Part shown: positions 1-64,000 of the stretch, piece after piece
How positions within the stretch are numbered: position 1 is the first letter of the stretch
Layout: the number at the start of each line of letters is the position of its first letter
Assembly: GCF_003545715.1 (NCBI RefSeq)
Contig: NZ_QVNU01000012.1
Coordinates: forward strand, 1 to 64,000
Length of the DNA stretch: 64,000 bases
Reading direction: 5' to 3'
DNA from: Taibaiella koreensis
GTDB lineage: Bacteria > Bacteroidota > Bacteroidia > Chitinophagales > Chitinophagaceae
Position numbers and translations under genes: made by a program
Notes under the pieces: model-generated
What the model saw: the letters and a program-made list of their open reading frames with translations, nothing else
The model's database searches: none
What the model was told of the DNA's origin: nothing

Positions 1-1262
1 ATTTAGCCGTATATTTGAGCAGCCGCTGGCGCAACCTGAGCTGCGTGCCCTGCGGCAATATCTTCTTTGACAAGCTGAACGTAGAAGTAAGCAAAGGCAA
101 CCTGCTGGAGGAGACCCATTACTACCCGCATGGCCTGCCCATCAAGCCGCTGAGCAGCGTGCAGGCGCCTGCGGGTGGCTACCGGGACAACCGCCGCAAG
201 TACCAGAGCAACGAATACATACAGGACCTGGGGCTGAACTGGATGAGCTTTGGGGCCCGGCAGTACGACCCACAGATAGGGCGGTTCTTAAGCGTGGACC
301 CATTGGCCGATGCCGAAGGGCAGCAGATCTTCTCGCCTTATGCTGCCATGGGCAATGCACCGGAGAGTATGATCGATCCTAATGGGACATTTGCATACGT
401 GAAGGATTTTGGAAACACAAAAGCTGAGGCAATCAGTATGCTGGACGCAATGTTTGGCAATGGCAACTATAAGGTTGATGAAGCAGGCGATGGCCGAATT
501 GATATTACCAATCCGGTCGGCGCCTCCGCAGCCTTCCAGGCATTTATGAACACGACAATTGGTGGTGGCGTAGCGGCTGTTACACAAATGGCAGTTAACG
601 CAGGTCGATCTATCCTGCAAAACTTCTACAATCAGGGTATGAACGTTATTGTAAGTTTCGGCAAAAATGCAGTAGGAGATAACACCGTCACTGATTTTGA
701 ATGGAGTCAAAATTTGGCAGAGACTGAAATCGTTTCAGATGGTTCAAGTAGTACCATTTACGGAGATGGGACAAGGGTGATGCAACAAAAGAATGATGCG
801 TCAAGAAAAGCGTCAATAGAGAGAGCCTGGCATGCGGCAAAGAGATTGGGGTATATGCCCCCAAATCCAGAAGCGGCGGGAATAACGATAGGAGCAAATA
901 TGTTTACCGGAACAGGGGGTAGTTGGGCGTTGAACATAGGCTTTGTTGGTAACAAACTGGCGATCTGGCAAACAGCGGGAGCTGGATTTGGCACTCCGGA
1001 TGCGAGCACAACATTTTCGGTTTGGGCCGCTGAATATACAGGGGAAGGCTCGCCAACTTTCGAATCTGTATTAGGTGAAGGAGATTCTTTCAATGGTACA
1101 ATCGAAGTAGGTCCCGTGGGAGCGGCGGTCTCATATGCTCGAGGTTTTGATAATACTGGAAGTCCAGTTTGGCATACGGGAAGTATCGGTATAAGTTTTG
1201 GACTGCCTTTAGCACCAATAAAAGGATCTGTTAATTATCAACGTACACAATCTACTAAATAG
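1..1262 (+). CDS. Rhs-family protein, 3' part with variable C-terminal domain (partial)
   Basis: The reading frame is open from base 3 with no stop to the left edge, so this is the 3' end of a longer gene; the TTG at 15 is not a credible start. The visible part has the Rhs core: ETHYYPHGL, then FGARQYDPQIGRFLSVDPLA and the closing DPNG. In this family the core seals a shell and the residues after DPNG form the variable effector. Here about 290 residues follow. They comprise a helical linker and a C-terminal half (from about residue 285) rich in Gly, Ser and aromatic residues with alternating beta-like pattern. I do not recognise this domain; a membrane-active or beta-barrel fold is only a guess. 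A small lipoprotein gene follows 20 bp later and is a natural candidate for cognate immunity. Confidence 0.85.
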   Translation, partial: LAVYLSSRWRNLSCVPCGNIFFDKLNVEVSKGNLLEETHYYPHGLPIKPLSSVQAPAGGYRDNRRKYQSNEYIQDLGLNWMSFGARQYDPQIGRFLSVDPLADAEGQQIFSPYAAMGNAPESMIDPNGTFAYVKDFGNTKAEAISMLDAMFGNGNYKVDEAGDGRIDITNPVGASAAFQAFMNTTIGGGVAAVTQMAVNAGRSILQNFYNQGMNVIVSFGKNAVGDNTVTDFEWSQNLAETEIVSDGSSSTIYGDGTRVMQQKNDASRKASIERAWHAAKRLGYMPPNPEAAGITIGANMFTGTGGSWALNIGFVGNKLAIWQTAGAGFGTPDASTTFSVWAAEYTGEGSPTFESVLGEGDSFNGTIEVGPVGAAVSYARGFDNTGSPVWHTGSIGISFGLPLAPIKGSVNYQRTQSTK

Positions 1263-1282
1263 AGAGATAATACTATTGCTTA

Positions 1283-1609
1283 ATGAAAAACTTGCTTATT
1301 GTTCTTCTGCTGCTCACAATTTCAAGTTGCTGCTTGGATTTCGCGCGAGCAATGAAAATGATTGTTAAACCCTATAACTGGGAAGGAGAAATAGTCGCTA
1401 TTTTTCGTGATAGTACAGATAGAATGATGCCGAAAGTAGCCTTTAAACATGGAGATACAGCTGTCATCTATGCATATGAAATGTTCGGCATGTTGCAGCT
1501 TGGTGATTCTGTTATTAAGAAAAAGGGAAGTCTAAAATATATACTCAAGAGGAAAGGTGAACCAGCGAAGGAATTTTATCCCAAATGCGATGGAGTTGAG
1601 ATAAAATAA
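1283..1609 (+). CDS. Small secreted/lipoprotein, family A, candidate Rhs immunity protein
   Basis: A 108-residue protein with a hydrophobic N-terminus ending in SSCC, which fits a lipoprotein or export signal, so it probably acts in the periplasm or on a membrane. It starts 20 bp after the Rhs stop codon, the position expected of an immunity gene. The core holds the motif LQLGDSVIKKKG. Related GDS[IV]xK motifs occur in the proteins at 3826-4185, 5245-5598 and 13713-14072; I call this group family A. No catalytic residues are apparent. The immunity role is inferred from position and family recurrence and is not shown by the sequence. Confidence 0.75.
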   Translation: MKNLLIVLLLLTISSCCLDFARAMKMIVKPYNWEGEIVAIFRDSTDRMMPKVAFKHGDTAVIYAYEMFGMLQLGDSVIKKKGSLKYILKRKGEPAKEFYPKCDGVEIK

Positions 1610-1968
1610 TTTTTCATTATAGGCCAATTACAAACCAGACAGCAAACTTTCTTATAGCGCCTCTTTAATAGGGAAGCAGAGTAGAGATGAGTTAGATTGT
1701 TGTACCGTTGTAAGCGCGGCACTTTTCACCCTTAGCTAGTAACGCAAGCCTCGAATCTGTTTTGAAAAGGCTATGATCTTAAATATATTTTATTTTCTTT
1801 AATATTTATCGAGCATTGTCGTACCGTTCGAGCTTTAACTGTGGCCCTTTTTCCCTGAAATGCACTGAATTTGATGCCTAGCTTAGCTTATGAGTGTAAT
1901 CAAAAAGAACTGGAACGAAAAAATTACGTGCATTTTTAATCAATATATAAAAGGACAAACGGAGAGCC
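1610..1968. other. AT-rich intergenic stretch
   Basis: About 360 bases with no supported gene. It is AT-rich, with runs around 1775-1815, and no strong hairpin was found by eye. It separates the Rhs/immunity pair from the next lipoprotein gene and presumably holds that gene's promoter, but I could not place a convincing TTTG-N19-TAnnTTTG match. Confidence 0.4.
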
Positions 1969-2967
1969 ATGTTTAAGATCAATAGAATAGATTTATCTCT
2001 TATTGTAATATTCACATTTCTCGTATCCAGTTGCCAAGTAACTGGCACCTGGACCGATGGCAACATCGATCCCAAGATCGAAGATGCTGTTGAACAGGTC
2101 AACATACGTGCCGTTAATAGTCTGCGAGAAAATAATCCAGACGCGCTTGTTTCACTTTGCAGCGATCCATTATTAGCCGTTGCTAATAAACAGGCCTTAA
2201 CCAACCTGGTACACGCGGCTCATGAGATAATCCTAGTCAAGTCGCGATTTGAAATCAAAAAGCGGTTTTATATGAAAACGACCGCCAAGGGTGCACTAGT
2301 TAAAGTTGCTTCGGGAGCAACAAGCGATCACAATTACGAAATCACATTCAGAACCAACACTACTGAAACGATGGTTATGGTTGGCGAATTTACGAGTGCT
2401 TACCAAACCGTTCTTCTCCTGGCCGTCTATGGAAACTACAACAGTCAATGGAAGCTGAATATTCTGAAGGTGGGCATAAATAAGTTACTATATAAAGACG
2501 CTATTGCCTGGTACAAAGAGGCCAGATCCTCCTACAACTCCAGCGATACCATTGATGCATTCAATAAACTGTCCATCGCCAATAAGCTGCTTAAACCCGG
2601 CGGTGAGTATTGGACTTATGACAAGGAGAAGGAGATTCGGGAATGGACTGCGAATATGCAACAGGTGACCGGCAAACGGTATCACTTTCCTGTAGCGCTT
2701 GTGGTCAACCGGCTCCCAGTAAGCATAATTGGCATCAGCCCGCAATTTTTGTATAATTACTATCCAGAGATTACTTATGTAAGCACGCTTCCGTTAAGTG
2801 ATACGAAGGCGCAGGAAAAAGAGTGTGATAGTGTTCATCACCTGGCGCGGAAGATCTTTCCGTATCTTGCCAGGAACAACGACACCATTTTGTACCGGGC
2901 TTTTAATGATGCACCCAAGACGGGTAAAGAACAAAGCTATGGCTTCGCCCGTGCTACCAGGTTCTAG
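1969..2967 (+). CDS. Lipoprotein of unknown function
   Basis: A 332-residue protein. The N-terminus is an export signal with a lipobox-like LVSSC (Cys near residue 22). Residues 35-75 are helical and resemble the opening of stalk or scaffold lipoproteins (IEDAVEQVNIRAVNSL). The middle is mixed alpha/beta, and residues 165-215 have a tetratricopeptide-like feel (YKEARSSYNSSDTIDAFNKL). I do not recognise a named domain. The start is supported by a purine-rich GGAGAG shortly upstream of the ATG. The stop lies only about 15 bp before repeat R1 copy 1. The gene may belong to the immunity array or be an inserted accessory lipoprotein. Confidence 0.75.
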   Translation: MFKINRIDLSLIVIFTFLVSSCQVTGTWTDGNIDPKIEDAVEQVNIRAVNSLRENNPDALVSLCSDPLLAVANKQALTNLVHAAHEIILVKSRFEIKKRFYMKTTAKGALVKVASGATSDHNYEITFRTNTTETMVMVGEFTSAYQTVLLLAVYGNYNSQWKLNILKVGINKLLYKDAIAWYKEARSSYNSSDTIDAFNKLSIANKLLKPGGEYWTYDKEKEIREWTANMQQVTGKRYHFPVALVVNRLPVSIIGISPQFLYNYYPEITYVSTLPLSDTKAQEKECDSVHHLARKIFPYLARNNDTILYRAFNDAPKTGKEQSYGFARATRF

Positions 2968-2980
2968 GCTATCTATTGCC

Positions 2981-3090
2981 CCTCCTGCTCGTAGCGTCTC
3001 GCTACGACCTGCTTTAGATTATAGGGAATATGCTATTTCTGCGAGCGCGTTACCGTATGTGTCCGTTACGCTTTCGCCTGTGCACCAAGC
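2981..3090 (+). repeat. Repeat R1, copy 1 (palindrome-headed)
   Basis: The head is an inverted repeat with arms CTCGTAGC-like and GCTACGACC around GTCTC. It is followed by a conserved tail containing a TGCTATTTCTGC-type block and a TGTGTCCGTTACG-type block. Homologous copies lie near 9731, 10262 and 14596, all in the same orientation and all just after genes of the small-protein array. Confidence 0.75.
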
Positions 3091-3179
3091 ACCCGTCTTT
3101 TTAAGCTAAACGATAATAGTATGTTCATGTTTTATAGCGGACTCCGGGTGCAATTAAAGGTATTCATAACTACAAAAAA

Positions 3180-3646
3180 ATGACTGTAATTAAACCCGGG
3201 AAGCTCGAGATGATCCCAATACTTATCATACTTCTGCTACCCCCTATTGCAGTAATTTGCTTAATGGGCACTGAGCTACTGAATTTGGTGAATTGCGCAT
3301 GCTAGTCGGAGTATACTGTTTAATCTTTGGCGTGATGCTGCTTAAAGACTATAAGAACTTATATCTCTATACTGATACTTTAGAAATAAACTACACGTAC
3401 TGGCCTTTTATTAAGCCTTCAAATAAATTTCAATTAAAAAGTATTCAGGAATTTAAAGTTGTCAAATACTCTTTGCAAACAAGACTATCAACTGCGGTCT
3501 ACATATCCTGTGTTGCAGGTTATGACATAAAGACAAAAAGGATATCTATGAGAGTAGAAGGCAAGCGAAGTGAATTTCAACTTTTGCTTAATGACCTTAG
3601 AGAAAAAGGCGTCTTGGTAGAGACTGAAGGTGATTATTGGAAATAA
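3180..3646 (+). pseudogene. Family B membrane protein, frameshifted
   Basis: The downstream frame (3293-3646) encodes a protein ending in EFQLLLNDLREKG..VETEGDYW. It aligns along its whole length with the C-terminal two thirds of the intact protein at 8673-9197, which ends REFQVLIDTLRTKG..ECEGDVW. The missing N-terminus is present in another frame: an ATG at 3180 opens a reading frame encoding a transmembrane segment (MIPILIILLLPPIAVICLMG) that matches the paralogue and stops at TAG 3303-3305. Joining the frames at about 3285-3300 restores a protein of roughly 155 residues. This is either a pseudogene or a base-calling error. Confidence 0.7.
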
Positions 3647-3662
3647 ATTCAAAAGGATAGCA

Positions 3663-3700
3663 CACTCCGCTGGCGCACGAACTCCTTCGTGCGTCAGCAA
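3663..3700 (+). repeat. Repeat R2, partial copy (5' hairpin only)
   Basis: This stretch carries CTGGCGCACGA..CTTCGTGCGTCAG, the left hairpin of repeat R2. The right half (AACAACC terminator) is missing. It directly follows the family B stop codon, the usual R2 position. Confidence 0.6.
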
Positions 3701-3825
3701 AGGAAATTTTCTTTACGGCGGTCAATTGATTTTGGTGCTGGATTACCAGCGGGACCTGCGCCAATAAATGTATCAGCCAGATAAACAATGCCTGGATTTT
3801 ACACGATCTCCGGGAAAATAGGGAC

Positions 3826-4185
3826 ATGAAAAAAGTAATTATATTTATTGGATTTTTAACGCTACTTGGGTGCTTTATATTTGTGGGCATGATTTACCAG
3901 AATAATAAAGTAGCAGAAGAATTTGATTTATTTTATGCCAGTTCTTTGTCTGGAAGAATAGTTAAAACTGACAAATACTCCAGAGGAGCAAATTTTGTTC
4001 TTGATAATAACCCAAAGCAATTAACCTTTTATCCCTACATTGACAAAACGTCAAACAACAATAACGTATTTCAGTATTTAGCCAAGCCTGGAGATAGCAT
4101 CTATAAGCCAGCCTATTCAGATAGGCTATTATTGATCAAAAGCAATAAGGTCTATGCGTACACTTTTCAAAAAATAAAAAATTAG
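3826..4185 (+). CDS. Membrane-anchored small protein, family A-like
   Basis: A 119-residue protein with one N-terminal membrane segment (VIIFIGFLTLLGCFIFVGMI) followed by an extracytoplasmic beta-rich domain. The motif KPGDSIYK near residue 90 and the position of the final VYAYTF strand resemble the proteins at 5245-5598 and 13713-14072, so I place it in family A as a divergent member. It ends right before a complete R2 repeat. The function is unknown; a role as an immunity cassette is inferred from context. Confidence 0.75.
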   Translation: MKKVIIFIGFLTLLGCFIFVGMIYQNNKVAEEFDLFYASSLSGRIVKTDKYSRGANFVLDNNPKQLTFYPYIDKTSNNNNVFQYLAKPGDSIYKPAYSDRLLLIKSNKVYAYTFQKIKN

Positions 4186-4195
4186 ATATGCCCCC

Positions 4196-4285
4196 TGCTG
4201 GCGCACAAAATCTCTCGTGTGCTACTAAGAAAAACAACCGATGCTTTCATTGCACATTGGTTGTTTTGTATGTGGATTTGTGTAT
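4196..4285 (+). repeat. Repeat R2 with rho-independent terminator
   Basis: The left hairpin is GGCGCACA..TCGTGTGC. The right hairpin has arms AACAACC and GGTTGTT followed by TTTG. It matches the copies at 5603, 7025 and 8472 and most likely terminates transcription of the 3826 gene. Confidence 0.75.
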
Positions 4286-4382
4286 TAGCGAGGAGTCACT
4301 GCTATCGGAGATTATTTTTAGTCCTTTTCTCGCAGGAGGCGATATCGATGGTTATCCTGCCGTGTCTCGTTAATTTACAAAC

Positions 4383-5111
4383 ATGATCACAAGAAAAACA
4401 AAAAGAAAACTTAGTATCGGCGTTCTCTTAATTGTCATAATTATTATTGGTTATAGTAGTTACTGGTTTATTTCATCGTTTGGTTTAGCCGTAAATCTAC
4501 TGCAAGAAGATGATCCAAGTACGAAACAGATAAGCGAAGAATATAAAAGCCTTTTTGCTACTTCGGCATACACCAAGCTGAGGGTAGAACATACCTATAA
4601 TAGCAAAGTAAGAAGCCCAATTACGCTTATTGATTATGATTCAATTTACAGTATACTTATTTACAAAATAAGTATGAATTCCAAAGCTGGTCTGTCCAAA
4701 ATATTATTCTTGGAATATAAAGATGCAGATCAGAGCCCGAATATTGCTTACAGAGGAATACCCTACAGTTTCATGTTTAAGTACAAAGCGGGCAAAGAAT
4801 CCAGCGCGACACAATTGTTTTTAACAATAAATGGCGACTCCATTCGATCTCTTTTTCATAGTGACACCTTAGTAAATTATGCAGCAACTTTCGAAGATTT
4901 ATCCATCAGTTATACCAAGGATGGGATAAAGGAGATCTATGCAGTCTCAGATGACGCTTTCATAAAAACTAAAATACCTATTAATGTTCTCTTTTTAAAA
5001 AGAGGGATGACAATTTACCTCTTTTTCTTATCGGTAAAGGTGCATGGGAAAAGCATACCAGACAGCTTACTTTACAACTTGATAACCGGAATAGAGAAAC
5101 AGATACGCTGA
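4383..5111 (+). CDS. Membrane-anchored protein of unknown function
   Basis: A 242-residue protein. A basic N-terminus (RKTKRK) precedes one membrane helix (residues 11-32), and a ~205-residue domain lies outside. The domain shows alternating strand-like segments and a hydrophobic patch near residue 205 (YLFFLSV). No family is recognised. It is the largest of the array proteins apart from the lipoprotein at 1969, and it is followed at once by an open in-frame stretch running into the next gene (5113-5244). AT-rich like its neighbours. An immunity or accessory role is inferred only from location. Confidence 0.7.
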   Translation: MITRKTKRKLSIGVLLIVIIIIGYSSYWFISSFGLAVNLLQEDDPSTKQISEEYKSLFATSAYTKLRVEHTYNSKVRSPITLIDYDSIYSILIYKISMNSKAGLSKILFLEYKDADQSPNIAYRGIPYSFMFKYKAGKESSATQLFLTINGDSIRSLFHSDTLVNYAATFEDLSISYTKDGIKEIYAVSDDAFIKTKIPINVLFLKRGMTIYLFFLSVKVHGKSIPDSLLYNLITGIEKQIR

Positions 5112-5244
5112 GTTCTTAACTGGATTTGGCTTTGTCCCTGATGGCACGCGGAAAGGACTTGTGCCCCACCTGGGATTCTGGCCAATATTTATACACAACT
5201 GGAGTAAGAAAGATTTTTGGTTTGTAAAATTTTTGGAAAAAATC

Positions 5245-5598
5245 ATGAAAAATAAGATATCCAAGTCGGCTGGTTTTATTGCTGCGGTCCTGGCGATTGG
5301 CTTTATTATAGGCAGTTTTGTATACCTATCAATAAAAGAAAAACAAACGAATAAACAATTTTATAAAATGGAGATTAAGGCCATTGTGATAAAACGTAGC
5401 GATTGGCAAAAGAGATCGATAGACTTTTATTTAAACAACGGAACTCATTTGAATTTTATAGCTCCCGCGACGGGTAAGCTTGAGATAGGAGATTCTGTTC
5501 ATAAAGCGAGGCAAACTTTTAACTACAGCGTTTTTAGAAAAAATGTCGATGGTGTATATGCAATAGCTGGAAATTACAATTATATGAAGATAGAATAG
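5245..5598 (+). CDS. Membrane-anchored small protein, family A
   Basis: I chose the ATG at 5245 (MKNKISKSAGF), which gives 117 residues with one N-terminal helix (GFIAAVLAIGFIIGSFVYL) and a short external beta domain. The motif LEIGDSVHK and the ending YSVFRKNVDGVY are nearly identical to IAVGDSIQK and YSVYRKNVNGVY of the protein at 13713-14072, so these are clear paralogues 8.5 kb apart. The same frame is open upstream to beyond 5113 and could encode an unrelated remnant. A full R2 repeat follows 4 bp after the stop. Confidence 0.8.
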   Translation: MKNKISKSAGFIAAVLAIGFIIGSFVYLSIKEKQTNKQFYKMEIKAIVIKRSDWQKRSIDFYLNNGTHLNFIAPATGKLEIGDSVHKARQTFNYSVFRKNVDGVYAIAGNYNYMKIE

Positions 5599-5602
5599 TC
5601 TC

Positions 5603-5700
5603 CGCTGGCGCACGCGCCCTCGCGTGTGCCTCAAGAGAAACAACCGACACTAAGATATGGGTTGTTTTTGTACATGGATTTATATGCCTAAAAATCGTAG
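5603..5700 (+). repeat. Repeat R2 with terminator, best-preserved copy
   Basis: Hairpin 1 has arms GGCGCACGCG (5607-5616) and CGCGTGTGCC (5621-5630) around CCCT. Hairpin 2 has arms AACAACC (5639-5645) and GGTTGTT (5660-5666) followed by T's, a rho-independent terminator. A conserved tail, ATGGATTTATATGC and AAAAATCGTAGAT, follows. Confidence 0.85.
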
Positions 5701-5760
5701 ATCTCCAGATCATGAAGGCGATCTCTTACATTGAGGGAATAGCTTTCTTTTAATGCCAAC

Positions 5761-5918
5761 ATCTTTTTCAGCGGGAAGAGATCCTTCCCTTCGCAAGCTG
5801 CGCAAGTTTCGTTCAGGATAACAATGGGGTGTCTACAGTTGGTGCTAATGTTAAACCATAAACATCATATCGTGCTGACATCTGCGGGCACCATGGAAGC
5901 ATCTAAATACCTTTGAAC
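5761..5918 (+). repeat. Repeat R3, copy 1 (~150 bp)
   Basis: It begins near GGGAAGAGATCCTTCCCTTC and passes AAGCTGCGCAAGTTTC and AAACCATAAACAT. It ends with TGCTGACATCTGCGGG and CATGGAAGCATCTAAATACC. Two further copies lie at 10388-10544 and 25018-25172. No protein is encoded consistently across the copies. Confidence 0.8.
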
Positions 5919-5974
5919 AACTTAAGACATTTCCGTAATAGGTGCAGATGCTTTTTCAAAAAAATCGAAAACTA

Positions 5975-6430
5975 ATGGATTTAAAATATCTTTTTGTTGC
6001 ATTAGTAGCACTCTGCTCTTGTCAACCTGATCGAAGCAGTAAGAACCAAATGATGAATAGCAATTTTGCGAAGAAGTATAATGATGCGTTTTTGAAAGAT
6101 AGCCTAATCAAAAAAGTGACTATGGCTGGAGACACCAGCGCATATGAAGAGTTATATTACACGTTTACACTAAGCGACCATAAAAAAGAATGGTTTTACT
6201 ATGCTTTTGAAATGGCTCATAATTTCGATTATCCCAGAGCATATTTGCACTTATATTTTATATTAAAAACAGATTCCGGGAGTCAACAGAAGACTAACCA
6301 GCTAGCCAATTATTATCTTTTAAAGGCGTATGAAAAAGGAATTGAAGATGCCAGGGATGAAATTGAAGAAAGGTTGGGCAGACCTTCAAAAATACCAAGT
6401 TCTATTGAATACTTAAAATCATTTGAATAG
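5975..6430 (+). CDS. Lipoprotein with Sel1/TPR-like helices
   Basis: I prefer the ATG at 5975, which gives MDLKYLFVALVALCSC, a lipoprotein signal (Cys at residue 16); a GTG at 5942 is possible but adds an odd leader. The mature part is helical. The stretch from YAFEMAHNFDYPRAYLHLYF through LANYYLLKAYEKGIEDA looks like one or two Sel1/TPR-type repeats. Such helical-repeat lipoproteins are frequent among immunity proteins of contact-dependent toxins, but no family can be named here. It lies in the array between repeats R3 and R2. Confidence 0.7.
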   Translation: MDLKYLFVALVALCSCQPDRSSKNQMMNSNFAKKYNDAFLKDSLIKKVTMAGDTSAYEELYYTFTLSDHKKEWFYYAFEMAHNFDYPRAYLHLYFILKTDSGSQQKTNQLANYYLLKAYEKGIEDARDEIEERLGRPSKIPSSIEYLKSFE

Positions 6431-6501
6431 CCTTGTGCTTAGGATTCGTACACCAGCGTGTGGACTACTACGGAGACCACGGCTCCCATACAACTAGTGT
6501 T

Positions 6502-7029
6502 ATGACAAAGGCCATTTTAATTTCAACGATACTGTTGTTTAAAGGACTTCAGTTATTCTCTCAACAGTCTGACAACGATTCATTCAATCTCAAACAGTTT
6601 AAGGCCTGCTGGAAGCTAAAGGATATGGTTTATGTGGCCAATGGAGGACGCTACGGTCAGGAGGAGGCGGAAAAATTATTCGTAGGTAAGATAGTTTGTT
6701 TTAATTCAAACCCACTCCATATTTTAGATGATACAATCGTCAATCCTCGCTTCAGGATCGTAAAAGAAAAGACTCAGCAATTTACTGTCAGAAATTTCCA
6801 GGTATATAAGGATATTTCAAAATGGTTCAAAATAAGCAAGGACTCAATTTATGTAGTCTATATGACTTCAGGCATTAGCATAACGAATAACCCGACAGCA
6901 AAAATAAAGCGAACCAAGGCCTATGCCTATGAATTTGCTTACGATGGTGATTATCTATTTTTCCCATTAAATGGAAGTTTATTTCGCTTGAGTAAACTGG
7001 AAATATCGGATTTCCGAAGCGAGCGATGA
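6502..7029 (+). CDS. Secreted protein of unknown function
   Basis: The ATG at 6502 gives a signal peptide (MTKAILISTILLFKGLQLFS) with cleavage near SQQ. The mature protein is ~155 residues. It has a lipocalin-like impression: an early FKACWKLKDMVYV strand, a central Phe/Val-rich strand region and a final YLFFPLNGSLFRLSKLE. The lipocalin idea is a guess. The upstream frame from 6433 has no signal logic and is not used. Its stop codon is exactly where homology to the 3' flank of the unrelated gene at 7996 begins, which suggests cassette exchange. Confidence 0.7.
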   Translation: MTKAILISTILLFKGLQLFSQQSDNDSFNLKQFKACWKLKDMVYVANGGRYGQEEAEKLFVGKIVCFNSNPLHILDDTIVNPRFRIVKEKTQQFTVRNFQVYKDISKWFKISKDSIYVVYMTSGISITNNPTAKIKRTKAYAYEFAYDGDYLFFPLNGSLFRLSKLEISDFRSER

Positions 7030-7163
7030 ATAGCGGCTTTTGCTAACCCATCAATGTCCCCGCTGGCGTACGCGCCCTCGCGTGTGCCTCAAGAGAAACA
7101 ACCGATACTAAGATACGGGTTGTTTTCGTACATGGATTTATATGCTTAAAAATCGTAGATTCC
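7025..7163 (+). repeat. Repeat R2 with terminator (extended left flank)
   Basis: The copy contains both R2 hairpins (GGCGTACGCG..CGCGTGTGCC and AACAACC..GGTTGTT). It also shares GAATAGCGGC.TTTGCTA and CATCAATGT with the copy at 8472, so the homologous segment begins at the stop codon of each upstream gene. Confidence 0.8.
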
Positions 7164-7213
7164 AGATAGAGATTGATTGAGAAATAAAAAAACGCTGCTA
7201 AGAAAAAATAACT

Positions 7214-7759
7214 ATGAAATTAATAACGATATCTGTGGTGCTATTTGGATTCCTATCTAATGCTACAGCACAAAAAACGGATTTTATCGTTTGTACTTGG
7301 GTCGTAGCCGAAGGTGCCCAGGTTTACAACATTATTCTTAGTGAAAATAATCGAACTATAGACTCGCTTTACAATCAAATTGAACAGAGTAGTTTTCACA
7401 AGTACACACACGTACGGCAGTATATTGTAAGCACAGGAGCCCTTCAATACATTTCTGAATACATTACTGCTCATTGCAATTCCGAAACCAATTTGTCATC
7501 TAAAAGTCAGGATGAATACCATATTGGCTACCGGATAAATAAGGATGCCCTACAATGTTATATAGAAAAAAAGGATCGAGCAATTCCTTATTTCAAAAGT
7601 CTTATTGATTGGATAAAAAAATCAAAATATTCTAGCGAATGTGCAGGGTTTGTATCTTCTCTAAAGCAACATTACATCGAAGGAAAAGGTTTCCCTTATA
7701 ACAGGCTTGACCAGGTTACATTTGAAAATACGTTAAAGAGGAAAGGGCAAAGCAAATAA
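7214..7759 (+). CDS. Secreted protein of unknown function
   Basis: A 181-residue protein with a clear signal peptide (MKLITISVVLFGFLSNATAQ). The mature region contains a polar helical middle and two Cys residues near 97 and 118, with a third near 143, and is otherwise unremarkable. No homologous family is recognised and no paralogue is seen in the window. It occupies one cassette of the small-gene array between an R2 repeat and a stretch with a CGCAAAGG-type intergenic motif (7775-7815). Functional assignment is not possible from sequence. Confidence 0.7.
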   Translation: MKLITISVVLFGFLSNATAQKTDFIVCTWVVAEGAQVYNIILSENNRTIDSLYNQIEQSSFHKYTHVRQYIVSTGALQYISEYITAHCNSETNLSSKSQDEYHIGYRINKDALQCYIEKKDRAIPYFKSLIDWIKKSKYSSECAGFVSSLKQHYIEGKGFPYNRLDQVTFENTLKRKGQSK

Positions 7760-7995
7760 GAAAGAGCCATGTGGTTAACCGCGGAGTTCGCCAAGCCGTA
7801 CGCAAAGGGCGCAGAGCGGCTGGCACAAAATGTTTCATCAGGCGCTAACTTTACTGTAAAAGGGAATAAGCCGGTGGCTAACAGCGGATATAATCTGCTC
7901 CCCTTCCGGGCAAGTGGACGCGCATAGGATACCGTGTTTCGTAACGAAACGATGGGCAAGACTTTTTATAAAAAAGCAACATCTAAAAACACGAA

Positions 7996-8475
7996 ATGAT
8001 GAAATCAATAGAGGAGATCAAATCAATGCTGGTGAAAGAATTGCTTCGAAGGTTGCCCGGTATAGCATCGAATACAAAAGCGCCTGACTATTACAACGAG
8101 CTGCTGGGAGATACCTCTTATTTGTTGACAGGTTTGCTGGGGCTAAACCTTCGAGAGCAGTTTTCAGATTGGCCCTCACAAAATTGGATGGACGATAGTC
8201 TTATTACAAAGGTGGCATTACAAGATAAAAAAATGGCGCTTTGGGGTGAAGCCATCTGGGGTGTTATGAACGATACGGAACAATGGGTTGATCCGCTTTA
8301 TTTTGAAATGGAACTTGATGAAAGCAAAAGTAATTATACAAGCTATACTTTTTTATTTTCCGATCTTGAATACAAAGCAATACCCTATTCTTTTTTCAAA
8401 CATAATCGCTCTTACTGGCAATCGACAAAAAGAAACTGGAAATATAGGATTTGCGAAGGGGTAAATGAGCAGTGA
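7996..8475 (+). CDS. Cytoplasmic protein of unknown function
   Basis: A 159-residue protein with no signal peptide or membrane segment, unlike most of its neighbours. It opens with an amphipathic helix (SIEEIKSMLVKELLRRLPG) and is rich in Trp and aromatic residues. The segments MALWGEAIWGVMNDTEQWVDP and YTFLFSDLEYKAIPYSFF alternate polar and aromatic residues. The profile resembles soluble immunity proteins, but I cannot name a family. The R2 repeat begins at its stop codon. Confidence 0.7.
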   Translation: MMKSIEEIKSMLVKELLRRLPGIASNTKAPDYYNELLGDTSYLLTGLLGLNLREQFSDWPSQNWMDDSLITKVALQDKKMALWGEAIWGVMNDTEQWVDPLYFEMELDESKSNYTSYTFLFSDLEYKAIPYSFFKHNRSYWQSTKRNWKYRICEGVNEQ

Positions 8476-8612
8476 ATAGCGGCATTTGCTAGCACATCAA
8501 TGTTTCTGCTGGCGCACGAACCCTTTCGCGTGCCCCAAAAGAAACAACTGATGCTTTAGTGCATGGGGTGTTTTCATACATGGACTTTTATGCTTAAAAA
8601 TCATACATTCCC
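8472..8612 (+). repeat. Repeat R2 (diverged copy)
   Basis: It has the same layout as the copy at 7025, with CTGGCGCACGAA..TTTCGCGTGCC and AACAACT..GGGTGTT arms. The conserved TATGCTTAAAAATCATA tail follows. Confidence 0.75.
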
Positions 8613-8672
8613 AGGTAGCATGATTGAGACATGAGCAGGGAGAAATATAGAGCAGCGCTATAAATTACTCAG

Positions 8673-9197
8673 ATGGTAAAAGACTATGAAAGGCCTTCAA
8701 GATTACTACAAAAGATGGACATGATGAAAGTCTTCTCCGGCAAGTGTGTGTTGCTGATTCCACTAATCGTTATTTTAATTTCTAATTCCTTTGTCTTGGT
8801 GTTCATTCCCTTTAATAGCTTTTCCTTATTTGAAATGCTAGGGGTTTGCATCAGCATTTTACTTTTAGATGTCTTTTGGCTATTTCTTGGATTGAGACCT
8901 TATAAAACTTTTGATCTTAAGGAAGATACTTTAGATATAAGCTACTCTTTTTCCAAAATTTTTAATCCGGTTTTGTTCTCATCAATTAAAGAAATAGCGG
9001 AAATAAAAATCGTGAAATACGCAATGCAAGGTAAAATTCCGCCAGTCATGTATATTAGCTATTTCCACACCAAGACGGTAAAAAAGAAGAGGATATTTTT
9101 TAGAGTAGGAGATAAAAAACGGGAATTTCAAGTCTTAATTGATACTTTAAGAACCAAAGGGGTTAAAATTGAATGCGAAGGTGATGTATGGTTCTAA
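8673..9197 (+). CDS. Membrane protein, family B (intact)
   Basis: A 174-residue protein with two closely spaced membrane segments (about residues 26-50 and 57-77). A soluble C-terminal domain follows, ending REFQVLIDTLRTKG and ECEGDVWF. It is the intact homologue of the frameshifted gene at 3180-3646: shared blocks are EIKIVKYAMQ/EFKVVKYSLQ, YIS and the tail. The layout (two helices then a compact alpha/beta domain) resembles bacterial PH-type membrane proteins, though I cannot confirm that fold. It is one cassette of the small-gene array; function unknown. Confidence 0.75.
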   Translation: MVKDYERPSRLLQKMDMMKVFSGKCVLLIPLIVILISNSFVLVFIPFNSFSLFEMLGVCISILLLDVFWLFLGLRPYKTFDLKEDTLDISYSFSKIFNPVLFSSIKEIAEIKIVKYAMQGKIPPVMYISYFHTKTVKKKRIFFRVGDKKREFQVLIDTLRTKGVKIECEGDVWF

Positions 9198-9252
9198 GTA
9201 TTCTCCCAGCTGGCGCAATCAAGGATCCTAACCTCAAAATTTGAAATAATTT

Positions 9253-9699
9253 ATGGAAAAAGTGATCGGTTTAATGCTTTTGCTATTACCGTTAGCGTCT
9301 CGTGCCCAATATATAGAAGTTAGCAGATTTAACTACAATAAAGAAAGGATATACACTACTTACTACATAAGTGCAGATTATATTAATTTGCAACGTGTTG
9401 TTGACACAAGTAAATTAGAAGACAGGTTAAATAAAGAAATAGCAATCGTTTGTGACAGCGATTATAAAAAGATCGAAAAGTTTTTAATTTCTAAACATCC
9501 TTCGATAAATGAGCCGTTGAAAAATAGCCCCTACCAAATTGTTAAAGCAGATAAAAATGGGAAAATATCTGGCTATAATTTGAGCGTAAGCGCTACATAT
9601 GACTTGTTTGAAGAAATGAAAATTTTTGTCAATAAGAATATTTCCGGACCGGGTAATTTACAATTGAATAAAATAATTGATTATTTCCTTTGTGAATAA
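9253..9699 (+). CDS. Secreted protein of unknown function
   Basis: A 148-residue protein with a signal peptide (MEKVIGLMLLLLPLASRAQ). The mature ~129 residues begin with a Tyr-rich strand region (YNKERIYTTYYISADYINL) and continue with Lys-rich helices. Two Cys residues lie near positions 76 and 147. No family is recognised. It sits 55 bp after the family B gene and just before R1 copy 2, so it fits the one-gene-per-cassette pattern of this array. Confidence 0.7.
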   Translation: MEKVIGLMLLLLPLASRAQYIEVSRFNYNKERIYTTYYISADYINLQRVVDTSKLEDRLNKEIAIVCDSDYKKIEKFLISKHPSINEPLKNSPYQIVKADKNGKISGYNLSVSATYDLFEEMKIFVNKNISGPGNLQLNKIIDYFLCE

Positions 9700-9730
9700 A
9701 TTCCAGTTGCCCTTGCTGGCTTACGATTCT

Positions 9731-9830
9731 CCACTAGGTCGTAGCCTCGTGCTACGACCTACTTTATTAAGATATCTGGCGCGTGCTTATTTCTGCCAAC
9801 GCATTATTGCGCGTGTCCTTTACGCCAAAC
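9731..9830 (+). repeat. Repeat R1, copy 2
   Basis: The head palindrome is GGTCGTAGC and GCTACGACC around CTCGT. The tail TACTTTATTAAGAT, GGCGCGTGCTTATTTCTGCC and GCGTGTCCTTTACGCC matches copies 3 and 4. It lies between the genes at 9253 and 9875. Confidence 0.75.
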
Positions 9831-9874
9831 GGGTAAACGAACGGATTCGTGTGCTAACCTGAGAAGAAAATTTC

Positions 9875-10390
9875 ATGAAAATAAAGGAGTTGTATTATTA
9901 TACTTTTTATAAGTTTTATAGACTTATAAATTCATCTTCTGTTACCAGGGGGAACGCTAAGTTTAAGGCAATATTGTTATTAATAGTGATAGAGAGTTGG
10001 GTTGCTTTCTCCTTTATTAATTATTATGATTTGCTGGTTTTACAAAAGCAAAGGCATATCTCAAGCGCATTAATAGTCTCACTAATCGGTTTTACATGGT
10101 TCATTAAGTGGTTATTCTTTATTAGGAACGACAATTGGATTAAATACGTTGAAAGATTTGATCAATGGCCTCCCCAAAAGAACCGGAAAGGTACCTTGAT
10201 AGTAATGCTGGTAATAACCCTTTTGACTTTAAATTTCATCATTCCATTTTATCTTAATCCTCCACCAGGTCGTAGCGTCGCGCTACGACCATTATTAGAT
10301 TACAGGGCGCATGCTATTTCTGCCAGCGCGCTAGCGCATGTGTCTTTGCCCGCTAGCGCACGGCTCCTTTCGTGTGTCGTATACCAATGA
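9875..10390 (+). CDS. Membrane protein, family C, with repeat-derived C-terminus
   Basis: A 171-residue reading frame. The N-terminal motif ELYYYTFYKFYRL, three membrane segments, and WIKYVERFDQWPPQKNRKG before the last segment match the intact family C protein at 14117-14554 (YYYFFYKVYKL, WIKYVSEFDQWPPKRNNKG). The family-like part ends near residue 128 (FYLN). The remaining ~43 residues are encoded by R1 copy 3 plus part of R2, which reads through in frame. The natural C-terminus has therefore probably been replaced by the repeat. Function unknown; candidate membrane immunity protein. Confidence 0.75.
   Translation: MKIKELYYYTFYKFYRLINSSSVTRGNAKFKAILLLIVIESWVAFSFINYYDLLVLQKQRHISSALIVSLIGFTWFIKWLFFIRNDNWIKYVERFDQWPPQKNRKGTLIVMLVITLLTLNFIIPFYLNPPPGRSVALRPLLDYRAHAISASALAHVSLPASARLLSCVVYQ
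10262..10382 (+). repeat. Repeat R1 copy 3 joined to a partial R2
   Basis: The palindrome GGTCGTAGC/GCTACGACC with its tail (about 10262-10350) is followed directly by the R2 left hairpin (CTAGCGCACGGCTCC..CGTGTG). It overlaps the 3' end of the family C gene and supplies its last ~43 codons. Confidence 0.75.
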
Positions 10391-10544
10391 TTTTTTTAAC
10401 AGGAAGAGATCCTTCCCTTCACAAGCTGCGCAAGTTTCGGATCAGAATGACAGCGTGATGCTTACAGCCGAGGGCAAGCACAAAACCATAAACACAGTTC
10501 ATGCTGATATCTGCGGGCGCCATGGAAGCATCTATATGCCTTTG
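10388..10544 (+). repeat. Repeat R3, copy 2
   Basis: Blocks shared with the copy at 5761 are GGAAGAGATCCTTCCCTTC, AAGCTGCGCAAGTTTCG, ACCATAAACA, GCTGATATCTGCGGGC and CATGGAAGCATCTA. It lies between the family C gene and the 3' end of the - strand T9SS gene. Confidence 0.8.
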
Positions 10545-10625
10545 GGCCCCACCGGCAAGGGTATTGTTCGAGGCCAGTGCCAAAAAATGTTGCCGTTAAT
10601 CGCGTCAAACGGTTCTTCTTCTTCC

Positions 10626-12299
10626 TTACCGGATCACCAGCCTTGCCGCCGTTGCCACGCCGTCTGCTGTTTGTAGCCTGGTCGTATACACGCCCTGGGG
10701 TAGATGGCTCAACTGTATCGATAGCTCTTTTGTTCCCTTTGCTATAGCTTGCGTATGTACCTTTCTACCGCTCATGTCGTATACCTGCAGCGTGGCTGCA
10801 GCTGCTACAGGCTTTGCCATTTGTAACCTGAAGTTACCATTGCCGGGGTTGGGATAGAGGCTGTAAGTATTGTCCTGTACCGGCTGTACGATGCCTGTAG
10901 GCGCCGCGCTGCTGGTGTCTGTAAGCGCCCATAGCTCCTCGCCGAAAGCGTTGTCGAAAAAGCCCCTGAAGTATAGCGTATCGTGATAAATGAGGAAATT
11001 GCTGCTCTGTAAAGGATCTTCCAATGAGGCGCCGGGCGGCGCTATCATCTTTGTACCGGCTTCGGTGCCATCGCTTACCGCCAGCCGCTCATCGAAGATG
11101 GATTTGGTAAAAATAAAGTACAGCTTCTCCTTATACACCTGGAATCTGCCCGGGTTTGATGGAACGCTGCCGGGATTCAGGTCTTTTACCATATGGGTAT
11201 TGGCGACGGTACCGTCGGTTACCCATAGTTCGGTACCCGCCATCGGCTCCCGGGCTGAGAAATATAGCTTGTCTTTATAGATCACAAAATTGCCGGGCAA
11301 GCTGTAGTCATTTCCAGGATTAATGTCTTTGAACAGCTGGGTGCCTGCGGTGGTGCCATCCGTTACCCATAACTCAATACCTTTCGTATCGTTACCGCTA
11401 CTAAAGTAGAGCTTGTCTTTATATTCAAAAAAATGGCAAGGCCCGGAATTAGACGGTCCCGGATTGATATCTTTTAGCATTTGCGTACCGGCAACGGTGC
11501 CATCTGTTACCCATAACTCATTGCCGTTAATGCCATCGTCGGCCGAGAAACAGAGCTTGCCCTTGTAGAGCGCAAAAGAGACCGGCGAGGAGCTTTCGGT
11601 ACCGGGATTAATGTCCTTCAGCATGCGGGTGCCTGCGGCGGTACCGTCGGAGGTCCACAGTTCGGTTCCGTTGCCGGCGGTAGTAGCCATAAAAAACAAT
11701 TTACCGTTGTACACTTTCATATCCAATGGGTAGGATGGATCTGCACCCGGGTTAATGTCCTTTACCATCATGGTACCGGCGCCGGTGCCGTCGCTTACCC
11801 ACAATTCACCGCCGTGCACGCCATCGTCGGCCATGAAAAAGATCTTCTTATTATACACGGTAAAGGTTTGTGATCCTTCAAAGGCTGCTATCAGGTCGGT
11901 ACCGCAGCCCGTGGCGCCGGGCCCTATATCTTTAACCAATTGCGTACCTGTGGCAGTACCATCCGTCGTCCATAGCTCGGTACCGGTGGCATCTGTAAAG
12001 GCCATGAAAAATAATTTATTATCGCAAAGTGTAAATTCCTTGGGTACGGAAAATTCCGATACGCCCGTATTCAGGTCTTTAAGCATATTGGTTCCTGCAG
12101 CTGTGCCATTGCTGGTATACAGCTCCAGGTTGTATCCCGATTTACGGGCACTCATAAACATCTTATCCTGATATACAACATACCCTGATGGGCTTGCATT
12201 GCCGTTGTTGGGGAAGATATCCACGCACCGGAAAACCTGTTGCGTCTGTGCAGTCAGCGCGGAGAAAAACATCGTTGTCAATAGGGCAGGAATTTTCAT
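10626..12299 (-). CDS. T9SS-sorted ELWxxDGT-repeat protein
   Basis: The ATG at 12299 gives an export signal (MKIPALLTTMFFSALTAQTQ); an in-frame ATG at 12326 would add nine polar residues. The body holds about eight ~48-residue repeats, each ending ELW[VT][ST]DGTxAGTxMxKDINPG and containing a YxxKLYFxA strand pair. This is the pattern of a beta-propeller-like repeat. The last ~75 residues (NTYSLYPNPGNGNFRLQM to the end) are a T9SS type A sorting domain, so the protein is predicted to be cell-surface attached or secreted. Such proteins are common in Bacteroidota with unknown ligands. GC-richer than the small genes on both sides, and oriented against them. Confidence 0.85.
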   Translation of the reverse strand: MKIPALLTTMFFSALTAQTQQVFRCVDIFPNNGNASPSGYVVYQDKMFMSARKSGYNLELYTSNGTAAGTNMLKDLNTGVSEFSVPKEFTLCDNKLFFMAFTDATGTELWTTDGTATGTQLVKDIGPGATGCGTDLIAAFEGSQTFTVYNKKIFFMADDGVHGGELWVSDGTGAGTMMVKDINPGADPSYPLDMKVYNGKLFFMATTAGNGTELWTSDGTAAGTRMLKDINPGTESSSPVSFALYKGKLCFSADDGINGNELWVTDGTVAGTQMLKDINPGPSNSGPCHFFEYKDKLYFSSGNDTKGIELWVTDGTTAGTQLFKDINPGNDYSLPGNFVIYKDKLYFSAREPMAGTELWVTDGTVANTHMVKDLNPGSVPSNPGRFQVYKEKLYFIFTKSIFDERLAVSDGTEAGTKMIAPPGASLEDPLQSSNFLIYHDTLYFRGFFDNAFGEELWALTDTSSAAPTGIVQPVQDNTYSLYPNPGNGNFRLQMAKPVAAAATLQVYDMSGRKVHTQAIAKGTKELSIQLSHLPQGVYTTRLQTADGVATAARLVIR

Positions 12300-12379
12300 A
12301 TTGGTCTTATTTTCCTGGTAAGACATGGGTAGAACAGATGCTGTTGGGCAAAAGGTTTTAGCATTCTTGCTCTTTTATC

Positions 12380-12715
12380 ATGAATAAAAGAATGACTCCT
12401 ACCCAGGCTTCCCCGTATGCATACCGCTATGCTAGTCATTCCGAAATTCCATTTGGCGGTAATGGCTCATTTTTCCCTGGGCTTAAGCGTTCAAACCTAT
12501 TGCTTACGAATACACCTTATATGATCCTGATTATACTGGTTATACCTTTTAATGTTTACTTGCCTGGCTTTAGGGAGGAGTGGAAAAGCCACGTGAAAGC
12601 ATTTGACAAATGGGCCAAACGGAGCAATAGATTGGGCAGTTGGATTGTCTTCAGTATTGTTATGCTATCTTTATTGAATTTTTATTTTTCTTTGTATCTC
12701 TTTTACCAAATATAG
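12380..12715 (+). CDS. Membrane protein, family C, 5'-truncated
   Basis: From about residue 38 onward the protein (LLLTNTPYMILIILVIPFNVYL, then KAFDKWAKRSNRLGSWIV, ending YLFYQI) aligns with the family C protein at 13232-13621. That neighbour has LLTNNITWGIVFLL, AFNKMPSRKNNIGGWMV and ends FLYYQT. The first ~35 residues are unrelated to any family C N-terminus and lack the YYxFYKxY motif. The 5' part has therefore probably been lost and replaced by the flank of the divergent T9SS gene. Whether a protein is made is doubtful; a pseudogene label would also be reasonable. Confidence 0.5.
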   Translation: MNKRMTPTQASPYAYRYASHSEIPFGGNGSFFPGLKRSNLLLTNTPYMILIILVIPFNVYLPGFREEWKSHVKAFDKWAKRSNRLGSWIVFSIVMLSLLNFYFSLYLFYQI

Positions 12716-12751
12716 CCCCTGCAGGATCGCATACCCATAAAATTCTATAAA

Positions 12752-13210
12752 GTGAGAAAAGTTGAGATCGTCCTTATATTGTTATCCGTGACGGCAATAA
12801 TTTTAAGATGCTTCGCCATTGAAGGTGGTATTTTACTGACTTTACTTTCCTTTTCGCTTCTTTCCATTTTCTATCTTTTGGGAAGTTTCCTGCTTCTAAA
12901 TGGTATTCCCGTAAAAAGGACATTCAAAAAAGATGCTTATCTGCAGGTCAGTTGGAAGCGTATACTCTGGTCTGTTCTTGTGGGTATCGTATGGTCGATG
13001 GCTCTTCCGGGAATCCTTTTTTCGCTTAATCGGTGGTGGGGAGCGCAGATGATGCTGGTAACGGGCCTGCTATTGGTGCTACCGGTATTGATCATAAGCT
13101 TATTCCTTTATGTACCCAGACCATCGGCGTTTCATGCTGCTATTTTGATCCGGTCGGCTGTCCTATTTTCAATCGGGTTTGCCTTTTTTGTCTCGCAAAT
13201 ATGGTTATAG
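12752..13210 (+). CDS. Small polytopic membrane protein
   Basis: A 152-residue protein starting at GTG 12752, with four to five predicted membrane segments (around residues 5-25, 26-50, 72-90, 98-118 and 128-150). Short charged loops (VKRTFKKDAY) separate them. No family is recognised. The general look recalls small GldL-like or other uncharacterised Bacteroidota membrane proteins of this size, without specific motifs. It lies between two family C genes with tight spacing (22 bp to the next start), so co-transcription is likely. Confidence 0.65.
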   Translation: MRKVEIVLILLSVTAIILRCFAIEGGILLTLLSFSLLSIFYLLGSFLLLNGIPVKRTFKKDAYLQVSWKRILWSVLVGIVWSMALPGILFSLNRWWGAQMMLVTGLLLVLPVLIISLFLYVPRPSAFHAAILIRSAVLFSIGFAFFVSQIWL

Positions 13211-13231
13211 AACAACTTTTGATAGCTGGTA

Positions 13232-13621
13232 ATGATACGCACATACTATTTTGTTTTCTATAAGCTATATAAGGTTTTCGAGTCTGCCCCTTCACGTTGG
13301 TGGAGTGAAATGAAGGCTGCTATTAGCATGGTGTTCCTGGAGGTTTGCCTGATTACCGCTTTACTTACTTATTTTGTTTTGTTGACGGGGAAGTATGAAG
13401 GTTTATTGACCAATAATATTACCTGGGGTATCGTTTTTTTGCTCACTGTCCCACTGAATATCTACTTGTTTGTATTCTCCGATCAATGGAAAGATTACGT
13501 GGTTGCGTTTAATAAAATGCCCAGCCGTAAAAATAATATAGGTGGCTGGATGGTATTGGGCTGCATACTATTAATAGTATCCAATTTTGTGTACACCATT
13601 TTTCTATATTATCAAACTTAA
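13232..13621 (+). CDS. Membrane protein, family C
   Basis: A 129-residue protein. It has the N-terminal motif YYFVFYKLYKVF, two membrane segments (residues 30-50 and 60-82), the signature WKDYVVAFNKMPSRKNNIGG, then a last membrane segment and the short tail FLYYQT. It is an intact family C member; relatives are at 9875, 12380 and 14117. The conserved W-x(2)-YV-x(2)-F loop with N-x(2)-G probably faces the cytoplasm between helices two and three. Role unknown; membrane immunity against pore-forming or lipid-targeting toxins is a speculation from context. Confidence 0.75.
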   Translation: MIRTYYFVFYKLYKVFESAPSRWWSEMKAAISMVFLEVCLITALLTYFVLLTGKYEGLLTNNITWGIVFLLTVPLNIYLFVFSDQWKDYVVAFNKMPSRKNNIGGWMVLGCILLIVSNFVYTIFLYYQT

Positions 13622-13712
13622 TGAGGGCTTTCCTTTTGATTGATTGCGTCCTGTATGTTCGAATGGCCTCCGGCGCAACAGTAAAAGCAGTATGGGCTAT
13701 AAGCAACACATC

Positions 13713-14072
13713 ATGTCAGAATACATTAAGATATTAAGTAAAAGCAGGCCCTACATTGCAGCAGTAACAGCTGTCGCTGTATTGATGTTCTGGATAATAT
13801 CCATGAGAACGGCAGGTATTAAAAATAACGATGCTTTTTACAGGCAGTCCTTTTCAACTTTAGTCGTCAATTCAAAGTCCTTTTACCGAAGATCCATCGA
13901 ATTTCAATTAGGTAATGGTCTGAAAATATATTTCATGCCGAGTGATCAAAAAATTGCCGTGGGAGATTCTATACAAAAAGAAGCCAATACCAACAAGTAT
14001 AGCGTTTATAGAAAAAATGTAAATGGTGTCTATGATTTCCTGGCGTATTGCGACATCAGCGATTCTCCGTGA
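13713..14072 (+). CDS. Membrane-anchored small protein, family A
   Basis: The ATG at 13713 (MSEYIKILSKSRPY) gives 119 residues with one N-terminal helix and an external domain. The motif IAVGDSIQKEANTNKYSVY and the following RKNVNGVY are shared almost residue for residue with the protein at 5245-5598. It is a clear second copy of family A in a different position of the array. An earlier in-frame ATG at 13692 would add only a short polar leader. No R2 repeat follows it directly; the next gene starts 44 bp later. Confidence 0.75.
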   Translation: MSEYIKILSKSRPYIAAVTAVAVLMFWIISMRTAGIKNNDAFYRQSFSTLVVNSKSFYRRSIEFQLGNGLKIYFMPSDQKIAVGDSIQKEANTNKYSVYRKNVNGVYDFLAYCDISDSP

Positions 14073-14116
14073 TCTCGTGTCCGGTTTATTGGCAATGCAT
14101 TTCCTGAATACTGAAA

Positions 14117-14554
14117 ATGGGTACCATGAAGCTTCTCAAGCTGTATTACTACTTCTTTTACAAGGTTTATAAACTCTTTAAATTTATAGAACCTAAATCC
14201 GAAAGTGTAACAATACTAAAGATCAAATCATCTACGGTTTTGGGTGCGATAGAAATCCTGGTCTTGGGTTCATTTTATTTATACTCATGCGTTTTTTTGA
14301 AAAAAACGGCTAACAGTCTATCATTGTTTCTTCTAATTGGTGGGCCAATGTTCGTTATGCTATCTGATTGGCTATTGCTTACACGAAACGACAAATGGAT
14401 CAAATATGTAAGCGAATTTGACCAATGGCCCCCTAAGAGAAATAACAAAGGCAGCTTAATCGTACTTATTATACTAGCAGTAATAATCAGCAATTTTGCT
14501 TATTCAGCTCATTTGTTTGAGCAAAATAGATCGGCAATTTATGGAACTCCGTAA
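14117..14554 (+). CDS. Membrane protein, family C (best-preserved)
   Basis: A 145-residue protein with KLYYYFFYKVYKLF at the N-terminus, two central membrane segments, and WIKYVSEFDQWPPKRNNKG ahead of the third. It is the closest relative of the protein at 9875 and shows what that protein's natural C-terminus should look like: ~15 residues after the last helix and no repeat-derived tail. The start may be ATG 14117 or ATG 14126. It is followed by an R2 repeat interrupted by R1. Confidence 0.75.
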   Translation: MGTMKLLKLYYYFFYKVYKLFKFIEPKSESVTILKIKSSTVLGAIEILVLGSFYLYSCVFLKKTANSLSLFLLIGGPMFVMLSDWLLLTRNDKWIKYVSEFDQWPPKRNNKGSLIVLIILAVIISNFAYSAHLFEQNRSAIYGTP

Positions 14555-14565
14555 TTACGTTCCTC

Positions 14566-14866
14566 GCTGGCGCACGAATCCTTTTGTGTGCCGCCCCACC
14601 TGGTCGTAACGTCTCGCTACGATCTACTTTATTAAGATTACCAGGCGCGTGCCGATTTCTGCCAGCACGTTATCGCATGTGTCTTTGCGCCCCGGATAGC
14701 AGCGAAAAGCCCGGAACCTATTCATTAAGGCATGTCATTCGTGTGCCGGTTGAAATAGCACTTCTCCCAACGGGCACACGCCTCCTCTCATATGCTGTTA
14801 AAGAAAACAACCAAAGCTTAGTGCCTTGGTTGTTTTTGTATGCGAACTTTTATATGCTTCAAAATG
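14566..14866 (+). repeat. Repeat R2 interrupted by R1 copy 4
   Basis: The left R2 hairpin is at about 14568-14594 (CTGGCGCACGAA..TTTTGTGTGCC). The right half lies about 200 bp further on: AACAACC..GGTTGTT and TTTATATGCTTCAAAA, ~14806-14866. Between them is R1 copy 4 (about 14596-14692; arms GGTCGTAAC and GCTACGATC) plus ~100 bp of unassigned sequence. This order is what insertion of an R1-bearing segment into R2 would give. Confidence 0.7.
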
Positions 14867-14937
14867 AGGAACCCGGTAATGGGATCTATAGCTTCTCCGA
14901 TATGGGTAATACTGAATAGACTACCCTTCCGGAGCCT

Positions 14938-17900
14938 TTAGAATGAATACCTCAGGCCGAATTGCATCTGGAACCTGGAGGCGAAATAATCGATAGAGTA
15001 AGGCATGCCGGGATCGCTCCAGGTGTAGACGGGATAAGCGGTAGGCGAGCCTGCCTTCGTTTGCTTCAGACCTACGCTAGCCATAGAGTTGAAGGTATTG
15101 GGTGAGAAATACTGCCAGCCCCAGCTCTTGTTCAGCAGGTTGGTGAGGTTCATGATGTCGTAGGTAAAGGTAATGGTATGTACCTTTTTGCCCACGTTCA
15201 GGTTGAAGTCCTGGCTGAAGCGGAAGTCCAGCTGTGTATTCCAGGGGGTACGTCCGCCGTTCCTTTCGGTAAAATTGCCCCTGCGTGAACTCAGGTATTT
15301 GTTCCCGTCGATAAAGGCGTTGAACTGGGCGGCCTGCTGTGTAGCGCTCTCGCCGCCGCTGATATCGTTGAAGAAGTGTACCGCGTCATCTTTGGTGGGG
15401 ATATACACCAGGCTCACCTGCTGCCCCGTTCCATCGATCGTGGCGTTCACGAAGCCGTAGGAGTAAGGTACGCCGGAAGAGGCATTAAAGAACAAGGTGA
15501 AATTAGAGACGAACTTGTTTTCCTTGTCCCAGTTCAGCTTGTAGTTTACGCTAGCCACCAGGCGGTGACGGATATCGAAGTTGGAGTAAGCCAAAGCAGG
15601 GCTATTGGGATTCAGCGCCTGGTTTAGCTGCCAGTTCGATTCCATCGAGTTACGGATACCATTGGTAATGTCTTTCGACTGACCATACGTATAAGCCACC
15701 ATCGCATCCAGCCCGATCTTGTAAGACTTGGTCGCCTGGGCTGTAACACTGTAGCGGTAACCGTCGTGTGTATTGGAAAGCAGGTAGGCATTGGTGTACA
15801 GCGGATTGATCTTCTTACCGGAGAAGATCGGCTGTTGCTGGTCCTTGTCGTAGATCATATAGGTAGGGTTGTCCACATAGTTGATCTGCTGAAATTTCAG
15901 GTCGTTGATCACTTTGGTATAAATACCTTCTACGGTAAACTTATACCCGCCCGGGGTGGTATAATCCAGGGCCAGGCTGCTGCGCCAGGCCTGGGGCATT
16001 TTGAAGTTGTTATCTACCAGGTCGACCTGGGTGGCGCCGGACTTATCGCTGACATTGATCGGATTGCCTTTACCGTCTACCTGACGGGAAACAAAACCTG
16101 CTCCGCCATTACCGGTCAGGCCGTCCCGTATGGGATCGGAGCCCGGCGTAAAAGGCGTAGCTGAAGATTTGTTATCATAAGCGCCGTAGGTAACGCCATT
16201 GTTGTAATAAGCGTAGCCCAACCATGCAAAGGGAATACGGCCGGTGAACAGGCCGGTACCGCCACGCAGGATCACGCTCTGGTCGCCCATAATATCATAG
16301 TTGAAGCCCAGCCTGGGGGATACTTGCACCTGGCCCAGGAAGTCGTTTTTAATGTCTTTGGGCAGCGTGTAGCTATACGTCGTACCATAGTTGGGATCGA
16401 CGGGAGCACCGGTTGTCTTGTCGCTCAGCGGCTGCTTGCTGGGAAGAGAAGCCAGGTCCAGGCGAAGGCCTACTGTCAGCTTAAAGCGGTTGTGCAGCTG
16501 GATTTCATCCTGGCCATATAAGCTGTAGAGGTTCACATGAAATTCGGCAGGCGGATTGTCCATGATGTAATCACGGGTATTGTCTGTGTAATTATAATTG
16601 GCCCTTACACGGGATGGCTTATTGGCCAGGAAATCGGCTACACTGCCGTAATCTACGCGACCATTCCAGGAGTTGACAAAACCATACTGAATATTGTACA
16701 GCTCGTTGTGCGTACCGACGGTGAAGGTATGGTTTCCTTTGAACCAGGTCACGTTGTCGGTGATCTCGAATACTCGTTGCTTCATATTGAAGATCGCAGC
16801 CTCACGATCGGTGCCGAGGAAGATGGTACCACCGTTGGAAGCGATCTGGATCTGCGGGAGCGCAGGATCGGACAGCGGATCGCGGTAATCGTGCACACTG
16901 GAATAACCCAGCACCAGGCTGTTGGATAAGGTATTGGAAAAACGCGATTTCAGTTCCATCACGGTAGAACTCTGGTTGTTCACCTGCTTGTAGTCGATAC
17001 TGCCGAAACGGAAGTTCTGGTTATCCCGCTCCAGGTTGGTCGCCTGGGATAAGATGGTGTTGTTACGGATGGACAGCTGGTTCTTATCGTTGATGTTCCA
17101 ATCGATACGGTTGAAAAACTTATTGGAGCGGGAATAGATGTTGTAGTTGCCATAAGCTCCGGCATTAATGCCGTAATTGGTCTGCATATAGTCGGAGATC
17201 TGCTTGGCCTGGTCGCCGGAGATCAGGGTCATGTCGGGTGATCCGGCGCCCAGGATCACAGGGTCCTGGCGGCGGGTAATTTCTTCGTTGGTAAAGAAGA
17301 ACAGTTTGTTCTTGATAATCGGCAAGCCTACCCGCACGCCGGTCTGGTAATCGTGAAAGGAGGAAGGCTCTTTGCTGCCATCGCCGGCATTGTTGGGCCC
17401 GATGAGGAAAGCAGCGCGGCCATAGCCGTATACCGAACCATGCACCTCATTGGTACCACTGCGGGTAACGGCATTAATGCTGCCACCAAGGAAGTTGCCG
17501 ATCTTCACATCGTAGGGCGCCAGGTATACCTGCATGGTCTGGATGGCGTCCAGCGAAACGGGGTTGGTCCTGGTGCTGCTGCCGGGCTGGCCCGAGCTGT
17601 TGGTCTGGCCGCCAAGCGAGGGACTGAAACCGATCGCGTCGTTGTTGATCGCACCATCCAGTGTTACGTTGTTGTAACGGAAGTTGGTGCCCAGGAAGGA
17701 GTTGTTATTGCTTTGCGGCGTCAGGCGGGTAATGTCCTGCAGGCTCCGGCTCAGCGAAGGCATATGCTTGATATCGTCCTGGCTCATGCGCGTGCCTGCG
17801 CCGGTCTTCGGGCCGCCTCGCTGCGACTGCACGACTACTTCAGACAGGGCCTGCGACTCATCTTTCAATTTAAAATTCAGGGTTGTGCTACCCAGGCTCA

Positions 17901-18186
17901 GGTTAAGATCGGTCCGGGTTTCTTCTTTAAAGCCTACATATTGCACGGTAATCGTGTACGGGCCGCCCGGGTTCAGGTTGGTGATCAGGAAACGCCCATC
18001 GGCATTGGTTTGGGTACCGGTATTAAACCCGGTTGCCGTATTGGTCAGGATTAAGGACACGCCGGGCTGGCTCTCACCCTTTTCGTCCGTTATTCTACCC
18101 TCTATCTGAGCCGTGGTAACCTGAGCATAGGCCCTTGGCATCAACAGGGATAATGCTGCGATAAAGATTGCGTAAAAGACTTTCAT
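14938..18186 (-). CDS. Oar-like TonB-dependent outer-membrane receptor
   Basis: A 1082-residue protein with a signal peptide (about residues 1-21). A carboxypeptidase-regulatory-like beta-sandwich follows (GRITDEKGESQPGVSLILTN, ~28-112), then a plug region with LDGAINNDAIGFSPSLGGQ. The plug also carries the conserved SLDAIQTMQVYLAPYDVKIGNFLGG-type segment. The long beta-barrel ends in an aromatic residue (FGLRYSF). This is the Oar/OmpA-related TonB-dependent receptor class, which imports or binds large ligands, sometimes peptides; the substrate is unknown. It stands alone with no SusD partner. A short A/T-rich leader with AACCTTTG near 18203-18210 may be part of its promoter. Confidence 0.9.
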   Translation of the reverse strand: MKVFYAIFIAALSLLMPRAYAQVTTAQIEGRITDEKGESQPGVSLILTNTATGFNTGTQTNADGRFLITNLNPGGPYTITVQYVGFKEETRTDLNLSLGSTTLNFKLKDESQALSEVVVQSQRGGPKTGAGTRMSQDDIKHMPSLSRSLQDITRLTPQSNNNSFLGTNFRYNNVTLDGAINNDAIGFSPSLGGQTNSSGQPGSSTRTNPVSLDAIQTMQVYLAPYDVKIGNFLGGSINAVTRSGTNEVHGSVYGYGRAAFLIGPNNAGDGSKEPSSFHDYQTGVRVGLPIIKNKLFFFTNEEITRRQDPVILGAGSPDMTLISGDQAKQISDYMQTNYGINAGAYGNYNIYSRSNKFFNRIDWNINDKNQLSIRNNTILSQATNLERDNQNFRFGSIDYKQVNNQSSTVMELKSRFSNTLSNSLVLGYSSVHDYRDPLSDPALPQIQIASNGGTIFLGTDREAAIFNMKQRVFEITDNVTWFKGNHTFTVGTHNELYNIQYGFVNSWNGRVDYGSVADFLANKPSRVRANYNYTDNTRDYIMDNPPAEFHVNLYSLYGQDEIQLHNRFKLTVGLRLDLASLPSKQPLSDKTTGAPVDPNYGTTYSYTLPKDIKNDFLGQVQVSPRLGFNYDIMGDQSVILRGGTGLFTGRIPFAWLGYAYYNNGVTYGAYDNKSSATPFTPGSDPIRDGLTGNGGAGFVSRQVDGKGNPINVSDKSGATQVDLVDNNFKMPQAWRSSLALDYTTPGGYKFTVEGIYTKVINDLKFQQINYVDNPTYMIYDKDQQQPIFSGKKINPLYTNAYLLSNTHDGYRYSVTAQATKSYKIGLDAMVAYTYGQSKDITNGIRNSMESNWQLNQALNPNSPALAYSNFDIRHRLVASVNYKLNWDKENKFVSNFTLFFNASSGVPYSYGFVNATIDGTGQQVSLVYIPTKDDAVHFFNDISGGESATQQAAQFNAFIDGNKYLSSRRGNFTERNGGRTPWNTQLDFRFSQDFNLNVGKKVHTITFTYDIMNLTNLLNKSWGWQYFSPNTFNSMASVGLKQTKAGSPTAYPVYTWSDPGMPYSIDYFASRFQMQFGLRYSF

Positions 18187-18865
18187 TGGTTTCGATTTTT
18201 AGCAAAGGTTCGCCCGATGCATTACCAAATAGTTAACTCTATGTTCTCTAAATGTTACTTGACTAATCCTTTACCAATGCCTGAAAAAGTATCCCAGGTC
18301 AAAACCAGTGAAATTTTAGCCTCCAATCCCCCTCTTTGATCAGCTGGGGAGCGGAAAGGAAAAAGTCCGGAAAGTATTGGTACTATTGCGTCCAGGTGCA
18401 GGAAGCATTCCTGAACTTCAGCTAAATGAAAAACTGAAGGAAGGATACAAAACCACTTGCGTTCCGGGAAAGGCAAAAGCCGTTATCTCTCATCCGGAAG
18501 AGAAGGCAAGCGCTTTCCGGCGGAAAAATAATGTCATTGTGAAGATTTGATCGTAATACTTTTTCGGCTTTTTCCTTCTCCGTTACCCATGCCTGCCCAG
18601 GTTGCCCGTTTGCGTTTCCTGATATCCCCGAAGCACACCTGGCATACCCCTACCTGTAATTGGGTATTTTTACGAGTAAAAAAGTCAATAACTACTATAA
18701 TTCGGCTAATTTTGTTCCCGCTCAAAAGGCTTGAAAGGATACGGCGCTGAACAGGGCTTTGTCCCGGCGTGGCTGTGTACCTGTCTCCATCAAGGCTTTT
18801 ATAGCAATCGAAAACCACGATTTAACCTTCAATAGTATATAACCAGTAATCCTTTAAATCTTTCC
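18187..18865. other. Intergenic stretch between divergent genes, with a possible gene remnant
   Basis: About 680 bases between two divergent surface-protein genes. The only notable content is a 77-codon stop-to-stop open frame on + (18320-18550) with protein-like composition and no start codon at its beginning, listed separately. The rest is AT-rich and presumably holds both promoters. Confidence 0.4.
18320..18550 (+). pseudogene. Possible C-terminal gene remnant
   Basis: The frame after TAG 18317-18319 is open to TGA 18548-18550. It reads as plausible protein: ..DQLGSGKEKVRKVLVLL, RPGAGSIPELQLNEKLKEGY and HPEEKASAFRRKNNVIVKI. It has no ATG or GTG at its start (internal TTG codons exist) and no recognised family. 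It could be the tail of a decayed gene or chance; the Lys/Glu balance and the beta-like ending favour a remnant. Confidence 0.25.
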
Positions 18866-21301
18866 ATGAAAAAAATCTTACTCTCTGTTTTATTGCTCCC
18901 TTTGTGCCTTACGGCCCCGGCGCAGGTAACTTATTATGTAGATGCTGCCCGGCCAGACAACGCCGGCGCCGGCACTTCCTGGGCCACCGCCAAACGGGAC
19001 CTGCAGGTAGCCATTAACGGCGCGGCCAGCGGCGACCAGGTATGGATAAAGGCCGGTACCTATTTGCCCACACACGATCACTTAGCCAGCACCACGCCAG
19101 CCAATAGCCGGGATAAGACCTTTTCCCTGAAGAACGGTGTAAAGGTTTATGGTGGCTTTGCCGGGACAGAAACGCAGTTAAGCCAGCGCAACTGGCAAAC
19201 CAACAGCACGATCCTGAGCGGCGATATCGGAACGGTAAATGTTGCCACGGATAATGTCTACCACGTTGTCATTTCGGTTAACTTGACGGCAGCTACCGTG
19301 CTGGATGGCGTTACCGTTACCAAAGGATATGCCAAGGCGGCAAACCTGTCTTCGATCACCGTGGGCGCGCGAACGCTGAATCGTTACTTTGGCGGGGGTA
19401 TTTTTAATTCCTATGCGTCTACCACCTTTGCCAATTGCCGTATCACCGCCAACACCGCCGATTGCGACAACAGCAACGATGCCCAGGGAGCGGGCGTTAT
19501 CAACGACAATTGCTCCTCTGCGTTCACCAACTGTGTATTCGACGCCAACACCTTCCCTGATGGCGGTAGCAGCTTTGGCGCCAAAGGCGCGGGCATGTAC
19601 ATCATGTCCGGGGCCTGTACCCTGACCAATTGCGCTTTCGTGAACAATACCTGTGGTACTACCATCGGTTCTGACGGTGGGGCGATCTATATGAATACAG
19701 GTACCACCCGTATTGTCAACAGTATTTTTTACAACAACAGCGCCATGAATGGCGCGGCCCTTTCCCTTGGCGGCGCTCCTCATACACCGGTAGTGACCAA
19801 TTGTACTTTTGCCAATAATACCTCATTCTATGCCGGTACTGCTTATTCAGGCTTTTCTAATGGCACTTTCAGCAATTGTATTTTCTGGAACAATACGCCT
19901 ACGGTGAATCCCGTAGCAGGCAGGAACGAGATATACAGCAGCGAGACGAACGTAGCCAATCAGCCGACATTTAAAAACTGTATCGTAAGGGATGGAACCG
20001 GCAATCCCCTCTCGGTGGCGAGCACGATTATGAGCAATTGCATCAATAGCAATCCGGCGTTTGCTAATCTTACCGATGGCGATGGTCCGGACAATGTGTT
20101 TATGACCGCAGATGACGGCCTGCGGCTGCTGTGTACCTCGCCTGCCATCGGGGCCGGCATAACAACCACACCGCCGGTAACAACAGATATCCTGAACCTG
20201 ACGCGTATAGGCACACCCGACATCGGCGCCTATGAAGGCATACAGGCTTCGGCTCCTTTCAACAGCATACCTACCGCCAATACCACGATCCAGCTGGGAC
20301 AGAACGCTACCGGAACCACCAACTATTCGGACTGCAGCAACGAGCTGCTGAAGATCCAATCGGGCGGGACTTATACGCTAGGTGGTATCGTAACTACGAA
20401 AGTATGGATAGAGACCGGCCAGCCTTCCCGCTATGTGAAGCGCCACTACGAAATTACACCGCAGACCAATGCAGCCGCCGCAACAGCCCGGGTCACCCTT
20501 TATTTTAAGCAACAGGAGTTTACCGATTTTAATGCTGTCAATGCGGTTCAGCTGCCGACAGGACCTTCTGATGCTACGGGTATTGCCAATATCAAGATCG
20601 AAAAGAAAGCGGGATCCAGCAACAACGGTTCCGGCCTGCCCGATAGCTATACAGGCGCCTCACAGACCCTTTCCGGCGCCGCACTGGCAGTATCCTGGAA
20701 CACAGCCGCAGCGCGCTGGGAGATCAGCTTTGACGTAACCGGCTTCAGCGGCTTTTTCCTGAAAACCCAATCGGCGGTGCTGCCCCTGCGCCTGCTGACC
20801 TTCACCGGTAAACAAGACCTTGCCTGCAACGTGTTGCAATGGCGTACGGCAAATGAAGTCAATACCAGGGAATTTGAAATTCAGAAAAGTATTGACGCGC
20901 GCCAGTTCTACCCCATTGGCGCCACACCGGCTGCCGGCAGCGGAAACAGCTTTTATGAATATAGGGATTGTCCGGCTTCTTCCGGCAAAGCGTACTACCG
21001 TTTAAAAATGATCGACCAGGACGGACAATTCACGTACAGTACTGTCGTGACCATCGATGGCAAGCAGGATATCTCTGCGGAGCTCTACCCCAACCCTGCA
21101 AATGGCTATCTGCTTATTGCCGCCAACGATGCCAGCCTGATCGGTAGCGAGGTCAAAGTAACAGACCCAACCGGCCGTTTGCTCATGCGGGCAACCCTGA
21201 ACACGCTGCCTTACCGGTTAAGCCTGGAGCAATTGCCTGCGGGTTTATATTACCTTCAGCTTGCTAGTGGTAAAACCTTACGTTTTGTGAAGCAACGATA
21301 A
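18866..21301 (+). CDS. T9SS-sorted parallel beta-helix surface protein
   Basis: An 811-residue protein. The signal peptide (LLPLCLTAPAQ) is followed by YYVDAARPDNAGAGTSWATA and VWIKAGTYLPT. This is the usual N-terminal cap of right-handed beta-helix proteins with a choice-of-anchor Q domain. Repeated FxNCxFxxNT rungs run from about 170 to 350 (TTFANCRITANTADC, SAFTNCVFDANT, CTLTNCAFVNNT, TFSNCIFWNN). A C-terminal block precedes a T9SS type A sorting domain starting at ELYPNPANGYLL. Predicted to be exported by T9SS and surface-bound or released; the ligand or activity (adhesin or polysaccharide-related) is unknown. A terminator follows at 21343. Confidence 0.85.
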   Translation: MKKILLSVLLLPLCLTAPAQVTYYVDAARPDNAGAGTSWATAKRDLQVAINGAASGDQVWIKAGTYLPTHDHLASTTPANSRDKTFSLKNGVKVYGGFAGTETQLSQRNWQTNSTILSGDIGTVNVATDNVYHVVISVNLTAATVLDGVTVTKGYAKAANLSSITVGARTLNRYFGGGIFNSYASTTFANCRITANTADCDNSNDAQGAGVINDNCSSAFTNCVFDANTFPDGGSSFGAKGAGMYIMSGACTLTNCAFVNNTCGTTIGSDGGAIYMNTGTTRIVNSIFYNNSAMNGAALSLGGAPHTPVVTNCTFANNTSFYAGTAYSGFSNGTFSNCIFWNNTPTVNPVAGRNEIYSSETNVANQPTFKNCIVRDGTGNPLSVASTIMSNCINSNPAFANLTDGDGPDNVFMTADDGLRLLCTSPAIGAGITTTPPVTTDILNLTRIGTPDIGAYEGIQASAPFNSIPTANTTIQLGQNATGTTNYSDCSNELLKIQSGGTYTLGGIVTTKVWIETGQPSRYVKRHYEITPQTNAAAATARVTLYFKQQEFTDFNAVNAVQLPTGPSDATGIANIKIEKKAGSSNNGSGLPDSYTGASQTLSGAALAVSWNTAAARWEISFDVTGFSGFFLKTQSAVLPLRLLTFTGKQDLACNVLQWRTANEVNTREFEIQKSIDARQFYPIGATPAAGSGNSFYEYRDCPASSGKAYYRLKMIDQDGQFTYSTVVTIDGKQDISAELYPNPANGYLLIAANDASLIGSEVKVTDPTGRLLMRATLNTLPYRLSLEQLPAGLYYLQLASGKTLRFVKQR

Positions 21302-21342
21302 AATCATCTCCGGAAAGCTTATTCCTGCATTCAAATAGAAAG

Positions 21343-21367
21343 GCCGTTCTTAGGGACGGCTTTTTTG
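21343..21367 (+). terminator. Rho-independent terminator
   Basis: Stem GCCGT/ACGGC with an 8-nt loop is followed directly by TTTTTT, 40 bp after the beta-helix gene stop. Confidence 0.75.
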
Positions 21368-21631
21368 TTGCGCTTCGGTACGGTCGGGGAATGTGATCAG
21401 CGATTAAGGCGTATTAAGCGCAGCGCAGGATCGCCGTGGTGCAGTAGTTTACGACAGACAACTATTCAAGTGCTCCAACCGGCAGCTTTATGCTGCCAAG
21501 TCCGATGAATAGACTAAGGCGGTTATAACATCAGAACTGGTAGCATTAAAACCGAAAAAGGTATAAGCGCTGACCGCTATACCAAACTTTTTACCGCCAC
21601 TTTATTATCAGCTGCTCCGGACGAGCGGCTT
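21368..21631. other. Intergenic stretch, nothing recognised
   Basis: About 260 bases between the terminator and the convergent small membrane gene. I see no gene, repeat or RNA here. Confidence 0.4.
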
Positions 21632-21811
21632 TTATTTAATAGCAAAGTACCAGATAGCGATAATAATACACAAAATCGCAAACCTGCCTATTGCCCATGC
21701 TGCATAACCGTTTTTGATAAAATAGCCCTTCTTGCGCCTGGAAGCATAATCTACAGAAGTGGCGGCAATGAAGATGATCAATAGCAAATAAATAATAAAG
21801 TTGTTTCCCAT
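21632..21811 (-). CDS. Small two-helix membrane protein
   Basis: The ATG at 21811 (MGNNFIIYLLLIIFIAA) gives 59 residues. One helix is at the N-terminus, followed by a basic loop (DYASRRKKGYFIKNGY) and a second helix (FAILCIIIAIWYFAI). A TTG four codons upstream is less likely. The composition is that of genuine small membrane proteins, and the basic loop gives a clear N-out/C-out topology. No family recognised. Confidence 0.55.
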   Translation of the reverse strand: MGNNFIIYLLLIIFIAATSVDYASRRKKGYFIKNGYAAWAIGRFAILCIIIAIWYFAIK

Positions 21812-21995
21812 GATTAGTGTCAAGGGCTGAAGTTACAAAAATTCAGGACTTATTTTATCGCAAACATTATTAGAAGAACAAAGGCCCAATATGTCATTCC
21901 CTATTCATTGTGATAAACCTGCGACCGGAGCACCGGGAGACGAACTGGTCTTCTGCTTCCGGGAAGGCATGTCATAAAAATGACTTATTTTAGAC

Positions 21996-22361
21996 ATGTC
22001 AAAACTGATGACAATGGTGCTCAAGATCATCAATGCCCTGCTGATCCTCGTTGCGGTAGGTATGGGTTTAAAACAAGGATATGCCATGCTCGCCGGCCGG
22101 CCCGAGATGCTGACGCTTTTCGGCAAATGGGGTATTGGCAAGGCTGGCGTCGCCATCACGGGTATCGTTACCCTTATAGCGGCTTTGCTTATTCTTTTTC
22201 CCCGGACATTTGTATGGGGCAATTTTCTAATGGCGGCAGGTATCCTACTTATCATCTGCTTTCAGTTGCTGGACCGTAACCTTAAAGGCGTGGCCATTGA
22301 GCTGCCTTTCTTTTTGCTGAACCTCGTGATCATTTACCTGCAATACCCTTTAAAAAAATGA
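21996..22361 (+). CDS. DoxX-like membrane protein
   Basis: A 121-residue protein with four predicted membrane segments and the DoxX-family feel: AVGMGLKQGYAMLAGRPEM after the first helix, FGKWGIGKAGVAITGIV at the second, and a final helix pair. DoxX-like proteins of Bacteroidota are small integral membrane proteins of poorly known function, sometimes linked to redox stress or quinone chemistry. The stop codon overlaps the next start (ATGA), which indicates translational coupling with the SnoaL-like lipoprotein. Confidence 0.75.
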   Translation: MSKLMTMVLKIINALLILVAVGMGLKQGYAMLAGRPEMLTLFGKWGIGKAGVAITGIVTLIAALLILFPRTFVWGNFLMAAGILLIICFQLLDRNLKGVAIELPFFLLNLVIIYLQYPLKK

Positions 22362-22810
22362 GCCTACGGCGCCGTTTCCTTATACCCCTCCTGGCCGGTA
22401 GCCTGTATTGCGCTGTTGCCGGTGCTTGTAGTGCAAAGGATGATACCGGCGCTCAGGCAAAAGAACAAGAACAAAAAACCGGAACAATGGATATCCAGAA
22501 AGTAACTGATAGTACAGCCAGGGCAGCGCTTGATGCCTGGCAAAAGGGCGATGGTCCCACCTTTCTTTCCTTTTTTGCGCCGGAGGCGCAGCTGTTTGAC
22601 GATGGCCATCCCAGGGATTTCAGGCGCTTTGTGGCAGAGGCCTGCGGACACGAACGGTTTACCGACATCGACAAAGTAGCTAACGAGGGCCGCGACATTT
22701 ACGGTCCTTTCCACACCGAGCAATGGGGCGACTTTAATGCCTATTTTAAATTCCATATCAACGACCAGGGAAAAATAACCCGGCTCGACATAGGGCAAGC
22801 GAGCGATTAA
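22358..22810 (+). CDS. SnoaL/NTF2-like lipoprotein
   Basis: A 150-residue protein. The N-terminus has a lipoprotein signal with lipobox VAGACS. From residue ~45 the sequence fits a SnoaL/NTF2-like cone: helix TDSTARAALDAWQKGDGPTF, then FLSFFAPEAQLFDDGHPRDF, and paired strands ending GDFNAYFKFHIND and ITRLDIGQ. These folds bind small hydrophobic ligands or act as isomerases. It overlaps the DoxX-like gene by 4 bp, so the two are one transcript. It converges with the hydrolase gene, leaving only 8 bp. Confidence 0.75.
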   Translation: MSLRRRFLIPLLAGSLYCAVAGACSAKDDTGAQAKEQEQKTGTMDIQKVTDSTARAALDAWQKGDGPTFLSFFAPEAQLFDDGHPRDFRRFVAEACGHERFTDIDKVANEGRDIYGPFHTEQWGDFNAYFKFHINDQGKITRLDIGQASD

Positions 22811-22818
22811 GCCCGGGC

Positions 22819-23895
22819 CTATCGTAGATGCAGTCCGGTGAGCCACTCCGTCATCAACGGAACATAACCCGGTGCGAAAATGGCTGCAGGCGTATCCTTA
22901 TAGGCTTCTCTCCGCTTAATGGTTTCGGCGCCTGTGCCGCTGTGGTTAAAAGTAAGGGTGTGGTCTGCATCGGGAATGATCCGGATCAGCACATGATCGT
23001 TACCGGTTCGCGCCAAAGCCTCTTTATAGGTCCTGGCACTGCTTTGCGGCGGCACCACCAGGTCGTTGGCCCCCCAGATAGCCAATACCGGGCAACGGAG
23101 ACTGCTCAGGTCCGGCGCGTCGTCCTGCGACAATACGATGCTTAAATAAGCATACACCATCTCATCGCCCCCTATCACATAGTCCTGCCATGTTTCTTTT
23201 GCCGTACGCTCCTGCAGCGCCTTGAATTGCGCATAAGGCGCCTTGGCCTGTATCATTTCCCGCAAAGCCTTGTTGTAGGCCATCGCTTTCTGCCGCTCGC
23301 TTCGCGAAAAACCAGCAGCCTTCATTCCTGATGTTACCCTGTAGCACTCCTGCTCAAAAGCCGTAGTTACCGGGGAAGAAACCGTGATCACAAATGCCGG
23401 TGTGCTTTCCCTGGCAACCTTAGGAATTACCCAACCTGCCTGGCTGATCCCCCATAGTCCCACCTTTGCTGTATCCACTATGGGGCATTGTTTCAGCCGC
23501 TCGATCGCCCGGATCACCTCTTCTGCCCGGTCCTGCACCGACATGCGGTACCACTGCCCTCCTGAAGGCGCCACACCCGGCCGGTTCCAGGAATAGCAGG
23601 CAAAACCCTTAGCAGTAAAGGCTTCCCATAAATAGCGGTAGTTCTCCGATGAGCTGTAATCTTCGGGTCCGGATCCGTGCACGAAAACGATAACAGGCAT
23701 CTTTTCCTTAGGAACAAGCGGCGTGATCAGCTTTCCAAACAAAGAGTCGCCATGATAAGTGAAGTTCAGGTCCTGCTCCCGGTAAGGCAGGCTGCTGTCT
23801 TGTCCCATCACGACGCCGTCGCCCAAGATGGCGCGAAGAAAAAAGAAAAGCAGAGAACAGGCTCTGGCGGCGCGGGACATTGATGCCATAAACAT
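22819..23895 (-). CDS. Secreted alpha/beta hydrolase
   Basis: A 358-residue protein with an export signal in the first ~30 residues and an alpha/beta-hydrolase core. The oxyanion strand is IVFVHGSGPEDYSS, the nucleophile elbow is GLWGISQAGW (Ser of GxSxG), the acid strand is AIWGANDLVVP, and the catalytic His lies in PDADHTL. A helical cap lies between about residues 185 and 255. The family includes acyl-peptide hydrolase-like and esterase enzymes acting on unknown ester or amide substrates. Single gene, convergent with the SnoaL-like gene. The exact start is uncertain among three early Met codons. Confidence 0.85.
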   Translation of the reverse strand: MFMASMSRAARACSLLFFFLRAILGDGVVMGQDSSLPYREQDLNFTYHGDSLFGKLITPLVPKEKMPVIVFVHGSGPEDYSSSENYRYLWEAFTAKGFACYSWNRPGVAPSGGQWYRMSVQDRAEEVIRAIERLKQCPIVDTAKVGLWGISQAGWVIPKVARESTPAFVITVSSPVTTAFEQECYRVTSGMKAAGFSRSERQKAMAYNKALREMIQAKAPYAQFKALQERTAKETWQDYVIGGDEMVYAYLSIVLSQDDAPDLSSLRCPVLAIWGANDLVVPPQSSARTYKEALARTGNDHVLIRIIPDADHTLTFNHSGTGAETIKRREAYKDTPAAIFAPGYVPLMTEWLTGLHLR

Positions 23896-23959
23896 ACAGA
23901 TTTTCTTAGGAGAATGAATGCGTTAAATTAAGCTTTTCCGGCGACCTGTATATTGGTAG

Positions 23960-24070
23960 AATAGTTGGCAGTTGGCAATAGATGGGGAAGATTTCAATAC
24001 GCAATACCGGAAATTCAAATACCAATATTCAATGAAATAGTTGGCAGTTGACAATAGATGGGGCAAATTC
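23960..24070. repeat. Direct repeat next to the heptad array
   Basis: AGTTGGCAGTTGGCAATAGA occurs at about 23961 and again, with one change, at about 24038. Both are followed by TGGGG and an A/T stretch leading into CAATAC heptads, so the array appears to have duplicated together with its left flank. Confidence 0.6.
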
Positions 24071-24196
24071 CAATACCCAATACTCAATACGCAATACTCG
24101 ATACCCAATACTCAATACCCAATACCCAATACTCAATACCCAATACCCAATACTCAATACCCAATACCCAATACTCAATACCCAATACTCAATACG
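24071..24196. repeat. Heptanucleotide tandem array, 18 units
   Basis: There are eighteen consecutive CAATACN heptads (126 bp; one has CGATAC). The seventh base runs C T G T C T C C T C C T C C T C T G, so the centre also shows a 21 bp period (C-C-T). All three + frames are open, so reading frames here are artefacts. It lies between the hydrolase gene and a small secreted-protein gene, whose start is 105 bp downstream. Confidence 0.95.
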
Positions 24197-24300
24197 CTTG
24201 TCGGTTTATCCCGAGCACATTTTCTTTATCTTGTGGCAGATAGACAATTGGTACTATTATTCTTGCCCTGAAAGCCTATCCTTGCTGATAATTTGATTGT

Positions 24301-24819
24301 ATGAAACAGCCCTTACTCATTCTTTTTGCTTTGTTCTTGTCGTTTAGCGTATCCGCACAGAAAAAGCAGCCGCCTCTAAAACCGCCGGAGCCTATAGAAC
24401 CGCCACGGATCAGCATGCCCGATAATGGGCTTAGCGGTACCCTGTGGCGCCTGGCCGTCGACACTTCCGGCGACAGGACGATCCTTAAGTTTCACCGGAT
24501 GGACAAGACAACAATAGCAACTGTCCAGGTCCATTTTATCGATGCCCGCAGGTTCCGGCTGAATGTCCAGACAAAGAGTAGCATGCTCAGGGCCGAGGGC
24601 ACTTACGAGATCAATCCGCCCGAAACAGCATCAGCCGAAGATATAGTCATGTTGGTACCGCCCAGCAATCTTTACTTCAAACAATATAACAACCAGGCTC
24701 CCGCCATAGAGACGCTTAAACGAAAAATCGGGAACAGCTATATGGTGACGCAGTTTGAGACCGATGATTTCAAGCTGGAGGAACAACCGGGTCCCGTAAT
24801 GGCAGCACCCGGACAATAA
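24301..24819 (+). CDS. Secreted protein of unknown function
   Basis: A 172-residue protein with a signal peptide (MKQPLLILFALFLSFSVSAQ) and then a Pro-rich segment (KKQPPLKPPEPIEPPR, residues 21-37). A small beta-rich domain (SGTLWRLAVD through AEGTYEINPPE) follows; it looks lipocalin- or META-like in its alternating strands, but I cannot assign it. The C-terminus is polar. Its start lies ~105 bp after a heptanucleotide array. A hairpin at 24894-24934 follows. Confidence 0.7.
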   Translation: MKQPLLILFALFLSFSVSAQKKQPPLKPPEPIEPPRISMPDNGLSGTLWRLAVDTSGDRTILKFHRMDKTTIATVQVHFIDARRFRLNVQTKSSMLRAEGTYEINPPETASAEDIVMLVPPSNLYFKQYNNQAPAIETLKRKIGNSYMVTQFETDDFKLEEQPGPVMAAPGQ

Positions 24820-24893
24820 TGTTTTTTGGCTATACGGATATTGGAAACACTGGCCGGTAATCGTCGAGCATACAGACAACGGTCACAAACAGA

Positions 24894-24934
24894 AAATAGC
24901 CCAAAGTCTGTCAGATGACGACTTCGGGCTATTT
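24894..24934 (+). terminator. Stem-loop, likely terminator
   Basis: The arms are AAATAGCCC and GGGCTATTT, with inner AGTC/GACT pairing. They are followed by CG rather than a T run, so it is a good stem but a weak terminator tail. Confidence 0.5.
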
Positions 24935-25017
24935 CGTAATGGTATTTCAATGTCGTTTAGACAAGAAATGAGGTATTAGCATTTCAAAGTTTCGTCCCGC
25001 TAGGACCTGTGTAAATA

Positions 25018-25172
25018 TCCTTTCAACGGGAAGAGATCCTTCACTTTGCAAGCTGCGCAAGCTCCGTATCAGGATGACAATGGCGAGTTTACAGTTACGT
25101 TAGCCCAAACCATAAACATAGCATTATCATGCTGACATCTGCGGCGCCATGGAAGCATCTAAATACCTATTG
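25018..25172 (+). repeat. Repeat R3, copy 3
   Basis: It shares GGGAAGAGATCCTTCACTT, GCAAGCTGCGCAAG, AACCATAAACATA, TGCTGACATCTGCGG and GCCATGGAAGCATCTAAATA with copies at 5761 and 10388, here in a core-gene neighbourhood 14 kb away. The rest of the 24820-25410 gap holds a hairpin and a CTTTGTGTCCTTTGCGTG motif but no gene. Confidence 0.8.
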
Positions 25173-25410
25173 TTAACTCAAGATACTGTCCCCGAGCAGA
25201 TGCAGCTGATTAAGGTCCGTTGTTAACCAGCTGCAAGCATTTCACGCTCTTCCTTTGTGTCCTTTGCGTGTAACATGGCGACCTTCTTCTTCAATTGCGG
25301 TAAATGTCATTTCCGAGCGCGTCGCCCGGTATATCCCGGCTTCACTCGTATCTCCCTGCATTATCGCTTTTATCCAGCTACCGCCGCTTCCGCGTCAAAA
25401 CAGCCTCTTC

Positions 25411-27216
25411 CTATTCAACCACCCGCAGTTTCAGCTCGTCCAGCTGTACGGGATTCACAGCCGAGGGGGCATCCAGCATCACATCGCGGCCGGCGTTGTT
25501 CTTGGGGAAAGCGATGTAATCCCTGATGGTCTCATCGCCGCCCAGCAAGGCGCATAAGCGGTCAAAACCCAGTGCCAGTCCGCCGTGCGGCGGCGCGCCA
25601 TACTCAAAAGCGCCCAGCAGGAAGCCGAATTTTTCCTGGGCCTCATGGGCATCGATACCCAGTGCTTCGAACATCTTCAGCTGCAGGTCGCGCTGGTGAA
25701 TACGGATAGAGCCGCCACCCACTTCGGTACCATTCAGCACCAGGTCGTAGGCATTGGCCTGTATGTAAGGATAACGGCCTTTGTCCTGCATCCACTCGAT
25801 CTGGTCGGGCTTGGGCGAGGTAAAGGGATGGTGCCGCGCTACCCAGCGCCCGGCGCCGCCGCCATCTTCATTATTCTCCGCAAATTCCAGCAAGGGGAAA
25901 TCCAGGACCCACAGCGGCTTGTATTCGTCACGGTTACGCAAGCCCATACGATTACCCATCTCCAGCCGTAATTCACTCATGGCTTTGCGGGTACGCGTGG
26001 CCGGGCCGGCCAGCACCAGGATGAGGTCGCCTGGGCGGGCATCGGTACGCTGTGCCCACTGCGTCAGCCTTTCCTCGTTATAAAACTTATCTACTGAGCT
26101 TTTCAGGCTGCCGTCAGCATTGTATTTAATATACATCAGGCCCGTCATACCTATCTGTGGGCGCTTTACCCATTCCGTCAGCTCATCCAGTTGCTTACGG
26201 GTATACTCGCTGCAGCCTTTGGCGGCAATGGCTACCACGTATTCCGCCTCATCCATTACTTTGAAATCGGCGCCGCCAACAAGATCGACGGCTTCATCGT
26301 GCTCGTTCAGCAGGCCGGCCGGCGCCTTCAGCTCCGCGAGCTGCATGCCGAAACGCAGGTCGGGCTTATCGTTGCCGTAGTATTTCATGGCCTCTGCCCA
26401 GGTCATGCGCGGGAATGGCTCCTGGAAATCGATACCCTTCACATCGCGAAAGATGTGCTTGGTAAGACCTTCAAACATCTGTAACACATCTTCCTGCTCT
26501 ACAAAAGACATCTCGCAATCGATCTGGGTAAACTCCGGTTGCCTGTCGGCGCGAAGATCCTCGTCGCGGAAACACTTTACGATCTGGTAGTACCGGTCGT
26601 AGCCGCTCACCATCAACAATTGCTTAAACGTTTGCGGGCTTTGCGGCAAGGCATAGAACTGTCCTTCATTCATGCGGGAAGGCACGATGAAATCGCGTGC
26701 TCCTTCCGGTGTGGAACGGATGAGGAAAGGTGTTTCAATATCGTAAAAGCCCTGGGCATCCATATAGTTGCGCGCCGAACGGTTTACGCTGTAACGCAGC
26801 GCTATATTGCGCTGGAGCACCGGGCGCCGGAGGTCCAGGTAGCGGTACTTCATACGGAGCTCTTCTCCGCCATCGGTTTCTTCTTCAATAGTGAATGGCG
26901 GTACAGCCGATCTGTTCAGGATCGTGTATTCCGACACTTCTATCTCGATATCGCCGGTAGGGATTTTTGCATTCTTGCTGGCACGTTCGATCACCTTGCC
27001 GGTAGCCTGTACTACAAACTCGCGACCCAGGGGCTGTTCATCCAATCGTGGGGTAAGTCCTTCATTGAAGTACAGCTGGGTAATGCCATAACGGTCGCGA
27101 AGGTCGACAAAGGTAATGCTGCCGAATTTACGCACGGTCTGCACCCATCCGGCAAGGGTTACGGTCGATTGGATATGTTCGCTGCGGAGCTCGCCGCAAT
27201 GGTGTGTACGGTACAT
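25411..27216 (-). CDS. aspS: Aspartyl-tRNA synthetase
   Basis: A 601-residue class II synthetase that charges tRNA-Asp. The N-terminal OB-fold anticodon-binding domain is [20 protein letters not shown] (about 21-40). Motif 2 is [20 protein letters not shown] (about 217-236). The bacterial GAD insertion follows (about 280-420). Motif 3 is [21 protein letters not shown] near the C-terminus. Length and the GAD insertion fit the bacterial type. The ATG start is followed by [10 protein letters not shown], the family's usual beginning. It is monocistronic by context, with a short AT-rich repeat upstream. Confidence 0.97.
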
Positions 27217-27432
27217 TAGATATGAGACGTTAGATATTAGACTTTAGATACCAGACATTAGTTGTTGGATGTTGTTATAGGATAACACTTTTGCCTGCAC
27301 GTGGGAAATTGCTACAGGACTGCGCTTCCGGGCTGCGAAGATAATGAATTGGCGAAGATTTTTGGTAACCCCTTACTGCCATCTGCACAAGCCGCCAGCC
27401 AGGTCTTTTGAAAATTTCTCCTAAAATTTTGC
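27217..27432. other. aspS upstream region with short direct repeats
   Basis: Next to the aspS start, at 27218-27264, a decayed ~13 bp unit repeats: AGACGTTAGATATT, AGACTTTAGATACC and AGACATTAGTTGTT. The remainder is ordinary AT-rich intergenic DNA that must hold the aspS promoter. No gene is seen. Confidence 0.55.
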
Positions 27433-27474
27433 GTAACCGGATAGTTACCCATATATTTGTAACCGATTAGTTAC
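27433..27474 (+). promoter_or_regulatory. Twin palindromic operators around a Bacteroidota promoter
   Basis: Two 16-bp palindromic sites, GTAACCGGATAGTTAC (27433-27448) and GTAACCGATTAGTTAC (27459-27474), lie with centres 26 bp apart. Between and partly under them is TATATTTG (27452-27459), an exact -7 TAnnTTTG box, with TTTG at 27428-27431 twenty bases upstream. The layout is that of a repressor site covering the promoter of the AHSA1/SRPBCC gene. ArsR-type repressors are often paired with such genes, but no regulator gene is adjacent here. Confidence 0.7.
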
Positions 27475-27511
27475 ATATTTACATTCTTCTTTCATCCCTA
27501 AAACGATCAAC

Positions 27512-27940
27512 ATGTCACATGAACCCTTTGTAATCGAAAGGACCTATAAAGCACCTATAGCAAAGGTATGGCAGGCCATTACCGACAAAGACAAGATGAA
27601 GCAGTGGTACTTCGACCTGTCGGCCTTCGAAGCCAGGCCAGGCTTTACTTTCAGCTTCCCAGGCCAGGGGCATAAAGGCGAGCAGTACATCCACCACTGC
27701 GAGGTTCGGGAAGCCATTCCTAATAAAAAGCTGAGCTATAGCTGGGCTTATGAAAACTATGAAGGCAGCTCGTTAGTGACCTTTGAGCTGTTTGAAGAGG
27801 GAGCGCAAACGCGGCTCCGGCTTACCCATGAGGGGCTCGATACCTTCCCACGGCATCCGGACTTTGCCAAGGAAAGCTTTGCGGCCGGCTGGACCGAGCT
27901 CATTGGCAAGAACCTTAAAGCCTTTGTGGAGCAAGCCTGA
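27512..27940 (+). CDS. SRPBCC / AHSA1-like protein
   Basis: A 142-residue protein of the AHSA1-type START-like (SRPBCC) fold. Family marks are VIERTYKAPIAKVWQAITD at the start, MKQWYFDLSAF, and the final helix SFAAGWTELIGKNLKAF. These proteins form a hydrophobic ligand-binding cavity; in bacteria many are encoded next to an ArsR regulator. Here the gene stands alone behind the twin palindromes at 27433-27474, so a distant ArsR protein may control it. A MITE-like R4 element starts 27 bp after its stop. A second, less similar SRPBCC gene is at 35876. Confidence 0.85.
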   Translation: MSHEPFVIERTYKAPIAKVWQAITDKDKMKQWYFDLSAFEARPGFTFSFPGQGHKGEQYIHHCEVREAIPNKKLSYSWAYENYEGSSLVTFELFEEGAQTRLRLTHEGLDTFPRHPDFAKESFAAGWTELIGKNLKAFVEQA

Positions 27941-27967
27941 CAATATTTTTAAACTAACTAGCCGTAC

Positions 27968-28081
27968 GTAGGAAACATTGAATCATTCTGCGTTCCCTTA
28001 CGGTTGCTGAGCCTGTCGAAGCACCATCGCATCGTTGTCCTTTCGACCGGGCTCAAGGACCGGAATGAATTGGTTTCCTAC
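27968..28081. mobile_element. R4 MITE-like element, copy 1
   Basis: It is bounded by inverted GTAGGAAAC and GTTTCCTAC. Inside is a second inverted pair, GAGCCTGTCGAA and TTCGACCGGGCTC. It has 114 bp and no coding capacity. It matches the copy at 29671-29777 in both terminal and internal parts. Confidence 0.7.
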
Positions 28082-28223
28082 ATGCGGATAGTCCATATTT
28101 TTAAATACCCGCGGGGCCGCCCAGCTAAGCGGCCTCCCGGGTATTTTAAAGGATGAAGCGGAAAGATTGTGGGAAATGAAAAATGGTGCCTTTGCAAACT
28201 TTGTGCGTCATAAAACGGATCAT

Positions 28224-28772
28224 TCAATCTGCTTCAAATGCCGTTTGCACAGTAATGTTTTTTCGCTGCAACACATAGGCGAGGTCCTCCAGCGTTTTCT
28301 CGGTAAAGCCTTCATCGCCATAGCCATCGTGCTCATCAAGGCCCATGCAGAAAAACAGCCTGATATCGCTGTCGGTACCGACTTCGATATAATTACAGGC
28401 CAGCAAACAAAAGAAGGTCGCTACCCTATCGGGCCTGGATCCCATAACCACAAGCCTTATTTCATCAAGCGGGAATGCCGTATATTTTCTGAAAAGGAAA
28501 TTGGGATTGATAATGATCAGCTCTTTATCCGTTACGGCGATGCTGTTAAAATAACGACCGCTGATCACAAAGCCGGCAGCCAGGTACAAGAGCGGGAAGG
28601 GTATGACATACCATCCGGCCCAGGCAAAGAACGGTATAATAATCCCGGCGCCACCGACGATCACCAATGCTAGAAACAGCCACAGTACCTTTTTCGGCCC
28701 ATGGAAGACTTCGGCATCTTGTAGCCCCTTTTCCTTTAGTATCCGTTCTACACGCCGGTCTTGCAGCTTCAT
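28224..28772 (-). CDS. Membrane protein with PH-like domain
   Basis: A 182-residue protein. After a basic N-terminus come two membrane helices (VLWLFLALVIVGGAGIIIPF and the next ~25 residues). A soluble region then begins SIAVTDKELIIINPNFLFRK and continues FPLDEIRLVVMG. This pattern (ITDKRLI, then DIxxV) is typical of bacterial PH-domain membrane proteins of unknown role. The C-terminus is helical. It is a single gene on this strand; a convergent neighbour is absent. Function unknown. Confidence 0.65.
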   Translation of the reverse strand: MKLQDRRVERILKEKGLQDAEVFHGPKKVLWLFLALVIVGGAGIIIPFFAWAGWYVIPFPLLYLAAGFVISGRYFNSIAVTDKELIIINPNFLFRKYTAFPLDEIRLVVMGSRPDRVATFFCLLACNYIEVGTDSDIRLFFCMGLDEHDGYGDEGFTEKTLEDLAYVLQRKNITVQTAFEAD

Positions 28773-28863
28773 TTTTCCGGTGGTGAAATTACTATATCAT
28801 TGCGGTAACACCTGCCACATGTGGTTAGGATTGTCCTAATGCATGCAGCCGGGCCTTGTTCCT

Positions 28864-29385
28864 TTAACGTTCACAAAATACCGAAACAATATCCCAATCC
28901 TGCATCGATACGGTAGCTTCCCATACCTCATCTTTTGTTCTCAACCATATCTCCCACAAGACGGGCTGCTCCACCAGGAAAGGTATCACAAACGTTGTAA
29001 CATTCCATCTGTTTGCCGTACCCCAAAGATCTTTATGCTGCTCCCGGCCTTCACGCTCGATCATCGCAACCCAATCCGGCAGCATGGCTTCATGCCGTTC
29101 CATTATCTGTTGGTAAAATGCCCTCTGCGTTGCAGTTGGCCCTGCTTTCCCTGACATTATACGCAGGGTAATCCGGCGGCTATAGTCGTCACCTGCAGAC
29201 ATATAAGGCTGTTGTGGGATATAACATTTCCAGTAGCTTTTCCGGGTATCGCGCCGGTGTTCCCTATAGATCATAAGGCCCAGCTCCTCATCTTTTCTCG
29301 TTGGCGGTGGCTGGATTCCCCATAAATAAGCCATTGCATGCTTGAAGCGACTCCAGAGAGATCTCTTCATTTTTATCTCAGTCAT
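28864..29385 (-). CDS. Hypothetical cytoplasmic protein
   Basis: With the ATG at 29385 (MTEIKMKRSLWSRF) the product has 173 residues; the longer upstream frame only overlaps the preceding gene and is not used. It is a soluble, Trp- and Arg-rich protein with no recognised motif. A helical region (TQRAFYQQIMERHEAMLPDW) is followed by strand-like ends (VLWEIWLRTKDEVWEATV). Its start overlaps the stop of the gene upstream in an ATGACTGA arrangement, so the two are translationally coupled and probably act together. Confidence 0.6.
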   Translation of the reverse strand: MTEIKMKRSLWSRFKHAMAYLWGIQPPPTRKDEELGLMIYREHRRDTRKSYWKCYIPQQPYMSAGDDYSRRITLRIMSGKAGPTATQRAFYQQIMERHEAMLPDWVAMIEREGREQHKDLWGTANRWNVTTFVIPFLVEQPVLWEIWLRTKDEVWEATVSMQDWDIVSVFCER

Positions 29386-29638
29386 TGCCTTTGAGCTCCT
29401 CCAGCATTTTCTGAAAAGTCTCTTTGTCGTTGGCCCAGCCCAGACTGCTGATCTTCGACCAGGAGATAAGAAAATCGTGGACACTGCCATAATACACTTC
29501 GATATCGTCGGTAGTGATAATGCGGATAATGCCTTCGCGGGACACCTGTAGGGAAAACAGATATTGGCGGTCTTTCTGCAATCCTTTATCCTCGGTCAGC
29601 GATACAGCCGTGATCAGCTGGGTGGTCATTTGTTCCAT
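29378..29638 (-). CDS. Small hypothetical protein
   Basis: With the ATG at 29638 (MEQMTTQLITAVSLTEDKGL) the product has 86 residues. It is a compact alpha/beta protein with strands QYLFSLQVSREGIIRIITTD and EVYYGSVHDFLISW and a closing helix (ETFQKMLEELKG). No family is recognised. It is transcribed before the 28864-29385 gene and overlaps it by 8 bp. The upstream 17 codons in frame lie in likely 5' leader and are not included. Confidence 0.6.
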   Translation of the reverse strand: MEQMTTQLITAVSLTEDKGLQKDRQYLFSLQVSREGIIRIITTDDIEVYYGSVHDFLISWSKISSLGWANDKETFQKMLEELKGND

Positions 29639-29670
29639 GCTGCAAATTAGTATAAAGTGACTATCCGGAT

Positions 29671-29777
29671 TATAGGAAACAGGATACAATTTTTGCTTCT
29701 AAATAACGGTTGCTGAGCTTGTCGAAGCATCATCGTTGTCTTTTCGACAGGCTCAAGGACCGGCTTTGTTTCCTATA
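29671..29777. mobile_element. R4 MITE-like element, copy 2
   Basis: It has perfect 10-bp terminal inverted repeats TATAGGAAAC and GTTTCCTATA, 107 bp apart outside to outside. The internal inverted pair is GAGCTTGTCGAA and TTCGACAGGCTC. The same architecture is found at 27968-28081, with the shared core GGTTGCTGAGC and CTCAAGGACCGG. Confidence 0.8.
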
Positions 29778-29815
29778 TCCGCATACTCAAATAAATCTTA
29801 AGTGTGTGGTAAAAG

Positions 29816-29844
29816 AAAAAGTCCCGGATGAACCGGGACTTTTT
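29816..29844 (-). terminator. tuf terminator
   Basis: The arms AAAAAGTCCCGG and CCGGGACTTTTT flank ATGAA. The stem ends in a T run in both directions and lies 26 bp beyond the tuf stop. Confidence 0.9.
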
Positions 29845-29869
29845 ATGAATTGGATTGCCGAAGCAATGC

Positions 29870-31057
29870 TTATTTCAGGATTTCAGTTACCTGACCAGCG
29901 CCTACAGTACGGCCACCTTCACGGATAGCGAACTTCAGACCTTTGTCCATCGCGATAGGTGCGATCAACTTCACAGACAGGTTAACGTTGTCACCAGGCA
30001 TTACCATTTCAACGCCTTCGGGCAGCATACACTCACCGGTTACGTCAGTAGTACGGAAGTAGAACTGAGGACGGTATTTGTTGAAGAAAGGCGTGTGACG
30101 GCCACCTTCGTCTTTACCCAGTACGTAAACTTCGCCTTTGAATTCAGTGTGCGGTGTAATAGATTTGGGAGCGCAGATAACCATACCACGACGGATATCT
30201 TTCTTATCGATACCACGCAGCAGCAGACCAGCGTTGTCACCAGCTTCACCACGATCGAGAAGTTTCTTGAACATCTCAACACCAGTACAGGTAGAAGTCA
30301 GGGGAGCATCGTTAAAACCAACGATCTCAACGTTGTCACCTACAGTAATGATACCACGCTCGATACGACCTGTAGCAACAGTACCACGACCAGTGATAGT
30401 GAATACGTCTTCTACAGACATCAGGAAAGGCTGATCGATCGGACGGGGAGGCAGCGGAATGTACTCATCAACTGCGTTCATCAGGTCTTCGATAGCTTTA
30501 ACACCATCAGCTTCACCGTTCAGACCAGCCAGAGCAGAACCCTGGATGATGGGGGTATTGTCACCGTCGAAACCGTTTTTGCTCAGCAATTCGCGAACTT
30601 CCAGCTCAACCAGCTCAAGGATCTCAGGATCATCAACCAGGTCAACTTTGTTCATGAAAACAACCATACGGGGTACACCTACCTGGCGGGCCAGCAGGAT
30701 GTGCTCCTTAGTCTGGGGCATGGGACCATCAGTAGCGGCTACCACCAGGATAGCACCGTCCATCTGGGCAGCACCGGTAATCATATTCTTCACATAGTCG
30801 GCGTGACCAGGACAGTCAACGTGCGCATAGTGACGATTAGCAGTTTGATATTCTACGTGTGCAGTATTAATGGTGATACCACGCTCTCTTTCTTCGGGAG
30901 CGTTATCGATCGCGTCATAATCTTTCTTCTCTGCCAAACCTTTATTAGCCAAAACGTTGGTAATAGCGGCAGTCAATGTAGTTTTACCATGATCGACGTG
31001 ACCAATGGTACCAATGTTTACGTGGGGTTTCTCCCTCTTAAAGGTCTCTTTTGCCAT
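29870..31057 (-). CDS. tuf: Elongation factor Tu
   Basis: A 395-residue GTPase that delivers aminoacyl-tRNA to the ribosome. The P-loop is GHVDHGKT (19-26), followed by the switch II DCPGH motif (about 81-85) and NKVD (about 136-139). Domains II and III are complete, ending [13 protein letters not shown]. It is the last gene of an operon with four tRNAs directly upstream (31121-31626). A strong terminator follows. Confidence 0.98.
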
Positions 31058-31120
31058 TGTTATTCTTTTTAAAAGAAATTTTTATTTAATTTATAGTTGT
31101 AAAAAATATTTACGTCTATG

Positions 31121-31192
<72 letters not shown>

Positions 31193-31275
31193 ATTTTGAA
31201 TTGTTAAATGGCTGGTCCTGCTTCATTGCTGTAATCCACAACGGCAACCATTTATCAATTCAAAATTTGATTCTG

Positions 31276-31348
31276 AGCGGAAGACGAGTCTCGAACTCGC
31301 AACCTATAGCTTGGAAGGCTATCGCTCTACCAATTGAGCTACTTCCGC
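31276..31348 (-). tRNA. tRNA-Gly (TCC)
   Basis: The acceptor is GCGGAAG/CTTCCGC. The anticodon stem ATAGC/GCTAT around CTTCCAA gives anticodon TCC. The T loop is GTTCGAGAC. Confidence 0.95.
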
Positions 31349-31391
31349 ATACACGCAGTATAAACACCCTGCGCTTATCAATAAAATAAAG

Positions 31392-31474
31392 TGGGCAGTG
31401 AAGGATTCGAACCTCCGTACACGTGAGTGAGCAGATTTACAGTCTGCCGCCTTTAACCACTCGGCCAACTACCC
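31392..31474 (-). tRNA. tRNA-Tyr (GTA)
   Basis: A class II tRNA with a long variable arm (GCTCACTCACGTGTACG region). The acceptor is GGGTAGT/ACTGCCC with one G-U pair. The anticodon loop CTGTAAA gives GTA. Confidence 0.95.
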
Positions 31475-31553
31475 AGATAAATTTTCAATGATAGATTTCA
31501 AAACCAGGACCGGAGTCCAAAACCAGAAATCAAGAATCAAAAATTAAGAAAAG

Positions 31554-31626
31554 AGCCACTTGCCGGGATCGAACCAGCGACCTACTGATTACAAATCAGT
31601 TGCTCTACCAGCTGAGCTAAAGTGGC
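31554..31626 (-). tRNA. tRNA-Thr (TGT)
   Basis: The acceptor is GCCACTT/AAGTGGC. The anticodon stem ACTGA/TCAGT around TTTGTAA gives TGT. It is the first gene of the tRNA-tuf operon, 76 bp from the -7 box. Confidence 0.95.
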
Positions 31627-31701
31627 CTTTTATTATCGTTGCAAAGAACTTAACTCCCTAAAAATCATCCGGTGCCGTAGGTCCCGTTTGCTTTGGGATT
31701 G

Positions 31702-31732
31702 CAAAGGTAGGGATGTATTTCGAATTAACAAA
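31702..31732 (-). promoter_or_regulatory. Promoter of the tRNA-tuf operon
   Basis: Read on the - strand it has TTTG (31732-31729), exactly 19 bases, then TACCTTTG (31709-31702). This is a perfect match to the Bacteroidota primary-sigma consensus TTTG-N19-TAnnTTTG, placed 76 bp ahead of tRNA-Thr(TGT). Confidence 0.85.
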
Positions 31733-31835
31733 CAAGTTGTTGGTTTTTTTCAAAAAAAAATTTCCACTATAAGATCCCCTTCTCATGCTGCTTTCGGCAC
31801 CCACAGGACCATCGTTCTTTTCACAAAAGTAAGCG

Positions 31836-31843
31836 TATTTTTG
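31836..31843 (+). promoter_or_regulatory. Possible -7 box for the transporter gene
   Basis: TATTTTTG fits TAnnTTTG and lies 19 bp before the ATG at 31863. No good TTTG is found at the -33 position, so this is a weak call. It is divergent from the tRNA-tuf promoter. Confidence 0.4.
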
Positions 31844-31862
31844 GACGCTCCATTCTTAAGCT

Positions 31863-32648
31863 ATGATCCATAAAATACTTTCGGATAAACCTTACAAACT
31901 CTTCCTGGCGCTTACTTCTTTTTTTGTCGCCAATGCGCTCATTGCCGAATGTATCGGCGGCAAGCTGTTTTCGCTGGAACGCTTTCTGGGCCTGCAGGTT
32001 ACCCATTTTTCCCTTTTCGGTGAGCCGGGCCTCTCCTATACCCTCACCTGCGGTGTATTGCTGTGGCCGCTTGAATTTATCCTCACCGATATCGTGAACG
32101 AATATTTTGGCCCCAGGGCAGTCAAGCGGATCTCGTATACAGCAGTGGTGCTGATCGCCTATGCCTTCCTGATGTTCTATGTAGCCATGAGCGTACCCGC
32201 CGACCAGGATTTCTGGGTCGGCAGCAAAGCGGCTGAGGGCGTACCCGATATGCAAAGAGGCTTCTCGGCCGTTTTCGGCCAGGGCATGTGGATCATCTTT
32301 GCCAGCATCGTGGCTTTCCTTATCAGCCAGATCGTCGATGTGGTGGTATTTCACCGCATCAAGAAACATACCGGGGAAAAGCGGGTCTGGCTGCGGGCCA
32401 CAGGGTCCACACTGGTATCGCAGCTGGTCGACAGCTTCATTGTATTGTTTATCGCCTTCAAAATCGGCAACGGATGGAGCTGGCAAAGGGTGCTCGCTAT
32501 CTGTATGGTCAACTATTCCTATAAGGTAGTCATGGCCATTCTCCTCACACCCCTGATCTACCTGCTGGAGTATGGCATTGAACGGTATGTAGGCAAAGAA
32601 AAAGCTATGGAGATGAAGCTGGCTGCTATGGGAAAAGAAGCGGTCTGA
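31863..32648 (+). CDS. Queuosine precursor transporter (YhhQ/VUT family)
   Basis: A 261-residue polytopic membrane protein of the VUT_1/YhhQ family, which takes up queuine or preQ1-type precursors for tRNA modification. Marks are an early FVANALIAECIGGKLFSL helix, the FILTDIVNEYFGPRAVKR loop (conserved D-x(2)-NE), LISQIVDVVVFHRIKK, and LVSQLVDSFIVLFIAF. About six to seven membrane segments are expected. It is monocistronic or leads loosely into the next operon, which has its own promoter at 32668. I see no preQ1 riboswitch upstream. Confidence 0.88.
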   Translation: MIHKILSDKPYKLFLALTSFFVANALIAECIGGKLFSLERFLGLQVTHFSLFGEPGLSYTLTCGVLLWPLEFILTDIVNEYFGPRAVKRISYTAVVLIAYAFLMFYVAMSVPADQDFWVGSKAAEGVPDMQRGFSAVFGQGMWIIFASIVAFLISQIVDVVVFHRIKKHTGEKRVWLRATGSTLVSQLVDSFIVLFIAFKIGNGWSWQRVLAICMVNYSYKVVMAILLTPLIYLLEYGIERYVGKEKAMEMKLAAMGKEAV

Positions 32649-32667
32649 GCAGGTCCGTAAAACATTT

Positions 32668-32698
32668 TTTGCCAGCTTATTTCCCTTCTTTACCTTTA
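32668..32698 (+). promoter_or_regulatory. Promoter of the DUF4129 operon, near-leaderless
   Basis: TTTG (32668-32671), exactly 19 bases, then TACCTTTA (32691-32698; one change from TAnnTTTG). The ATG at 32707 is only 8 bases further on, so the transcript would start within a few bases of the start codon. Confidence 0.65.
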
Positions 32699-32706
32699 AT
32701 CCGTTT

Positions 32707-33615
32707 ATGTACCCCCGCCGGAAACCCTTATACCTGTTGCTATTGCTCCTGTGCCTGCAGCCCTGCAGCTCCCTGACGGCGCAAGACAGTTCCGGTGCAA
32801 AAAGCTACCAGGACTACGAGAACCAATCTTATGATCAAAACGCTGCTTCGGCCAGTGCCACAGAAACACAGGAGCCCGATAGTATTCAGTACGCAGCACC
32901 GGCGCCGGTAGCCACAGACGACAACCACTATACCGATGAGCCGCCGCCGGAAGAGAAGACATCCTATACCGTTTTTTCAGAATTGCGTCAGCCCCTTCCC
33001 TGGCAGAGAAGGGCAATTAACGAGCAAAAATGGCAACAACTGACACAGGATAAGGATTTCCGGTATTCTGACCCTGAGACTAAACCCAAAGAACAAGCCC
33101 GGACCAATGATTCCTGGTGGTTCCGTTTTTTCGAAAGTCTGTTCCGCTTCCTGTCCTCCGGCGCCGGCAAGGTGCTCATCATTTGCCTGGTTGCCCTTAT
33201 CGTGATCGTGATTGTAATACGGGTGATCCAGCTAAAAGGCAATATTTTCTTTGCACCTAAAGATAAGAAGGTACCGCAGGATGCGGACAATGAGCTGGCC
33301 GACGATTATGTCCCGCTCAGTTGGGAACAGGCGATACAGGATGCAGCAGCAGCAGGCAATTACCGGCTGGCTGTGCGCCATAGCTACCGCTATCTGCTGC
33401 ACTTGCTACAGGAGAAAGAGCTGATCGCCTTCCAGACTGCGAAGACAAATTACCAGTACGCTTATGAATTGTCGGGCACCAGGTTGCATCGCCCATTCCT
33501 GCAACTGACAAGAGGGTATGAATATGCCTGGTATGGCGGCCTGCCGGTGGCTAAAGACCGGTTTGAAGCTTATTATCAAGAGATCAACGGATTAAAGAAG
33601 GACTTGCACCCCTGA
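32707..33615 (+). CDS. DUF4129 membrane protein
   Basis: A 302-residue protein. The signal peptide or first helix (LYLLLLLLCLQPCSSLTAQ) is followed by an acidic, low-complexity extracytoplasmic linker (about 25-90). The single membrane helix is VLIICLVALIVIVIVIRVIQ (about 157-176), and the C-terminal cytoplasmic helical domain has DYVPLSWEQAIQDAAAAGNY and RLAVRHSYRYLLHLL. That last segment, with WYGGLPVAKDRFEAYY, is the DUF4129 signature. In Bacteroidota this family sits with DUF4350 and MoxR genes in an envelope or aerotolerance-type operon, as here. Next gene starts 23 bp later. Confidence 0.85.
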   Translation: MYPRRKPLYLLLLLLCLQPCSSLTAQDSSGAKSYQDYENQSYDQNAASASATETQEPDSIQYAAPAPVATDDNHYTDEPPPEEKTSYTVFSELRQPLPWQRRAINEQKWQQLTQDKDFRYSDPETKPKEQARTNDSWWFRFFESLFRFLSSGAGKVLIICLVALIVIVIVIRVIQLKGNIFFAPKDKKVPQDADNELADDYVPLSWEQAIQDAAAAGNYRLAVRHSYRYLLHLLQEKELIAFQTAKTNYQYAYELSGTRLHRPFLQLTRGYEYAWYGGLPVAKDRFEAYYQEINGLKKDLHP

Positions 33616-33638
33616 CCAGAACAAGGGCTACCGAGATT

Positions 33639-34829
33639 ATGCGCCTGAACCGAATTACCTTATTGTTCCCTACCCTTCTGCTGCTCCTGGCCGGATGCAG
33701 CAGGAAAGACAAGCCTACCTATTGGTATGCCGACTTTGACCAGGTGAGTAAGAATCCCTATAGCCTGTACCTCGCTTACAACAGCCTGCCCTCCCTGTTT
33801 CCGGGCGCCAGCACCGAGCGCCTGAAAAGTAGTTCCCGGCTGACCAACCTGGGTTACCAGCTGAGAAGAAACAAAGGAAAGTCGTTGCTGATGATGGTGG
33901 GGCTCAGGCTGCAGTTCGCTACCGATGAAGTCGACTCGCTGCTGGCGTTCGTAGAAGCCGGGCACCAGGTCGTGCTCAGCGCTGCCCGCTTTGACGATGC
34001 TTTCCTGGACCGGCTCCGGCTTGAGCAAACTTCTGAAAGTTCGCTCAGCGGGAAAAAACGGCAGCTTATCTACCTCAAAGACAAGAGCAACCAGGCGCAA
34101 AGCTTTGCTTACAGCTATCATGACCGTGATATATTGTCGGTGTTTAGCAGCAGCGATACCGTGACGGCGCCTTTCTTCACCCTGGGACTTAATGAGCAAA
34201 AGCAGCCCGATTGTATCATGTTCGCCATCGGTGAAGGCAGGATGATCCTGCATGCCGCACCGGTAGCTTTTACCAACCATTTTTTGCTGCAAGGTGAAAA
34301 CCACAGGTACCTCGATGCCTTGTTCAGCTACCTGCCAGGCAAGTACAGTAATGTTTACCTGTGCTCGTTCAATTACCGCGATGTTTCCTATTCCGACTGG
34401 GGCGTGCTCTGGCGCAACAAAGCGACCCGTACCGCCTTGCTGCTCACTTTCCTGGCCCTTTTTATCTTTGTTCTGTTCGAAATGAAGCGGCGGCAGCAGG
34501 TGATACCGGTAATCCCGCCCGTCGAGAATGCGTCGGTAGCTTTCGTAGAGACGATCGGCCGCCTGTATTTCAATAAGAAGGATCATACCAACCTGGCGGA
34601 AAAAATGGTACAGCATTTTCTTGATTTCGTACGTAACCATTATTACCTCAATACCAATCTGCTCGACCAGGACTTCATCAGGAACCTGGCAGCCAAATCG
34701 GGTAAAGGCATCGCACAGACCGACACTTTAGTTCATTATATCAGGGAAGTACAGGCCGGCGCCAAGACCGACGAAGCATTTCTCTATACCTTATACAATC
34801 AAATCCAGGAATTTTATCATGGAAAATAA
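33639..34829 (+). CDS. DUF4350 membrane lipoprotein-like protein
   Basis: A 396-residue protein with a lipoprotein-like signal (LLLLLAGCSRK). An external GATase-like DUF4350 domain follows: NPYSLYLAYNSLPSLFPGA, LLAFVEAGHQVVLSA, MILHAAPVAFTNHFLLQ. A membrane helix (TALLLTFLALFIFVLF, about 268-283) leads to a cytoplasmic helical tail (LAEKMVQHFLDFVRNHYYL). DUF4350 proteins regularly accompany MoxR ATPases. The MoxR start lies inside the 3' end of this gene (11 bp overlap). Confidence 0.85.
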   Translation: MRLNRITLLFPTLLLLLAGCSRKDKPTYWYADFDQVSKNPYSLYLAYNSLPSLFPGASTERLKSSSRLTNLGYQLRRNKGKSLLMMVGLRLQFATDEVDSLLAFVEAGHQVVLSAARFDDAFLDRLRLEQTSESSLSGKKRQLIYLKDKSNQAQSFAYSYHDRDILSVFSSSDTVTAPFFTLGLNEQKQPDCIMFAIGEGRMILHAAPVAFTNHFLLQGENHRYLDALFSYLPGKYSNVYLCSFNYRDVSYSDWGVLWRNKATRTALLLTFLALFIFVLFEMKRRQQVIPVIPPVENASVAFVETIGRLYFNKKDHTNLAEKMVQHFLDFVRNHYYLNTNLLDQDFIRNLAAKSGKGIAQTDTLVHYIREVQAGAKTDEAFLYTLYNQIQEFYHGK

Positions 34830-35844
34830 CAACGAATGGCACGAAGGGGAAAACAGTAAACCAGCTACGGGCGACGCGCTTTTCCAAAGCCGGATAAACA
34901 TACAGCCGGTACAGGATATTACCGACCGTATCAAAGAAGCCTCGGCACGTATCATTGTGGGGCAGCACGAGACCATCGAGCTGCTGCTGGCAGCCCTGCT
35001 TGCCGACGGGCATGTGCTGATCGAGGGTGTGCCGGGTGTGGCTAAAACACTGATGGCAAAAACCCTGGCACGCCTGGTAGACGCCGGCTTCAGCCGTATC
35101 CAGTTTACCCCCGACCTGATGCCTTCCGATGTGGTGGGTACCAGTGTGTTTAATCCGCAGGAAGCCCGGTTTACCTTTAAGCATGGACCGGTATTCAGTA
35201 ATGTGGTGCTGATCGATGAGATCAACCGCGCCCCCGCCAAAACACAAGCAGCGCTGTTTGAGGTGATGGAAGAGCGCCAGGTGACCGTAGATGGCACCAC
35301 CTACAAAATGGATCCGCCCTTCGTAGTGCTGGCCACACAAAACCCCGTGGAGCATGAAGGTACTTACCGGCTGCCGGAAGCACAGCTGGATCGCTTCCTG
35401 TTCAAGATCAATGTCGGCTATCCCTCCATCGAAGAAGAGACCCGGATCCTTACCGAGCGCCACGAGCAGAAAGGCAGCACACTACTCGATACTTTACAGC
35501 CGGTAATCAGCCGCCAGCAATTGGCCGAGTGCCGTGCGCTGGTGCAGCAGGTACATATTGAGACCAAATTGATCGAGTTCATGGCCAGGCTTACTGTGGC
35601 CACGCGAAGTGACCGGTCGCTGTACCTGGGCGCCTCACCCAGGGCCTCACTGGCCCTGATGAATGCTGCCAAGGCAATAGCTGTACTGCGTGGCCGGGAT
35701 TTCGTTACCCCGGAAGATATCCTGTATGTAGCACCGTCTGTGCTGCGTCACCGCATCGCCCTCACTCCCGAACGCGAAATGGAAGGCGCTACGCCAGATG
35801 ATGTGTTGAAAGAGCTGATCTCCCGCCAGGAAGTACCGAGATAA
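34819..35844 (+). CDS. MoxR-family AAA+ ATPase
   Basis: A 341-residue AAA+ protein. Walker A is EGVPGVAKT (about 74-82), Walker B is NVVLIDEINRAPAKTQ, and sensor 1 is VLATQNPVEHEGTYRLPEAQ with an arginine finger region following (LDRFLFK). The C-terminal lid contains LGASPRASLALMNAAKA. MoxR ATPases act as chaperones that assemble or activate envelope and metal-binding protein complexes, typically with DUF58/VWA partners. Here the usual downstream DUF58 gene is missing and an SRPBCC gene follows at 32 bp. Confidence 0.95.
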   Translation: MENNNEWHEGENSKPATGDALFQSRINIQPVQDITDRIKEASARIIVGQHETIELLLAALLADGHVLIEGVPGVAKTLMAKTLARLVDAGFSRIQFTPDLMPSDVVGTSVFNPQEARFTFKHGPVFSNVVLIDEINRAPAKTQAALFEVMEERQVTVDGTTYKMDPPFVVLATQNPVEHEGTYRLPEAQLDRFLFKINVGYPSIEEETRILTERHEQKGSTLLDTLQPVISRQQLAECRALVQQVHIETKLIEFMARLTVATRSDRSLYLGASPRASLALMNAAKAIAVLRGRDFVTPEDILYVAPSVLRHRIALTPEREMEGATPDDVLKELISRQEVPR

Positions 35845-35875
35845 TGTAAAACCGCTAAACCAATAAAAAATCATC

Positions 35876-36376
35876 ATGGCAGATCACTTTGACTGGTCCA
35901 CTTTTACGGTCCGTATCGATGTCCGGGCTTCCCGGGAAGCGCTCTATGAAGCCTGGACCAGCCAGGAAATGCTGGAGCTCTGGTTCCTGCGCCTGGCCGA
36001 ATTTACCAACCCTGCAGGCGAAGTGCGCGGTCGTTTTGAAAAGATACAGAAAGGCGACACTTACAAATGGCTTTGGCATGGTTACGACGACAACAGCGTC
36101 GAGTACGGCGAAGTGCTCGAAGCCGATGGCTCGGTATTCCGGTTCACCTTTGGAAAGGCAGGCACCTGTACCGTAAGTGTAAAAGAAGTGGAAGGCGAGA
36201 ATGTGATCGAGCTGCGACAGGAAAAAATACCCGTCGATGAAAAAGGCAAGCAATATTATCATATAGGCTGCCAAACAGGCTGGACTTTCTATTTTGCCAA
36301 TCTCAAATCCGTGCTTGAAGGCGGTATTGATCTCCGTAACAAGAATGAGAAGCTGCGCAGTATGATCAACTCCTGA
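35876..36376 (+). CDS. SRPBCC / START-like domain protein
   Basis: A 166-residue START-like protein. The N-terminal strand TVRIDVRASREALYEAWTS, EMLELWFLRLAEFTNPAGEV and the closing helix CQTGWTFYFANLKSVLEGG fit the AHSA1/SRPBCC fold, which binds hydrophobic ligands. It starts 32 bp after MoxR and ends before a strong terminator, so it is the last gene of the DUF4129-DUF4350-MoxR operon. Its link to that operon's envelope role is unknown. Confidence 0.85.
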   Translation: MADHFDWSTFTVRIDVRASREALYEAWTSQEMLELWFLRLAEFTNPAGEVRGRFEKIQKGDTYKWLWHGYDDNSVEYGEVLEADGSVFRFTFGKAGTCTVSVKEVEGENVIELRQEKIPVDEKGKQYYHIGCQTGWTFYFANLKSVLEGGIDLRNKNEKLRSMINS

Positions 36377-36417
36377 TCTGCATCATTAGCCCCCGTTGCC
36401 AGCAAGCTGGCATAAGC

Positions 36418-36452
36418 GCTGCAAACACACTGGTGTGTTTGCAGCTTTTTTT
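36418..36452 (+). terminator. Terminator of the MoxR operon
   Basis: The 13-bp arms GCTGCAAACACAC and GTGTGTTTGCAGC, with a 2-nt nominal loop, are followed by TTTTTTT. Confidence 0.9.
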
Positions 36453-37006
36453 ATAGCGGCCTGTGCAGGCAGTATAGCAGAACAACATAAGCCGTTCGCA
36501 CTATGTAACATGTCGCGAGCAAGTATAATGAACGATGGTAAGGCCATAATAATCCATAGACGCACTGCTGCAACAATCGCTCGAAATCCCCTGCCATAGC
36601 AACATACAGCGACTATATACTTCTTCTGAAACGGCATGCTATACATCACGTAGCGCTCCGTTCACAACAAAAAGCAAAGTCTAATTTCTGTCATTTTTTG
36701 CTATCGCTGATGGAACAATGAAATGCGCGCTTACTTTTGCATGCGCTATGTATCGCTAGGGTATCCACTCATAAGTCACTAGCATAGCCTGTTCGGATTG
36801 GTGTAGAAAGCTAACAGTTATCTTACTTGATTTGCATGAATACACAATATAAATACACAAGCCTCCGGACGCCAGATTGTCCCCGCAGGCCGGAATAATA
36901 AATTTTCAATGATCCTTTAGGCAGGTTGCCAGCCGGCAACAACAAGCCACCTTTTAAAAATATGCGATACGCATACATGGGGATCGTATGCGCTAAACTG
37001 AACGAC
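36453..37006. other. Upstream region of the siderophore operon
   Basis: About 550 bases without a supported gene. It must contain the operon promoter and probably an iron-responsive site. TACTTTTG (36732-36739) fits the -7 consensus but has no -33 partner, and a TTTG at 36831 has TACACAAG at the right spacing. I did not see a clear Fur box. The in-frame extension from 36926 to 37007 has no protein-like logic. Confidence 0.4.
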
Positions 37007-38827
37007 ATGTATCCAAACACTGAAACACTCACACCACAACAAGCCACAGCTCACCTGACGCCTGAGCTGTGGCAAATCGTAACCCGGGATTATCTCTGCA
37101 AGATGATCTGCGAGTTTAGTCATGAAATGCTCCTGAAGCCAATAACGATCAGCGCTCATCATGCGCACAACCGCTACAGGCTTGAGGTTGCAGGACAAAA
37201 CATCGTGTATTATTTCGAAGCCAGACTACTGGCCCTGGACCATTTGCTTATAGATCCCTCGTCTATCCGCAAAGAAACAAATGGCATCGCTACGGAGCCT
37301 GACGCCATATCGTTTCTTATTGAGCATAAAGCCGTGCTCGGATTGGAGGAAGGCGATATTGGCACCTATATCGAAGAGGTGATCAGCTGTATGCAGGGCA
37401 GCGCCTATAAATATCAAAACAACCAGGTAACGTCCGAAACCCTTGCCACAGCCGATTATCAGGAGGTAGAGCATGCTATGACCGCAGGACACCCCTGCTT
37501 TATCGCCAATAGCGCCCGTATCGGATTCGACGCGAGCGATTACCAGAACTATGCGCCTGAAGCGGCCGAGCCCTTCGGTGTGGTTTGGCTCGCCGGGCAC
37601 AAAAGCAGAACCGCGTTCACCACGATGCCCGGCTTCAGCTATGAGCAGGTAATACGACAGGAGCTGGACCAGGCGCTGCAGGAGCAATTCGATACCGTCA
37701 TGGAAAGCAAAGGACTGGACAAGACACAGTATTACTGGTTCCCGGTTCACCCCTGGCAATGGTATCATAAGCTGACCCATATCTTCGCTGCGGATATTGC
37801 AACGGGACTGCTGGTTTGCCTGGGCGCCAGCACCGATCGCTACCTGCCCCAACAATCGGTGCGCACCTTGTTCAACGTGAGCCATACAGGCCGGTACTAT
37901 GTAAAGTCGGCTTTATCCATTCTCAATATGGGCTTCATGCGAGGTTTGTCCCCTTATTTCATGCGTACCACGCCGGGCATCAACCAATGGGTATATGCAC
38001 TCGTGCAGCAGGATGCTTACCTGCAGGAAAAGCAATTCACGATGCTGCGGGAATGCGCGACCATAGGCTATACCCATAGAGCATTCGAAACCGCTTTACA
38101 GCAGGATTCGCCTTACAAGAAAATGCTCGCCACCCTCTGGCGGGAAAGCCCTATACCCCTCTTGCAGCCAGGCCAGCAATTGGTCACTATGGCCGCTTTA
38201 CTGCATGTCGACGCCAGCGGCAATGCTTTGTTGAAAGCGCTTATAACCCGCTCGGGGCTGGACACCGGCACCTGGCTGCAGCATTATTTCGATTGCTATC
38301 TCAGCCCGCTGATCCACTGCTACTATTATCATGATATGCGCTTTATGCCGCATGGCGAGAACCTTATCCTGGTGCTGGAGCAAGGGAAGCCTGTAAAAGC
38401 CATCATGAAAGATATCGGGGAAGAAGTGGCCATTGTTTCGCCCGACAAACCGCTGCCGGAAGACATCGAACGTATCCGTATACAGGCGCCTGAAGAATTC
38501 CGATTACTCTCCATCTTTACCCAGATATTCGACTGTTTCTTCCGCTTCCTTAATGAAGTGCTGGTGGCCCATCTCGACTATCCCGAAGAGCAGTTCTGGG
38601 GGCTGGCCGCTGATTGCATCAGGGCCTACCAGGCAAGGTATCCTGAGCTGGAAGAGAAGTTCCGGAAGTTTGACTTGTTTACCGCCGAGATTCCCAAAAC
38701 CTGCCTGAACCGTCTGCAGATCCGTAACAGCAAAAAGATGATCGATATGGCTGCCCCCTTCCGCAACCAGCATTTTGCAGGTGTATTGAAGAATCCGTTA
38801 TCTACAAACAAGGCTGCCTTCGCCTAG
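37007..38827 (+). CDS. NIS siderophore synthetase, IucA/IucC (DesD-like), first copy
   Basis: I prefer the ATG at 37007 (MYPNTETLTPQQA), giving 606 residues, the same length as the next gene. It is an NRPS-independent siderophore (NIS) synthetase that adenylates a carboxylate and condenses it with an amine or hydroxylamine. Marks are HPCFIANSARIGFDASDYQN with WLAGHK, HPWQWYHK, LPQQSVRTLFNVS, RGLSPYFM, and MPHGENLILV followed by KDIGEE. The C-terminal third is the FhuF-like helical region. The HPCFxANxxRxGF variant is the form I associate with DesD/AlcC-type synthetases. First gene of the operon; 25 bp to its paralogue. Confidence 0.93.
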   Translation: MYPNTETLTPQQATAHLTPELWQIVTRDYLCKMICEFSHEMLLKPITISAHHAHNRYRLEVAGQNIVYYFEARLLALDHLLIDPSSIRKETNGIATEPDAISFLIEHKAVLGLEEGDIGTYIEEVISCMQGSAYKYQNNQVTSETLATADYQEVEHAMTAGHPCFIANSARIGFDASDYQNYAPEAAEPFGVVWLAGHKSRTAFTTMPGFSYEQVIRQELDQALQEQFDTVMESKGLDKTQYYWFPVHPWQWYHKLTHIFAADIATGLLVCLGASTDRYLPQQSVRTLFNVSHTGRYYVKSALSILNMGFMRGLSPYFMRTTPGINQWVYALVQQDAYLQEKQFTMLRECATIGYTHRAFETALQQDSPYKKMLATLWRESPIPLLQPGQQLVTMAALLHVDASGNALLKALITRSGLDTGTWLQHYFDCYLSPLIHCYYYHDMRFMPHGENLILVLEQGKPVKAIMKDIGEEVAIVSPDKPLPEDIERIRIQAPEEFRLLSIFTQIFDCFFRFLNEVLVAHLDYPEEQFWGLAADCIRAYQARYPELEEKFRKFDLFTAEIPKTCLNRLQIRNSKKMIDMAAPFRNQHFAGVLKNPLSTNKAAFA

Positions 38828-38852
38828 GAGCACCACCACAAACATCAAAACA

Positions 38853-40673
38853 ATGAAATTATCTATAGCACTAGCTCCGGAGCATGCCGTAGCGCATTTG
38901 AACCCCGGCATATGGCAACAGGTAAACCGTTTGCACCTGCGCAAGATACTTGCCGAATTTGCCCACGAACGCATTATAAACCCGGAGCTTATCCGGCAGG
39001 AAGACGATTGGAACTACTACCGGCTTAGCAGCCGCGATGGCCATACGGTATATGATTTCAAGGCACGTATGCTGGCTTTAAATCATTGGTATATCGATAC
39101 GGCATCCATTAACAGGCTATACCAGGGAGAAGCCGCAGCGCCCGACGCCATGGCCTTTGTATCCGCGTTCAGGGAAGAGATGGGCATTGCAGAAAGCATG
39201 CTACCCGTGTATATGGAAGAAGTAAGCAGCACATTGTGTGGCGCTGCTTATATGCAACACTATGGCAAGCCAACAGTAAACAGCCTGCTGGAAGCGGATT
39301 ACCAGCAGATAGAAGGTACCATGACCGGACATCCGCGCTTTATAGCCAACAACGGCCGTATCGGCTTTGATGCGGAGGACTACCGGCGTTATGCCCCCGA
39401 GACTGCACAGCCGTTCCCGCTGGTATGGCTTGCCGGTCACAAAGGGGAAGCTATATTTTCCGGTATCAGCACGCTATCCTACGAACAGGTAATCCTGCAG
39501 GAGCTGGATGAAGAGACACAAACTGACTTCAAAGCACAGCTGGAAGCAAAGGGCTTACGGCCGGAAGATTATTTATTGCTACCGGTGCATCCCTGGCAAT
39601 GGTTCAACAAGCTGTCGAACATCTTTGCTCCCGACATTGCCCGGAATCGCCTGGTATGCCTGGGATACAGCAAAGACAACTATCTGCCCCAGCAATCGAT
39701 CCGTACCTTTTATAATACCAGCCAGCCCGACCGGTTTTATGTAAAGACCGCATTGGCTATCCTGAATATGGGTTATGTACGCGGCCTGTCCCCTTACTTT
39801 ATGAAGACCAATCCGGGTATTAATGAATGGCTGCATGATCTTATCGTGGATGATACTTACCTGCAGCAGAAAGGCTTTTGCATCCTGCGGGAAGTGGCCA
39901 GCGTAAGCTATGGTCATCGCCTGTTCAATGCCGCCATCCCGGAAGATAGTCCATATAAAAAAATGCTGGCCTGCCTGTGGCGGGAGAGCCCGGGACGCAA
40001 GCTTAAGCCCGGTCAGAAACTAATGACCATGGCGGCCTTGCTTCATATCGATAACGACGGCGCTGCCCTCCTGCCGGAGCTGATCCAGGCTTCAGGACTG
40101 GATACCGCTTCCTGGTTAAAAAGATACCTCGATAGTTATTTCAGCCCATTGCTGCATTGTTTTTACAAATGGGACCTGGTCTTTATGCCGCATGGTGAGA
40201 ACCTGATCCTGGTAATGGAAGATCACGTACCGGTAAGGGCCATTATGAAAGATATCGGCGAAGAAATATCCCTATTGAACCCGGACATGGAAGTGCCGGA
40301 AGTCGCACGCAGGCTAATGGTCCCGGTAACGGACGAAGCGCGTACACTGCCGCTCTTCACACAGGTATTTGATTCGATCCTGCGCTTCATCTCTGCGATA
40401 CTGGTGGAACATACCGGCTTTCCCGAAACGGTGTTCTGGTCGCTGGTCGCCGATTGCATCCATGATTATCAGCAGTCCCATCCGGAGTACAAAACGGCTT
40501 ATGAACGTTTTAACCTGTTTGTTCCCCATATACGGCCCGACGCGCTCAACAAGCTTCAGCTTAACAATAACCGTCAGCTGCGCAACCGGGCCAATCCTTT
40601 TATGGACCTGGCTACAGTGGGTATACTGGACAACCCGGTAGCCCCATTTAAAAACCAACCTGTCAATCTGTAA
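38853..40673 (+). CDS. NIS siderophore synthetase, IucA/IucC (DesD-like), second copy
   Basis: A 606-residue paralogue of the preceding gene with the same motif order: HPRFIANNGRIGFDAEDYRR, WLAGHKGEA, HPWQWFNKL, LPQQSIRTFYNTS, RGLSPYFM, MPHGENLILV and KDIGEE. The two are similar throughout, so they arose by tandem duplication and both keep the ATP-binding and catalytic signature residues. Two active synthetases suggest two different condensations, or hetero-coupling followed by cyclisation. Next is the TonB receptor gene 33 bp away. Confidence 0.93.
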   Translation: MKLSIALAPEHAVAHLNPGIWQQVNRLHLRKILAEFAHERIINPELIRQEDDWNYYRLSSRDGHTVYDFKARMLALNHWYIDTASINRLYQGEAAAPDAMAFVSAFREEMGIAESMLPVYMEEVSSTLCGAAYMQHYGKPTVNSLLEADYQQIEGTMTGHPRFIANNGRIGFDAEDYRRYAPETAQPFPLVWLAGHKGEAIFSGISTLSYEQVILQELDEETQTDFKAQLEAKGLRPEDYLLLPVHPWQWFNKLSNIFAPDIARNRLVCLGYSKDNYLPQQSIRTFYNTSQPDRFYVKTALAILNMGYVRGLSPYFMKTNPGINEWLHDLIVDDTYLQQKGFCILREVASVSYGHRLFNAAIPEDSPYKKMLACLWRESPGRKLKPGQKLMTMAALLHIDNDGAALLPELIQASGLDTASWLKRYLDSYFSPLLHCFYKWDLVFMPHGENLILVMEDHVPVRAIMKDIGEEISLLNPDMEVPEVARRLMVPVTDEARTLPLFTQVFDSILRFISAILVEHTGFPETVFWSLVADCIHDYQQSHPEYKTAYERFNLFVPHIRPDALNKLQLNNNRQLRNRANPFMDLATVGILDNPVAPFKNQPVNL

Positions 40674-40706
40674 CCATCATTCATATTTAAATTTACGATC
40701 CGCTAC

Positions 40707-43100
40707 ATGTCCCCGACATTTTACCCCGATTGCTGCAAGCCCCTGCTGAAGCTGGCTTTGCCTGGTATGCTCACATTGTTCAGCCTGTTCCCCACTAACC
40801 TCCATGCCGCTGCATCCGAAGAACGGTCGCAGATCCATGGTAAGGTGATCACCAGCGATGGCAAACCTGCTGCTTATTGCCACGTAAGTATTGAAGGTGT
40901 TACCAGCATACCGGTAGATGAGAACGGGAACTACCTGCTCGAGGACCTGCAGCCGGGAACTTATACCCTTGTCGTGAGCTATGTAGGCCAGCAAAGGTCT
41001 TCTCATACGGTTACCGTTGCCGCCGGAGAAGATGCGTTGCAGGATTTCACTTTATCAGCCTCGGGTCAGCAACTGAACGAAATCATGATTGTAGGTGATA
41101 AATACACGATCTCGTCCCGGAAAGAAAGCCCCAACGTGGCTCGCATGCCCCTGAAGTACCTTGAAAACCCGCAGGTATATAGCGTGGTGGACAAAGAGCT
41201 TATTAAAGAGCAGATGGCATTGACACTTGATGAATCTTTTCGCAACGTACCCGGAGCCGCGCCCTCCAAGACTGGCGCTGGTATGCCGTCCTTCTTCTCC
41301 AGGGGTTTCCAGGCCAGTGAAAACCTGCGCAATGGTATGGCGACCAACCTCCGTACGGGTATCGACCTTTCCCTGGTAGAAAGAGTAGAGACGATCAAAG
41401 GACCATCTGCCACGCTCTTTGGATCGACAATGACTTCTTTCGGCGGCGTAGTCAACTACATCACCAAGAAACCTTACGACTACTTTGGCGGAGAAGTTTC
41501 CTATACCTACGGCAGCTTTGACCTGAGCCGCATTACTGCCGACATCAATACGCCGGTGAACAAAGACAGGACCCTGTTGTTCCGCATTAACCTCGCGGCG
41601 CAGAAGGAGAACAGCTTCCAGGATCAGGGCAACGGCTCGACTTATGTGGTGGCTCCTTCGCTTACCTATAAAGTAAATGAGCGGCTTACGTTCAACTTTG
41701 ACGCCGATATTCAGAAGTACCAGGGCACTACGCCAGCGGGGTGGTCGGTGGCCAAAGGCGTTACAGCCAAAGGCTTCGATGAGCTGAAGCTGGATTATAG
41801 GCGTTCGCTGCAAGACAACTCCCTCAAGAGCAATCAGACGTCGGGGAATGTATACGCGCAGGCGGCTTATAAGCTATCGGATAGCTGGACCTCGCAGACC
41901 AATTTCTCCTGGGGCATGGGTGAATACAACGACTTGTTCATTTATGACCTGACCTGGATCAGCGACTCAACTGTAGCAAGGCCTATGCGTTCGTTTGCGC
42001 CGGACAAATCGGGCAGACAACATATCCAGCAAAACTTCATCGGCGATTTTCTTATCGGATCGCTACGCAACCGGGTGGTGATCGGCGCCGACTATATGGG
42101 CCAATACCGTAATGTAAAATATACCTATCTGCCCACTGATACAGTGAACATCAATAAGGCTACACCTTCGGCCCGTATCCAGGACATCGAGAACAAGCTG
42201 GGTAATATGAGCACGCCCGAGAACCAATACAAGCAATACACTTACAGCGCCTATATATCCGACGTGCTCAACTTTACAGATAACTTGATGGCCATGGCCA
42301 GCCTTAGGGTCGATCACTTTGTAAACAAAGGCGTGTACAACACACTCACCGGCATTACGACCGGGGATTATAACCAGACGGCATTCTCACCCAAGTTCGG
42401 ACTGGTATACCAACCGGTCAAAGAAAAAGTAGCATTGTTTGCCAATTATATGAACGGCTTCAAAAATGTGGCCAATGCTATTCAGCCGGATGGCAGCACA
42501 TCCGTATTCAAGCCACAGCAGGCCAACCAGTGGGAAGCAGGAGCCAAGCTTACCCTTATGGAAGGCAAATTGAGCGCCACGATAAGCTATTATGACATCC
42601 GGGTAAGCAATGCGACCATGCCGGAGCTCCGGGATGGCAAAACCTTTACCATACAAGACGGAACACAACAGAGCAAAGGCGTGGAAGCTGAGCTGATCGC
42701 CAGCCCCCTACCCGGGCTCAACCTTATTGCAGGATACGGCTACAACGATAATCAATTTACACGGGCCGCGGCCAATATCGAGGGGAAACGCGCACTGGGC
42801 ACTCCAAAACATGTGGGCAATGTATGGATGACCTATACACTGCTCGATGGACCCGTTAAAGGTATCGGCATCGGTGGCGGACTAATGTATGTATCGGAAG
42901 TGTTCCAGGATAACCAAAATACGTTCACCCTACCCGCTTACACCATGGTTGACGCGACAATGTTTTACAACAGGCCCAAGTACCGCATCAGCTTTAAGAT
43001 GAACAATATACTGGATGAAAAATACTGGGTAAGCGACGGTTTTTATTCGCGGCCGCAAAAGACCAGGAACTTCCTGGTCAGCATTGCCTATAAATTCTAA
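40707..43100 (+). CDS. TonB-dependent siderophore receptor
   Basis: A 797-residue outer-membrane receptor. It has a signal region (~1-35), a carboxypeptidase-regulatory-like domain (GKVITSDGKPAAYCHVSIEG, ~45-120) and a plug with SFRNVPGAAPSKTGAGMPSF and VERVETIKGPSATLFGS. The barrel ends FLVSIAYKF. The plug motifs are those of FhuA/FoxA-type hydroxamate receptors. Its position inside the biosynthetic operon indicates that it imports the operon's own ferric siderophore. It is followed by a perfect-looking hairpin at 43127-43160, then the membrane acyltransferase gene. Confidence 0.93.
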   Translation: MSPTFYPDCCKPLLKLALPGMLTLFSLFPTNLHAAASEERSQIHGKVITSDGKPAAYCHVSIEGVTSIPVDENGNYLLEDLQPGTYTLVVSYVGQQRSSHTVTVAAGEDALQDFTLSASGQQLNEIMIVGDKYTISSRKESPNVARMPLKYLENPQVYSVVDKELIKEQMALTLDESFRNVPGAAPSKTGAGMPSFFSRGFQASENLRNGMATNLRTGIDLSLVERVETIKGPSATLFGSTMTSFGGVVNYITKKPYDYFGGEVSYTYGSFDLSRITADINTPVNKDRTLLFRINLAAQKENSFQDQGNGSTYVVAPSLTYKVNERLTFNFDADIQKYQGTTPAGWSVAKGVTAKGFDELKLDYRRSLQDNSLKSNQTSGNVYAQAAYKLSDSWTSQTNFSWGMGEYNDLFIYDLTWISDSTVARPMRSFAPDKSGRQHIQQNFIGDFLIGSLRNRVVIGADYMGQYRNVKYTYLPTDTVNINKATPSARIQDIENKLGNMSTPENQYKQYTYSAYISDVLNFTDNLMAMASLRVDHFVNKGVYNTLTGITTGDYNQTAFSPKFGLVYQPVKEKVALFANYMNGFKNVANAIQPDGSTSVFKPQQANQWEAGAKLTLMEGKLSATISYYDIRVSNATMPELRDGKTFTIQDGTQQSKGVEAELIASPLPGLNLIAGYGYNDNQFTRAAANIEGKRALGTPKHVGNVWMTYTLLDGPVKGIGIGGGLMYVSEVFQDNQNTFTLPAYTMVDATMFYNRPKYRISFKMNNILDEKYWVSDGFYSRPQKTRNFLVSIAYKF

Positions 43101-43126
43101 GCCGTTAGCATAACTACCAAACAACG

Positions 43127-43160
43127 TCCCTATAGGGCGTAAATCTACGCCCTGTAGGGA
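43127..43160. other. Strong intergenic stem-loop inside the siderophore operon
   Basis: The 15-nt arms TCCCTATAGGGCGTA and TACGCCCTGTAGGGA flank AATC; one position is a G-U pair. There is no T run, so it is more likely an mRNA processing or stability element than a terminator. It separates the receptor from the biosynthetic genes. Confidence 0.65.
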
Positions 43161-43175
43161 TCAAACACCAAAGCA

Positions 43176-44375
43176 ATGGCAATCAGATTATCAGACTGGA
43201 TACGACAGCGCAGGCTGATCGCAGGGATTGTGCTGTCCCTGGCTATACTGGACCATACCCGGCTTTTCTTTCACTACTGGAACACCCAACCGGTTGACCT
43301 GGCACACCCCGATCTGGCCCTTTTCTTCACCCGGTTCAGTGCATACTTCTTCGCACCGGCCGCATTTCTGCTCACCGGCATTGATCTTTACATCAAAGGC
43401 CTGCAACGCAGCAAAGCGCAAAACGCCCGGCTATGGATACGGAATGGTATCGTATTGATCCTGGTCGAGCTGCTGATCAACAATTTTCTCTACACTTTCG
43501 ATCCTTACTACCGAACCATCGGTTTATATATCATCGGTATCATGGGCCTCAGCATGGTCCTGCTCGCCATACTGCAATACCTGCCGCCGGCGTGGCTTGC
43601 CTGTATAGCATTACTGATCATCGCCAGTCACGATTACCTGAATCACATAACGGCCACAGGCCATTCGGTCAAGGCGGTCGCCTGGTATATACTGCACCAG
43701 CAGCAGTATATCTTATTGCGTGACCATCTTTATACGATAAACTATACGGTACTTCCCTGGACCGCGTTGTTATGCCTGGCTTACGCATTGGGGCGTTATG
43801 TATACCATACGCCACAGGAAACCCTGAGGAAGACTGCTATAAATATGGCTGTGTTGCTATGTCTGGCCTTCTTTATATTAAGAATGACCAATCTTTACGG
43901 TGACAAAACGCCCTGGGCTAAGCAGGATACCTGGAGTGCTACGCTTATCTCCTTTTTCAATGTGACCAAATACCCGGCATCCCTCGATTACCTCTGCATT
44001 ACCTTGGGACCGCTGTCGCTGCTTTTTGCGCTTACCCTAAAACCCTTATCCGGCCTGCCCTTCCGGTTCTTTTCCGTATTGGGAAACAGGCCGCTAATGG
44101 TCTACCTGGTCAGCACCTTTATTATCCACCTTTCGGCAATGTTTGCCGTAACGCTGCAGGGATTGCCATGGTCTGCCATGGTCATAACGCCTTCTTCTTA
44201 TAAACCCGGCCATGCGTTATATGGCTACGGTCACTCCCTGGCTAGTGTATATGGAATATGGCTCCTGGTACTCCTTGTCCAGTATGGTTTATGCCGCCTT
44301 GCAGCAGCCGGCCCGGGCTTGAGGCAGCAACGAAGAAAGGCATCTTCCACCGCAGCAGAAATCACCGCATTATAA
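43176..44375 (+). CDS. DUF1624-like multi-pass membrane acyltransferase
   Basis: A 399-residue protein with about ten membrane segments. The N-terminal LSLAILDHTRLFFHYWNT and FTRFSAYFFAPAAFLLTGI segments match the DUF1624 / heparan-alpha-glucosaminide N-acetyltransferase-like family. That family uses a membrane-embedded His to move acyl groups across the membrane; the His of LDHTR is the candidate here. Inside a siderophore operon it could acylate the product or an intermediate during export. This role is inference, as family members often have unknown substrates. Confidence 0.75.
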   Translation: MAIRLSDWIRQRRLIAGIVLSLAILDHTRLFFHYWNTQPVDLAHPDLALFFTRFSAYFFAPAAFLLTGIDLYIKGLQRSKAQNARLWIRNGIVLILVELLINNFLYTFDPYYRTIGLYIIGIMGLSMVLLAILQYLPPAWLACIALLIIASHDYLNHITATGHSVKAVAWYILHQQQYILLRDHLYTINYTVLPWTALLCLAYALGRYVYHTPQETLRKTAINMAVLLCLAFFILRMTNLYGDKTPWAKQDTWSATLISFFNVTKYPASLDYLCITLGPLSLLFALTLKPLSGLPFRFFSVLGNRPLMVYLVSTFIIHLSAMFAVTLQGLPWSAMVITPSSYKPGHALYGYGHSLASVYGIWLLVLLVQYGLCRLAAAGPGLRQQRRKASSTAAEITAL

Positions 44376-44415
44376 ATACAGTCCAGATATAAAAAACAAC
44401 CAGACAAACACAAAT

Positions 44416-45948
44416 ATGGAACAATTAAGCTATCACAGTCCTATGGAGATGGCGCCGGCGATCCCCGATGCTGCCGCAGAAGCCTTTCCCGGCATTTTCA
44501 ATCAGCAGTCGACAGATATTTACAGCAAAGCCATGGCAAAGGCAAAATCCGTTGTACTGCAATTTCTGGAACAGCAGCAACGGCCCTTTAGCGGCATCAG
44601 CGTTGCACAGCTAAATGAGCTTTTCGACACAGTGGACTTCGACACACCGCTGCAGGACTACGATGCCCTGTTGCAGGAAGTGCAGGAGCTCTATGTCAAC
44701 CATGCTACAGCCTTTCATCTGCCGCAATACATCGCGCACCTTAACTGCCCTGTGGTGATCCCGGCGCTGGTGGCAGAGGTCCTGATCAGTGCCATCAATT
44801 CTTCCCAGGATACCTGGGACCAGAGCGCGGGCGGGACTTTAATGGAGCAACGGTTAATCGACTGGACCGCCACCCAGATCGGTTTCGGCGCCTATGCCGA
44901 TGGTGTATTTACATCGGGAGGCACCCTCAGCAACCTGATGGGCATGCTGTTGGCAAGAGATCATTTTGCCCAGGAACGCTTTGCGCACAATATTAAAAAG
45001 AGTGGGAATCCTTCGGAGGCAGGCCGGTTCCGGGTCTTCGTTTCTGAAAAATCCCATTTCAGCAATCTTAAAAATGCCTCCTTGCTTGGCCTGGGTGAGC
45101 AAGGTATCGTAAAAATAAGTACCGATCAGCGCTTCCGGATGGACGTCGCATCCCTGCAGGCAGCGATCGAAGCCGAGCTGGCACAGGGCAATATTCCTAT
45201 CGCCGTTATTGCAACAGCCGGCACTACCGATTTTGGTAATATCGATCCGCTGGAACCGATAGCCCGGCTGGCTGAGCGCTACAACATCTGGATGCATGTA
45301 GATGCCGCCTATGGATGCGGCCTGCTCCTTAGCAATAAATACCGGGATCTGTTGCATGGCATCGAACTTGCAGATTCGGTAACGATCGACTATCATAAGT
45401 CCTTTTTCCAGCCAGTAAGCAGCAGCGCCTTTATTGTAAGGCATCGCAACCTGCTTAAGATCATCAGGCACCACGCCGATTATCTCAATCCCGAAGACCA
45501 GGATTATGAAGAGCATCCCTCCCTGGTAAACAAGAGCGTAACACAGGTAACCCGGCGCTTCGATGCACTCAAGCTATGGTGTACGCTACGCATGCTGGGT
45601 AGGGAAGAGCTGGGAAGGTATATCGATACCATTATCGAAACCACTGCCGAGGCTGCCGCATTGATTGAAGCCGATCCCGAATTTGACCTGCTTTGCGATT
45701 CGGATATCAGCGCGCTTTTGTTCCGCTATGTTCCCGGTGATATACCAGTCGAAGAAAGCGACGCGCTCAACACTTATATCAAAAAGGCCATGTTCCGGAG
45801 CGGTGAGGTAATGGTAGCCAGCACAAAGGTGAATGATCGTTTTTACCTGAAATTTACCCTGCTCAATCCTGCGACCACCATCGAAGATGTCAGGAGCATT
45901 CTTCAAACCATTAAACAATACGGCGAAACGTTCTATGCAATCTCTTAA
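44416..45948 (+). CDS. PLP-dependent group II amino acid decarboxylase (DesA-like)
   Basis: A 510-residue fold-type I PLP enzyme. Marks are FTSGGTLSNLMGMLLARD, ATAGTTDFGNIDPLEPIA, HVDAAYGCGLLLSN and the Schiff-base lysine in TIDYHKSFFQPVSSSAF. The family covers L-lysine, ornithine, diaminobutyrate and aromatic amino acid decarboxylases. With an N-hydroxylase and NIS synthetases next door the likely product is cadaverine, putrescine or diaminopropane. No diaminobutyrate aminotransferase gene is present in the window, which favours lysine or ornithine as substrate. Overlaps the next gene by 14 bp. Confidence 0.9.
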   Translation: MEQLSYHSPMEMAPAIPDAAAEAFPGIFNQQSTDIYSKAMAKAKSVVLQFLEQQQRPFSGISVAQLNELFDTVDFDTPLQDYDALLQEVQELYVNHATAFHLPQYIAHLNCPVVIPALVAEVLISAINSSQDTWDQSAGGTLMEQRLIDWTATQIGFGAYADGVFTSGGTLSNLMGMLLARDHFAQERFAHNIKKSGNPSEAGRFRVFVSEKSHFSNLKNASLLGLGEQGIVKISTDQRFRMDVASLQAAIEAELAQGNIPIAVIATAGTTDFGNIDPLEPIARLAERYNIWMHVDAAYGCGLLLSNKYRDLLHGIELADSVTIDYHKSFFQPVSSSAFIVRHRNLLKIIRHHADYLNPEDQDYEEHPSLVNKSVTQVTRRFDALKLWCTLRMLGREELGRYIDTIIETTAEAAALIEADPEFDLLCDSDISALLFRYVPGDIPVEESDALNTYIKKAMFRSGEVMVASTKVNDRFYLKFTLLNPATTIEDVRSILQTIKQYGETFYAIS

Positions 45949-47488
45949 AGACAGCACCGGTATCGATGTCCTGCTCAATGCTTACTGCAGGGAGTTCCGC
46001 AATTGGGCGCCATATATAGGGCCGGCTGTATACGATAAGGCCTTGCGGGATAAGATGCAGCAATGTGATACCCGCCTATATATCCGCATCGACTTTACAA
46101 TGCAGGGCAGCGAAGTATTTGTGCCGGTAGCCTACCAATCGCTGACCGGAGATCACTTGTTTGCAGGGCCGGCATGGGAGCGTATTCCGGAAGACAATAC
46201 GATACACATACTTAGTGCTGAACGCTTCTATATGCTTGCTTCCGCCTATGCTACAGAACGCCTACAAACTTCATGTACCGGGGCATTTGCTATGACTGAT
46301 TCCATTGCCCTTGTCGCACCGGCAAACGGATGGTATCGTCCCGAAGACCTTACAAGTGCGCAGGCCGGCACACCGCTGATCGTATCGTTGCTTACCCGCA
46401 GCTCCGGTTCCCCGGTATCAGAAGAACGGCTGCTACGCTGGTTTATACGTTATACCACACAGGTGCTGCCACAGCTGGTACAGGATGCCGGAACCGATCG
46501 TTATACCTTTCCTTCCATTCAAATCCGGATAGACGAAGAGGGCTTCCCTTCCGGATGCCGGATTGCAGAAGGTACAGACGGGCGTGGTCACTGGATGCAT
46601 CATATTCTTTCCGCCTTTATGCCGCTTGTCGCTACAATAGGCAGACAGGGCCTTATGGGCGAGCACGACCTGCTTAAAGCACTGTACGCCCAGTTCAAAA
46701 TACAGGCAGCCAATGATACAGAAAGCCCCTTGCAGCAGTTGCTGTCTCAGCGGAATATCATGTGTACGGGTCGTTTGCTTACCGGCGAAAATTATACCAT
46801 AAGCTACCCCAATCCCTTACAGGAATATTTCCGGACCAGACACATCCTTATGCCTGAAAATAAGGAACCGGTGTTTCAACGGTATTTTCCCAAAGAAGAC
46901 ATCACCGTGAGCATCCGCCCTTTTGACCATGACCGGGATATGGAAAGAGTCTATGAATGGTTCCATGCCGAGCATGCTAAACCCATCTGGAAAATGGACT
47001 GGCCGATGGAACAGCTGGAACTGTTTTACCGTACCATAACCGCCAATGAAGCCGCGCACAGCTTTATCGGGGAGATCAATGGCGAGCCCACCTTCAACCT
47101 CGAAGTGTATTGGGCGACCAGGGACCTCCTGGGCGAATACTATGCTGTACAGCCCGGAGACTATGGCACGCATCTCCTGATCGCACCTACAGACAAAAAA
47201 AAGAAGTTCCCCTCTGCTACTATGCAAACCATACTGGACTGGCTCTTTACTGAGCCCCTGATCGACAGGCTGGTAGGCGAAGGATCGGTGGAATCGGTTG
47301 CCGCATTGATGAATAAGGTACATGTAGGTTTCCGCCTGGACAGCGTGCTGGAGATGCCCCATAAGCGTTCCCACCTTAACTTTTGCCGCCGGGAATGGTA
47401 TTGGGAACGTTTCCCCGAAAACAGAAATTTTACACTAACCGCTCCAACGCACAAAACAACATTACATGAACCCGCAGCAAGTATATGA
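45935..47488 (+). CDS. Two-domain siderophore protein: N-terminal unknown + IucB/DesC-like acyltransferase
   Basis: The ATG at 45935 gives 517 residues. The C-terminal ~200 residues (from ITVSIRPFDHDRDMERVYEW) are an IucB/AlcB/DesC-type GNAT: WKMDWPMEQLELFYRTI, then EVYWATRDLLGEYYAVQPGD and GTHLLIAP. They would acylate the N-hydroxy-diamine. The N-terminal ~310 residues are unusual for DesC proteins, which are normally ~190 residues. Their end (helical LSAFMPLVATIGRQGLMGEH to CTGRLL and YPNPL) weakly resembles the FhuF-like C-terminal part of NIS synthetases. The gene overlaps the decarboxylase by 14 bp and the hydroxylase by 23 bp. Confidence 0.85.
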   Translation: MQSLKDSTGIDVLLNAYCREFRNWAPYIGPAVYDKALRDKMQQCDTRLYIRIDFTMQGSEVFVPVAYQSLTGDHLFAGPAWERIPEDNTIHILSAERFYMLASAYATERLQTSCTGAFAMTDSIALVAPANGWYRPEDLTSAQAGTPLIVSLLTRSSGSPVSEERLLRWFIRYTTQVLPQLVQDAGTDRYTFPSIQIRIDEEGFPSGCRIAEGTDGRGHWMHHILSAFMPLVATIGRQGLMGEHDLLKALYAQFKIQAANDTESPLQQLLSQRNIMCTGRLLTGENYTISYPNPLQEYFRTRHILMPENKEPVFQRYFPKEDITVSIRPFDHDRDMERVYEWFHAEHAKPIWKMDWPMEQLELFYRTITANEAAHSFIGEINGEPTFNLEVYWATRDLLGEYYAVQPGDYGTHLLIAPTDKKKKFPSATMQTILDWLFTEPLIDRLVGEGSVESVAALMNKVHVGFRLDSVLEMPHKRSHLNFCRREWYWERFPENRNFTLTAPTHKTTLHEPAASI

Positions 47489-48776
47489 TATCATCGGCAT
47501 CGGCATTGGCCCCTTTAATCTTGGACTGGCCGCGCTCAGTGCACCGGTAGAAGGACTGAATACGCTTTTCCTGGATCAGTCGGTATCGTTCGACTGGCAT
47601 CCGGGCCTCATGCTCGACGACGCCACCTTACAGGTACCCTTTATGGCCGACCTGGTCACTATGGCAGATCCCACCAGCCCCTATAGCCTCCTCAATTATC
47701 TGAAGCAAAACAACCGGATCTACAAGTTCTATATACGGGAAAGCTTTTTCGTATACCGTCGCGAGTATAATCTGTATTGCCAATGGGTCGCTGAACAGCT
47801 TGATAACTGCCGCTTCGGCCAAAAAGTAGTACAGATAGATTACGAAGGCGGCATTTACCAGGTCACTTCCGAAGACACCCGCAGCGGCGCTACCAGCTTT
47901 CTTCTGTGTCGTAAGCTGGTGCTGGGCACCGGTACACAGCCTTATATACCCGAAGCGATAAGAAAAGCAAGGCCGGACCGGCTCATTCATACGGCCGACT
48001 ATCTGCATCGCAAAACAGAAGTAGTGCAACAACAATCGGTAACGATCGTAGGCTCGGGGCAGAGCGCTGCGGAGATCTTCCGCGACCTGCTGCCCGAAAC
48101 AAGGAAAGGTCTGCAGCTCAACTGGATTACCCGTTCAGGGCGGTTCTTCCCATTGGAAAACCATGCCAAGCTTACCCTGGAGATGACTTCTCCTGATTAT
48201 GTAGACTATTTCTATACCCTATCCGAAGCGGTGAAAAAGAATTTACTGACCACACAGCAATCCTTGTACAAGGGCATCAACTACGACCTGATCAACGATA
48301 TCTACAACAGCATGTACGCGATAGAGCTTGCAGATGGCAGCGTCAATGCAAGCCTAAGGTGTAACAGCAGCCTGCAGGCCATCCGTACCGGGGATAACGG
48401 GCAGCATGTGCTTACCTTTCACCAGGAAGAGCAGGACCTGTCTTTCGAACTGCCCACCCAATACGTCATTATGGCTACCGGCTATAAGTACCGGGAGCCG
48501 GGTTTTCTCCGCAACATACAAGACCGTATCCAACGCAACCCGGACGGTAGCTTCGCGGTACACCGCAACTACAGCATCGACCAGGATGCCTCGGATATTT
48601 ATGTACAGAATGCAGAGCTGCATACGCATGGTTTTGTGAGCCCCGACCTGGGTATGGGCGCTTACCGCAACGCTTTTATCCTGAACGACGTGCTGGGTAA
48701 AGAAGTGTACCGGGTCGAGCAAAAGATCGCCTTCCAGCAATTTGAAGCCACCACAGCGATATTACAACCAGCCTAA
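47466..48776 (+). CDS. L-lysine/L-ornithine N-hydroxylase (IucD/DesB-like)
   Basis: A 436-residue flavin N-monooxygenase that makes the hydroxylamine for hydroxamate siderophores. Marks are the FAD site GIGIGPFNLGLAAL (about 11-24), FDWHPGLMLDDATLQVPFM, PTSPYSLLNYLKQ, the NADPH site TIVGSGQSAAEIF (about 194-206) and the late ATGYKYREP motif. The HGFVSPDLGMGAYRNAFI ending is typical. In this setting the likely substrate is the free diamine made by the decarboxylase, as for DesB. Next is the exporter gene, 13 bp on. Confidence 0.95.
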   Translation: MNPQQVYDIIGIGIGPFNLGLAALSAPVEGLNTLFLDQSVSFDWHPGLMLDDATLQVPFMADLVTMADPTSPYSLLNYLKQNNRIYKFYIRESFFVYRREYNLYCQWVAEQLDNCRFGQKVVQIDYEGGIYQVTSEDTRSGATSFLLCRKLVLGTGTQPYIPEAIRKARPDRLIHTADYLHRKTEVVQQQSVTIVGSGQSAAEIFRDLLPETRKGLQLNWITRSGRFFPLENHAKLTLEMTSPDYVDYFYTLSEAVKKNLLTTQQSLYKGINYDLINDIYNSMYAIELADGSVNASLRCNSSLQAIRTGDNGQHVLTFHQEEQDLSFELPTQYVIMATGYKYREPGFLRNIQDRIQRNPDGSFAVHRNYSIDQDASDIYVQNAELHTHGFVSPDLGMGAYRNAFILNDVLGKEVYRVEQKIAFQQFEATTAILQPA

Positions 48777-48789
48777 CCGGACAAACATC

Positions 48790-50187
48790 ATGCTACTCAG
48801 AATACAGTATTTTTTTAACCTCCTGGTACTAGCGCTCAAGGGCAGTGAAAAAGACTTTACTTCCGGAAGCGTCAACAGGGCTACTTTCCTGCTGGCAGTC
48901 CCCACAATGCTGGAGCTGAGCCTGGAGTCGTTGTTTGTACTGGTAGACCTGCTTTATGTCAGCCGCCTTGGCGAGCAAGCCATCACCGTCGTCGGGATCA
49001 CCAATTCCGTTGTGATCCTGCTGCAATCCTTAGCCACTGGGCTTGGCATAGCCGCCACGGCACTGGTAGCACGAAGAATAGGCGAACGTAAGCCTAAAGC
49101 TGCCGGGCTTGCGGCCGTGCAGGTCATTTACCTTGGCCTGTTAACCGGCGGTATCTGTGGCATGGCTACCTGCCTGGCCAACCGGCAGATCCTGCAGTTG
49201 GCCGGCGCATCGGTACAGTTGGCGCAATACGGCGATCTTTTTTCAAAGATCATGTTTGCAACGGTACCATTGATTATCCTGCGGATTTTGCTCAACAGCA
49301 TCTTCAGGGGAGCCGGCAATGCAGCGATCGCCATGCGTACCCTGATGCTTTCCAATAGCGTCAACATTGTTCTCGGTTGGCTATTCATCTTCGGGCCGGG
49401 GCCGGTACCGGCCATGGGTATTACCGGAGCGGGCCTGGCTGTGCTGGTCGCCAACGTGGCCGGCGTTCTGTTTCAGTTGGCTTGTTTTGCCGGCAACAAG
49501 AAGCGCTTTCTTATAGAAAGAAGGCATTTCGTTCCGGAGTTACGTACACTGAAGCAGCTGGCAAAGCTGGCCCTTGCCGGTATGGTGCAATACCTGGTGC
49601 CCTCATCCAGCCGCTTTTTTATGATCATGATCGTAGCCCGGCTTGGCGAAGAAGTGCTGGCCGGCTACATTATCGCCAACCGGATTATCATGTTCACGGT
49701 ACTGCCTGCCTGGGGGATCGCCAATGCTGCCGGCGTGCTTACCGGTCAAAACCTGGGCGCCCGGCAGCCGCAGCGCGCCACGGCCTCGGTATGGCGTACT
49801 GGCCTGTTCAATATGTGCTTTCTTTCCCTGATGGCGCTGGTGCTATCGCTTTGCGCGCCGCAGATCGTAAGCGTATTTACCAGTCACCAGGCTACGGCCG
49901 GCTATGCGCGCATCTATCTTTATTATATGTCTGTTGCCTATTTGTTCTTTGGCTATACTATGGTCATATCGCGCGCGCTGAATGCCGCCGGTGCGGTAAA
50001 CACCATAACACTGTTGCATGTGCTCATGTTCTACGTTATACAGCTACCGCTGGCCTATGGCCTGGCCATCACCGCCGGCTGGGGCGCCCGGGGCATCTTT
50101 ACGGCCATTATGATTTCTGAAATGGTATTGGCCACGACTTGTATACTCGTATTCCGGAAAGGCAAATGGCAGCAGCGTCACATTTAA
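48790..50187 (+). CDS. MATE-family exporter
   Basis: The ATG at 48790 (MLLRIQYFFNLLVL) gives 465 residues with about twelve membrane helices in two homologous halves. Marks are FLLAVPTMLELSLESLFVLV in helix one, LGEQAITVVGITNSVVILLQ, and the second-half counterpart LAGYIIANRIIMFTVLPAWG. MATE proteins export small molecules by ion antiport. Between the hydroxylase and the carrier-protein gene, export of the siderophore is the most likely job. Confidence 0.92.
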   Translation: MLLRIQYFFNLLVLALKGSEKDFTSGSVNRATFLLAVPTMLELSLESLFVLVDLLYVSRLGEQAITVVGITNSVVILLQSLATGLGIAATALVARRIGERKPKAAGLAAVQVIYLGLLTGGICGMATCLANRQILQLAGASVQLAQYGDLFSKIMFATVPLIILRILLNSIFRGAGNAAIAMRTLMLSNSVNIVLGWLFIFGPGPVPAMGITGAGLAVLVANVAGVLFQLACFAGNKKRFLIERRHFVPELRTLKQLAKLALAGMVQYLVPSSSRFFMIMIVARLGEEVLAGYIIANRIIMFTVLPAWGIANAAGVLTGQNLGARQPQRATASVWRTGLFNMCFLSLMALVLSLCAPQIVSVFTSHQATAGYARIYLYYMSVAYLFFGYTMVISRALNAAGAVNTITLLHVLMFYVIQLPLAYGLAITAGWGARGIFTAIMISEMVLATTCILVFRKGKWQQRHI

Positions 50188-50222
50188 ACACCACCTATTA
50201 AAAAACAACAAACACAAGAACA

Positions 50223-50474
50223 ATGAATAATCAAGCAAAGCTCAACCAGGTTCTGATGCAGAGCCTGTCCGTACCCGAAACCATGATCGACGAGACCTTA
50301 TCTTACCAAAGCATACCCGAGTGGGATTCAATGGCGCATATGTACCTGATGTCGGGAATAGAAGAGGCTTTTGGTATCAGCCTTGCCACGACAGATATGC
50401 TGGAGATGACTGACCTGGAAAGCATCAGAAAAAAACTAGTGCAACATCAAATCACTTTTGAACAGGAAGCATAA
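50223..50474 (+). CDS. Acyl carrier protein
   Basis: An 83-residue carrier protein. The phosphopantetheine site is PEWDSMAHMYLM, with Ser in the usual D-S-[LM] setting. Helix three begins FGISLATTDMLEMTDLESI, with the acidic surface typical of ACPs. It starts 35 bp after the exporter and 5 bp before the ligase gene, so it is clearly paired with that enzyme. ACPs are not part of classical NIS pathways such as desABCD, so it should carry an additional acyl or amino-acyl unit. Confidence 0.85.
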   Translation: MNNQAKLNQVLMQSLSVPETMIDETLSYQSIPEWDSMAHMYLMSGIEEAFGISLATTDMLEMTDLESIRKKLVQHQITFEQEA

Positions 50475-50479
50475 CCGCT

Positions 50480-51817
50480 ATGAGCACTAAAATCTATGAT
50501 TTTATCCGGGCCAATACCAGCTTGCGTTTTATCGATCCACTGACCAGCCGGACTTTTGCCATTTCCGATTTTGACGAATCATTCAATGCACCGGAAGGCA
50601 GAGGGTTGGCCTTTCTTTACCTGGACAACAGCGTGCGCGCTGTTGAAGCACTACTTCATTTCCTATGCTCCGATTGGGCGCTCTGCCTGCTGAATCCCAA
50701 ACTGGAGGAAGCGGAAAAACAGGCGCTGGAAAAGGCTTATCTGCCGGGGTATATCTATGATCCCGTAAGGGGAAGGAAAGGACTTACCGGAGCGTCGCCC
50801 TACCCCATTGCCTCCCAGATCAAGTTGTTGCTTAGTACTTCCGGCAGCACCGGTTCGCCAAAGATGGTCAAGCTGTCGGAGGAGAACATCATCAGCAACG
50901 CTTTATCCATCCTGGACTATCTGCCGGTAAAACATACTGACACTGTTCCGCTGAACCTGCCCTTGTTTTACTCCTATGGTTTCTCCGTATTCACGACCAA
51001 TGCCATTGCCGGCGGCCGTATACTCTGCACCTGCCGCGACCTCATCCAAAAAGAATTCTGGGAAGACTGGCAGCAATACCAATGCACTTCCCTGGCGGGC
51101 GTGCCTTATGTATACGAAATGATACAACGCTTCGGCCTGCTGCCCCGTATGCTGCCCTCGCTGCGTTATCTTACCCAAGCCGGCGGGAAGCTCAACCCCA
51201 CGCTGGTCACACAGTTTGCAGCATATAGCAAGGAGCATGGTTTTCCTTTTTATGTCATGTACGGACAAACCGAGGCAACTGCAAGAATGTCCTGGCTGGA
51301 ACCTACGGCTCTGGAACGCAAAGCAGGCGCTATAGGGAAGGCCATCAAAGACGGTAGCTTTACCATCGATCCCGAAAACTGTGAGCTGCTTTATTCCGGG
51401 CCCAATGTTTTTGGCGGATATGCCGAACATGCCGGCGACCTTGCCCGTTACGAGCAGCCTGATGTGCTTCGTACGGGCGACATTGCAATGCAGGATGCGG
51501 AAGGAGATTTTTACCTGCAGGGCCGTATCAAACGTTTTGTCAAGCTGTTTGGCTTACGCATCAACCTGGACGAGACGGAATCCCTGCTACGCCTGCAGTT
51601 CCCGCATAACCGCTGGCTTTGCGCCGGAGACAAGGACCAGTTCCTGTATGCCCTCTATGAAGGAGCGCCGGTTGCAGAAGCGGATGTAAGGCTGTGGATC
51701 AGCAGCCGGCTGAAGGTGCATCCTCAGGCTATAAAAGTACAACGCCTGGAAGCCATACCGCTTAACAGCAATGGCAAGGCAGACTATACCAAAGCCATGT
51801 CGCTCCTGGCTTCCTGA
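50480..51817 (+). CDS. AMP-forming acyl ligase (ANL superfamily)
   Basis: A 445-residue adenylating enzyme, shorter than the ~500-550 usual for acyl-CoA synthetases. The P-loop is LLLSTSGSTGSPKMVKLS (core A3), then YSYGFSVFTTNAIAGG, MYGQTEATARMSWLEP (A5) and LRTGDIAMQDAEGDFYLQGR (A7-A8). The catalytic Lys region is PLNSNGKADYTKAM (A10). It would activate a carboxylic acid and load it on the neighbouring ACP. It is the last gene of the siderophore operon and is followed by a bidirectional terminator. Confidence 0.88.
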   Translation: MSTKIYDFIRANTSLRFIDPLTSRTFAISDFDESFNAPEGRGLAFLYLDNSVRAVEALLHFLCSDWALCLLNPKLEEAEKQALEKAYLPGYIYDPVRGRKGLTGASPYPIASQIKLLLSTSGSTGSPKMVKLSEENIISNALSILDYLPVKHTDTVPLNLPLFYSYGFSVFTTNAIAGGRILCTCRDLIQKEFWEDWQQYQCTSLAGVPYVYEMIQRFGLLPRMLPSLRYLTQAGGKLNPTLVTQFAAYSKEHGFPFYVMYGQTEATARMSWLEPTALERKAGAIGKAIKDGSFTIDPENCELLYSGPNVFGGYAEHAGDLARYEQPDVLRTGDIAMQDAEGDFYLQGRIKRFVKLFGLRINLDETESLLRLQFPHNRWLCAGDKDQFLYALYEGAPVAEADVRLWISSRLKVHPQAIKVQRLEAIPLNSNGKADYTKAMSLLAS

Positions 51818-51846
51818 TGGCATTACGCCAGTATTGCGGTAATACA

Positions 51847-51874
51847 AGAATGGCTGCCTGAGGGCAGCCATTCT
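51847..51874. terminator. Bidirectional terminator
   Basis: The perfect 12-bp arms AGAATGGCTGCC and GGCAGCCATTCT flank TGAG, between the convergent siderophore operon and the aldolase gene. Confidence 0.8.
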
Positions 51875-51900
51875 GTTTATTCCTATTCCGTTGGGGAAAA

Positions 51901-52959
51901 TTAAGCAAGGGTAATGCTATTGTCCAGGTAAACATCCTGGATTGTGTTCAGCAGGGTTACACCTTCCGTCATTGGCTTCTGGAAGGCTTTACGGCCACTG
52001 ATGAGGCCCATACCGCCGGCACGCTTGTTGATCACAGCAGTTGTTACCGCTTCAGACAGATCGGACGCACCTTTAGATTCACCACCGGAGTTGATAAGAC
52101 CGGCACGGCCCATATAGCAATTGGCTACCTGGTAGCGGCAAAGATCGATGGGATGATCGGTAGTGAGCTTGGTATAAACGTCTTTATGGGTTTTACCAAA
52201 GCCGATTGCGTTGTAACCGCCGTTGTTGGTCGGTAATTTCTGCTTGATAATGTCGGCCTGGATGGTTACACCCAAGTGATTAGCCTGAGCGGTAAGATCG
52301 GCAGCTGTGTGGTAATCTACACCGTCTTTCTTAAAGCCATTGTTACGCAGGTAGCACCAAAGTACGGTAGCCATACCCAGTTCATGCGCATATTCGAAAG
52401 CCTTGGCTGTTTCGATAATCTGGTGATGGCTCTCTTCTGAACCGAAATAGATAGTAGCGCCCACTGCAGTCGCACCCATGTTCCAGGCATCCCGGATAGA
52501 GCCAAACATGATCTGGTCGAAACGGTTGGGATAAGAAAGGAATTCGTTATGGTTGATCTTTACAATGAACGGAATTTTGTGTGCGTATTTACGGGCAACA
52601 GCACCCAGTACGCCATAAGTAGATGCAACCGCATTACAGCCACCTTCAATAGCCAGTTTCACAATGTTCTCGGGGTCAAAGTAGATGGGATTGGGAGCAA
52701 AAGAAGCGCCGGCGCTGTGCTCGACACCCTGGTCAACGGGCAGTATGGACACATAGCCGGTATTGGCCAGGCGGCCATGCCCCAGCAAGGTTTGGATGCT
52801 GCGCAGAGTTTGGATATTGCGGTTGGAACCGGCCCAAACCTCATCTACGTGATTGGGAGAAGGAGCATGTAAAGAAGAGGCTTCGATGGTTTTGCACTGG
52901 TGATTCAGCAACGACTCGGCATCTGCGCCCAAAAGCTCTACAATGTTGTTATTTGCCAT
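51901..52959 (-). CDS. Class I fructose-bisphosphate aldolase (DhnA/FbaB-type)
   Basis: A 352-residue DhnA-family aldolase that splits fructose 1,6-bisphosphate. Marks are [20 protein letters not shown] near residue 75, [16 protein letters not shown] (Schiff-base-strand Lys region), [16 protein letters not shown], and the phosphate-binding [15 protein letters not shown] late in the chain. [12 protein letters not shown] precedes the C-terminus. A -7-like box is at 53003-53010. A single gene with housekeeping character. Confidence 0.93.
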
Positions 52960-53002
52960 AACGAAGGATAGCTATTAAGTTTTAAGGATTTAAAATTGGC
53001 TG

Positions 53003-53010
53003 CAAAGGTA
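53003..53010 (-). promoter_or_regulatory. -7 box of the aldolase gene
   Basis: On the - strand the sequence reads TACCTTTG, an exact TAnnTTTG, 44 bp before the ATG. The -33 region is a T-rich stretch without a clean TTTG. Confidence 0.5.
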
Positions 53011-53087
53011 CATGAAAAGAAATAAAAAATTTAAGCCATCCTTGAATTATAAGGGGTATGCCTGTTTTTATTTCGAAAAAATACTGT

Positions 53088-53095
53088 TACCTTTG
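53088..53095 (+). promoter_or_regulatory. -7 box of the tRNA gene
   Basis: TACCTTTG fits TAnnTTTG and lies 35 bp before the tRNA 5' end. TTTT occurs at the -33 position with 19-base spacing. Confidence 0.55.
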
Positions 53096-53130
53096 CTGCC
53101 CCTTCGGGGGAAATCACACATTTTGTGATT

Positions 53131-53204
53131 GCTCCTATAGCTCAGTTGGTTAGAGCACCTGACTCATAATCAGGGGGTCCTTGGTTCAAGCCCGAGTGGG
53201 AGCA
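53131..53204 (+). tRNA. tRNA with CAT anticodon (Met elongator or Ile2)
   Basis: The acceptor is GCTCCTA/TGGGAGC (one U-G pair), the D arm is AGCTCAGTTGGTTAGAGC, and the anticodon stem CCTGA/TCAGG is around CTCATAA. The anticodon CAT could read Met, or Ile (ATA) after lysidine modification. I cannot decide between these by eye. Confidence 0.93.
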
Positions 53205-53952
53205 CAAGCGTAAGGTTTCAAACGGAAAAGTTTGGAACCTTTTCTTTATAAGCTATCCCGCAGGACGCATGGCACCGGAACAACGGATCAAGCGGAATTC
53301 CTGGAGGATGATAAAAAAAAGTAAATGGCTATCCGGATAAAGAAAACAATTTTTGTACGTCTATAAATACTAGCCAACACGCTTTGCTTTACCCATCTTT
53401 TTATTTGGTGTTAATATTTTTTTCTTTTTTGCTCCGCCAAAAAAGAAAGAAAAAAGGCGGCAAAAAAACAATGCTTCGCTGTTTTTTTGTGGCCAGCGCA
53501 CCCGGGCTTAAAAACAGGTATCAACTTTAATACAGCATTGCCGGACATAGGATCATAGATCAACGTTTGATCATTAACCAAAAGGATTTTTTGGGAACGA
53601 TGGCTGAATGCATTGCCATCCGGCTCTTTTCGATTTTCTTTTACGAAGCAGAAAATCCGTCCGCTGGTCGTACAGACCGGCTATCGCCCTTCCAAATGAT
53701 CAGCGAGGCGCCGCCGCATTTATCCCTACGAAACCATTTATAGTTGCTTACTTACTTTACAAACCATCTCTATAATAGGAAAGATGCCTGGCGTAATTTC
53801 TGCTTTCGATTAATGTAGTACAAACCACACCGATAAGGTACAACGTTAGCCCCTGACCGGCAACGGTTGCTACGAAACGAAGAAATGCCCCAAAAGCCAA
53901 TGGCTTTGAGGGCATTTAACCAGATGACTTTTCAATATTGCTTATATTCTCT
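53205..53952. other. Intergenic stretch, no gene seen
   Basis: About 750 bases. It contains A-rich low-complexity sequence around 53440-53500 with small inverted repeats (CCGCC..GGCGG; AAAAAAACA..TGTTTTTTT). Apart from these and the terminator at 53883 I see nothing that supports a gene or RNA. Confidence 0.4.
53883..53917 (-). terminator. Stem-loop after the lanthipeptide-like gene
   Basis: The arms AAATGCCC and GGGCATTT, with inner AAAGCCA/TGGCTTT pairing, lie 36 bp past the stop of the - strand precursor gene. Confidence 0.55.
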
Positions 53953-54150
53953 TTAATTACTGCAACATAAGGTATTTCCATTGATCGTATTGCAGGGAAA
54001 CTGCGATTCAAAAATAACACAAGCCGTAGGACAGGTAGGTGTACCCACCAAAGTTCCTCCGCCTACTACGCTTACTTTGTCTTTGTTCAGGTTCAAAATC
54101 GCTTCTTTGCTTAGCTTCAATTTGTCGAGCTTCAGGATTTTCTTTTTCAT
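53953..54150 (-). CDS. Lanthipeptide-like RiPP precursor peptide
   Basis: The ATG at 54150 gives 65 residues. The leader begins MKKKILKLDKLKLSKEAILN and continues LNKDKVSVVGGG, the Bacteroidota class I lanthipeptide precursor pattern (K-L-x-L-x-K-x-x-I-x-x-L-N then a Gly-Gly end). The core after GGG is ~33 residues with five Cys and many Thr/Ser (TPTCPTACVIFESQFPC, then NTLCCSN), suited to thioether bridges. No LanB, LanC, protease or transporter gene is in the window, so it is an orphan precursor or its enzymes are elsewhere. The longer upstream frame is not protein-like. Confidence 0.75.
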   Translation of the reverse strand: MKKKILKLDKLKLSKEAILNLNKDKVSVVGGGTLVGTPTCPTACVIFESQFPCNTINGNTLCCSN

Positions 54151-54435
54151 AAAGTAGCTTTTTAAAAGATGAATCACTAAAGTATAACGACAACAGAATG
54201 CTTCCCAGACCAATTTGACAGCTGTGTATATTAAATTGACAAATGCGCTTTGCTGCATCATATCTCTGTCCCTGGATACCGCCAATACCGGCTTGCATAG
54301 ATCATACAACATCCCAAAAGCGGCATTACGTAAATATTAAAAACATATTATCATACCATTATAAAGTCTTTACACTATATATTTTTATTGGTCTTTTTTC
54401 TTCTTTTGTACCGATAGTAAAATCCTACCCAAACT

Positions 54436-57400
54436 ATGCCTGCCAATCGCCTAAAGCCCTTACTGGGGCTGATCCTGCTACTGTTGTGTAGCTGCCTGAG
54501 CTTTGCCCAGAGCCTTCTTTACCAGAACAATTTTGAGTCGGCCGGTGCGCCGCCCTACCCTCCGGGGCCTAACTATGCGTATACGCCCGACGTACTAACC
54601 AGCCACTTGTCCAACAGCAAATGGACGCTGAGTGCCGGGAGCTGGACGGCATATGCCGGCAACAGCGGCGGCTATGCCCTTGCGTTTATCGGCGCGACCA
54701 ACCCCACCAAGACCATGGACCTGTCTTTCGATGTGGAAGCGCAATATGCGCTCAGCATATCGGGCTTCAGCTTTTACCAGCGCAGCAGCAGTACGGGCTA
54801 CGATACCTGGGAGCTGCGGGTAAATGATGTACCGGTAGCTACCGGCAATATCTTTGTTGATGTACTTAATGGTTCGGCTCCGATGCAGAATACCGGCAAT
54901 ATCCAGCTGAGCTCGCCCATCGAGAACCTCGCCGGTACAGTACACGTAAGCCTGGTGCTAAAAACAGGTGATCCCTCGGGCAGCCGCGCTACCTTCCGGT
55001 TCGACGAGTTCAAGCTGAACGGCTCGGTATACAGCGCTCCCGGCGGCGGCAGCACCGGCACCGGTACATCGCCTTCTCTTGCTGCCGGCAATGCGACAGA
55101 CGGAACGTTCAACGTATCGAACGTCGGCAGCGCCAGCTACAATGTGCCGATCAAAGTACCTAAGGGCTTCAACGGCCTGCAACCCAATCTGGCCTTTGAA
55201 TACAACAGCAATAGCGGTAACGGTATCATGGGTATGGGCTGGAACCTGACGGGCAGCTCTGCCATCGCGCGGGTGCCCAACAACATTTATAATGACAAGC
55301 AGACAAGCGGCGTCAGCTTGTCTGCCAATGATAAATTTGCCCTGGACGGCAATCGTCTTATCGTCATGCAAGGGAACTATGGCGACCCCGCTTCCCAATA
55401 CCGTACCGAAAACGAAACCTTCAAAACGATTGTAGCAAACGGCACATTGGGTAATGGTCCTGCGTCTTTTACCGTTACCGATATCAATGGCTGGACCTAC
55501 CAGTACGGCTCCGGCGCCAATTCCCTGATGCAGGCGCCCGGAGTGACCACACCCAATGCCTGGCTGCTGGATAAGGTAACCGACCAGAGCGGTAACTATA
55601 TGACTTATGAATACAGTCAGCCCGGCAATGGCGAAGTGCTGCTGAGCAAGATCAGTTACCAGGCCAACAGTGTAACGGGGCTCACGCCCCAGGGTTCTGT
55701 TGTCTTTGATTACATTAACCGTACCGATCCCCAGATGACCTTCGTCGGCGGCGGGAAGTTTGTTTCGACCAAAATATTGAATACGGTTACCTGCAACCAG
55801 CAAAGTGGCTCTGTAGGCCGTATCGCGCATAAATACGCCCTCAACTATATGTTCGATGGTTATACGCATCTTATGGGTATTACCGAGGGCGGAAAAGATA
55901 ACACAGAGACTGCAGGGGCGACGCAATTTGCCTACGGTGCCGTAACGGCCCCTTTTGTAGAGACCCTGGTCAGCGATCCCAACAGCAGCGGTAATGTGTT
56001 CACCGACTTCTCCGTGGGCGACTATAACGGCGATGGCAAAGGCGATCTGGTTCAATATACGCGGCAGTATGATCCTTCCAACAACAATTGGTGGCTGTAC
56101 CTGGGCGTCAGCAATACCTTCAACCAGGTACAGACAGGAGCGCTGCCTTCGGCGCCCCCCAATATCGAGGAAAATGAGCTGGTGAAATACAGCCGTTCTT
56201 ATTTTCCGCGATTCATTGATTTCAATGGCGACGGCAAAGACGATTTTATTTACCAGTCGACCTCCTACCTGCAATCCGGGAATCCGTCAGGAACATTTCA
56301 GAACCTGAACATCATGCTTTCCGACGGAAATGCCTTAACGGCATTGTCTCCGAAGGTGGCTACACCCTATCCCAATTCCAATAGTCAGACGGCGCTCAAC
56401 CTGATGCTTATCGACAATATGCCTCTGGCGGGGGATTTTGACGGCGACGGTAAAACGGAAGTGCTGGAACTGAATACTTACAACCCAAATAACTGGTCCG
56501 GGCCAGTACCCTCCGATCCTGCCAATAACAACTTCATGATCGGTGCGGAATACCTTAGCCCCGGCACGCTGGCAGGCAACAGCTTCCTCGTGGCGAAGCA
56601 ACTGTATGGTATGCCGTTTGAGGCTGCTTACGTAAACAACGGGCAATCCAAGCTGATGATCATCGACTATGATGGCGACGGTAAGGATGAGGTCTTGTCT
56701 ATATGGCACGACAACAGCAGCAATGTCGATCATGCCCAGGTCTTCAGGCTTAACGTGACATTCGATGCCAACAATAAACCGGTTATCGGCACGCCCGCAT
56801 TTGTAATGAGCGGCGAGGGCAGCTTCCCCACGCTGAACCATGATATTTTTCCCGGTGATTTTAACGGAGATGGCAAAACGGATCTGCTGACCTATATCTC
56901 CAGCGCAGGCTGGCAGATCGCTTATGGCAGGGGAGACGGCCAATGGAACCTCAGCGTGCTATCGGGTCCTGTAATGAACAAACCCAGGGTAGCCGGCGCT
57001 TCCAGCTACCGGCCGATGCTCCTTGGCGATTTTGACGGGGATGGCAAGACCGACATTTTTGACTACACACCTACCGGCGCTTCCGGCTGGGGCAACCCAC
57101 AGGCGCCGAGAATATTCTATTCCAAAGGCAACAATACCTTTACTACTGAGAACCTGAATATCGACCAGAGCCATCTTAACTATTATTCCTATGGCTACTG
57201 GACAGGCGACTTCAATGGCGACGGCCAAACAGACCTGCTCTCGGAGATGGGACCTGGCCTGGCGGAATATACTTATGTCTTCCATCCTAAAGAAACGCGC
57301 CACCAGATGGTACAGATCGCCGACGGCATTGGCGCATTTACTAAGATCAACTATGACATGCTGACCAGCCCCTCGGTATATGATGGCGGAAGCATTAATT

Positions 57401-60400
57401 ATAGTTACCCCTATATCAAGCGAACACTGCCGCTGAAAGTAGTGTCATCTGTAAATCTCGATAACGGTATCGATTTCGTGGGCAATGCCGTGAACTATAC
57501 CTATAAAGGCGTCAAGATAAATGCCTGGGGTAAGGGGCTGATGGGCTTCGACCAGGTAACCAGCTACGAAGCGGCCGCACAGCGCTTCCATAACCAGGTC
57601 TTTACCCTCAATACCACTTATGCCCTTTCCCTGCCCCAGTCGGAAAATGTGATACAGGTTACGGGCGGCAGCTCTGTACCGGTGACGACGGTCAATAATA
57701 CCTTTGGTATATACGAGTACGGTAATAAGCGGTTATTTACCTACCTTCAGCAAACCCAAAATGCCGATTTGCTAAAGGGTACTTCCAGCACAGTAAGCTA
57801 TAATTATACGACTACTCCCGGAACACCGGGCGGGGCGCCGGCAAGCGTCGATATAGGCAAACCGATGTCGGTGACAACCGATAAAGGCGGTGGTATCGAA
57901 AGCACAACGCAAACGTTCCATTTTCCCAATATGAACGGGCCGGTATATACCTATGCCAACCCGGATAAAGTAACCACTACGGCAAACCGGCAGGGGCAGG
58001 CCTCCTATACAAGGGTAACCGACTACACCTATAATCCTGCCAATGGTCTGCTCTCGACCACGGTTTCGGATCCCGGAACGACTAATGCGGTAACCACTCA
58101 GCTGAGCTATAACGCCTATGCCGCCGTTACCCAGAAGATAACCTCTGCCGGCAGCGTGCCTACGCTCAACGAGATCACCAGCTATGATCCTTCAAACCGC
58201 TTTATTACGCAGAAATACAACACGACTTACCCGGATGTATCCGGCCGCTCCGCTTACGATCCTGTGACCGGAACAGCGCAGAGCGATAAAGAAGCAGACG
58301 GATTAACCACTACTTATACTTATGATGGTTTCGGAAGGGAAAAGACCGGCACGAAAAGCAATGGCGCCATTACGGCGGCCCGCTATGCGCTAGCCTCAGG
58401 ATTTTCGGGCATCGCACCGCAGAATGCACGGTATGGTATACAAACGTCATCCAACACGGCTGAACCTTCTTATAAATTCTACGATCGCCTGCGCCGCCTG
58501 GTCAGGACCGCCCGTCCCGCTTACCTGGGCGCGACGCTTATCTACGAAGACATTACCTACAACCAGCAGGGACAGGTCGCGTCAAAAACCAAGCCTTATC
58601 TCGCCAATGGAAGTCCCCAGCTGATCAGCTATACTTACGATAGCTATGGCAGGGCAAAAGAGCAGGTGGCGCCGGAAGGCACAACCCAGACCAGCTATAC
58701 GCTGACCGGAGGTCTTTACAAGGTAACCACCACTACGCCGGCCGGCCAGCAAAACACCACGGCTACGGATGGTAGCGGCAGAACAGCCAGCAATACCGAC
58801 AACAGCAATACAACGCTCAGCTATACCTATTACAGCCACGGTCAAACCAAACAGGTAGACCTTAGCGGCGTGGGCACCGTACAGCAGTTTGAATACGATC
58901 TATGTGGCCGTAAAACGCGACAGGCCGATCCCAACTATGGCAATACCGGCGCTTTTCAATACACTTATAATGCCTATGGACAGGTGCTTACGGAAAAAGA
59001 CCCCTATGGACACACTTATAGCTATACTTATGACGTACTGGGCAATACCCTGACGAAAAACGGTCCCGAAGGACTATATACCTACACCTACAGCTATACC
59101 ACGGGGCCCAACTGCGGCAAGCAAACCAGTATCGCCGGTCCGGCCGGCGTGTTGCAGCAGTACGACTACGGCCAGGGCGACAAACTGAACAGCCGGCAGC
59201 TGACGGCCAATGGTCAGTCGCTGGCTACGCTCTACAGCTACGATACCAAAGGCAGGCTCTCTGGGATCACATTCCCCAATAGCAAGCAGGTCGTTTATGA
59301 ATATGGCAGCAACGACGGAAGCCTGCAGCTGATCCGCAGCGCGCTCAATATCCCGCTGCCCATCTATTATGCCTGCCGCACCAAGAATGCCATGGGGCAA
59401 ATCACCTACGAAACACAAGGCAGCGACCCTGGCAATACGAATACGGTAGCGACCAATTATACCTACGATAACTATAACCTGCTGTCGGAGCAGAGCTCGG
59501 TAAGTCCGCTCGCCAGCGTAGGACTGAAGCATTTCCAGTATAGCTTTGATCCGACTACCGCCAACCTGCAGCAACGGAAGGATATTGACTATGGCTTGCA
59601 GGAAGATTTCAGCTACGACAACATGAACCGGCTTACCGGGATACAATCCAACGTGATCGGGCTGGCGCCCTTAAACCTGGATTATTCGGCTAATGGCAAT
59701 ATCAAGCTTAAAACCGATGCCGGTATGTTCAAATACAACCAGGCCAACCGCCTGAGCCGGATAGATAGCTATGTGGATGTACCGGAGATCACGCAGGATG
59801 TTACTTATACTGCTTTCAATAAAGTAGCCCAGATCACGGAAGATCAAAACCAGGCTGTATTTACCTATTGGGCAAATGGCGAACGCAGCTCGATGAAACT
59901 GACCCAGGGCGGTGTGCTGCAAAAGACGAAATACTATTCGCCCGACTTTGAACTGGAGGTAGATGCCATTACCGGCGCCACACGCGAGCTTTGCTACATC
60001 AAAGGCCCTAACGACAATATAGTGGCCATACTCGAAACCAAGAACGGCGCAGATCATACCTATTACGTGGTTTCGGATCACCTGGGCAGCATTGTGCAGA
60101 TCGTAGATGAAAGCGGCAACCCCGTAGAGGAAAAAAGCTTTGATGCCTGGGGACGGCCGCGCAATCCCCAGACCTGGTTCCCGCTGTCGCCAACATACGC
60201 CAGCAATGGCTGGGACAGGGGCTATACTGCACAGGAATACCTGCCGCAATTCGGCATACTCAACCTGAACGGCCGCCTCTATGACCCGCTGATGGGCAGG
60301 ATGTTCAGCCCCGATCCCTACATTATGGGCGACGGCAATACGCAGGGCTACAACAGGTATACCTATGCCATGAACAATCCCCTCAGCTATAAGGATCCCA

Positions 60401-61299
60401 ATGGCGAATGGATCAATTTTGTGATCGGCGCCGTATTGGGTGGTATATCGGGATGGCAGATCGGTAAAGCCAATGGCGCAACAGGCTGGGATATGGTTGG
60501 CTACATTGCCGGTGGTGCGCTGGTAGGCCTGGCTTCGAGCGGTGTTGCTTCGGGCGTAAGCGCAGCCTATGCGGGATCGGGAGCACTTATATCTACAGCT
60601 ATTTCCGGTGCTTCGGCCGGTCTTGTAGGCGGATTTGGATCCAGCATGCTGGCCGGCAGGAATCCGGTTGACGGGGCCTGGAAGGGCGCCGTCTCCGGTG
60701 CAGTGGGATCGGTAGCCGGAGGCTATATCGGTGGCGGATTGGGGGCCTTTACCGGCGGCGCCGTATCCTCGGGTCTTAATACCGGCTTAAACGGTGGTGA
60801 TCTTAAAGATATCGGCATATCGGCCTTAACAGGCGGGGGAACCTCATGGGCAGTCTATCACGTTGCCGTATTCGTCAGCTATTTAAGCAGCCCATTACGC
60901 GGTGGGGTCAACTACGGTTCGTTTGCGCGAATGACCGCCGATGGGCAACGGTCGCCCTGGCGGCAAAGGGAAATGGGAGGACTGGTCAGCCGTACGGGTA
61001 AATACTACCGGGCGCCGGCCGGAGCCGGGGCAGTAGAAGATCACTTCAACCTCGACTATGATAACAGAAGCTGGTTCCCGGAAGATGAAGACATCATGCT
61101 GGCTTATCATACCCATTGGAAGTCAAACCATTCTATCGTTCCCAGCACCACAGACCTGAGGGCGCAACACATCACGAATGGCATTGATGGCCTGATGCTG
61201 AATACACAGGGAGAGATGTATTTATACGGCAATCATCGCCCCAGCATTGTTGCCAATATGGTCAACCGGCTTCCCTTTTTCTTCCTGTACCTGCATTAA
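54436..61299 (+). CDS. Giant SpvB/FG-GAP/Rhs protein with JAMM-like C-terminal domain
   Basis: A 2287-residue protein. It has a signal peptide (~1-25) and a jelly-roll-like N-terminal region. An SpvB-type domain follows (YNVPIKVPKGFNGLQPNLAF, GMGWNLTG). About seven FG-GAP calcium loops come next (GDYNGDGKGDL, DFNGDGKDDF, GDFDGDGKTEV and others, ~530-970), then a long YD/Rhs repeat region. The Rhs core is RLYDPLMGRMFSPDPYIMGD and the boundary is DPNGEW. After a Gly-rich membrane-like linker the last ~110 residues hold HTH (2225-2227), S2237 and D2240, plus E2179 in REMGG. This is the order of a JAMM/MPN metalloprotease (related to DUF4329-type Rhs tips). Likely an exported toxin or processing shell. 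Confidence 0.88.
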   Translation: MPANRLKPLLGLILLLLCSCLSFAQSLLYQNNFESAGAPPYPPGPNYAYTPDVLTSHLSNSKWTLSAGSWTAYAGNSGGYALAFIGATNPTKTMDLSFDVEAQYALSISGFSFYQRSSSTGYDTWELRVNDVPVATGNIFVDVLNGSAPMQNTGNIQLSSPIENLAGTVHVSLVLKTGDPSGSRATFRFDEFKLNGSVYSAPGGGSTGTGTSPSLAAGNATDGTFNVSNVGSASYNVPIKVPKGFNGLQPNLAFEYNSNSGNGIMGMGWNLTGSSAIARVPNNIYNDKQTSGVSLSANDKFALDGNRLIVMQGNYGDPASQYRTENETFKTIVANGTLGNGPASFTVTDINGWTYQYGSGANSLMQAPGVTTPNAWLLDKVTDQSGNYMTYEYSQPGNGEVLLSKISYQANSVTGLTPQGSVVFDYINRTDPQMTFVGGGKFVSTKILNTVTCNQQSGSVGRIAHKYALNYMFDGYTHLMGITEGGKDNTETAGATQFAYGAVTAPFVETLVSDPNSSGNVFTDFSVGDYNGDGKGDLVQYTRQYDPSNNNWWLYLGVSNTFNQVQTGALPSAPPNIEENELVKYSRSYFPRFIDFNGDGKDDFIYQSTSYLQSGNPSGTFQNLNIMLSDGNALTALSPKVATPYPNSNSQTALNLMLIDNMPLAGDFDGDGKTEVLELNTYNPNNWSGPVPSDPANNNFMIGAEYLSPGTLAGNSFLVAKQLYGMPFEAAYVNNGQSKLMIIDYDGDGKDEVLSIWHDNSSNVDHAQVFRLNVTFDANNKPVIGTPAFVMSGEGSFPTLNHDIFPGDFNGDGKTDLLTYISSAGWQIAYGRGDGQWNLSVLSGPVMNKPRVAGASSYRPMLLGDFDGDGKTDIFDYTPTGASGWGNPQAPRIFYSKGNNTFTTENLNIDQSHLNYYSYGYWTGDFNGDGQTDLLSEMGPGLAEYTYVFHPKETRHQMVQIADGIGAFTKINYDMLTSPSVYDGGSINYSYPYIKRTLPLKVVSSVNLDNGIDFVGNAVNYTYKGVKINAWGKGLMGFDQVTSYEAAAQRFHNQVFTLNTTYALSLPQSENVIQVTGGSSVPVTTVNNTFGIYEYGNKRLFTYLQQTQNADLLKGTSSTVSYNYTTTPGTPGGAPASVDIGKPMSVTTDKGGGIESTTQTFHFPNMNGPVYTYANPDKVTTTANRQGQASYTRVTDYTYNPANGLLSTTVSDPGTTNAVTTQLSYNAYAAVTQKITSAGSVPTLNEITSYDPSNRFITQKYNTTYPDVSGRSAYDPVTGTAQSDKEADGLTTTYTYDGFGREKTGTKSNGAITAARYALASGFSGIAPQNARYGIQTSSNTAEPSYKFYDRLRRLVRTARPAYLGATLIYEDITYNQQGQVASKTKPYLANGSPQLISYTYDSYGRAKEQVAPEGTTQTSYTLTGGLYKVTTTTPAGQQNTTATDGSGRTASNTDNSNTTLSYTYYSHGQTKQVDLSGVGTVQQFEYDLCGRKTRQADPNYGNTGAFQYTYNAYGQVLTEKDPYGHTYSYTYDVLGNTLTKNGPEGLYTYTYSYTTGPNCGKQTSIAGPAGVLQQYDYGQGDKLNSRQLTANGQSLATLYSYDTKGRLSGITFPNSKQVVYEYGSNDGSLQLIRSALNIPLPIYYACRTKNAMGQITYETQGSDPGNTNTVATNYTYDNYNLLSEQSSVSPLASVGLKHFQYSFDPTTANLQQRKDIDYGLQEDFSYDNMNRLTGIQSNVIGLAPLNLDYSANGNIKLKTDAGMFKYNQANRLSRIDSYVDVPEITQDVTYTAFNKVAQITEDQNQAVFTYWANGERSSMKLTQGGVLQKTKYYSPDFELEVDAITGATRELCYIKGPNDNIVAILETKNGADHTYYVVSDHLGSIVQIVDESGNPVEEKSFDAWGRPRNPQTWFPLSPTYASNGWDRGYTAQEYLPQFGILNLNGRLYDPLMGRMFSPDPYIMGDGNTQGYNRYTYAMNNPLSYKDPNGEWINFVIGAVLGGISGWQIGKANGATGWDMVGYIAGGALVGLASSGVASGVSAAYAGSGALISTAISGASAGLVGGFGSSMLAGRNPVDGAWKGAVSGAVGSVAGGYIGGGLGAFTGGAVSSGLNTGLNGGDLKDIGISALTGGGTSWAVYHVAVFVSYLSSPLRGGVNYGSFARMTADGQRSPWRQREMGGLVSRTGKYYRAPAGAGAVEDHFNLDYDNRSWFPEDEDIMLAYHTHWKSNHSIVPSTTDLRAQHITNGIDGLMLNTQGEMYLYGNHRPSIVANMVNRLPFFFLYLH

Positions 61300-61339
61300 A
61301 CAAATTGGTCCAATAGCATTTTAATTTAAACATCCTATT

Positions 61340-61849
61340 ATGACAAATCGCCTTTCACCTCATCAAATAATCAAAGAACACCGACGGCTTGCACAAAAGA
61401 TAAGCGGCCTCATGCTCCTGTTGTTCGCAGGCGCCTTTACAGCCAGGGCCCAGGTGTGCAAGATCCTCATCAGCTACGACGATAGTGGTAACCGCATCAA
61501 AAGAGAGAAAAGCTGTATAGGGCTACGACCGGCTGATACTGCGACCAATCCGCTTGCCGTTGCAGACAACAGCGATAGCGCCGGCCAAGGTGGCGCCTGG
61601 TCTGCCATGTCATTTGAGGTGTACCCCAATCCGGCCACAAACCTGGTGCATATCCGGCTCAAAGGCATTCCGCCACAGTTCGAAGGCCGGCTCATTCTCA
61701 GCGATGCTACAGGCAAAACGCTGAACGGGCAAACCATCCGTTCGGCACAGGCCACAGTCGACCTGTCGCCTTATGCTGACGGCACCTATTTCCTTATTCT
61801 TACCGATAACAATAAGGCAAGCACGGTTAAAGTCGTGAAAAGCAGTTGA
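61340..61849 (+). CDS. Small T9SS-sorted protein with YD-like motif
   Basis: A 169-residue protein. After a polar N-terminus and a hydrophobic signal (ISGLMLLLFAGAFTARAQ) there is ILISYDDSGNRIKREKSC, a motif like a single Rhs/YD repeat. A short linker leads to a T9SS type A sorting domain (SFEVYPNPATNLVHIRLKG to the end). It starts 40 bp after the giant Rhs gene and is probably co-transcribed. A related protein is cut by the right edge of the window (63697). A surface adaptor for the Rhs protein is a reasonable guess; not shown. Confidence 0.8.
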   Translation: MTNRLSPHQIIKEHRRLAQKISGLMLLLFAGAFTARAQVCKILISYDDSGNRIKREKSCIGLRPADTATNPLAVADNSDSAGQGGAWSAMSFEVYPNPATNLVHIRLKGIPPQFEGRLILSDATGKTLNGQTIRSAQATVDLSPYADGTYFLILTDNNKASTVKVVKSS

Positions 61850-61912
61850 GGCCAAAGTTTGTCGGCAATACGATAGCGGCAGCAGACAAGCCCACCGGAT
61901 CTCATATAACAG

Positions 61913-61942
61913 CGAAGGATTTCATCAATTTGAAATCCTTCG
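61913..61942 (+). terminator. Terminator hairpin
   Basis: The perfect 12-nt arms CGAAGGATTTCA and TGAAATCCTTCG are followed by TTGTTT, 63 bp after the small T9SS gene. Confidence 0.75.
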
Positions 61943-61951
61943 TTGTTTATG

Positions 61952-61977
61952 CCTTGTTGGTGAAAACACCAACAAGG
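61952..61977. terminator. Second adjacent hairpin
   Basis: The perfect 11-bp arms CCTTGTTGGTG and CACCAACAAGG flank AAAA. There is no T tail; it lies directly after the first terminator and may reinforce it. Confidence 0.6.
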
Positions 61978-62118
61978 TAAGTCACCGCCACGGGACGACA
62001 CATTTGTAACATTTTTTCCTTGCTTACCCGATAGCAGGCATGTATTCCTCCTAAAAGATTTCCTATTTTCGCACACAAATTGCATATGCAATTTAATACT
62101 TATTAAACAAGAAGATAC

Positions 62119-62811
62119 ATGTCACTCCGGTACCCCTTATTACTGCTCCTCATTTTTATCAGCGGATTCAATACCCATGCACAGCTCCCCATGGACTCCG
62201 CGACCCGTAAAATCACGATCACCGAAACCTTAACATTCGACAATCGCACTAAAGAGAATCTGGTCTCTTTTGCCACACAGTTTTTACAAACCCATGCCGG
62301 CGATATGTTCTTTATGAATGAACGCGCCAAAGATCGCCCTGAATGGACGGAAGGCAGGGCCCGCTGGGCAGACAATAACTATAAGCAGCCAGGCTACTAT
62401 TCAGACATCCAGGATCAGTATACCGTTATCGGGAAGGCTGTCTATTGCTATAAAGGCGCCAGGGAGGGCTGTATTCAGATGCTTACGATCAGCGCCGACG
62501 TTATTATGATGTGCAAGGATAACAGGATGCGTGTTGAGTTCACCAACTTTAATTATACCCATAAAAATATCGGAGCGCCTCCGGCCTACCTGGCAGTAGG
62601 TGCATTGGGCGATGGCAGATGTGACCCGACCGGCACGCTGGAGCAGCTTTATAGCTGTAATGCTTGTCCCAAAGTCCTGGAAGCGATCTCAAAGTTTATC
62701 GCAGGCGAGACCAAAAGTTTTTTCAATATCCTTTCTCCCCAGGTTGAGAAGGGCGCGGTAAACGCAAACGAAGAAACGAAGCTAAAAGAAAAGTATAATA
62801 AAGACTGGTGA
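62119..62811 (+). CDS. Secreted DUF4468-like protein
   Basis: A 230-residue protein with a signal peptide (LLLLLIFISGFNTHA). The body matches what I know of DUF4468-type secreted proteins of Bacteroidota: FATQFLQTHAGDMFFMNERA, VYCYKGAREGCIQMLTISAD and DNRMRVEFTNFNYTHKN. These are strands of a TBP-like fold of unknown role. It is paired with a diverged copy 55 bp downstream. Possible immunity or accessory genes for the Rhs protein, but this is inference from position. Confidence 0.7.
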   Translation: MSLRYPLLLLLIFISGFNTHAQLPMDSATRKITITETLTFDNRTKENLVSFATQFLQTHAGDMFFMNERAKDRPEWTEGRARWADNNYKQPGYYSDIQDQYTVIGKAVYCYKGAREGCIQMLTISADVIMMCKDNRMRVEFTNFNYTHKNIGAPPAYLAVGALGDGRCDPTGTLEQLYSCNACPKVLEAISKFIAGETKSFFNILSPQVEKGAVNANEETKLKEKYNKDW

Positions 62812-62866
62812 TCCCATAGAAAGAGCAGCGTCCCGGTCCTTTTCCGTATTCATAATCAATTTTACT

Positions 62867-63529
62867 TTGAAAAAGTACCTTACAGCCGCTCTTCTTCTGG
62901 CAGGGCCTGCAGCATACACGCAATCACCCCTTCCCGAAAACCCGTTTTCGGTCAAGGTTGTTCCCTTTCCGGGAACCGCAGCAAAAGCATTGGATCATGT
63001 CGCCCGCTATATGACCTCCTCTCCCGGCGATTTTTTCTTTACCAACCGCAACATTGCGGATAAAGACCGCGAACGTACCAGGCAAAGGGTACTACACCTG
63101 GACTATGACATGAAAGCGCCAGGTCTTATCACCAGGGACACTTTCGGCATTACGGTTAAAGATACCACTGGCTTTAAGATTACCGGCGGCTTTGTCTGCT
63201 GTTATAAGGCAGCTAAAGGAAGCCCCTTCGATCTGGTAACCGTATATATCGATCTGCTTCTTTTATTCGGGGAAGACGGTATGAAGATCGGCTTCGTTAA
63301 CCCGAAGTATACCAATCAAAACAGCGCCATGGCCGTCTATAAGGATGTTTATGCAGAAGGCAGGGCCTGGTGTAGCGCTTTCGGCCTTTATAGCGACCTG
63401 CTGCAATGCAAAAGCTCGGTGCTTACGGTAAGGAACATCGACACCTTTGTACGGGCATCCGTTGCACAAGCGGAAGCCGCGCTGGAAAAAGCCTTGCAAG
63501 CCGGCGATCCGGCAGACGAGACCCGCTAA
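62867..63529 (+). CDS. Secreted DUF4468-like protein, second copy
   Basis: A 220-residue protein starting at TTG 62867 (MKKYLTAALLLAGPAAYTQ, a signal peptide). It shares the layout of the preceding protein: ARYMTSSPGDFFFTNRNIAD, FVCCYKAAKGSPFDLVTVYI and GEDGMKIGFVNPKYTNQNSA. It is clearly a paralogue but diverged, with a different C-terminus rich in Ala and Glu. No better ATG start is available near the signal sequence. Tandem duplication is evident. Confidence 0.7.
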   Translation: MKKYLTAALLLAGPAAYTQSPLPENPFSVKVVPFPGTAAKALDHVARYMTSSPGDFFFTNRNIADKDRERTRQRVLHLDYDMKAPGLITRDTFGITVKDTTGFKITGGFVCCYKAAKGSPFDLVTVYIDLLLLFGEDGMKIGFVNPKYTNQNSAMAVYKDVYAEGRAWCSAFGLYSDLLQCKSSVLTVRNIDTFVRASVAQAEAALEKALQAGDPADETR

Positions 63530-63696
63530 GCGTAATATCCTAACCGGCTGCAGCAGATAGGAAAATCCTGCGCTGTAAAAGCAAGAATCGTGGAAAAATG
63601 AAAACTGCGAAGGGCGCAAGGTTAACGCAAAGATCGCGAAGACCAGGCGAAGGAAATAAATCGGTCTGCCAAAGCCCTGGCGCGGTATACCGCCTG

Positions 63697-64000
63697 CTAA
63701 TTCCTGCCCATACTGTATTCTTTAACGATCTTAACCGTATTGACGCTGCTGCCCCGGTACAACATGAAGAAATAAGTACCATCTGTATAACCGTTCAGAC
63801 CAATGGTGGTTACCGGGTCTTTAAGGCTTCTTTGACTTAAGGCTTTGCCCGTCGCATCGGTAATGATTAGGCTGCAGGCCGATTGCAGCGAAATAGCATC
63901 CAGGCGCACATTGACCTGGTTGGCCGTGGGATTGGGGTATATTTCAAATAACCCCACAGGACCGAGCGCTTTATCAGCACCGCCGCCGATACCCTGAGCT
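63697..64000 (-). CDS. T9SS-sorted protein, C-terminal part (partial)
   Basis: The frame runs from the stop at 63697 through to the right edge with no stop, reading ..AQGIGGGADKALGPVGLFE just inside the edge. The visible end is a T9SS type A sorting domain (LFEIYPNPTANQVNVRLDAI, YTDGTYFFMLYRGSSVNTVK). It is closely similar to the protein at 61340-61849 in both the G/A-rich linker and the sorting domain. The two are probably paralogues in opposite orientation flanking the DUF4468-like pair. Confidence 0.8.
   Translation of the reverse strand, partial: AQGIGGGADKALGPVGLFEIYPNPTANQVNVRLDAISLQSACSLIITDATGKALSQRSLKDPVTTIGLNGYTDGTYFFMLYRGSSVNTVKIVKEYSMGRN

What the first reader, a model, noticed from the sequence alone, without database searches (positions are those of the whole stretch)
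1283..14554. Array of ~18 small AT-rich cassettes behind an Rhs toxin end: a candidate poly-immunity locus
Directly after an Rhs C-terminus come some eighteen genes of 90-330 residues, mostly secreted, lipid-anchored or membrane proteins, on one strand. They have recurring paralogue families and one repeat-type spacer per cassette. Poly-immunity loci are an established pattern next to polymorphic toxins, but the families here do not look like named immunity families. The whole set could be an uncatalogued collection of envelope-targeted immunity proteins.
Basis: partly seen in the sequence, partly recalled or inferred. Interest (0 to 1): 0.75.

Follow-up and report, generated by a model that had tools for sequence, protein, structure and literature searches.

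The report
Orphan immunity genes behind Rhs toxin
Behind a bacterial toxin gene lies a row of about eighteen small genes, most of which probably protect the cell envelope against toxins of rival bacteria; rows of this kind are known, but most of these gene families are not in the catalogues searched.

Summary
The array is real: 18 AT-rich plus-strand frames (one truncated), 17 of 18 envelope-type by hydropathy and my reading, three paralogue groups. Spacer repeats follow 9 of 18 genes, not every one. The Rhs end is one of three near-identical copies in the genome; similarity stops where the toxin tail begins, and the tails differ.

The immunity reading is supported, unevenly. 12 of 18 genes have homologues within 11 kb downstream of Rhs-core frames, against 0 of 23 control frames (a biased control: most loci were fetched with array families). 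Family B (4 genes) directly follows an undescribed toxin tail ending YFGxDxFYPG in other Bacteroidota; a reverse search from the tail found family B next to it in 7 of 8 places. 15 of 32 family B members match the Bfi1 immunity family, below its cut-off. Family C lies directly after an Rhs tail once, g07 at the usual distance. Family A is orphan in 9 of 11 loci; g02, g08, g09, g10 and g12 have no firm homologue.

Best explanation: an orphan-immunity array left by successive replacement of toxin-immunity modules at an Rhs locus: a known kind with mostly new families. The spacer repeats, different in each congener, remain unexplained. No function was tested.

The parts
3..1262 (+). 3' end of an Rhs gene: core to about base 385, then a 291-residue variable tail (putative toxin domain)
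   Evidence: TIGR03696; core shared with C6 (95%) and C24 (88%) over exactly 385 nt, tails unrelated
1283..1609 (+). g01, small lipoprotein-like, 20 bp after the Rhs stop: cognate immunity by position
   Evidence: homologue in array L055
1969..2967 (+). g02, 332-aa lipoprotein-like; immunity by position only
   Evidence: no homologue
2976..3072 (+). spacer element R2
   Evidence: 90.8 bits
3293..3646 (+). g03, family C, truncated paralogue of g11, appears broken
3663..3744 (+). spacer element R1, weak copy
   Evidence: 32.3 bits
3826..4185 (+). g04, weak relative of family A
   Evidence: homologue in L099 without Rhs near
4191..4278 (+). spacer element R1
   Evidence: 86.1 bits
4383..5111 (+). 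g05, one transmembrane stretch
   Evidence: homologue in Rhs array L090
5245..5598 (+). g06, family A
5598..5680 (+). spacer element R1
   Evidence: 93.9 bits
5975..6430 (+). g07, lipoprotein-like by reading; homologues 779-913 bp behind Rhs cores
6502..7029 (+). g08, exported by reading; immunity by position only
   Evidence: no homologue
7056..7138 (+). spacer element R1
   Evidence: 91.8 bits
7214..7759 (+). g09, exported by reading
   Evidence: weak match in array L055, E 7.7e-5; none
7996..8475 (+). g10, cytosolic-looking, pI 5.0; immunity by position only
   Evidence: no homologue
8502..8586 (+). spacer element R1
   Evidence: 88.4 bits
8673..9197 (+). g11, family C; homologue 8 bp after an Rhs toxin frame in L088
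9253..9699 (+). g12, exported by reading; immunity by position only
   Evidence: no homologue
9726..9826 (+). spacer element R2
   Evidence: 105.2 bits
9875..10390 (+). g13, family B; end reads into a repeat
10257..10352 (+). spacer element R2
   Evidence: 100.8 bits
10626..12326 (-). interrupting ELWxxDGT-repeat protein with T9SS sorting tail, not part of the array
12380..12715 (+). g15, family B
12752..13210 (+). g16, polytopic membrane protein; homologue next to the g11 homologue in L088
13232..13621 (+). g17, family B; Bfi1-family match E 6.8e-5, model pLDDT 91
13692..14072 (+). g18, family A
14117..14554 (+). g19, family B
14560..14848 (+). closing spacer: weak R1 (14560-14639), R2 (14591-14691), R1 (14764-14848)

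Best explanation
A heterogeneous orphan-immunity array at a polymorphic Rhs toxin locus of a Chitinophagaceae-type bacterium. When a new toxin tail with its immunity gene recombines onto the Rhs core, the older tail is lost or decays while its immunity gene and spacer stay and are pushed downstream. The kept genes would let the cell survive toxins it no longer makes but that kin or neighbours still deliver. Since almost all products sit in the envelope, the toxins they answer should act there. Family B most likely blocks a membrane-acting tail (YFGxDxFYPG type) as a three-helix membrane protein. Shown: the anatomy, three Rhs cores with different tails, homologues behind Rhs toxins, the family B-toxin pairing. 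Inferred: displacement as the cause of this very array, protection, the envelope target.
For: Three Rhs cores in the genome, alike over exactly 385 nt and then unrelated. 12 of 18 genes with homologues within 11 kb downstream of Rhs-core frames, 0 of 23 controls. Family B: directly after an Rhs-core or YFGxDxFYPG frame in 15 of 28 loci fetched by family B alone, and next to the tail in 7 of 8 places found by the tail. 15 of 32 members match the Bfi1 immunity family. Family C 8 bp after an Rhs toxin frame, g16 homologue next to it (L088). g07 homologues 779-913 bp after Rhs cores (in the window core end to g01 is about 0.9 kb). Intermediate states elsewhere: Rhs core pieces between immunity-type genes in L088 and L106, shortened tails of 56, 86 and 66 residues before family B in L052, L065 and L148/L160. 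Like arrays in congeners L055 and L089. Model in print: PMC5361080, passages.
Against: g02, g08, g09, g10 and g12 have no firm homologue. Family A is orphan in 9 of its 11 loci. Family B lacks a neighbouring toxin in 13 of 28 and 12 of 18 loci. In the 22 loci fetched by the Rhs core alone only g07 recurs by direct search, and family B in 2 (L105, L112) by iteration. No toxin-tail remnant could be shown in the window's own spacers, nor an Rhs core (best tblastn E 0.20). The Bfi1 profile also rings, below cut-off, in Bacillus subtilis among 14 control genomes. A minus-strand T9SS-type gene interrupts the row.
Confidence: 0.8

Rival explanations
1. Junkyard: displaced immunity genes that drift without function and persist only because loss is slow.
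For: g03 appears broken, g13 has a repeat-derived end, no transcription data; generic terminator scan of the region is at chance level (11 found, 11.5 expected).
Against: 16 of 18 frames look intact (all but g03 and g13); envelope-type starts are kept. No selection test was run.
Confidence: 0.12
2. Integron-like or other mobile cassette array in which the spacer repeats are sites for a recombinase.
For: Full-length R1 repeats found only in the array and on C6; each congener array has its own repeat family, as species-specific attC sites do in large integrons (recalled).
Against: No recombinase was seen among the frames of the array, though no integrase search of the genome was made; repeats follow 9 of 18 genes and often enclose two; R2 also has copies on C21 and C19.
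Confidence: 0.05
3. The genes are not immunity genes but small secreted or membrane effectors or surface proteins gathered beside Rhs.
For: Most products carry export signals or membrane stretches; family A is mostly orphan elsewhere; five genes have no firm homologue.
Against: Family B and C homologues stand in the immunity slot directly after toxin tails; family B relates to the Bfi1 immunity family.
Confidence: 0.07

Closest known systems
Heterogeneous polyimmunity loci (PMC3482391; section 39 read in full)
   Same: Tandem unrelated immunity-type genes, one orientation, no toxin gene among them, content differing between relatives
   Different: Lies directly behind an Rhs toxin end; gaps of 55-376 bp with hairpin repeats in the first part (g15-g19 are packed at 21-70 bp); families not in Pfam; no recombinase seen beside it
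T6SS immunity gene arrays by sequential displacement, Vibrio cholerae (PMC5361080; passages read)
   Same: Rows of orphan immunity genes behind a module with a changeable toxin; displacement model
   Different: Here an Rhs protein with a signal-peptide-like start, longer array, repeat-bearing spacers; displacement inferred, not seen between strains
Acquired interbacterial defence (AID/rAID) clusters of gut Bacteroidales (PMC12247911, abstract and outline; PMC7604300 passages)
   Same: Arrays of orphan immunity genes in Bacteroidota, shown there to protect
   Different: No recombinase seen here; next to a toxin gene; SUKH-type genes not found among the 18
Bfi1 family immunity protein, NCBIfam NF053699 (partner of Bfe1, Bacteroides fragilis T6SS; PMC6692515 passages)
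   Same: 15 of 32 family B members match, g17 over positions 2-125 of 131; small membrane proteins beside a toxin gene
   Different: Scores far below the 100-bit equivalog cut-off (best E 6.8e-9); toxin tail not compared with Bfe1; mostly Rhs-borne here

Membership tests
Heterogeneous polyimmunity locus (features from PMC3482391 section 39) | Several structurally unrelated immunity genes in tandem | tested here: inconclusive
   At least three unrelated groups; immunity role supported by neighbourhood for B, C and g07, by position only for g02, g08, g09, g10, g12
Heterogeneous polyimmunity locus | No toxin gene or cassette between the immunity genes | tested here: met
   tblastn of the full Rhs protein against 1263-14936: best E 0.20; the one interrupting gene is an ELWxxDGT/T9SS-tail protein
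Heterogeneous polyimmunity locus | Same orientation, short intergenic distances | tested here: inconclusive
   All 18 on the plus strand with one minus-strand interruption; gaps 55-376 bp for g01-g13, 21-70 bp for g15-g19
Heterogeneous polyimmunity locus | Content differs even between strains of a species | tested here: inconclusive
   Content differs between congeners L055, L088, L089 and the window; strains of one species not compared
Polymorphic Rhs toxin locus | Conserved Rhs core with sharply changing C-terminal tails | tested here: met
   C2, C6 and C24 cores 88-95% identical over 385 nt, then no similarity
Bfi1 family immunity protein (NF053699) | Score at or above the curated 100-bit cut-off | tested here: not met
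   g17 22.8 bits, own-genome search 23.1 bits; related, not a member
Bfi1 family immunity protein (NF053699) | Neutralises a cognate periplasm-acting effector | not testable with these tools
   needs co-expression
rAID cluster | Associated tyrosine recombinase | tested here: inconclusive
   None among the frames scanned against Pfam in 1-14554; C2 upstream of the window start is not available

The most novel reading that the evidence does not exclude
The spacers are the working part: each lineage owns one kind of hairpin spacer, and an incoming toxin-immunity module is taken in by homology to the resident Rhs core on one side and the resident spacer on the other, so that the spacer is copied at every event and the locus collects immunity genes step by step. 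That would explain why congeneric arrays share immunity families yet carry unrelated spacer repeats.
Probability: 0.13. Interest if true: 0.7.

Novelty: new member of a known kind. Interest (0 to 1): 0.42.

Why it matters
It adds several envelope-immunity families absent from Pfam and NCBIfam, and for one of them names the partner: a toxin tail (YFGxDxFYPG) found in several orders of Bacteroidota, mostly on Rhs proteins, with a three-helix membrane immunity protein distantly related to Bfi1. That is a ready-made pair for testing, and its orphan copies suggest that immunity to this toxin spreads and persists without the toxin. The lineage-specific spacers offer a way to ask how such arrays grow.

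Tried and rejected
Fold search of the family B model against solved structures gave 4 matches, best E 5.3; profile search of solved chains gave none. A single-sequence model of g18 had pLDDT 57.7 and was not used. Rfam: nothing in 1-15000. Terminator scan of 1200-14940: 11 found, 11.5 expected, so 'terminator-like' for the second R1 hairpin is my reading only. Bacteroidota-type promoter pattern (motif recalled): 5 in the window, 1.76 expected, none in an array spacer. Toxin-tail remnants in the window's spacers: my reading suggested some (before g04, g06, g10), but blastp of spacer translations against 1291 frames gave only three short matches at E 0.011-0.025, so they are not claimed. Repeats as genome-wide REP: the exact first-hairpin pattern occurs at 6 places, on C1, C2, C6, C10 and C21, but full R1 does not spread; R2 has two copies outside C2 and C6. 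Both genome searches scored 150 candidates only (of 618 and 418), so weak copies may be missed. Literature: listings; none of the listed titles and abstracts describes this array or the YFGxDxFYPG tail, and only six papers were opened (PMC3482391 section 39 and passages; passages of PMC5361080, PMC7073777, PMC6692515, PMC7604300; abstract and outline of PMC12247911), so absence from print is not shown.
Full report
What is there. The window is bases 1-64000 of contig C2 (95,124 bases) in a genome of 5.94 Mb and 24 contigs. It opens at the contig end inside an Rhs gene: frame 3-1262 has the Rhs-associated core and a 291-residue tail. Behind it lie 18 small plus-strand frames, g01-g13 and g15-g19. 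Between g13 and g15 sits a minus-strand ELWxxDGT-repeat protein with a T9SS tail.

Proteins. GC of the frames is 0.31-0.44. By hydropathy, lipobox pattern and my reading of the starts 17 of 18 look like envelope proteins; g10 does not. Comparison of all with all gives B (g13, g15, g17, g19; E 2e-28 to 2e-8, and 1e-8), C (g03, g11; 8e-26) and A (g06, g18; 6e-22), with g01 and g04 at E 0.001-0.009 to A members. No Pfam or NCBIfam model reaches its cut-off for any of the 18. The one telling sub-threshold match is g17 to the Bfi1 immunity family (22.8 bits, cut-off 100).

The toxin gene is polymorphic. The first 385 bases of the window recur on C6 (95%) and C24 (88%), and similarity stops at the end of the core. 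C24 holds a 1482-residue Rhs protein with DUF6443 and a start that I read as a signal peptide, next to a 1121-residue partner. The tails and following genes on C24 and C6 differ from the window's. C6 and C24 end in, and C19 ends beside, what I read as an IS3-type element. The assembly probably broke at these repeats, so the locus may be larger than the window shows.

Relatives. Of 244 genomes of the family, the own one included, 17 carry family B, 8 family A and 3 family C; 119 of 244 carry this kind of Rhs core at E <= 1e-8. I fetched stretches covering the 22 family B places outside the own genome (18 stretches), 12 stretches with family A or C, and 22 Rhs loci picked from the list. In a congener (L055) an Rhs gene is followed by a like array: three family A members, one of them g01-like, two family B members and a weak g09-like gene. 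In another (L089) an array behind an Rhs gene ends with a g11 homologue. In a third (L088) a g11 homologue lies 8 bp after an Rhs toxin frame, then a g16 homologue, then another Rhs core with a tail. g07 homologues lie 779-913 bp behind core pieces in L105 and L106; in L106 core pieces recur between immunity-type genes.

Control. Of 18 array genes 13 have a homologue in the 94 held loci (E <= 1e-4) and 12 have one within 11 kb downstream, same strand, of an Rhs-core frame; of 23 control frames from 18.5-53 kb, 2 have any homologue and none such a place. This favours the array, because 8 of the 12 genes (g03, g06, g11, g13, g15, g17, g18, g19) were baits for fetching; g01, g05, g07 and g16 were not, but g01, g05 and g16 were found in loci brought in by such baits. 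In the 22 loci fetched by Rhs core alone only g07 recurs by direct search; by iteration family B also appears in two of them, L105 and L112. g02, g08, g09, g10 and g12 have none. Family A is in 11 loci, of which only L055 and L090 have it behind an Rhs core. Directly after an Rhs-core frame stand 95 of 919 small frames in these Rhs-rich loci, and 21 of 85 family B hits of g13.

Family B and its toxin. A scan of named species genomes with family B, through one peptide pattern, gave 28 loci in Flavobacterium, Chryseobacterium, Pedobacter, Mucilaginibacter, Chitinophagaceae and others. In 12 of 28 a family B gene directly follows an Rhs-core frame, in 14 a frame with YFGxDxFYPG-type motif near its end, in 15 either; in the 18 family stretches it is 4, 6 and 6. 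Seven loci are in both sets, so 18 of 39 distinct loci have the neighbour. Of 24 motif frames (three of them counted twice) 23 are followed by family B within 150 bp. Since those loci were chosen for family B, I searched with the tail alone: 8 places in 7 of 396 genomes of the order, family B directly downstream in 7 of 8; four places had been seen before, and of the four new ones three have it. The own genome has no match to the tail, so its four family B genes are orphans. In L052, L065 and L148 (L160) only 56, 86 and 66 residues of tail remain before family B. In Taibaiella soli (L131) the tail is a gene of its own behind one that I read as Hcp/TssD-like, with three family B genes after it (not checked by profile).

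Family B and Bfi1. 15 of 32 members match NF053699 at E <= 0.01, best 6.8e-9, and every other family matches one member. Against: the scores are far below the cut-off, and in 14 control genomes the same profile rings weakly in Bacillus subtilis and Bacteroides ihuae. Bfe1, the partner of Bfi1, kills when sent to the periplasm (PMC6692515, passages). The model of g17 has pLDDT 91 and pTM 0.82: an N-terminal helix, two long helices, a short one and a last long one. A three-helix membrane protein paired with a glycine-rich hydrophobic tail fits immunity to a membrane-acting toxin; that step is inference.

Spacers. Element R1 has two hairpins, R2 a strong and a weaker one. Folded singly, ten copies or hairpins are matched by 0 to 7 of 200 shuffles; on the R1 alignment only 2 of 21 pairs show changes on both sides. 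R1 at 80 bits or more: five in the array, one on C6. R2: four in the array, two on C6, one on C21, one near the end of C19. They follow 9 of 18 genes. Arrays L055 and L089 have repeats at like places but of other sequence; a blastn of the window's spacers against relatives found only short matches in L100 outside the own genome. So genes are shared and spacers are not. I have no tested explanation.

Conclusion. The poly-immunity reading stands, strongest for family B, then C with g16, then g07; weaker for g01, g05 and family A; by position only for g02, g08, g09, g10 and g12; g04 is linked only through family A. It is a known kind of locus (PMC3482391 section 39; PMC5361080 passages). New are most of the families, the toxin partner of family B and the repeat-bearing spacers. 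How this Rhs protein is delivered is open; a signal-peptide-like start suggests Sec export (inference).

Noticed in passing
window 54436-63529: A second, 2287-residue Rhs gene, followed by a gene that I read as having a T9SS-like tail (61340-61849) and two exported genes of 230 and 220 residues that look like paralogues: another possible toxin-immunity locus.
   Followed up: partly
C2:64742-70402 (L009), minus strand: A third Rhs-type gene (1886 residues) on the same contig, just beyond the window, facing the second one.
   Followed up: no
L106 2400-16000 and L105: In another genus of the family Rhs core pieces recur many times between immunity-type genes, like frozen steps of tail replacement.
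   Followed up: partly
L090 8659-9471 and L099 9412-10133: Family A is joined to, or stands next to, a similar lipoprotein-like domain that I read as NTF2-like.
   Followed up: no
window 5753-5915, 10381-10544 and 25021-25168: A further repeat of about 150 bp, shared by two array spacers and one place outside the array.
   Followed up: no
window 24070-24195: Tandem repeat of the 7-base unit CCAATAC, 18 copies.
   Followed up: no
C6, C24 and C19 ends (L019, L066, L125): Contig ends lie in or beside what I read as IS3-type sequences, next to R2 elements on C6 and C19: the true locus is probably larger.
   Followed up: partly
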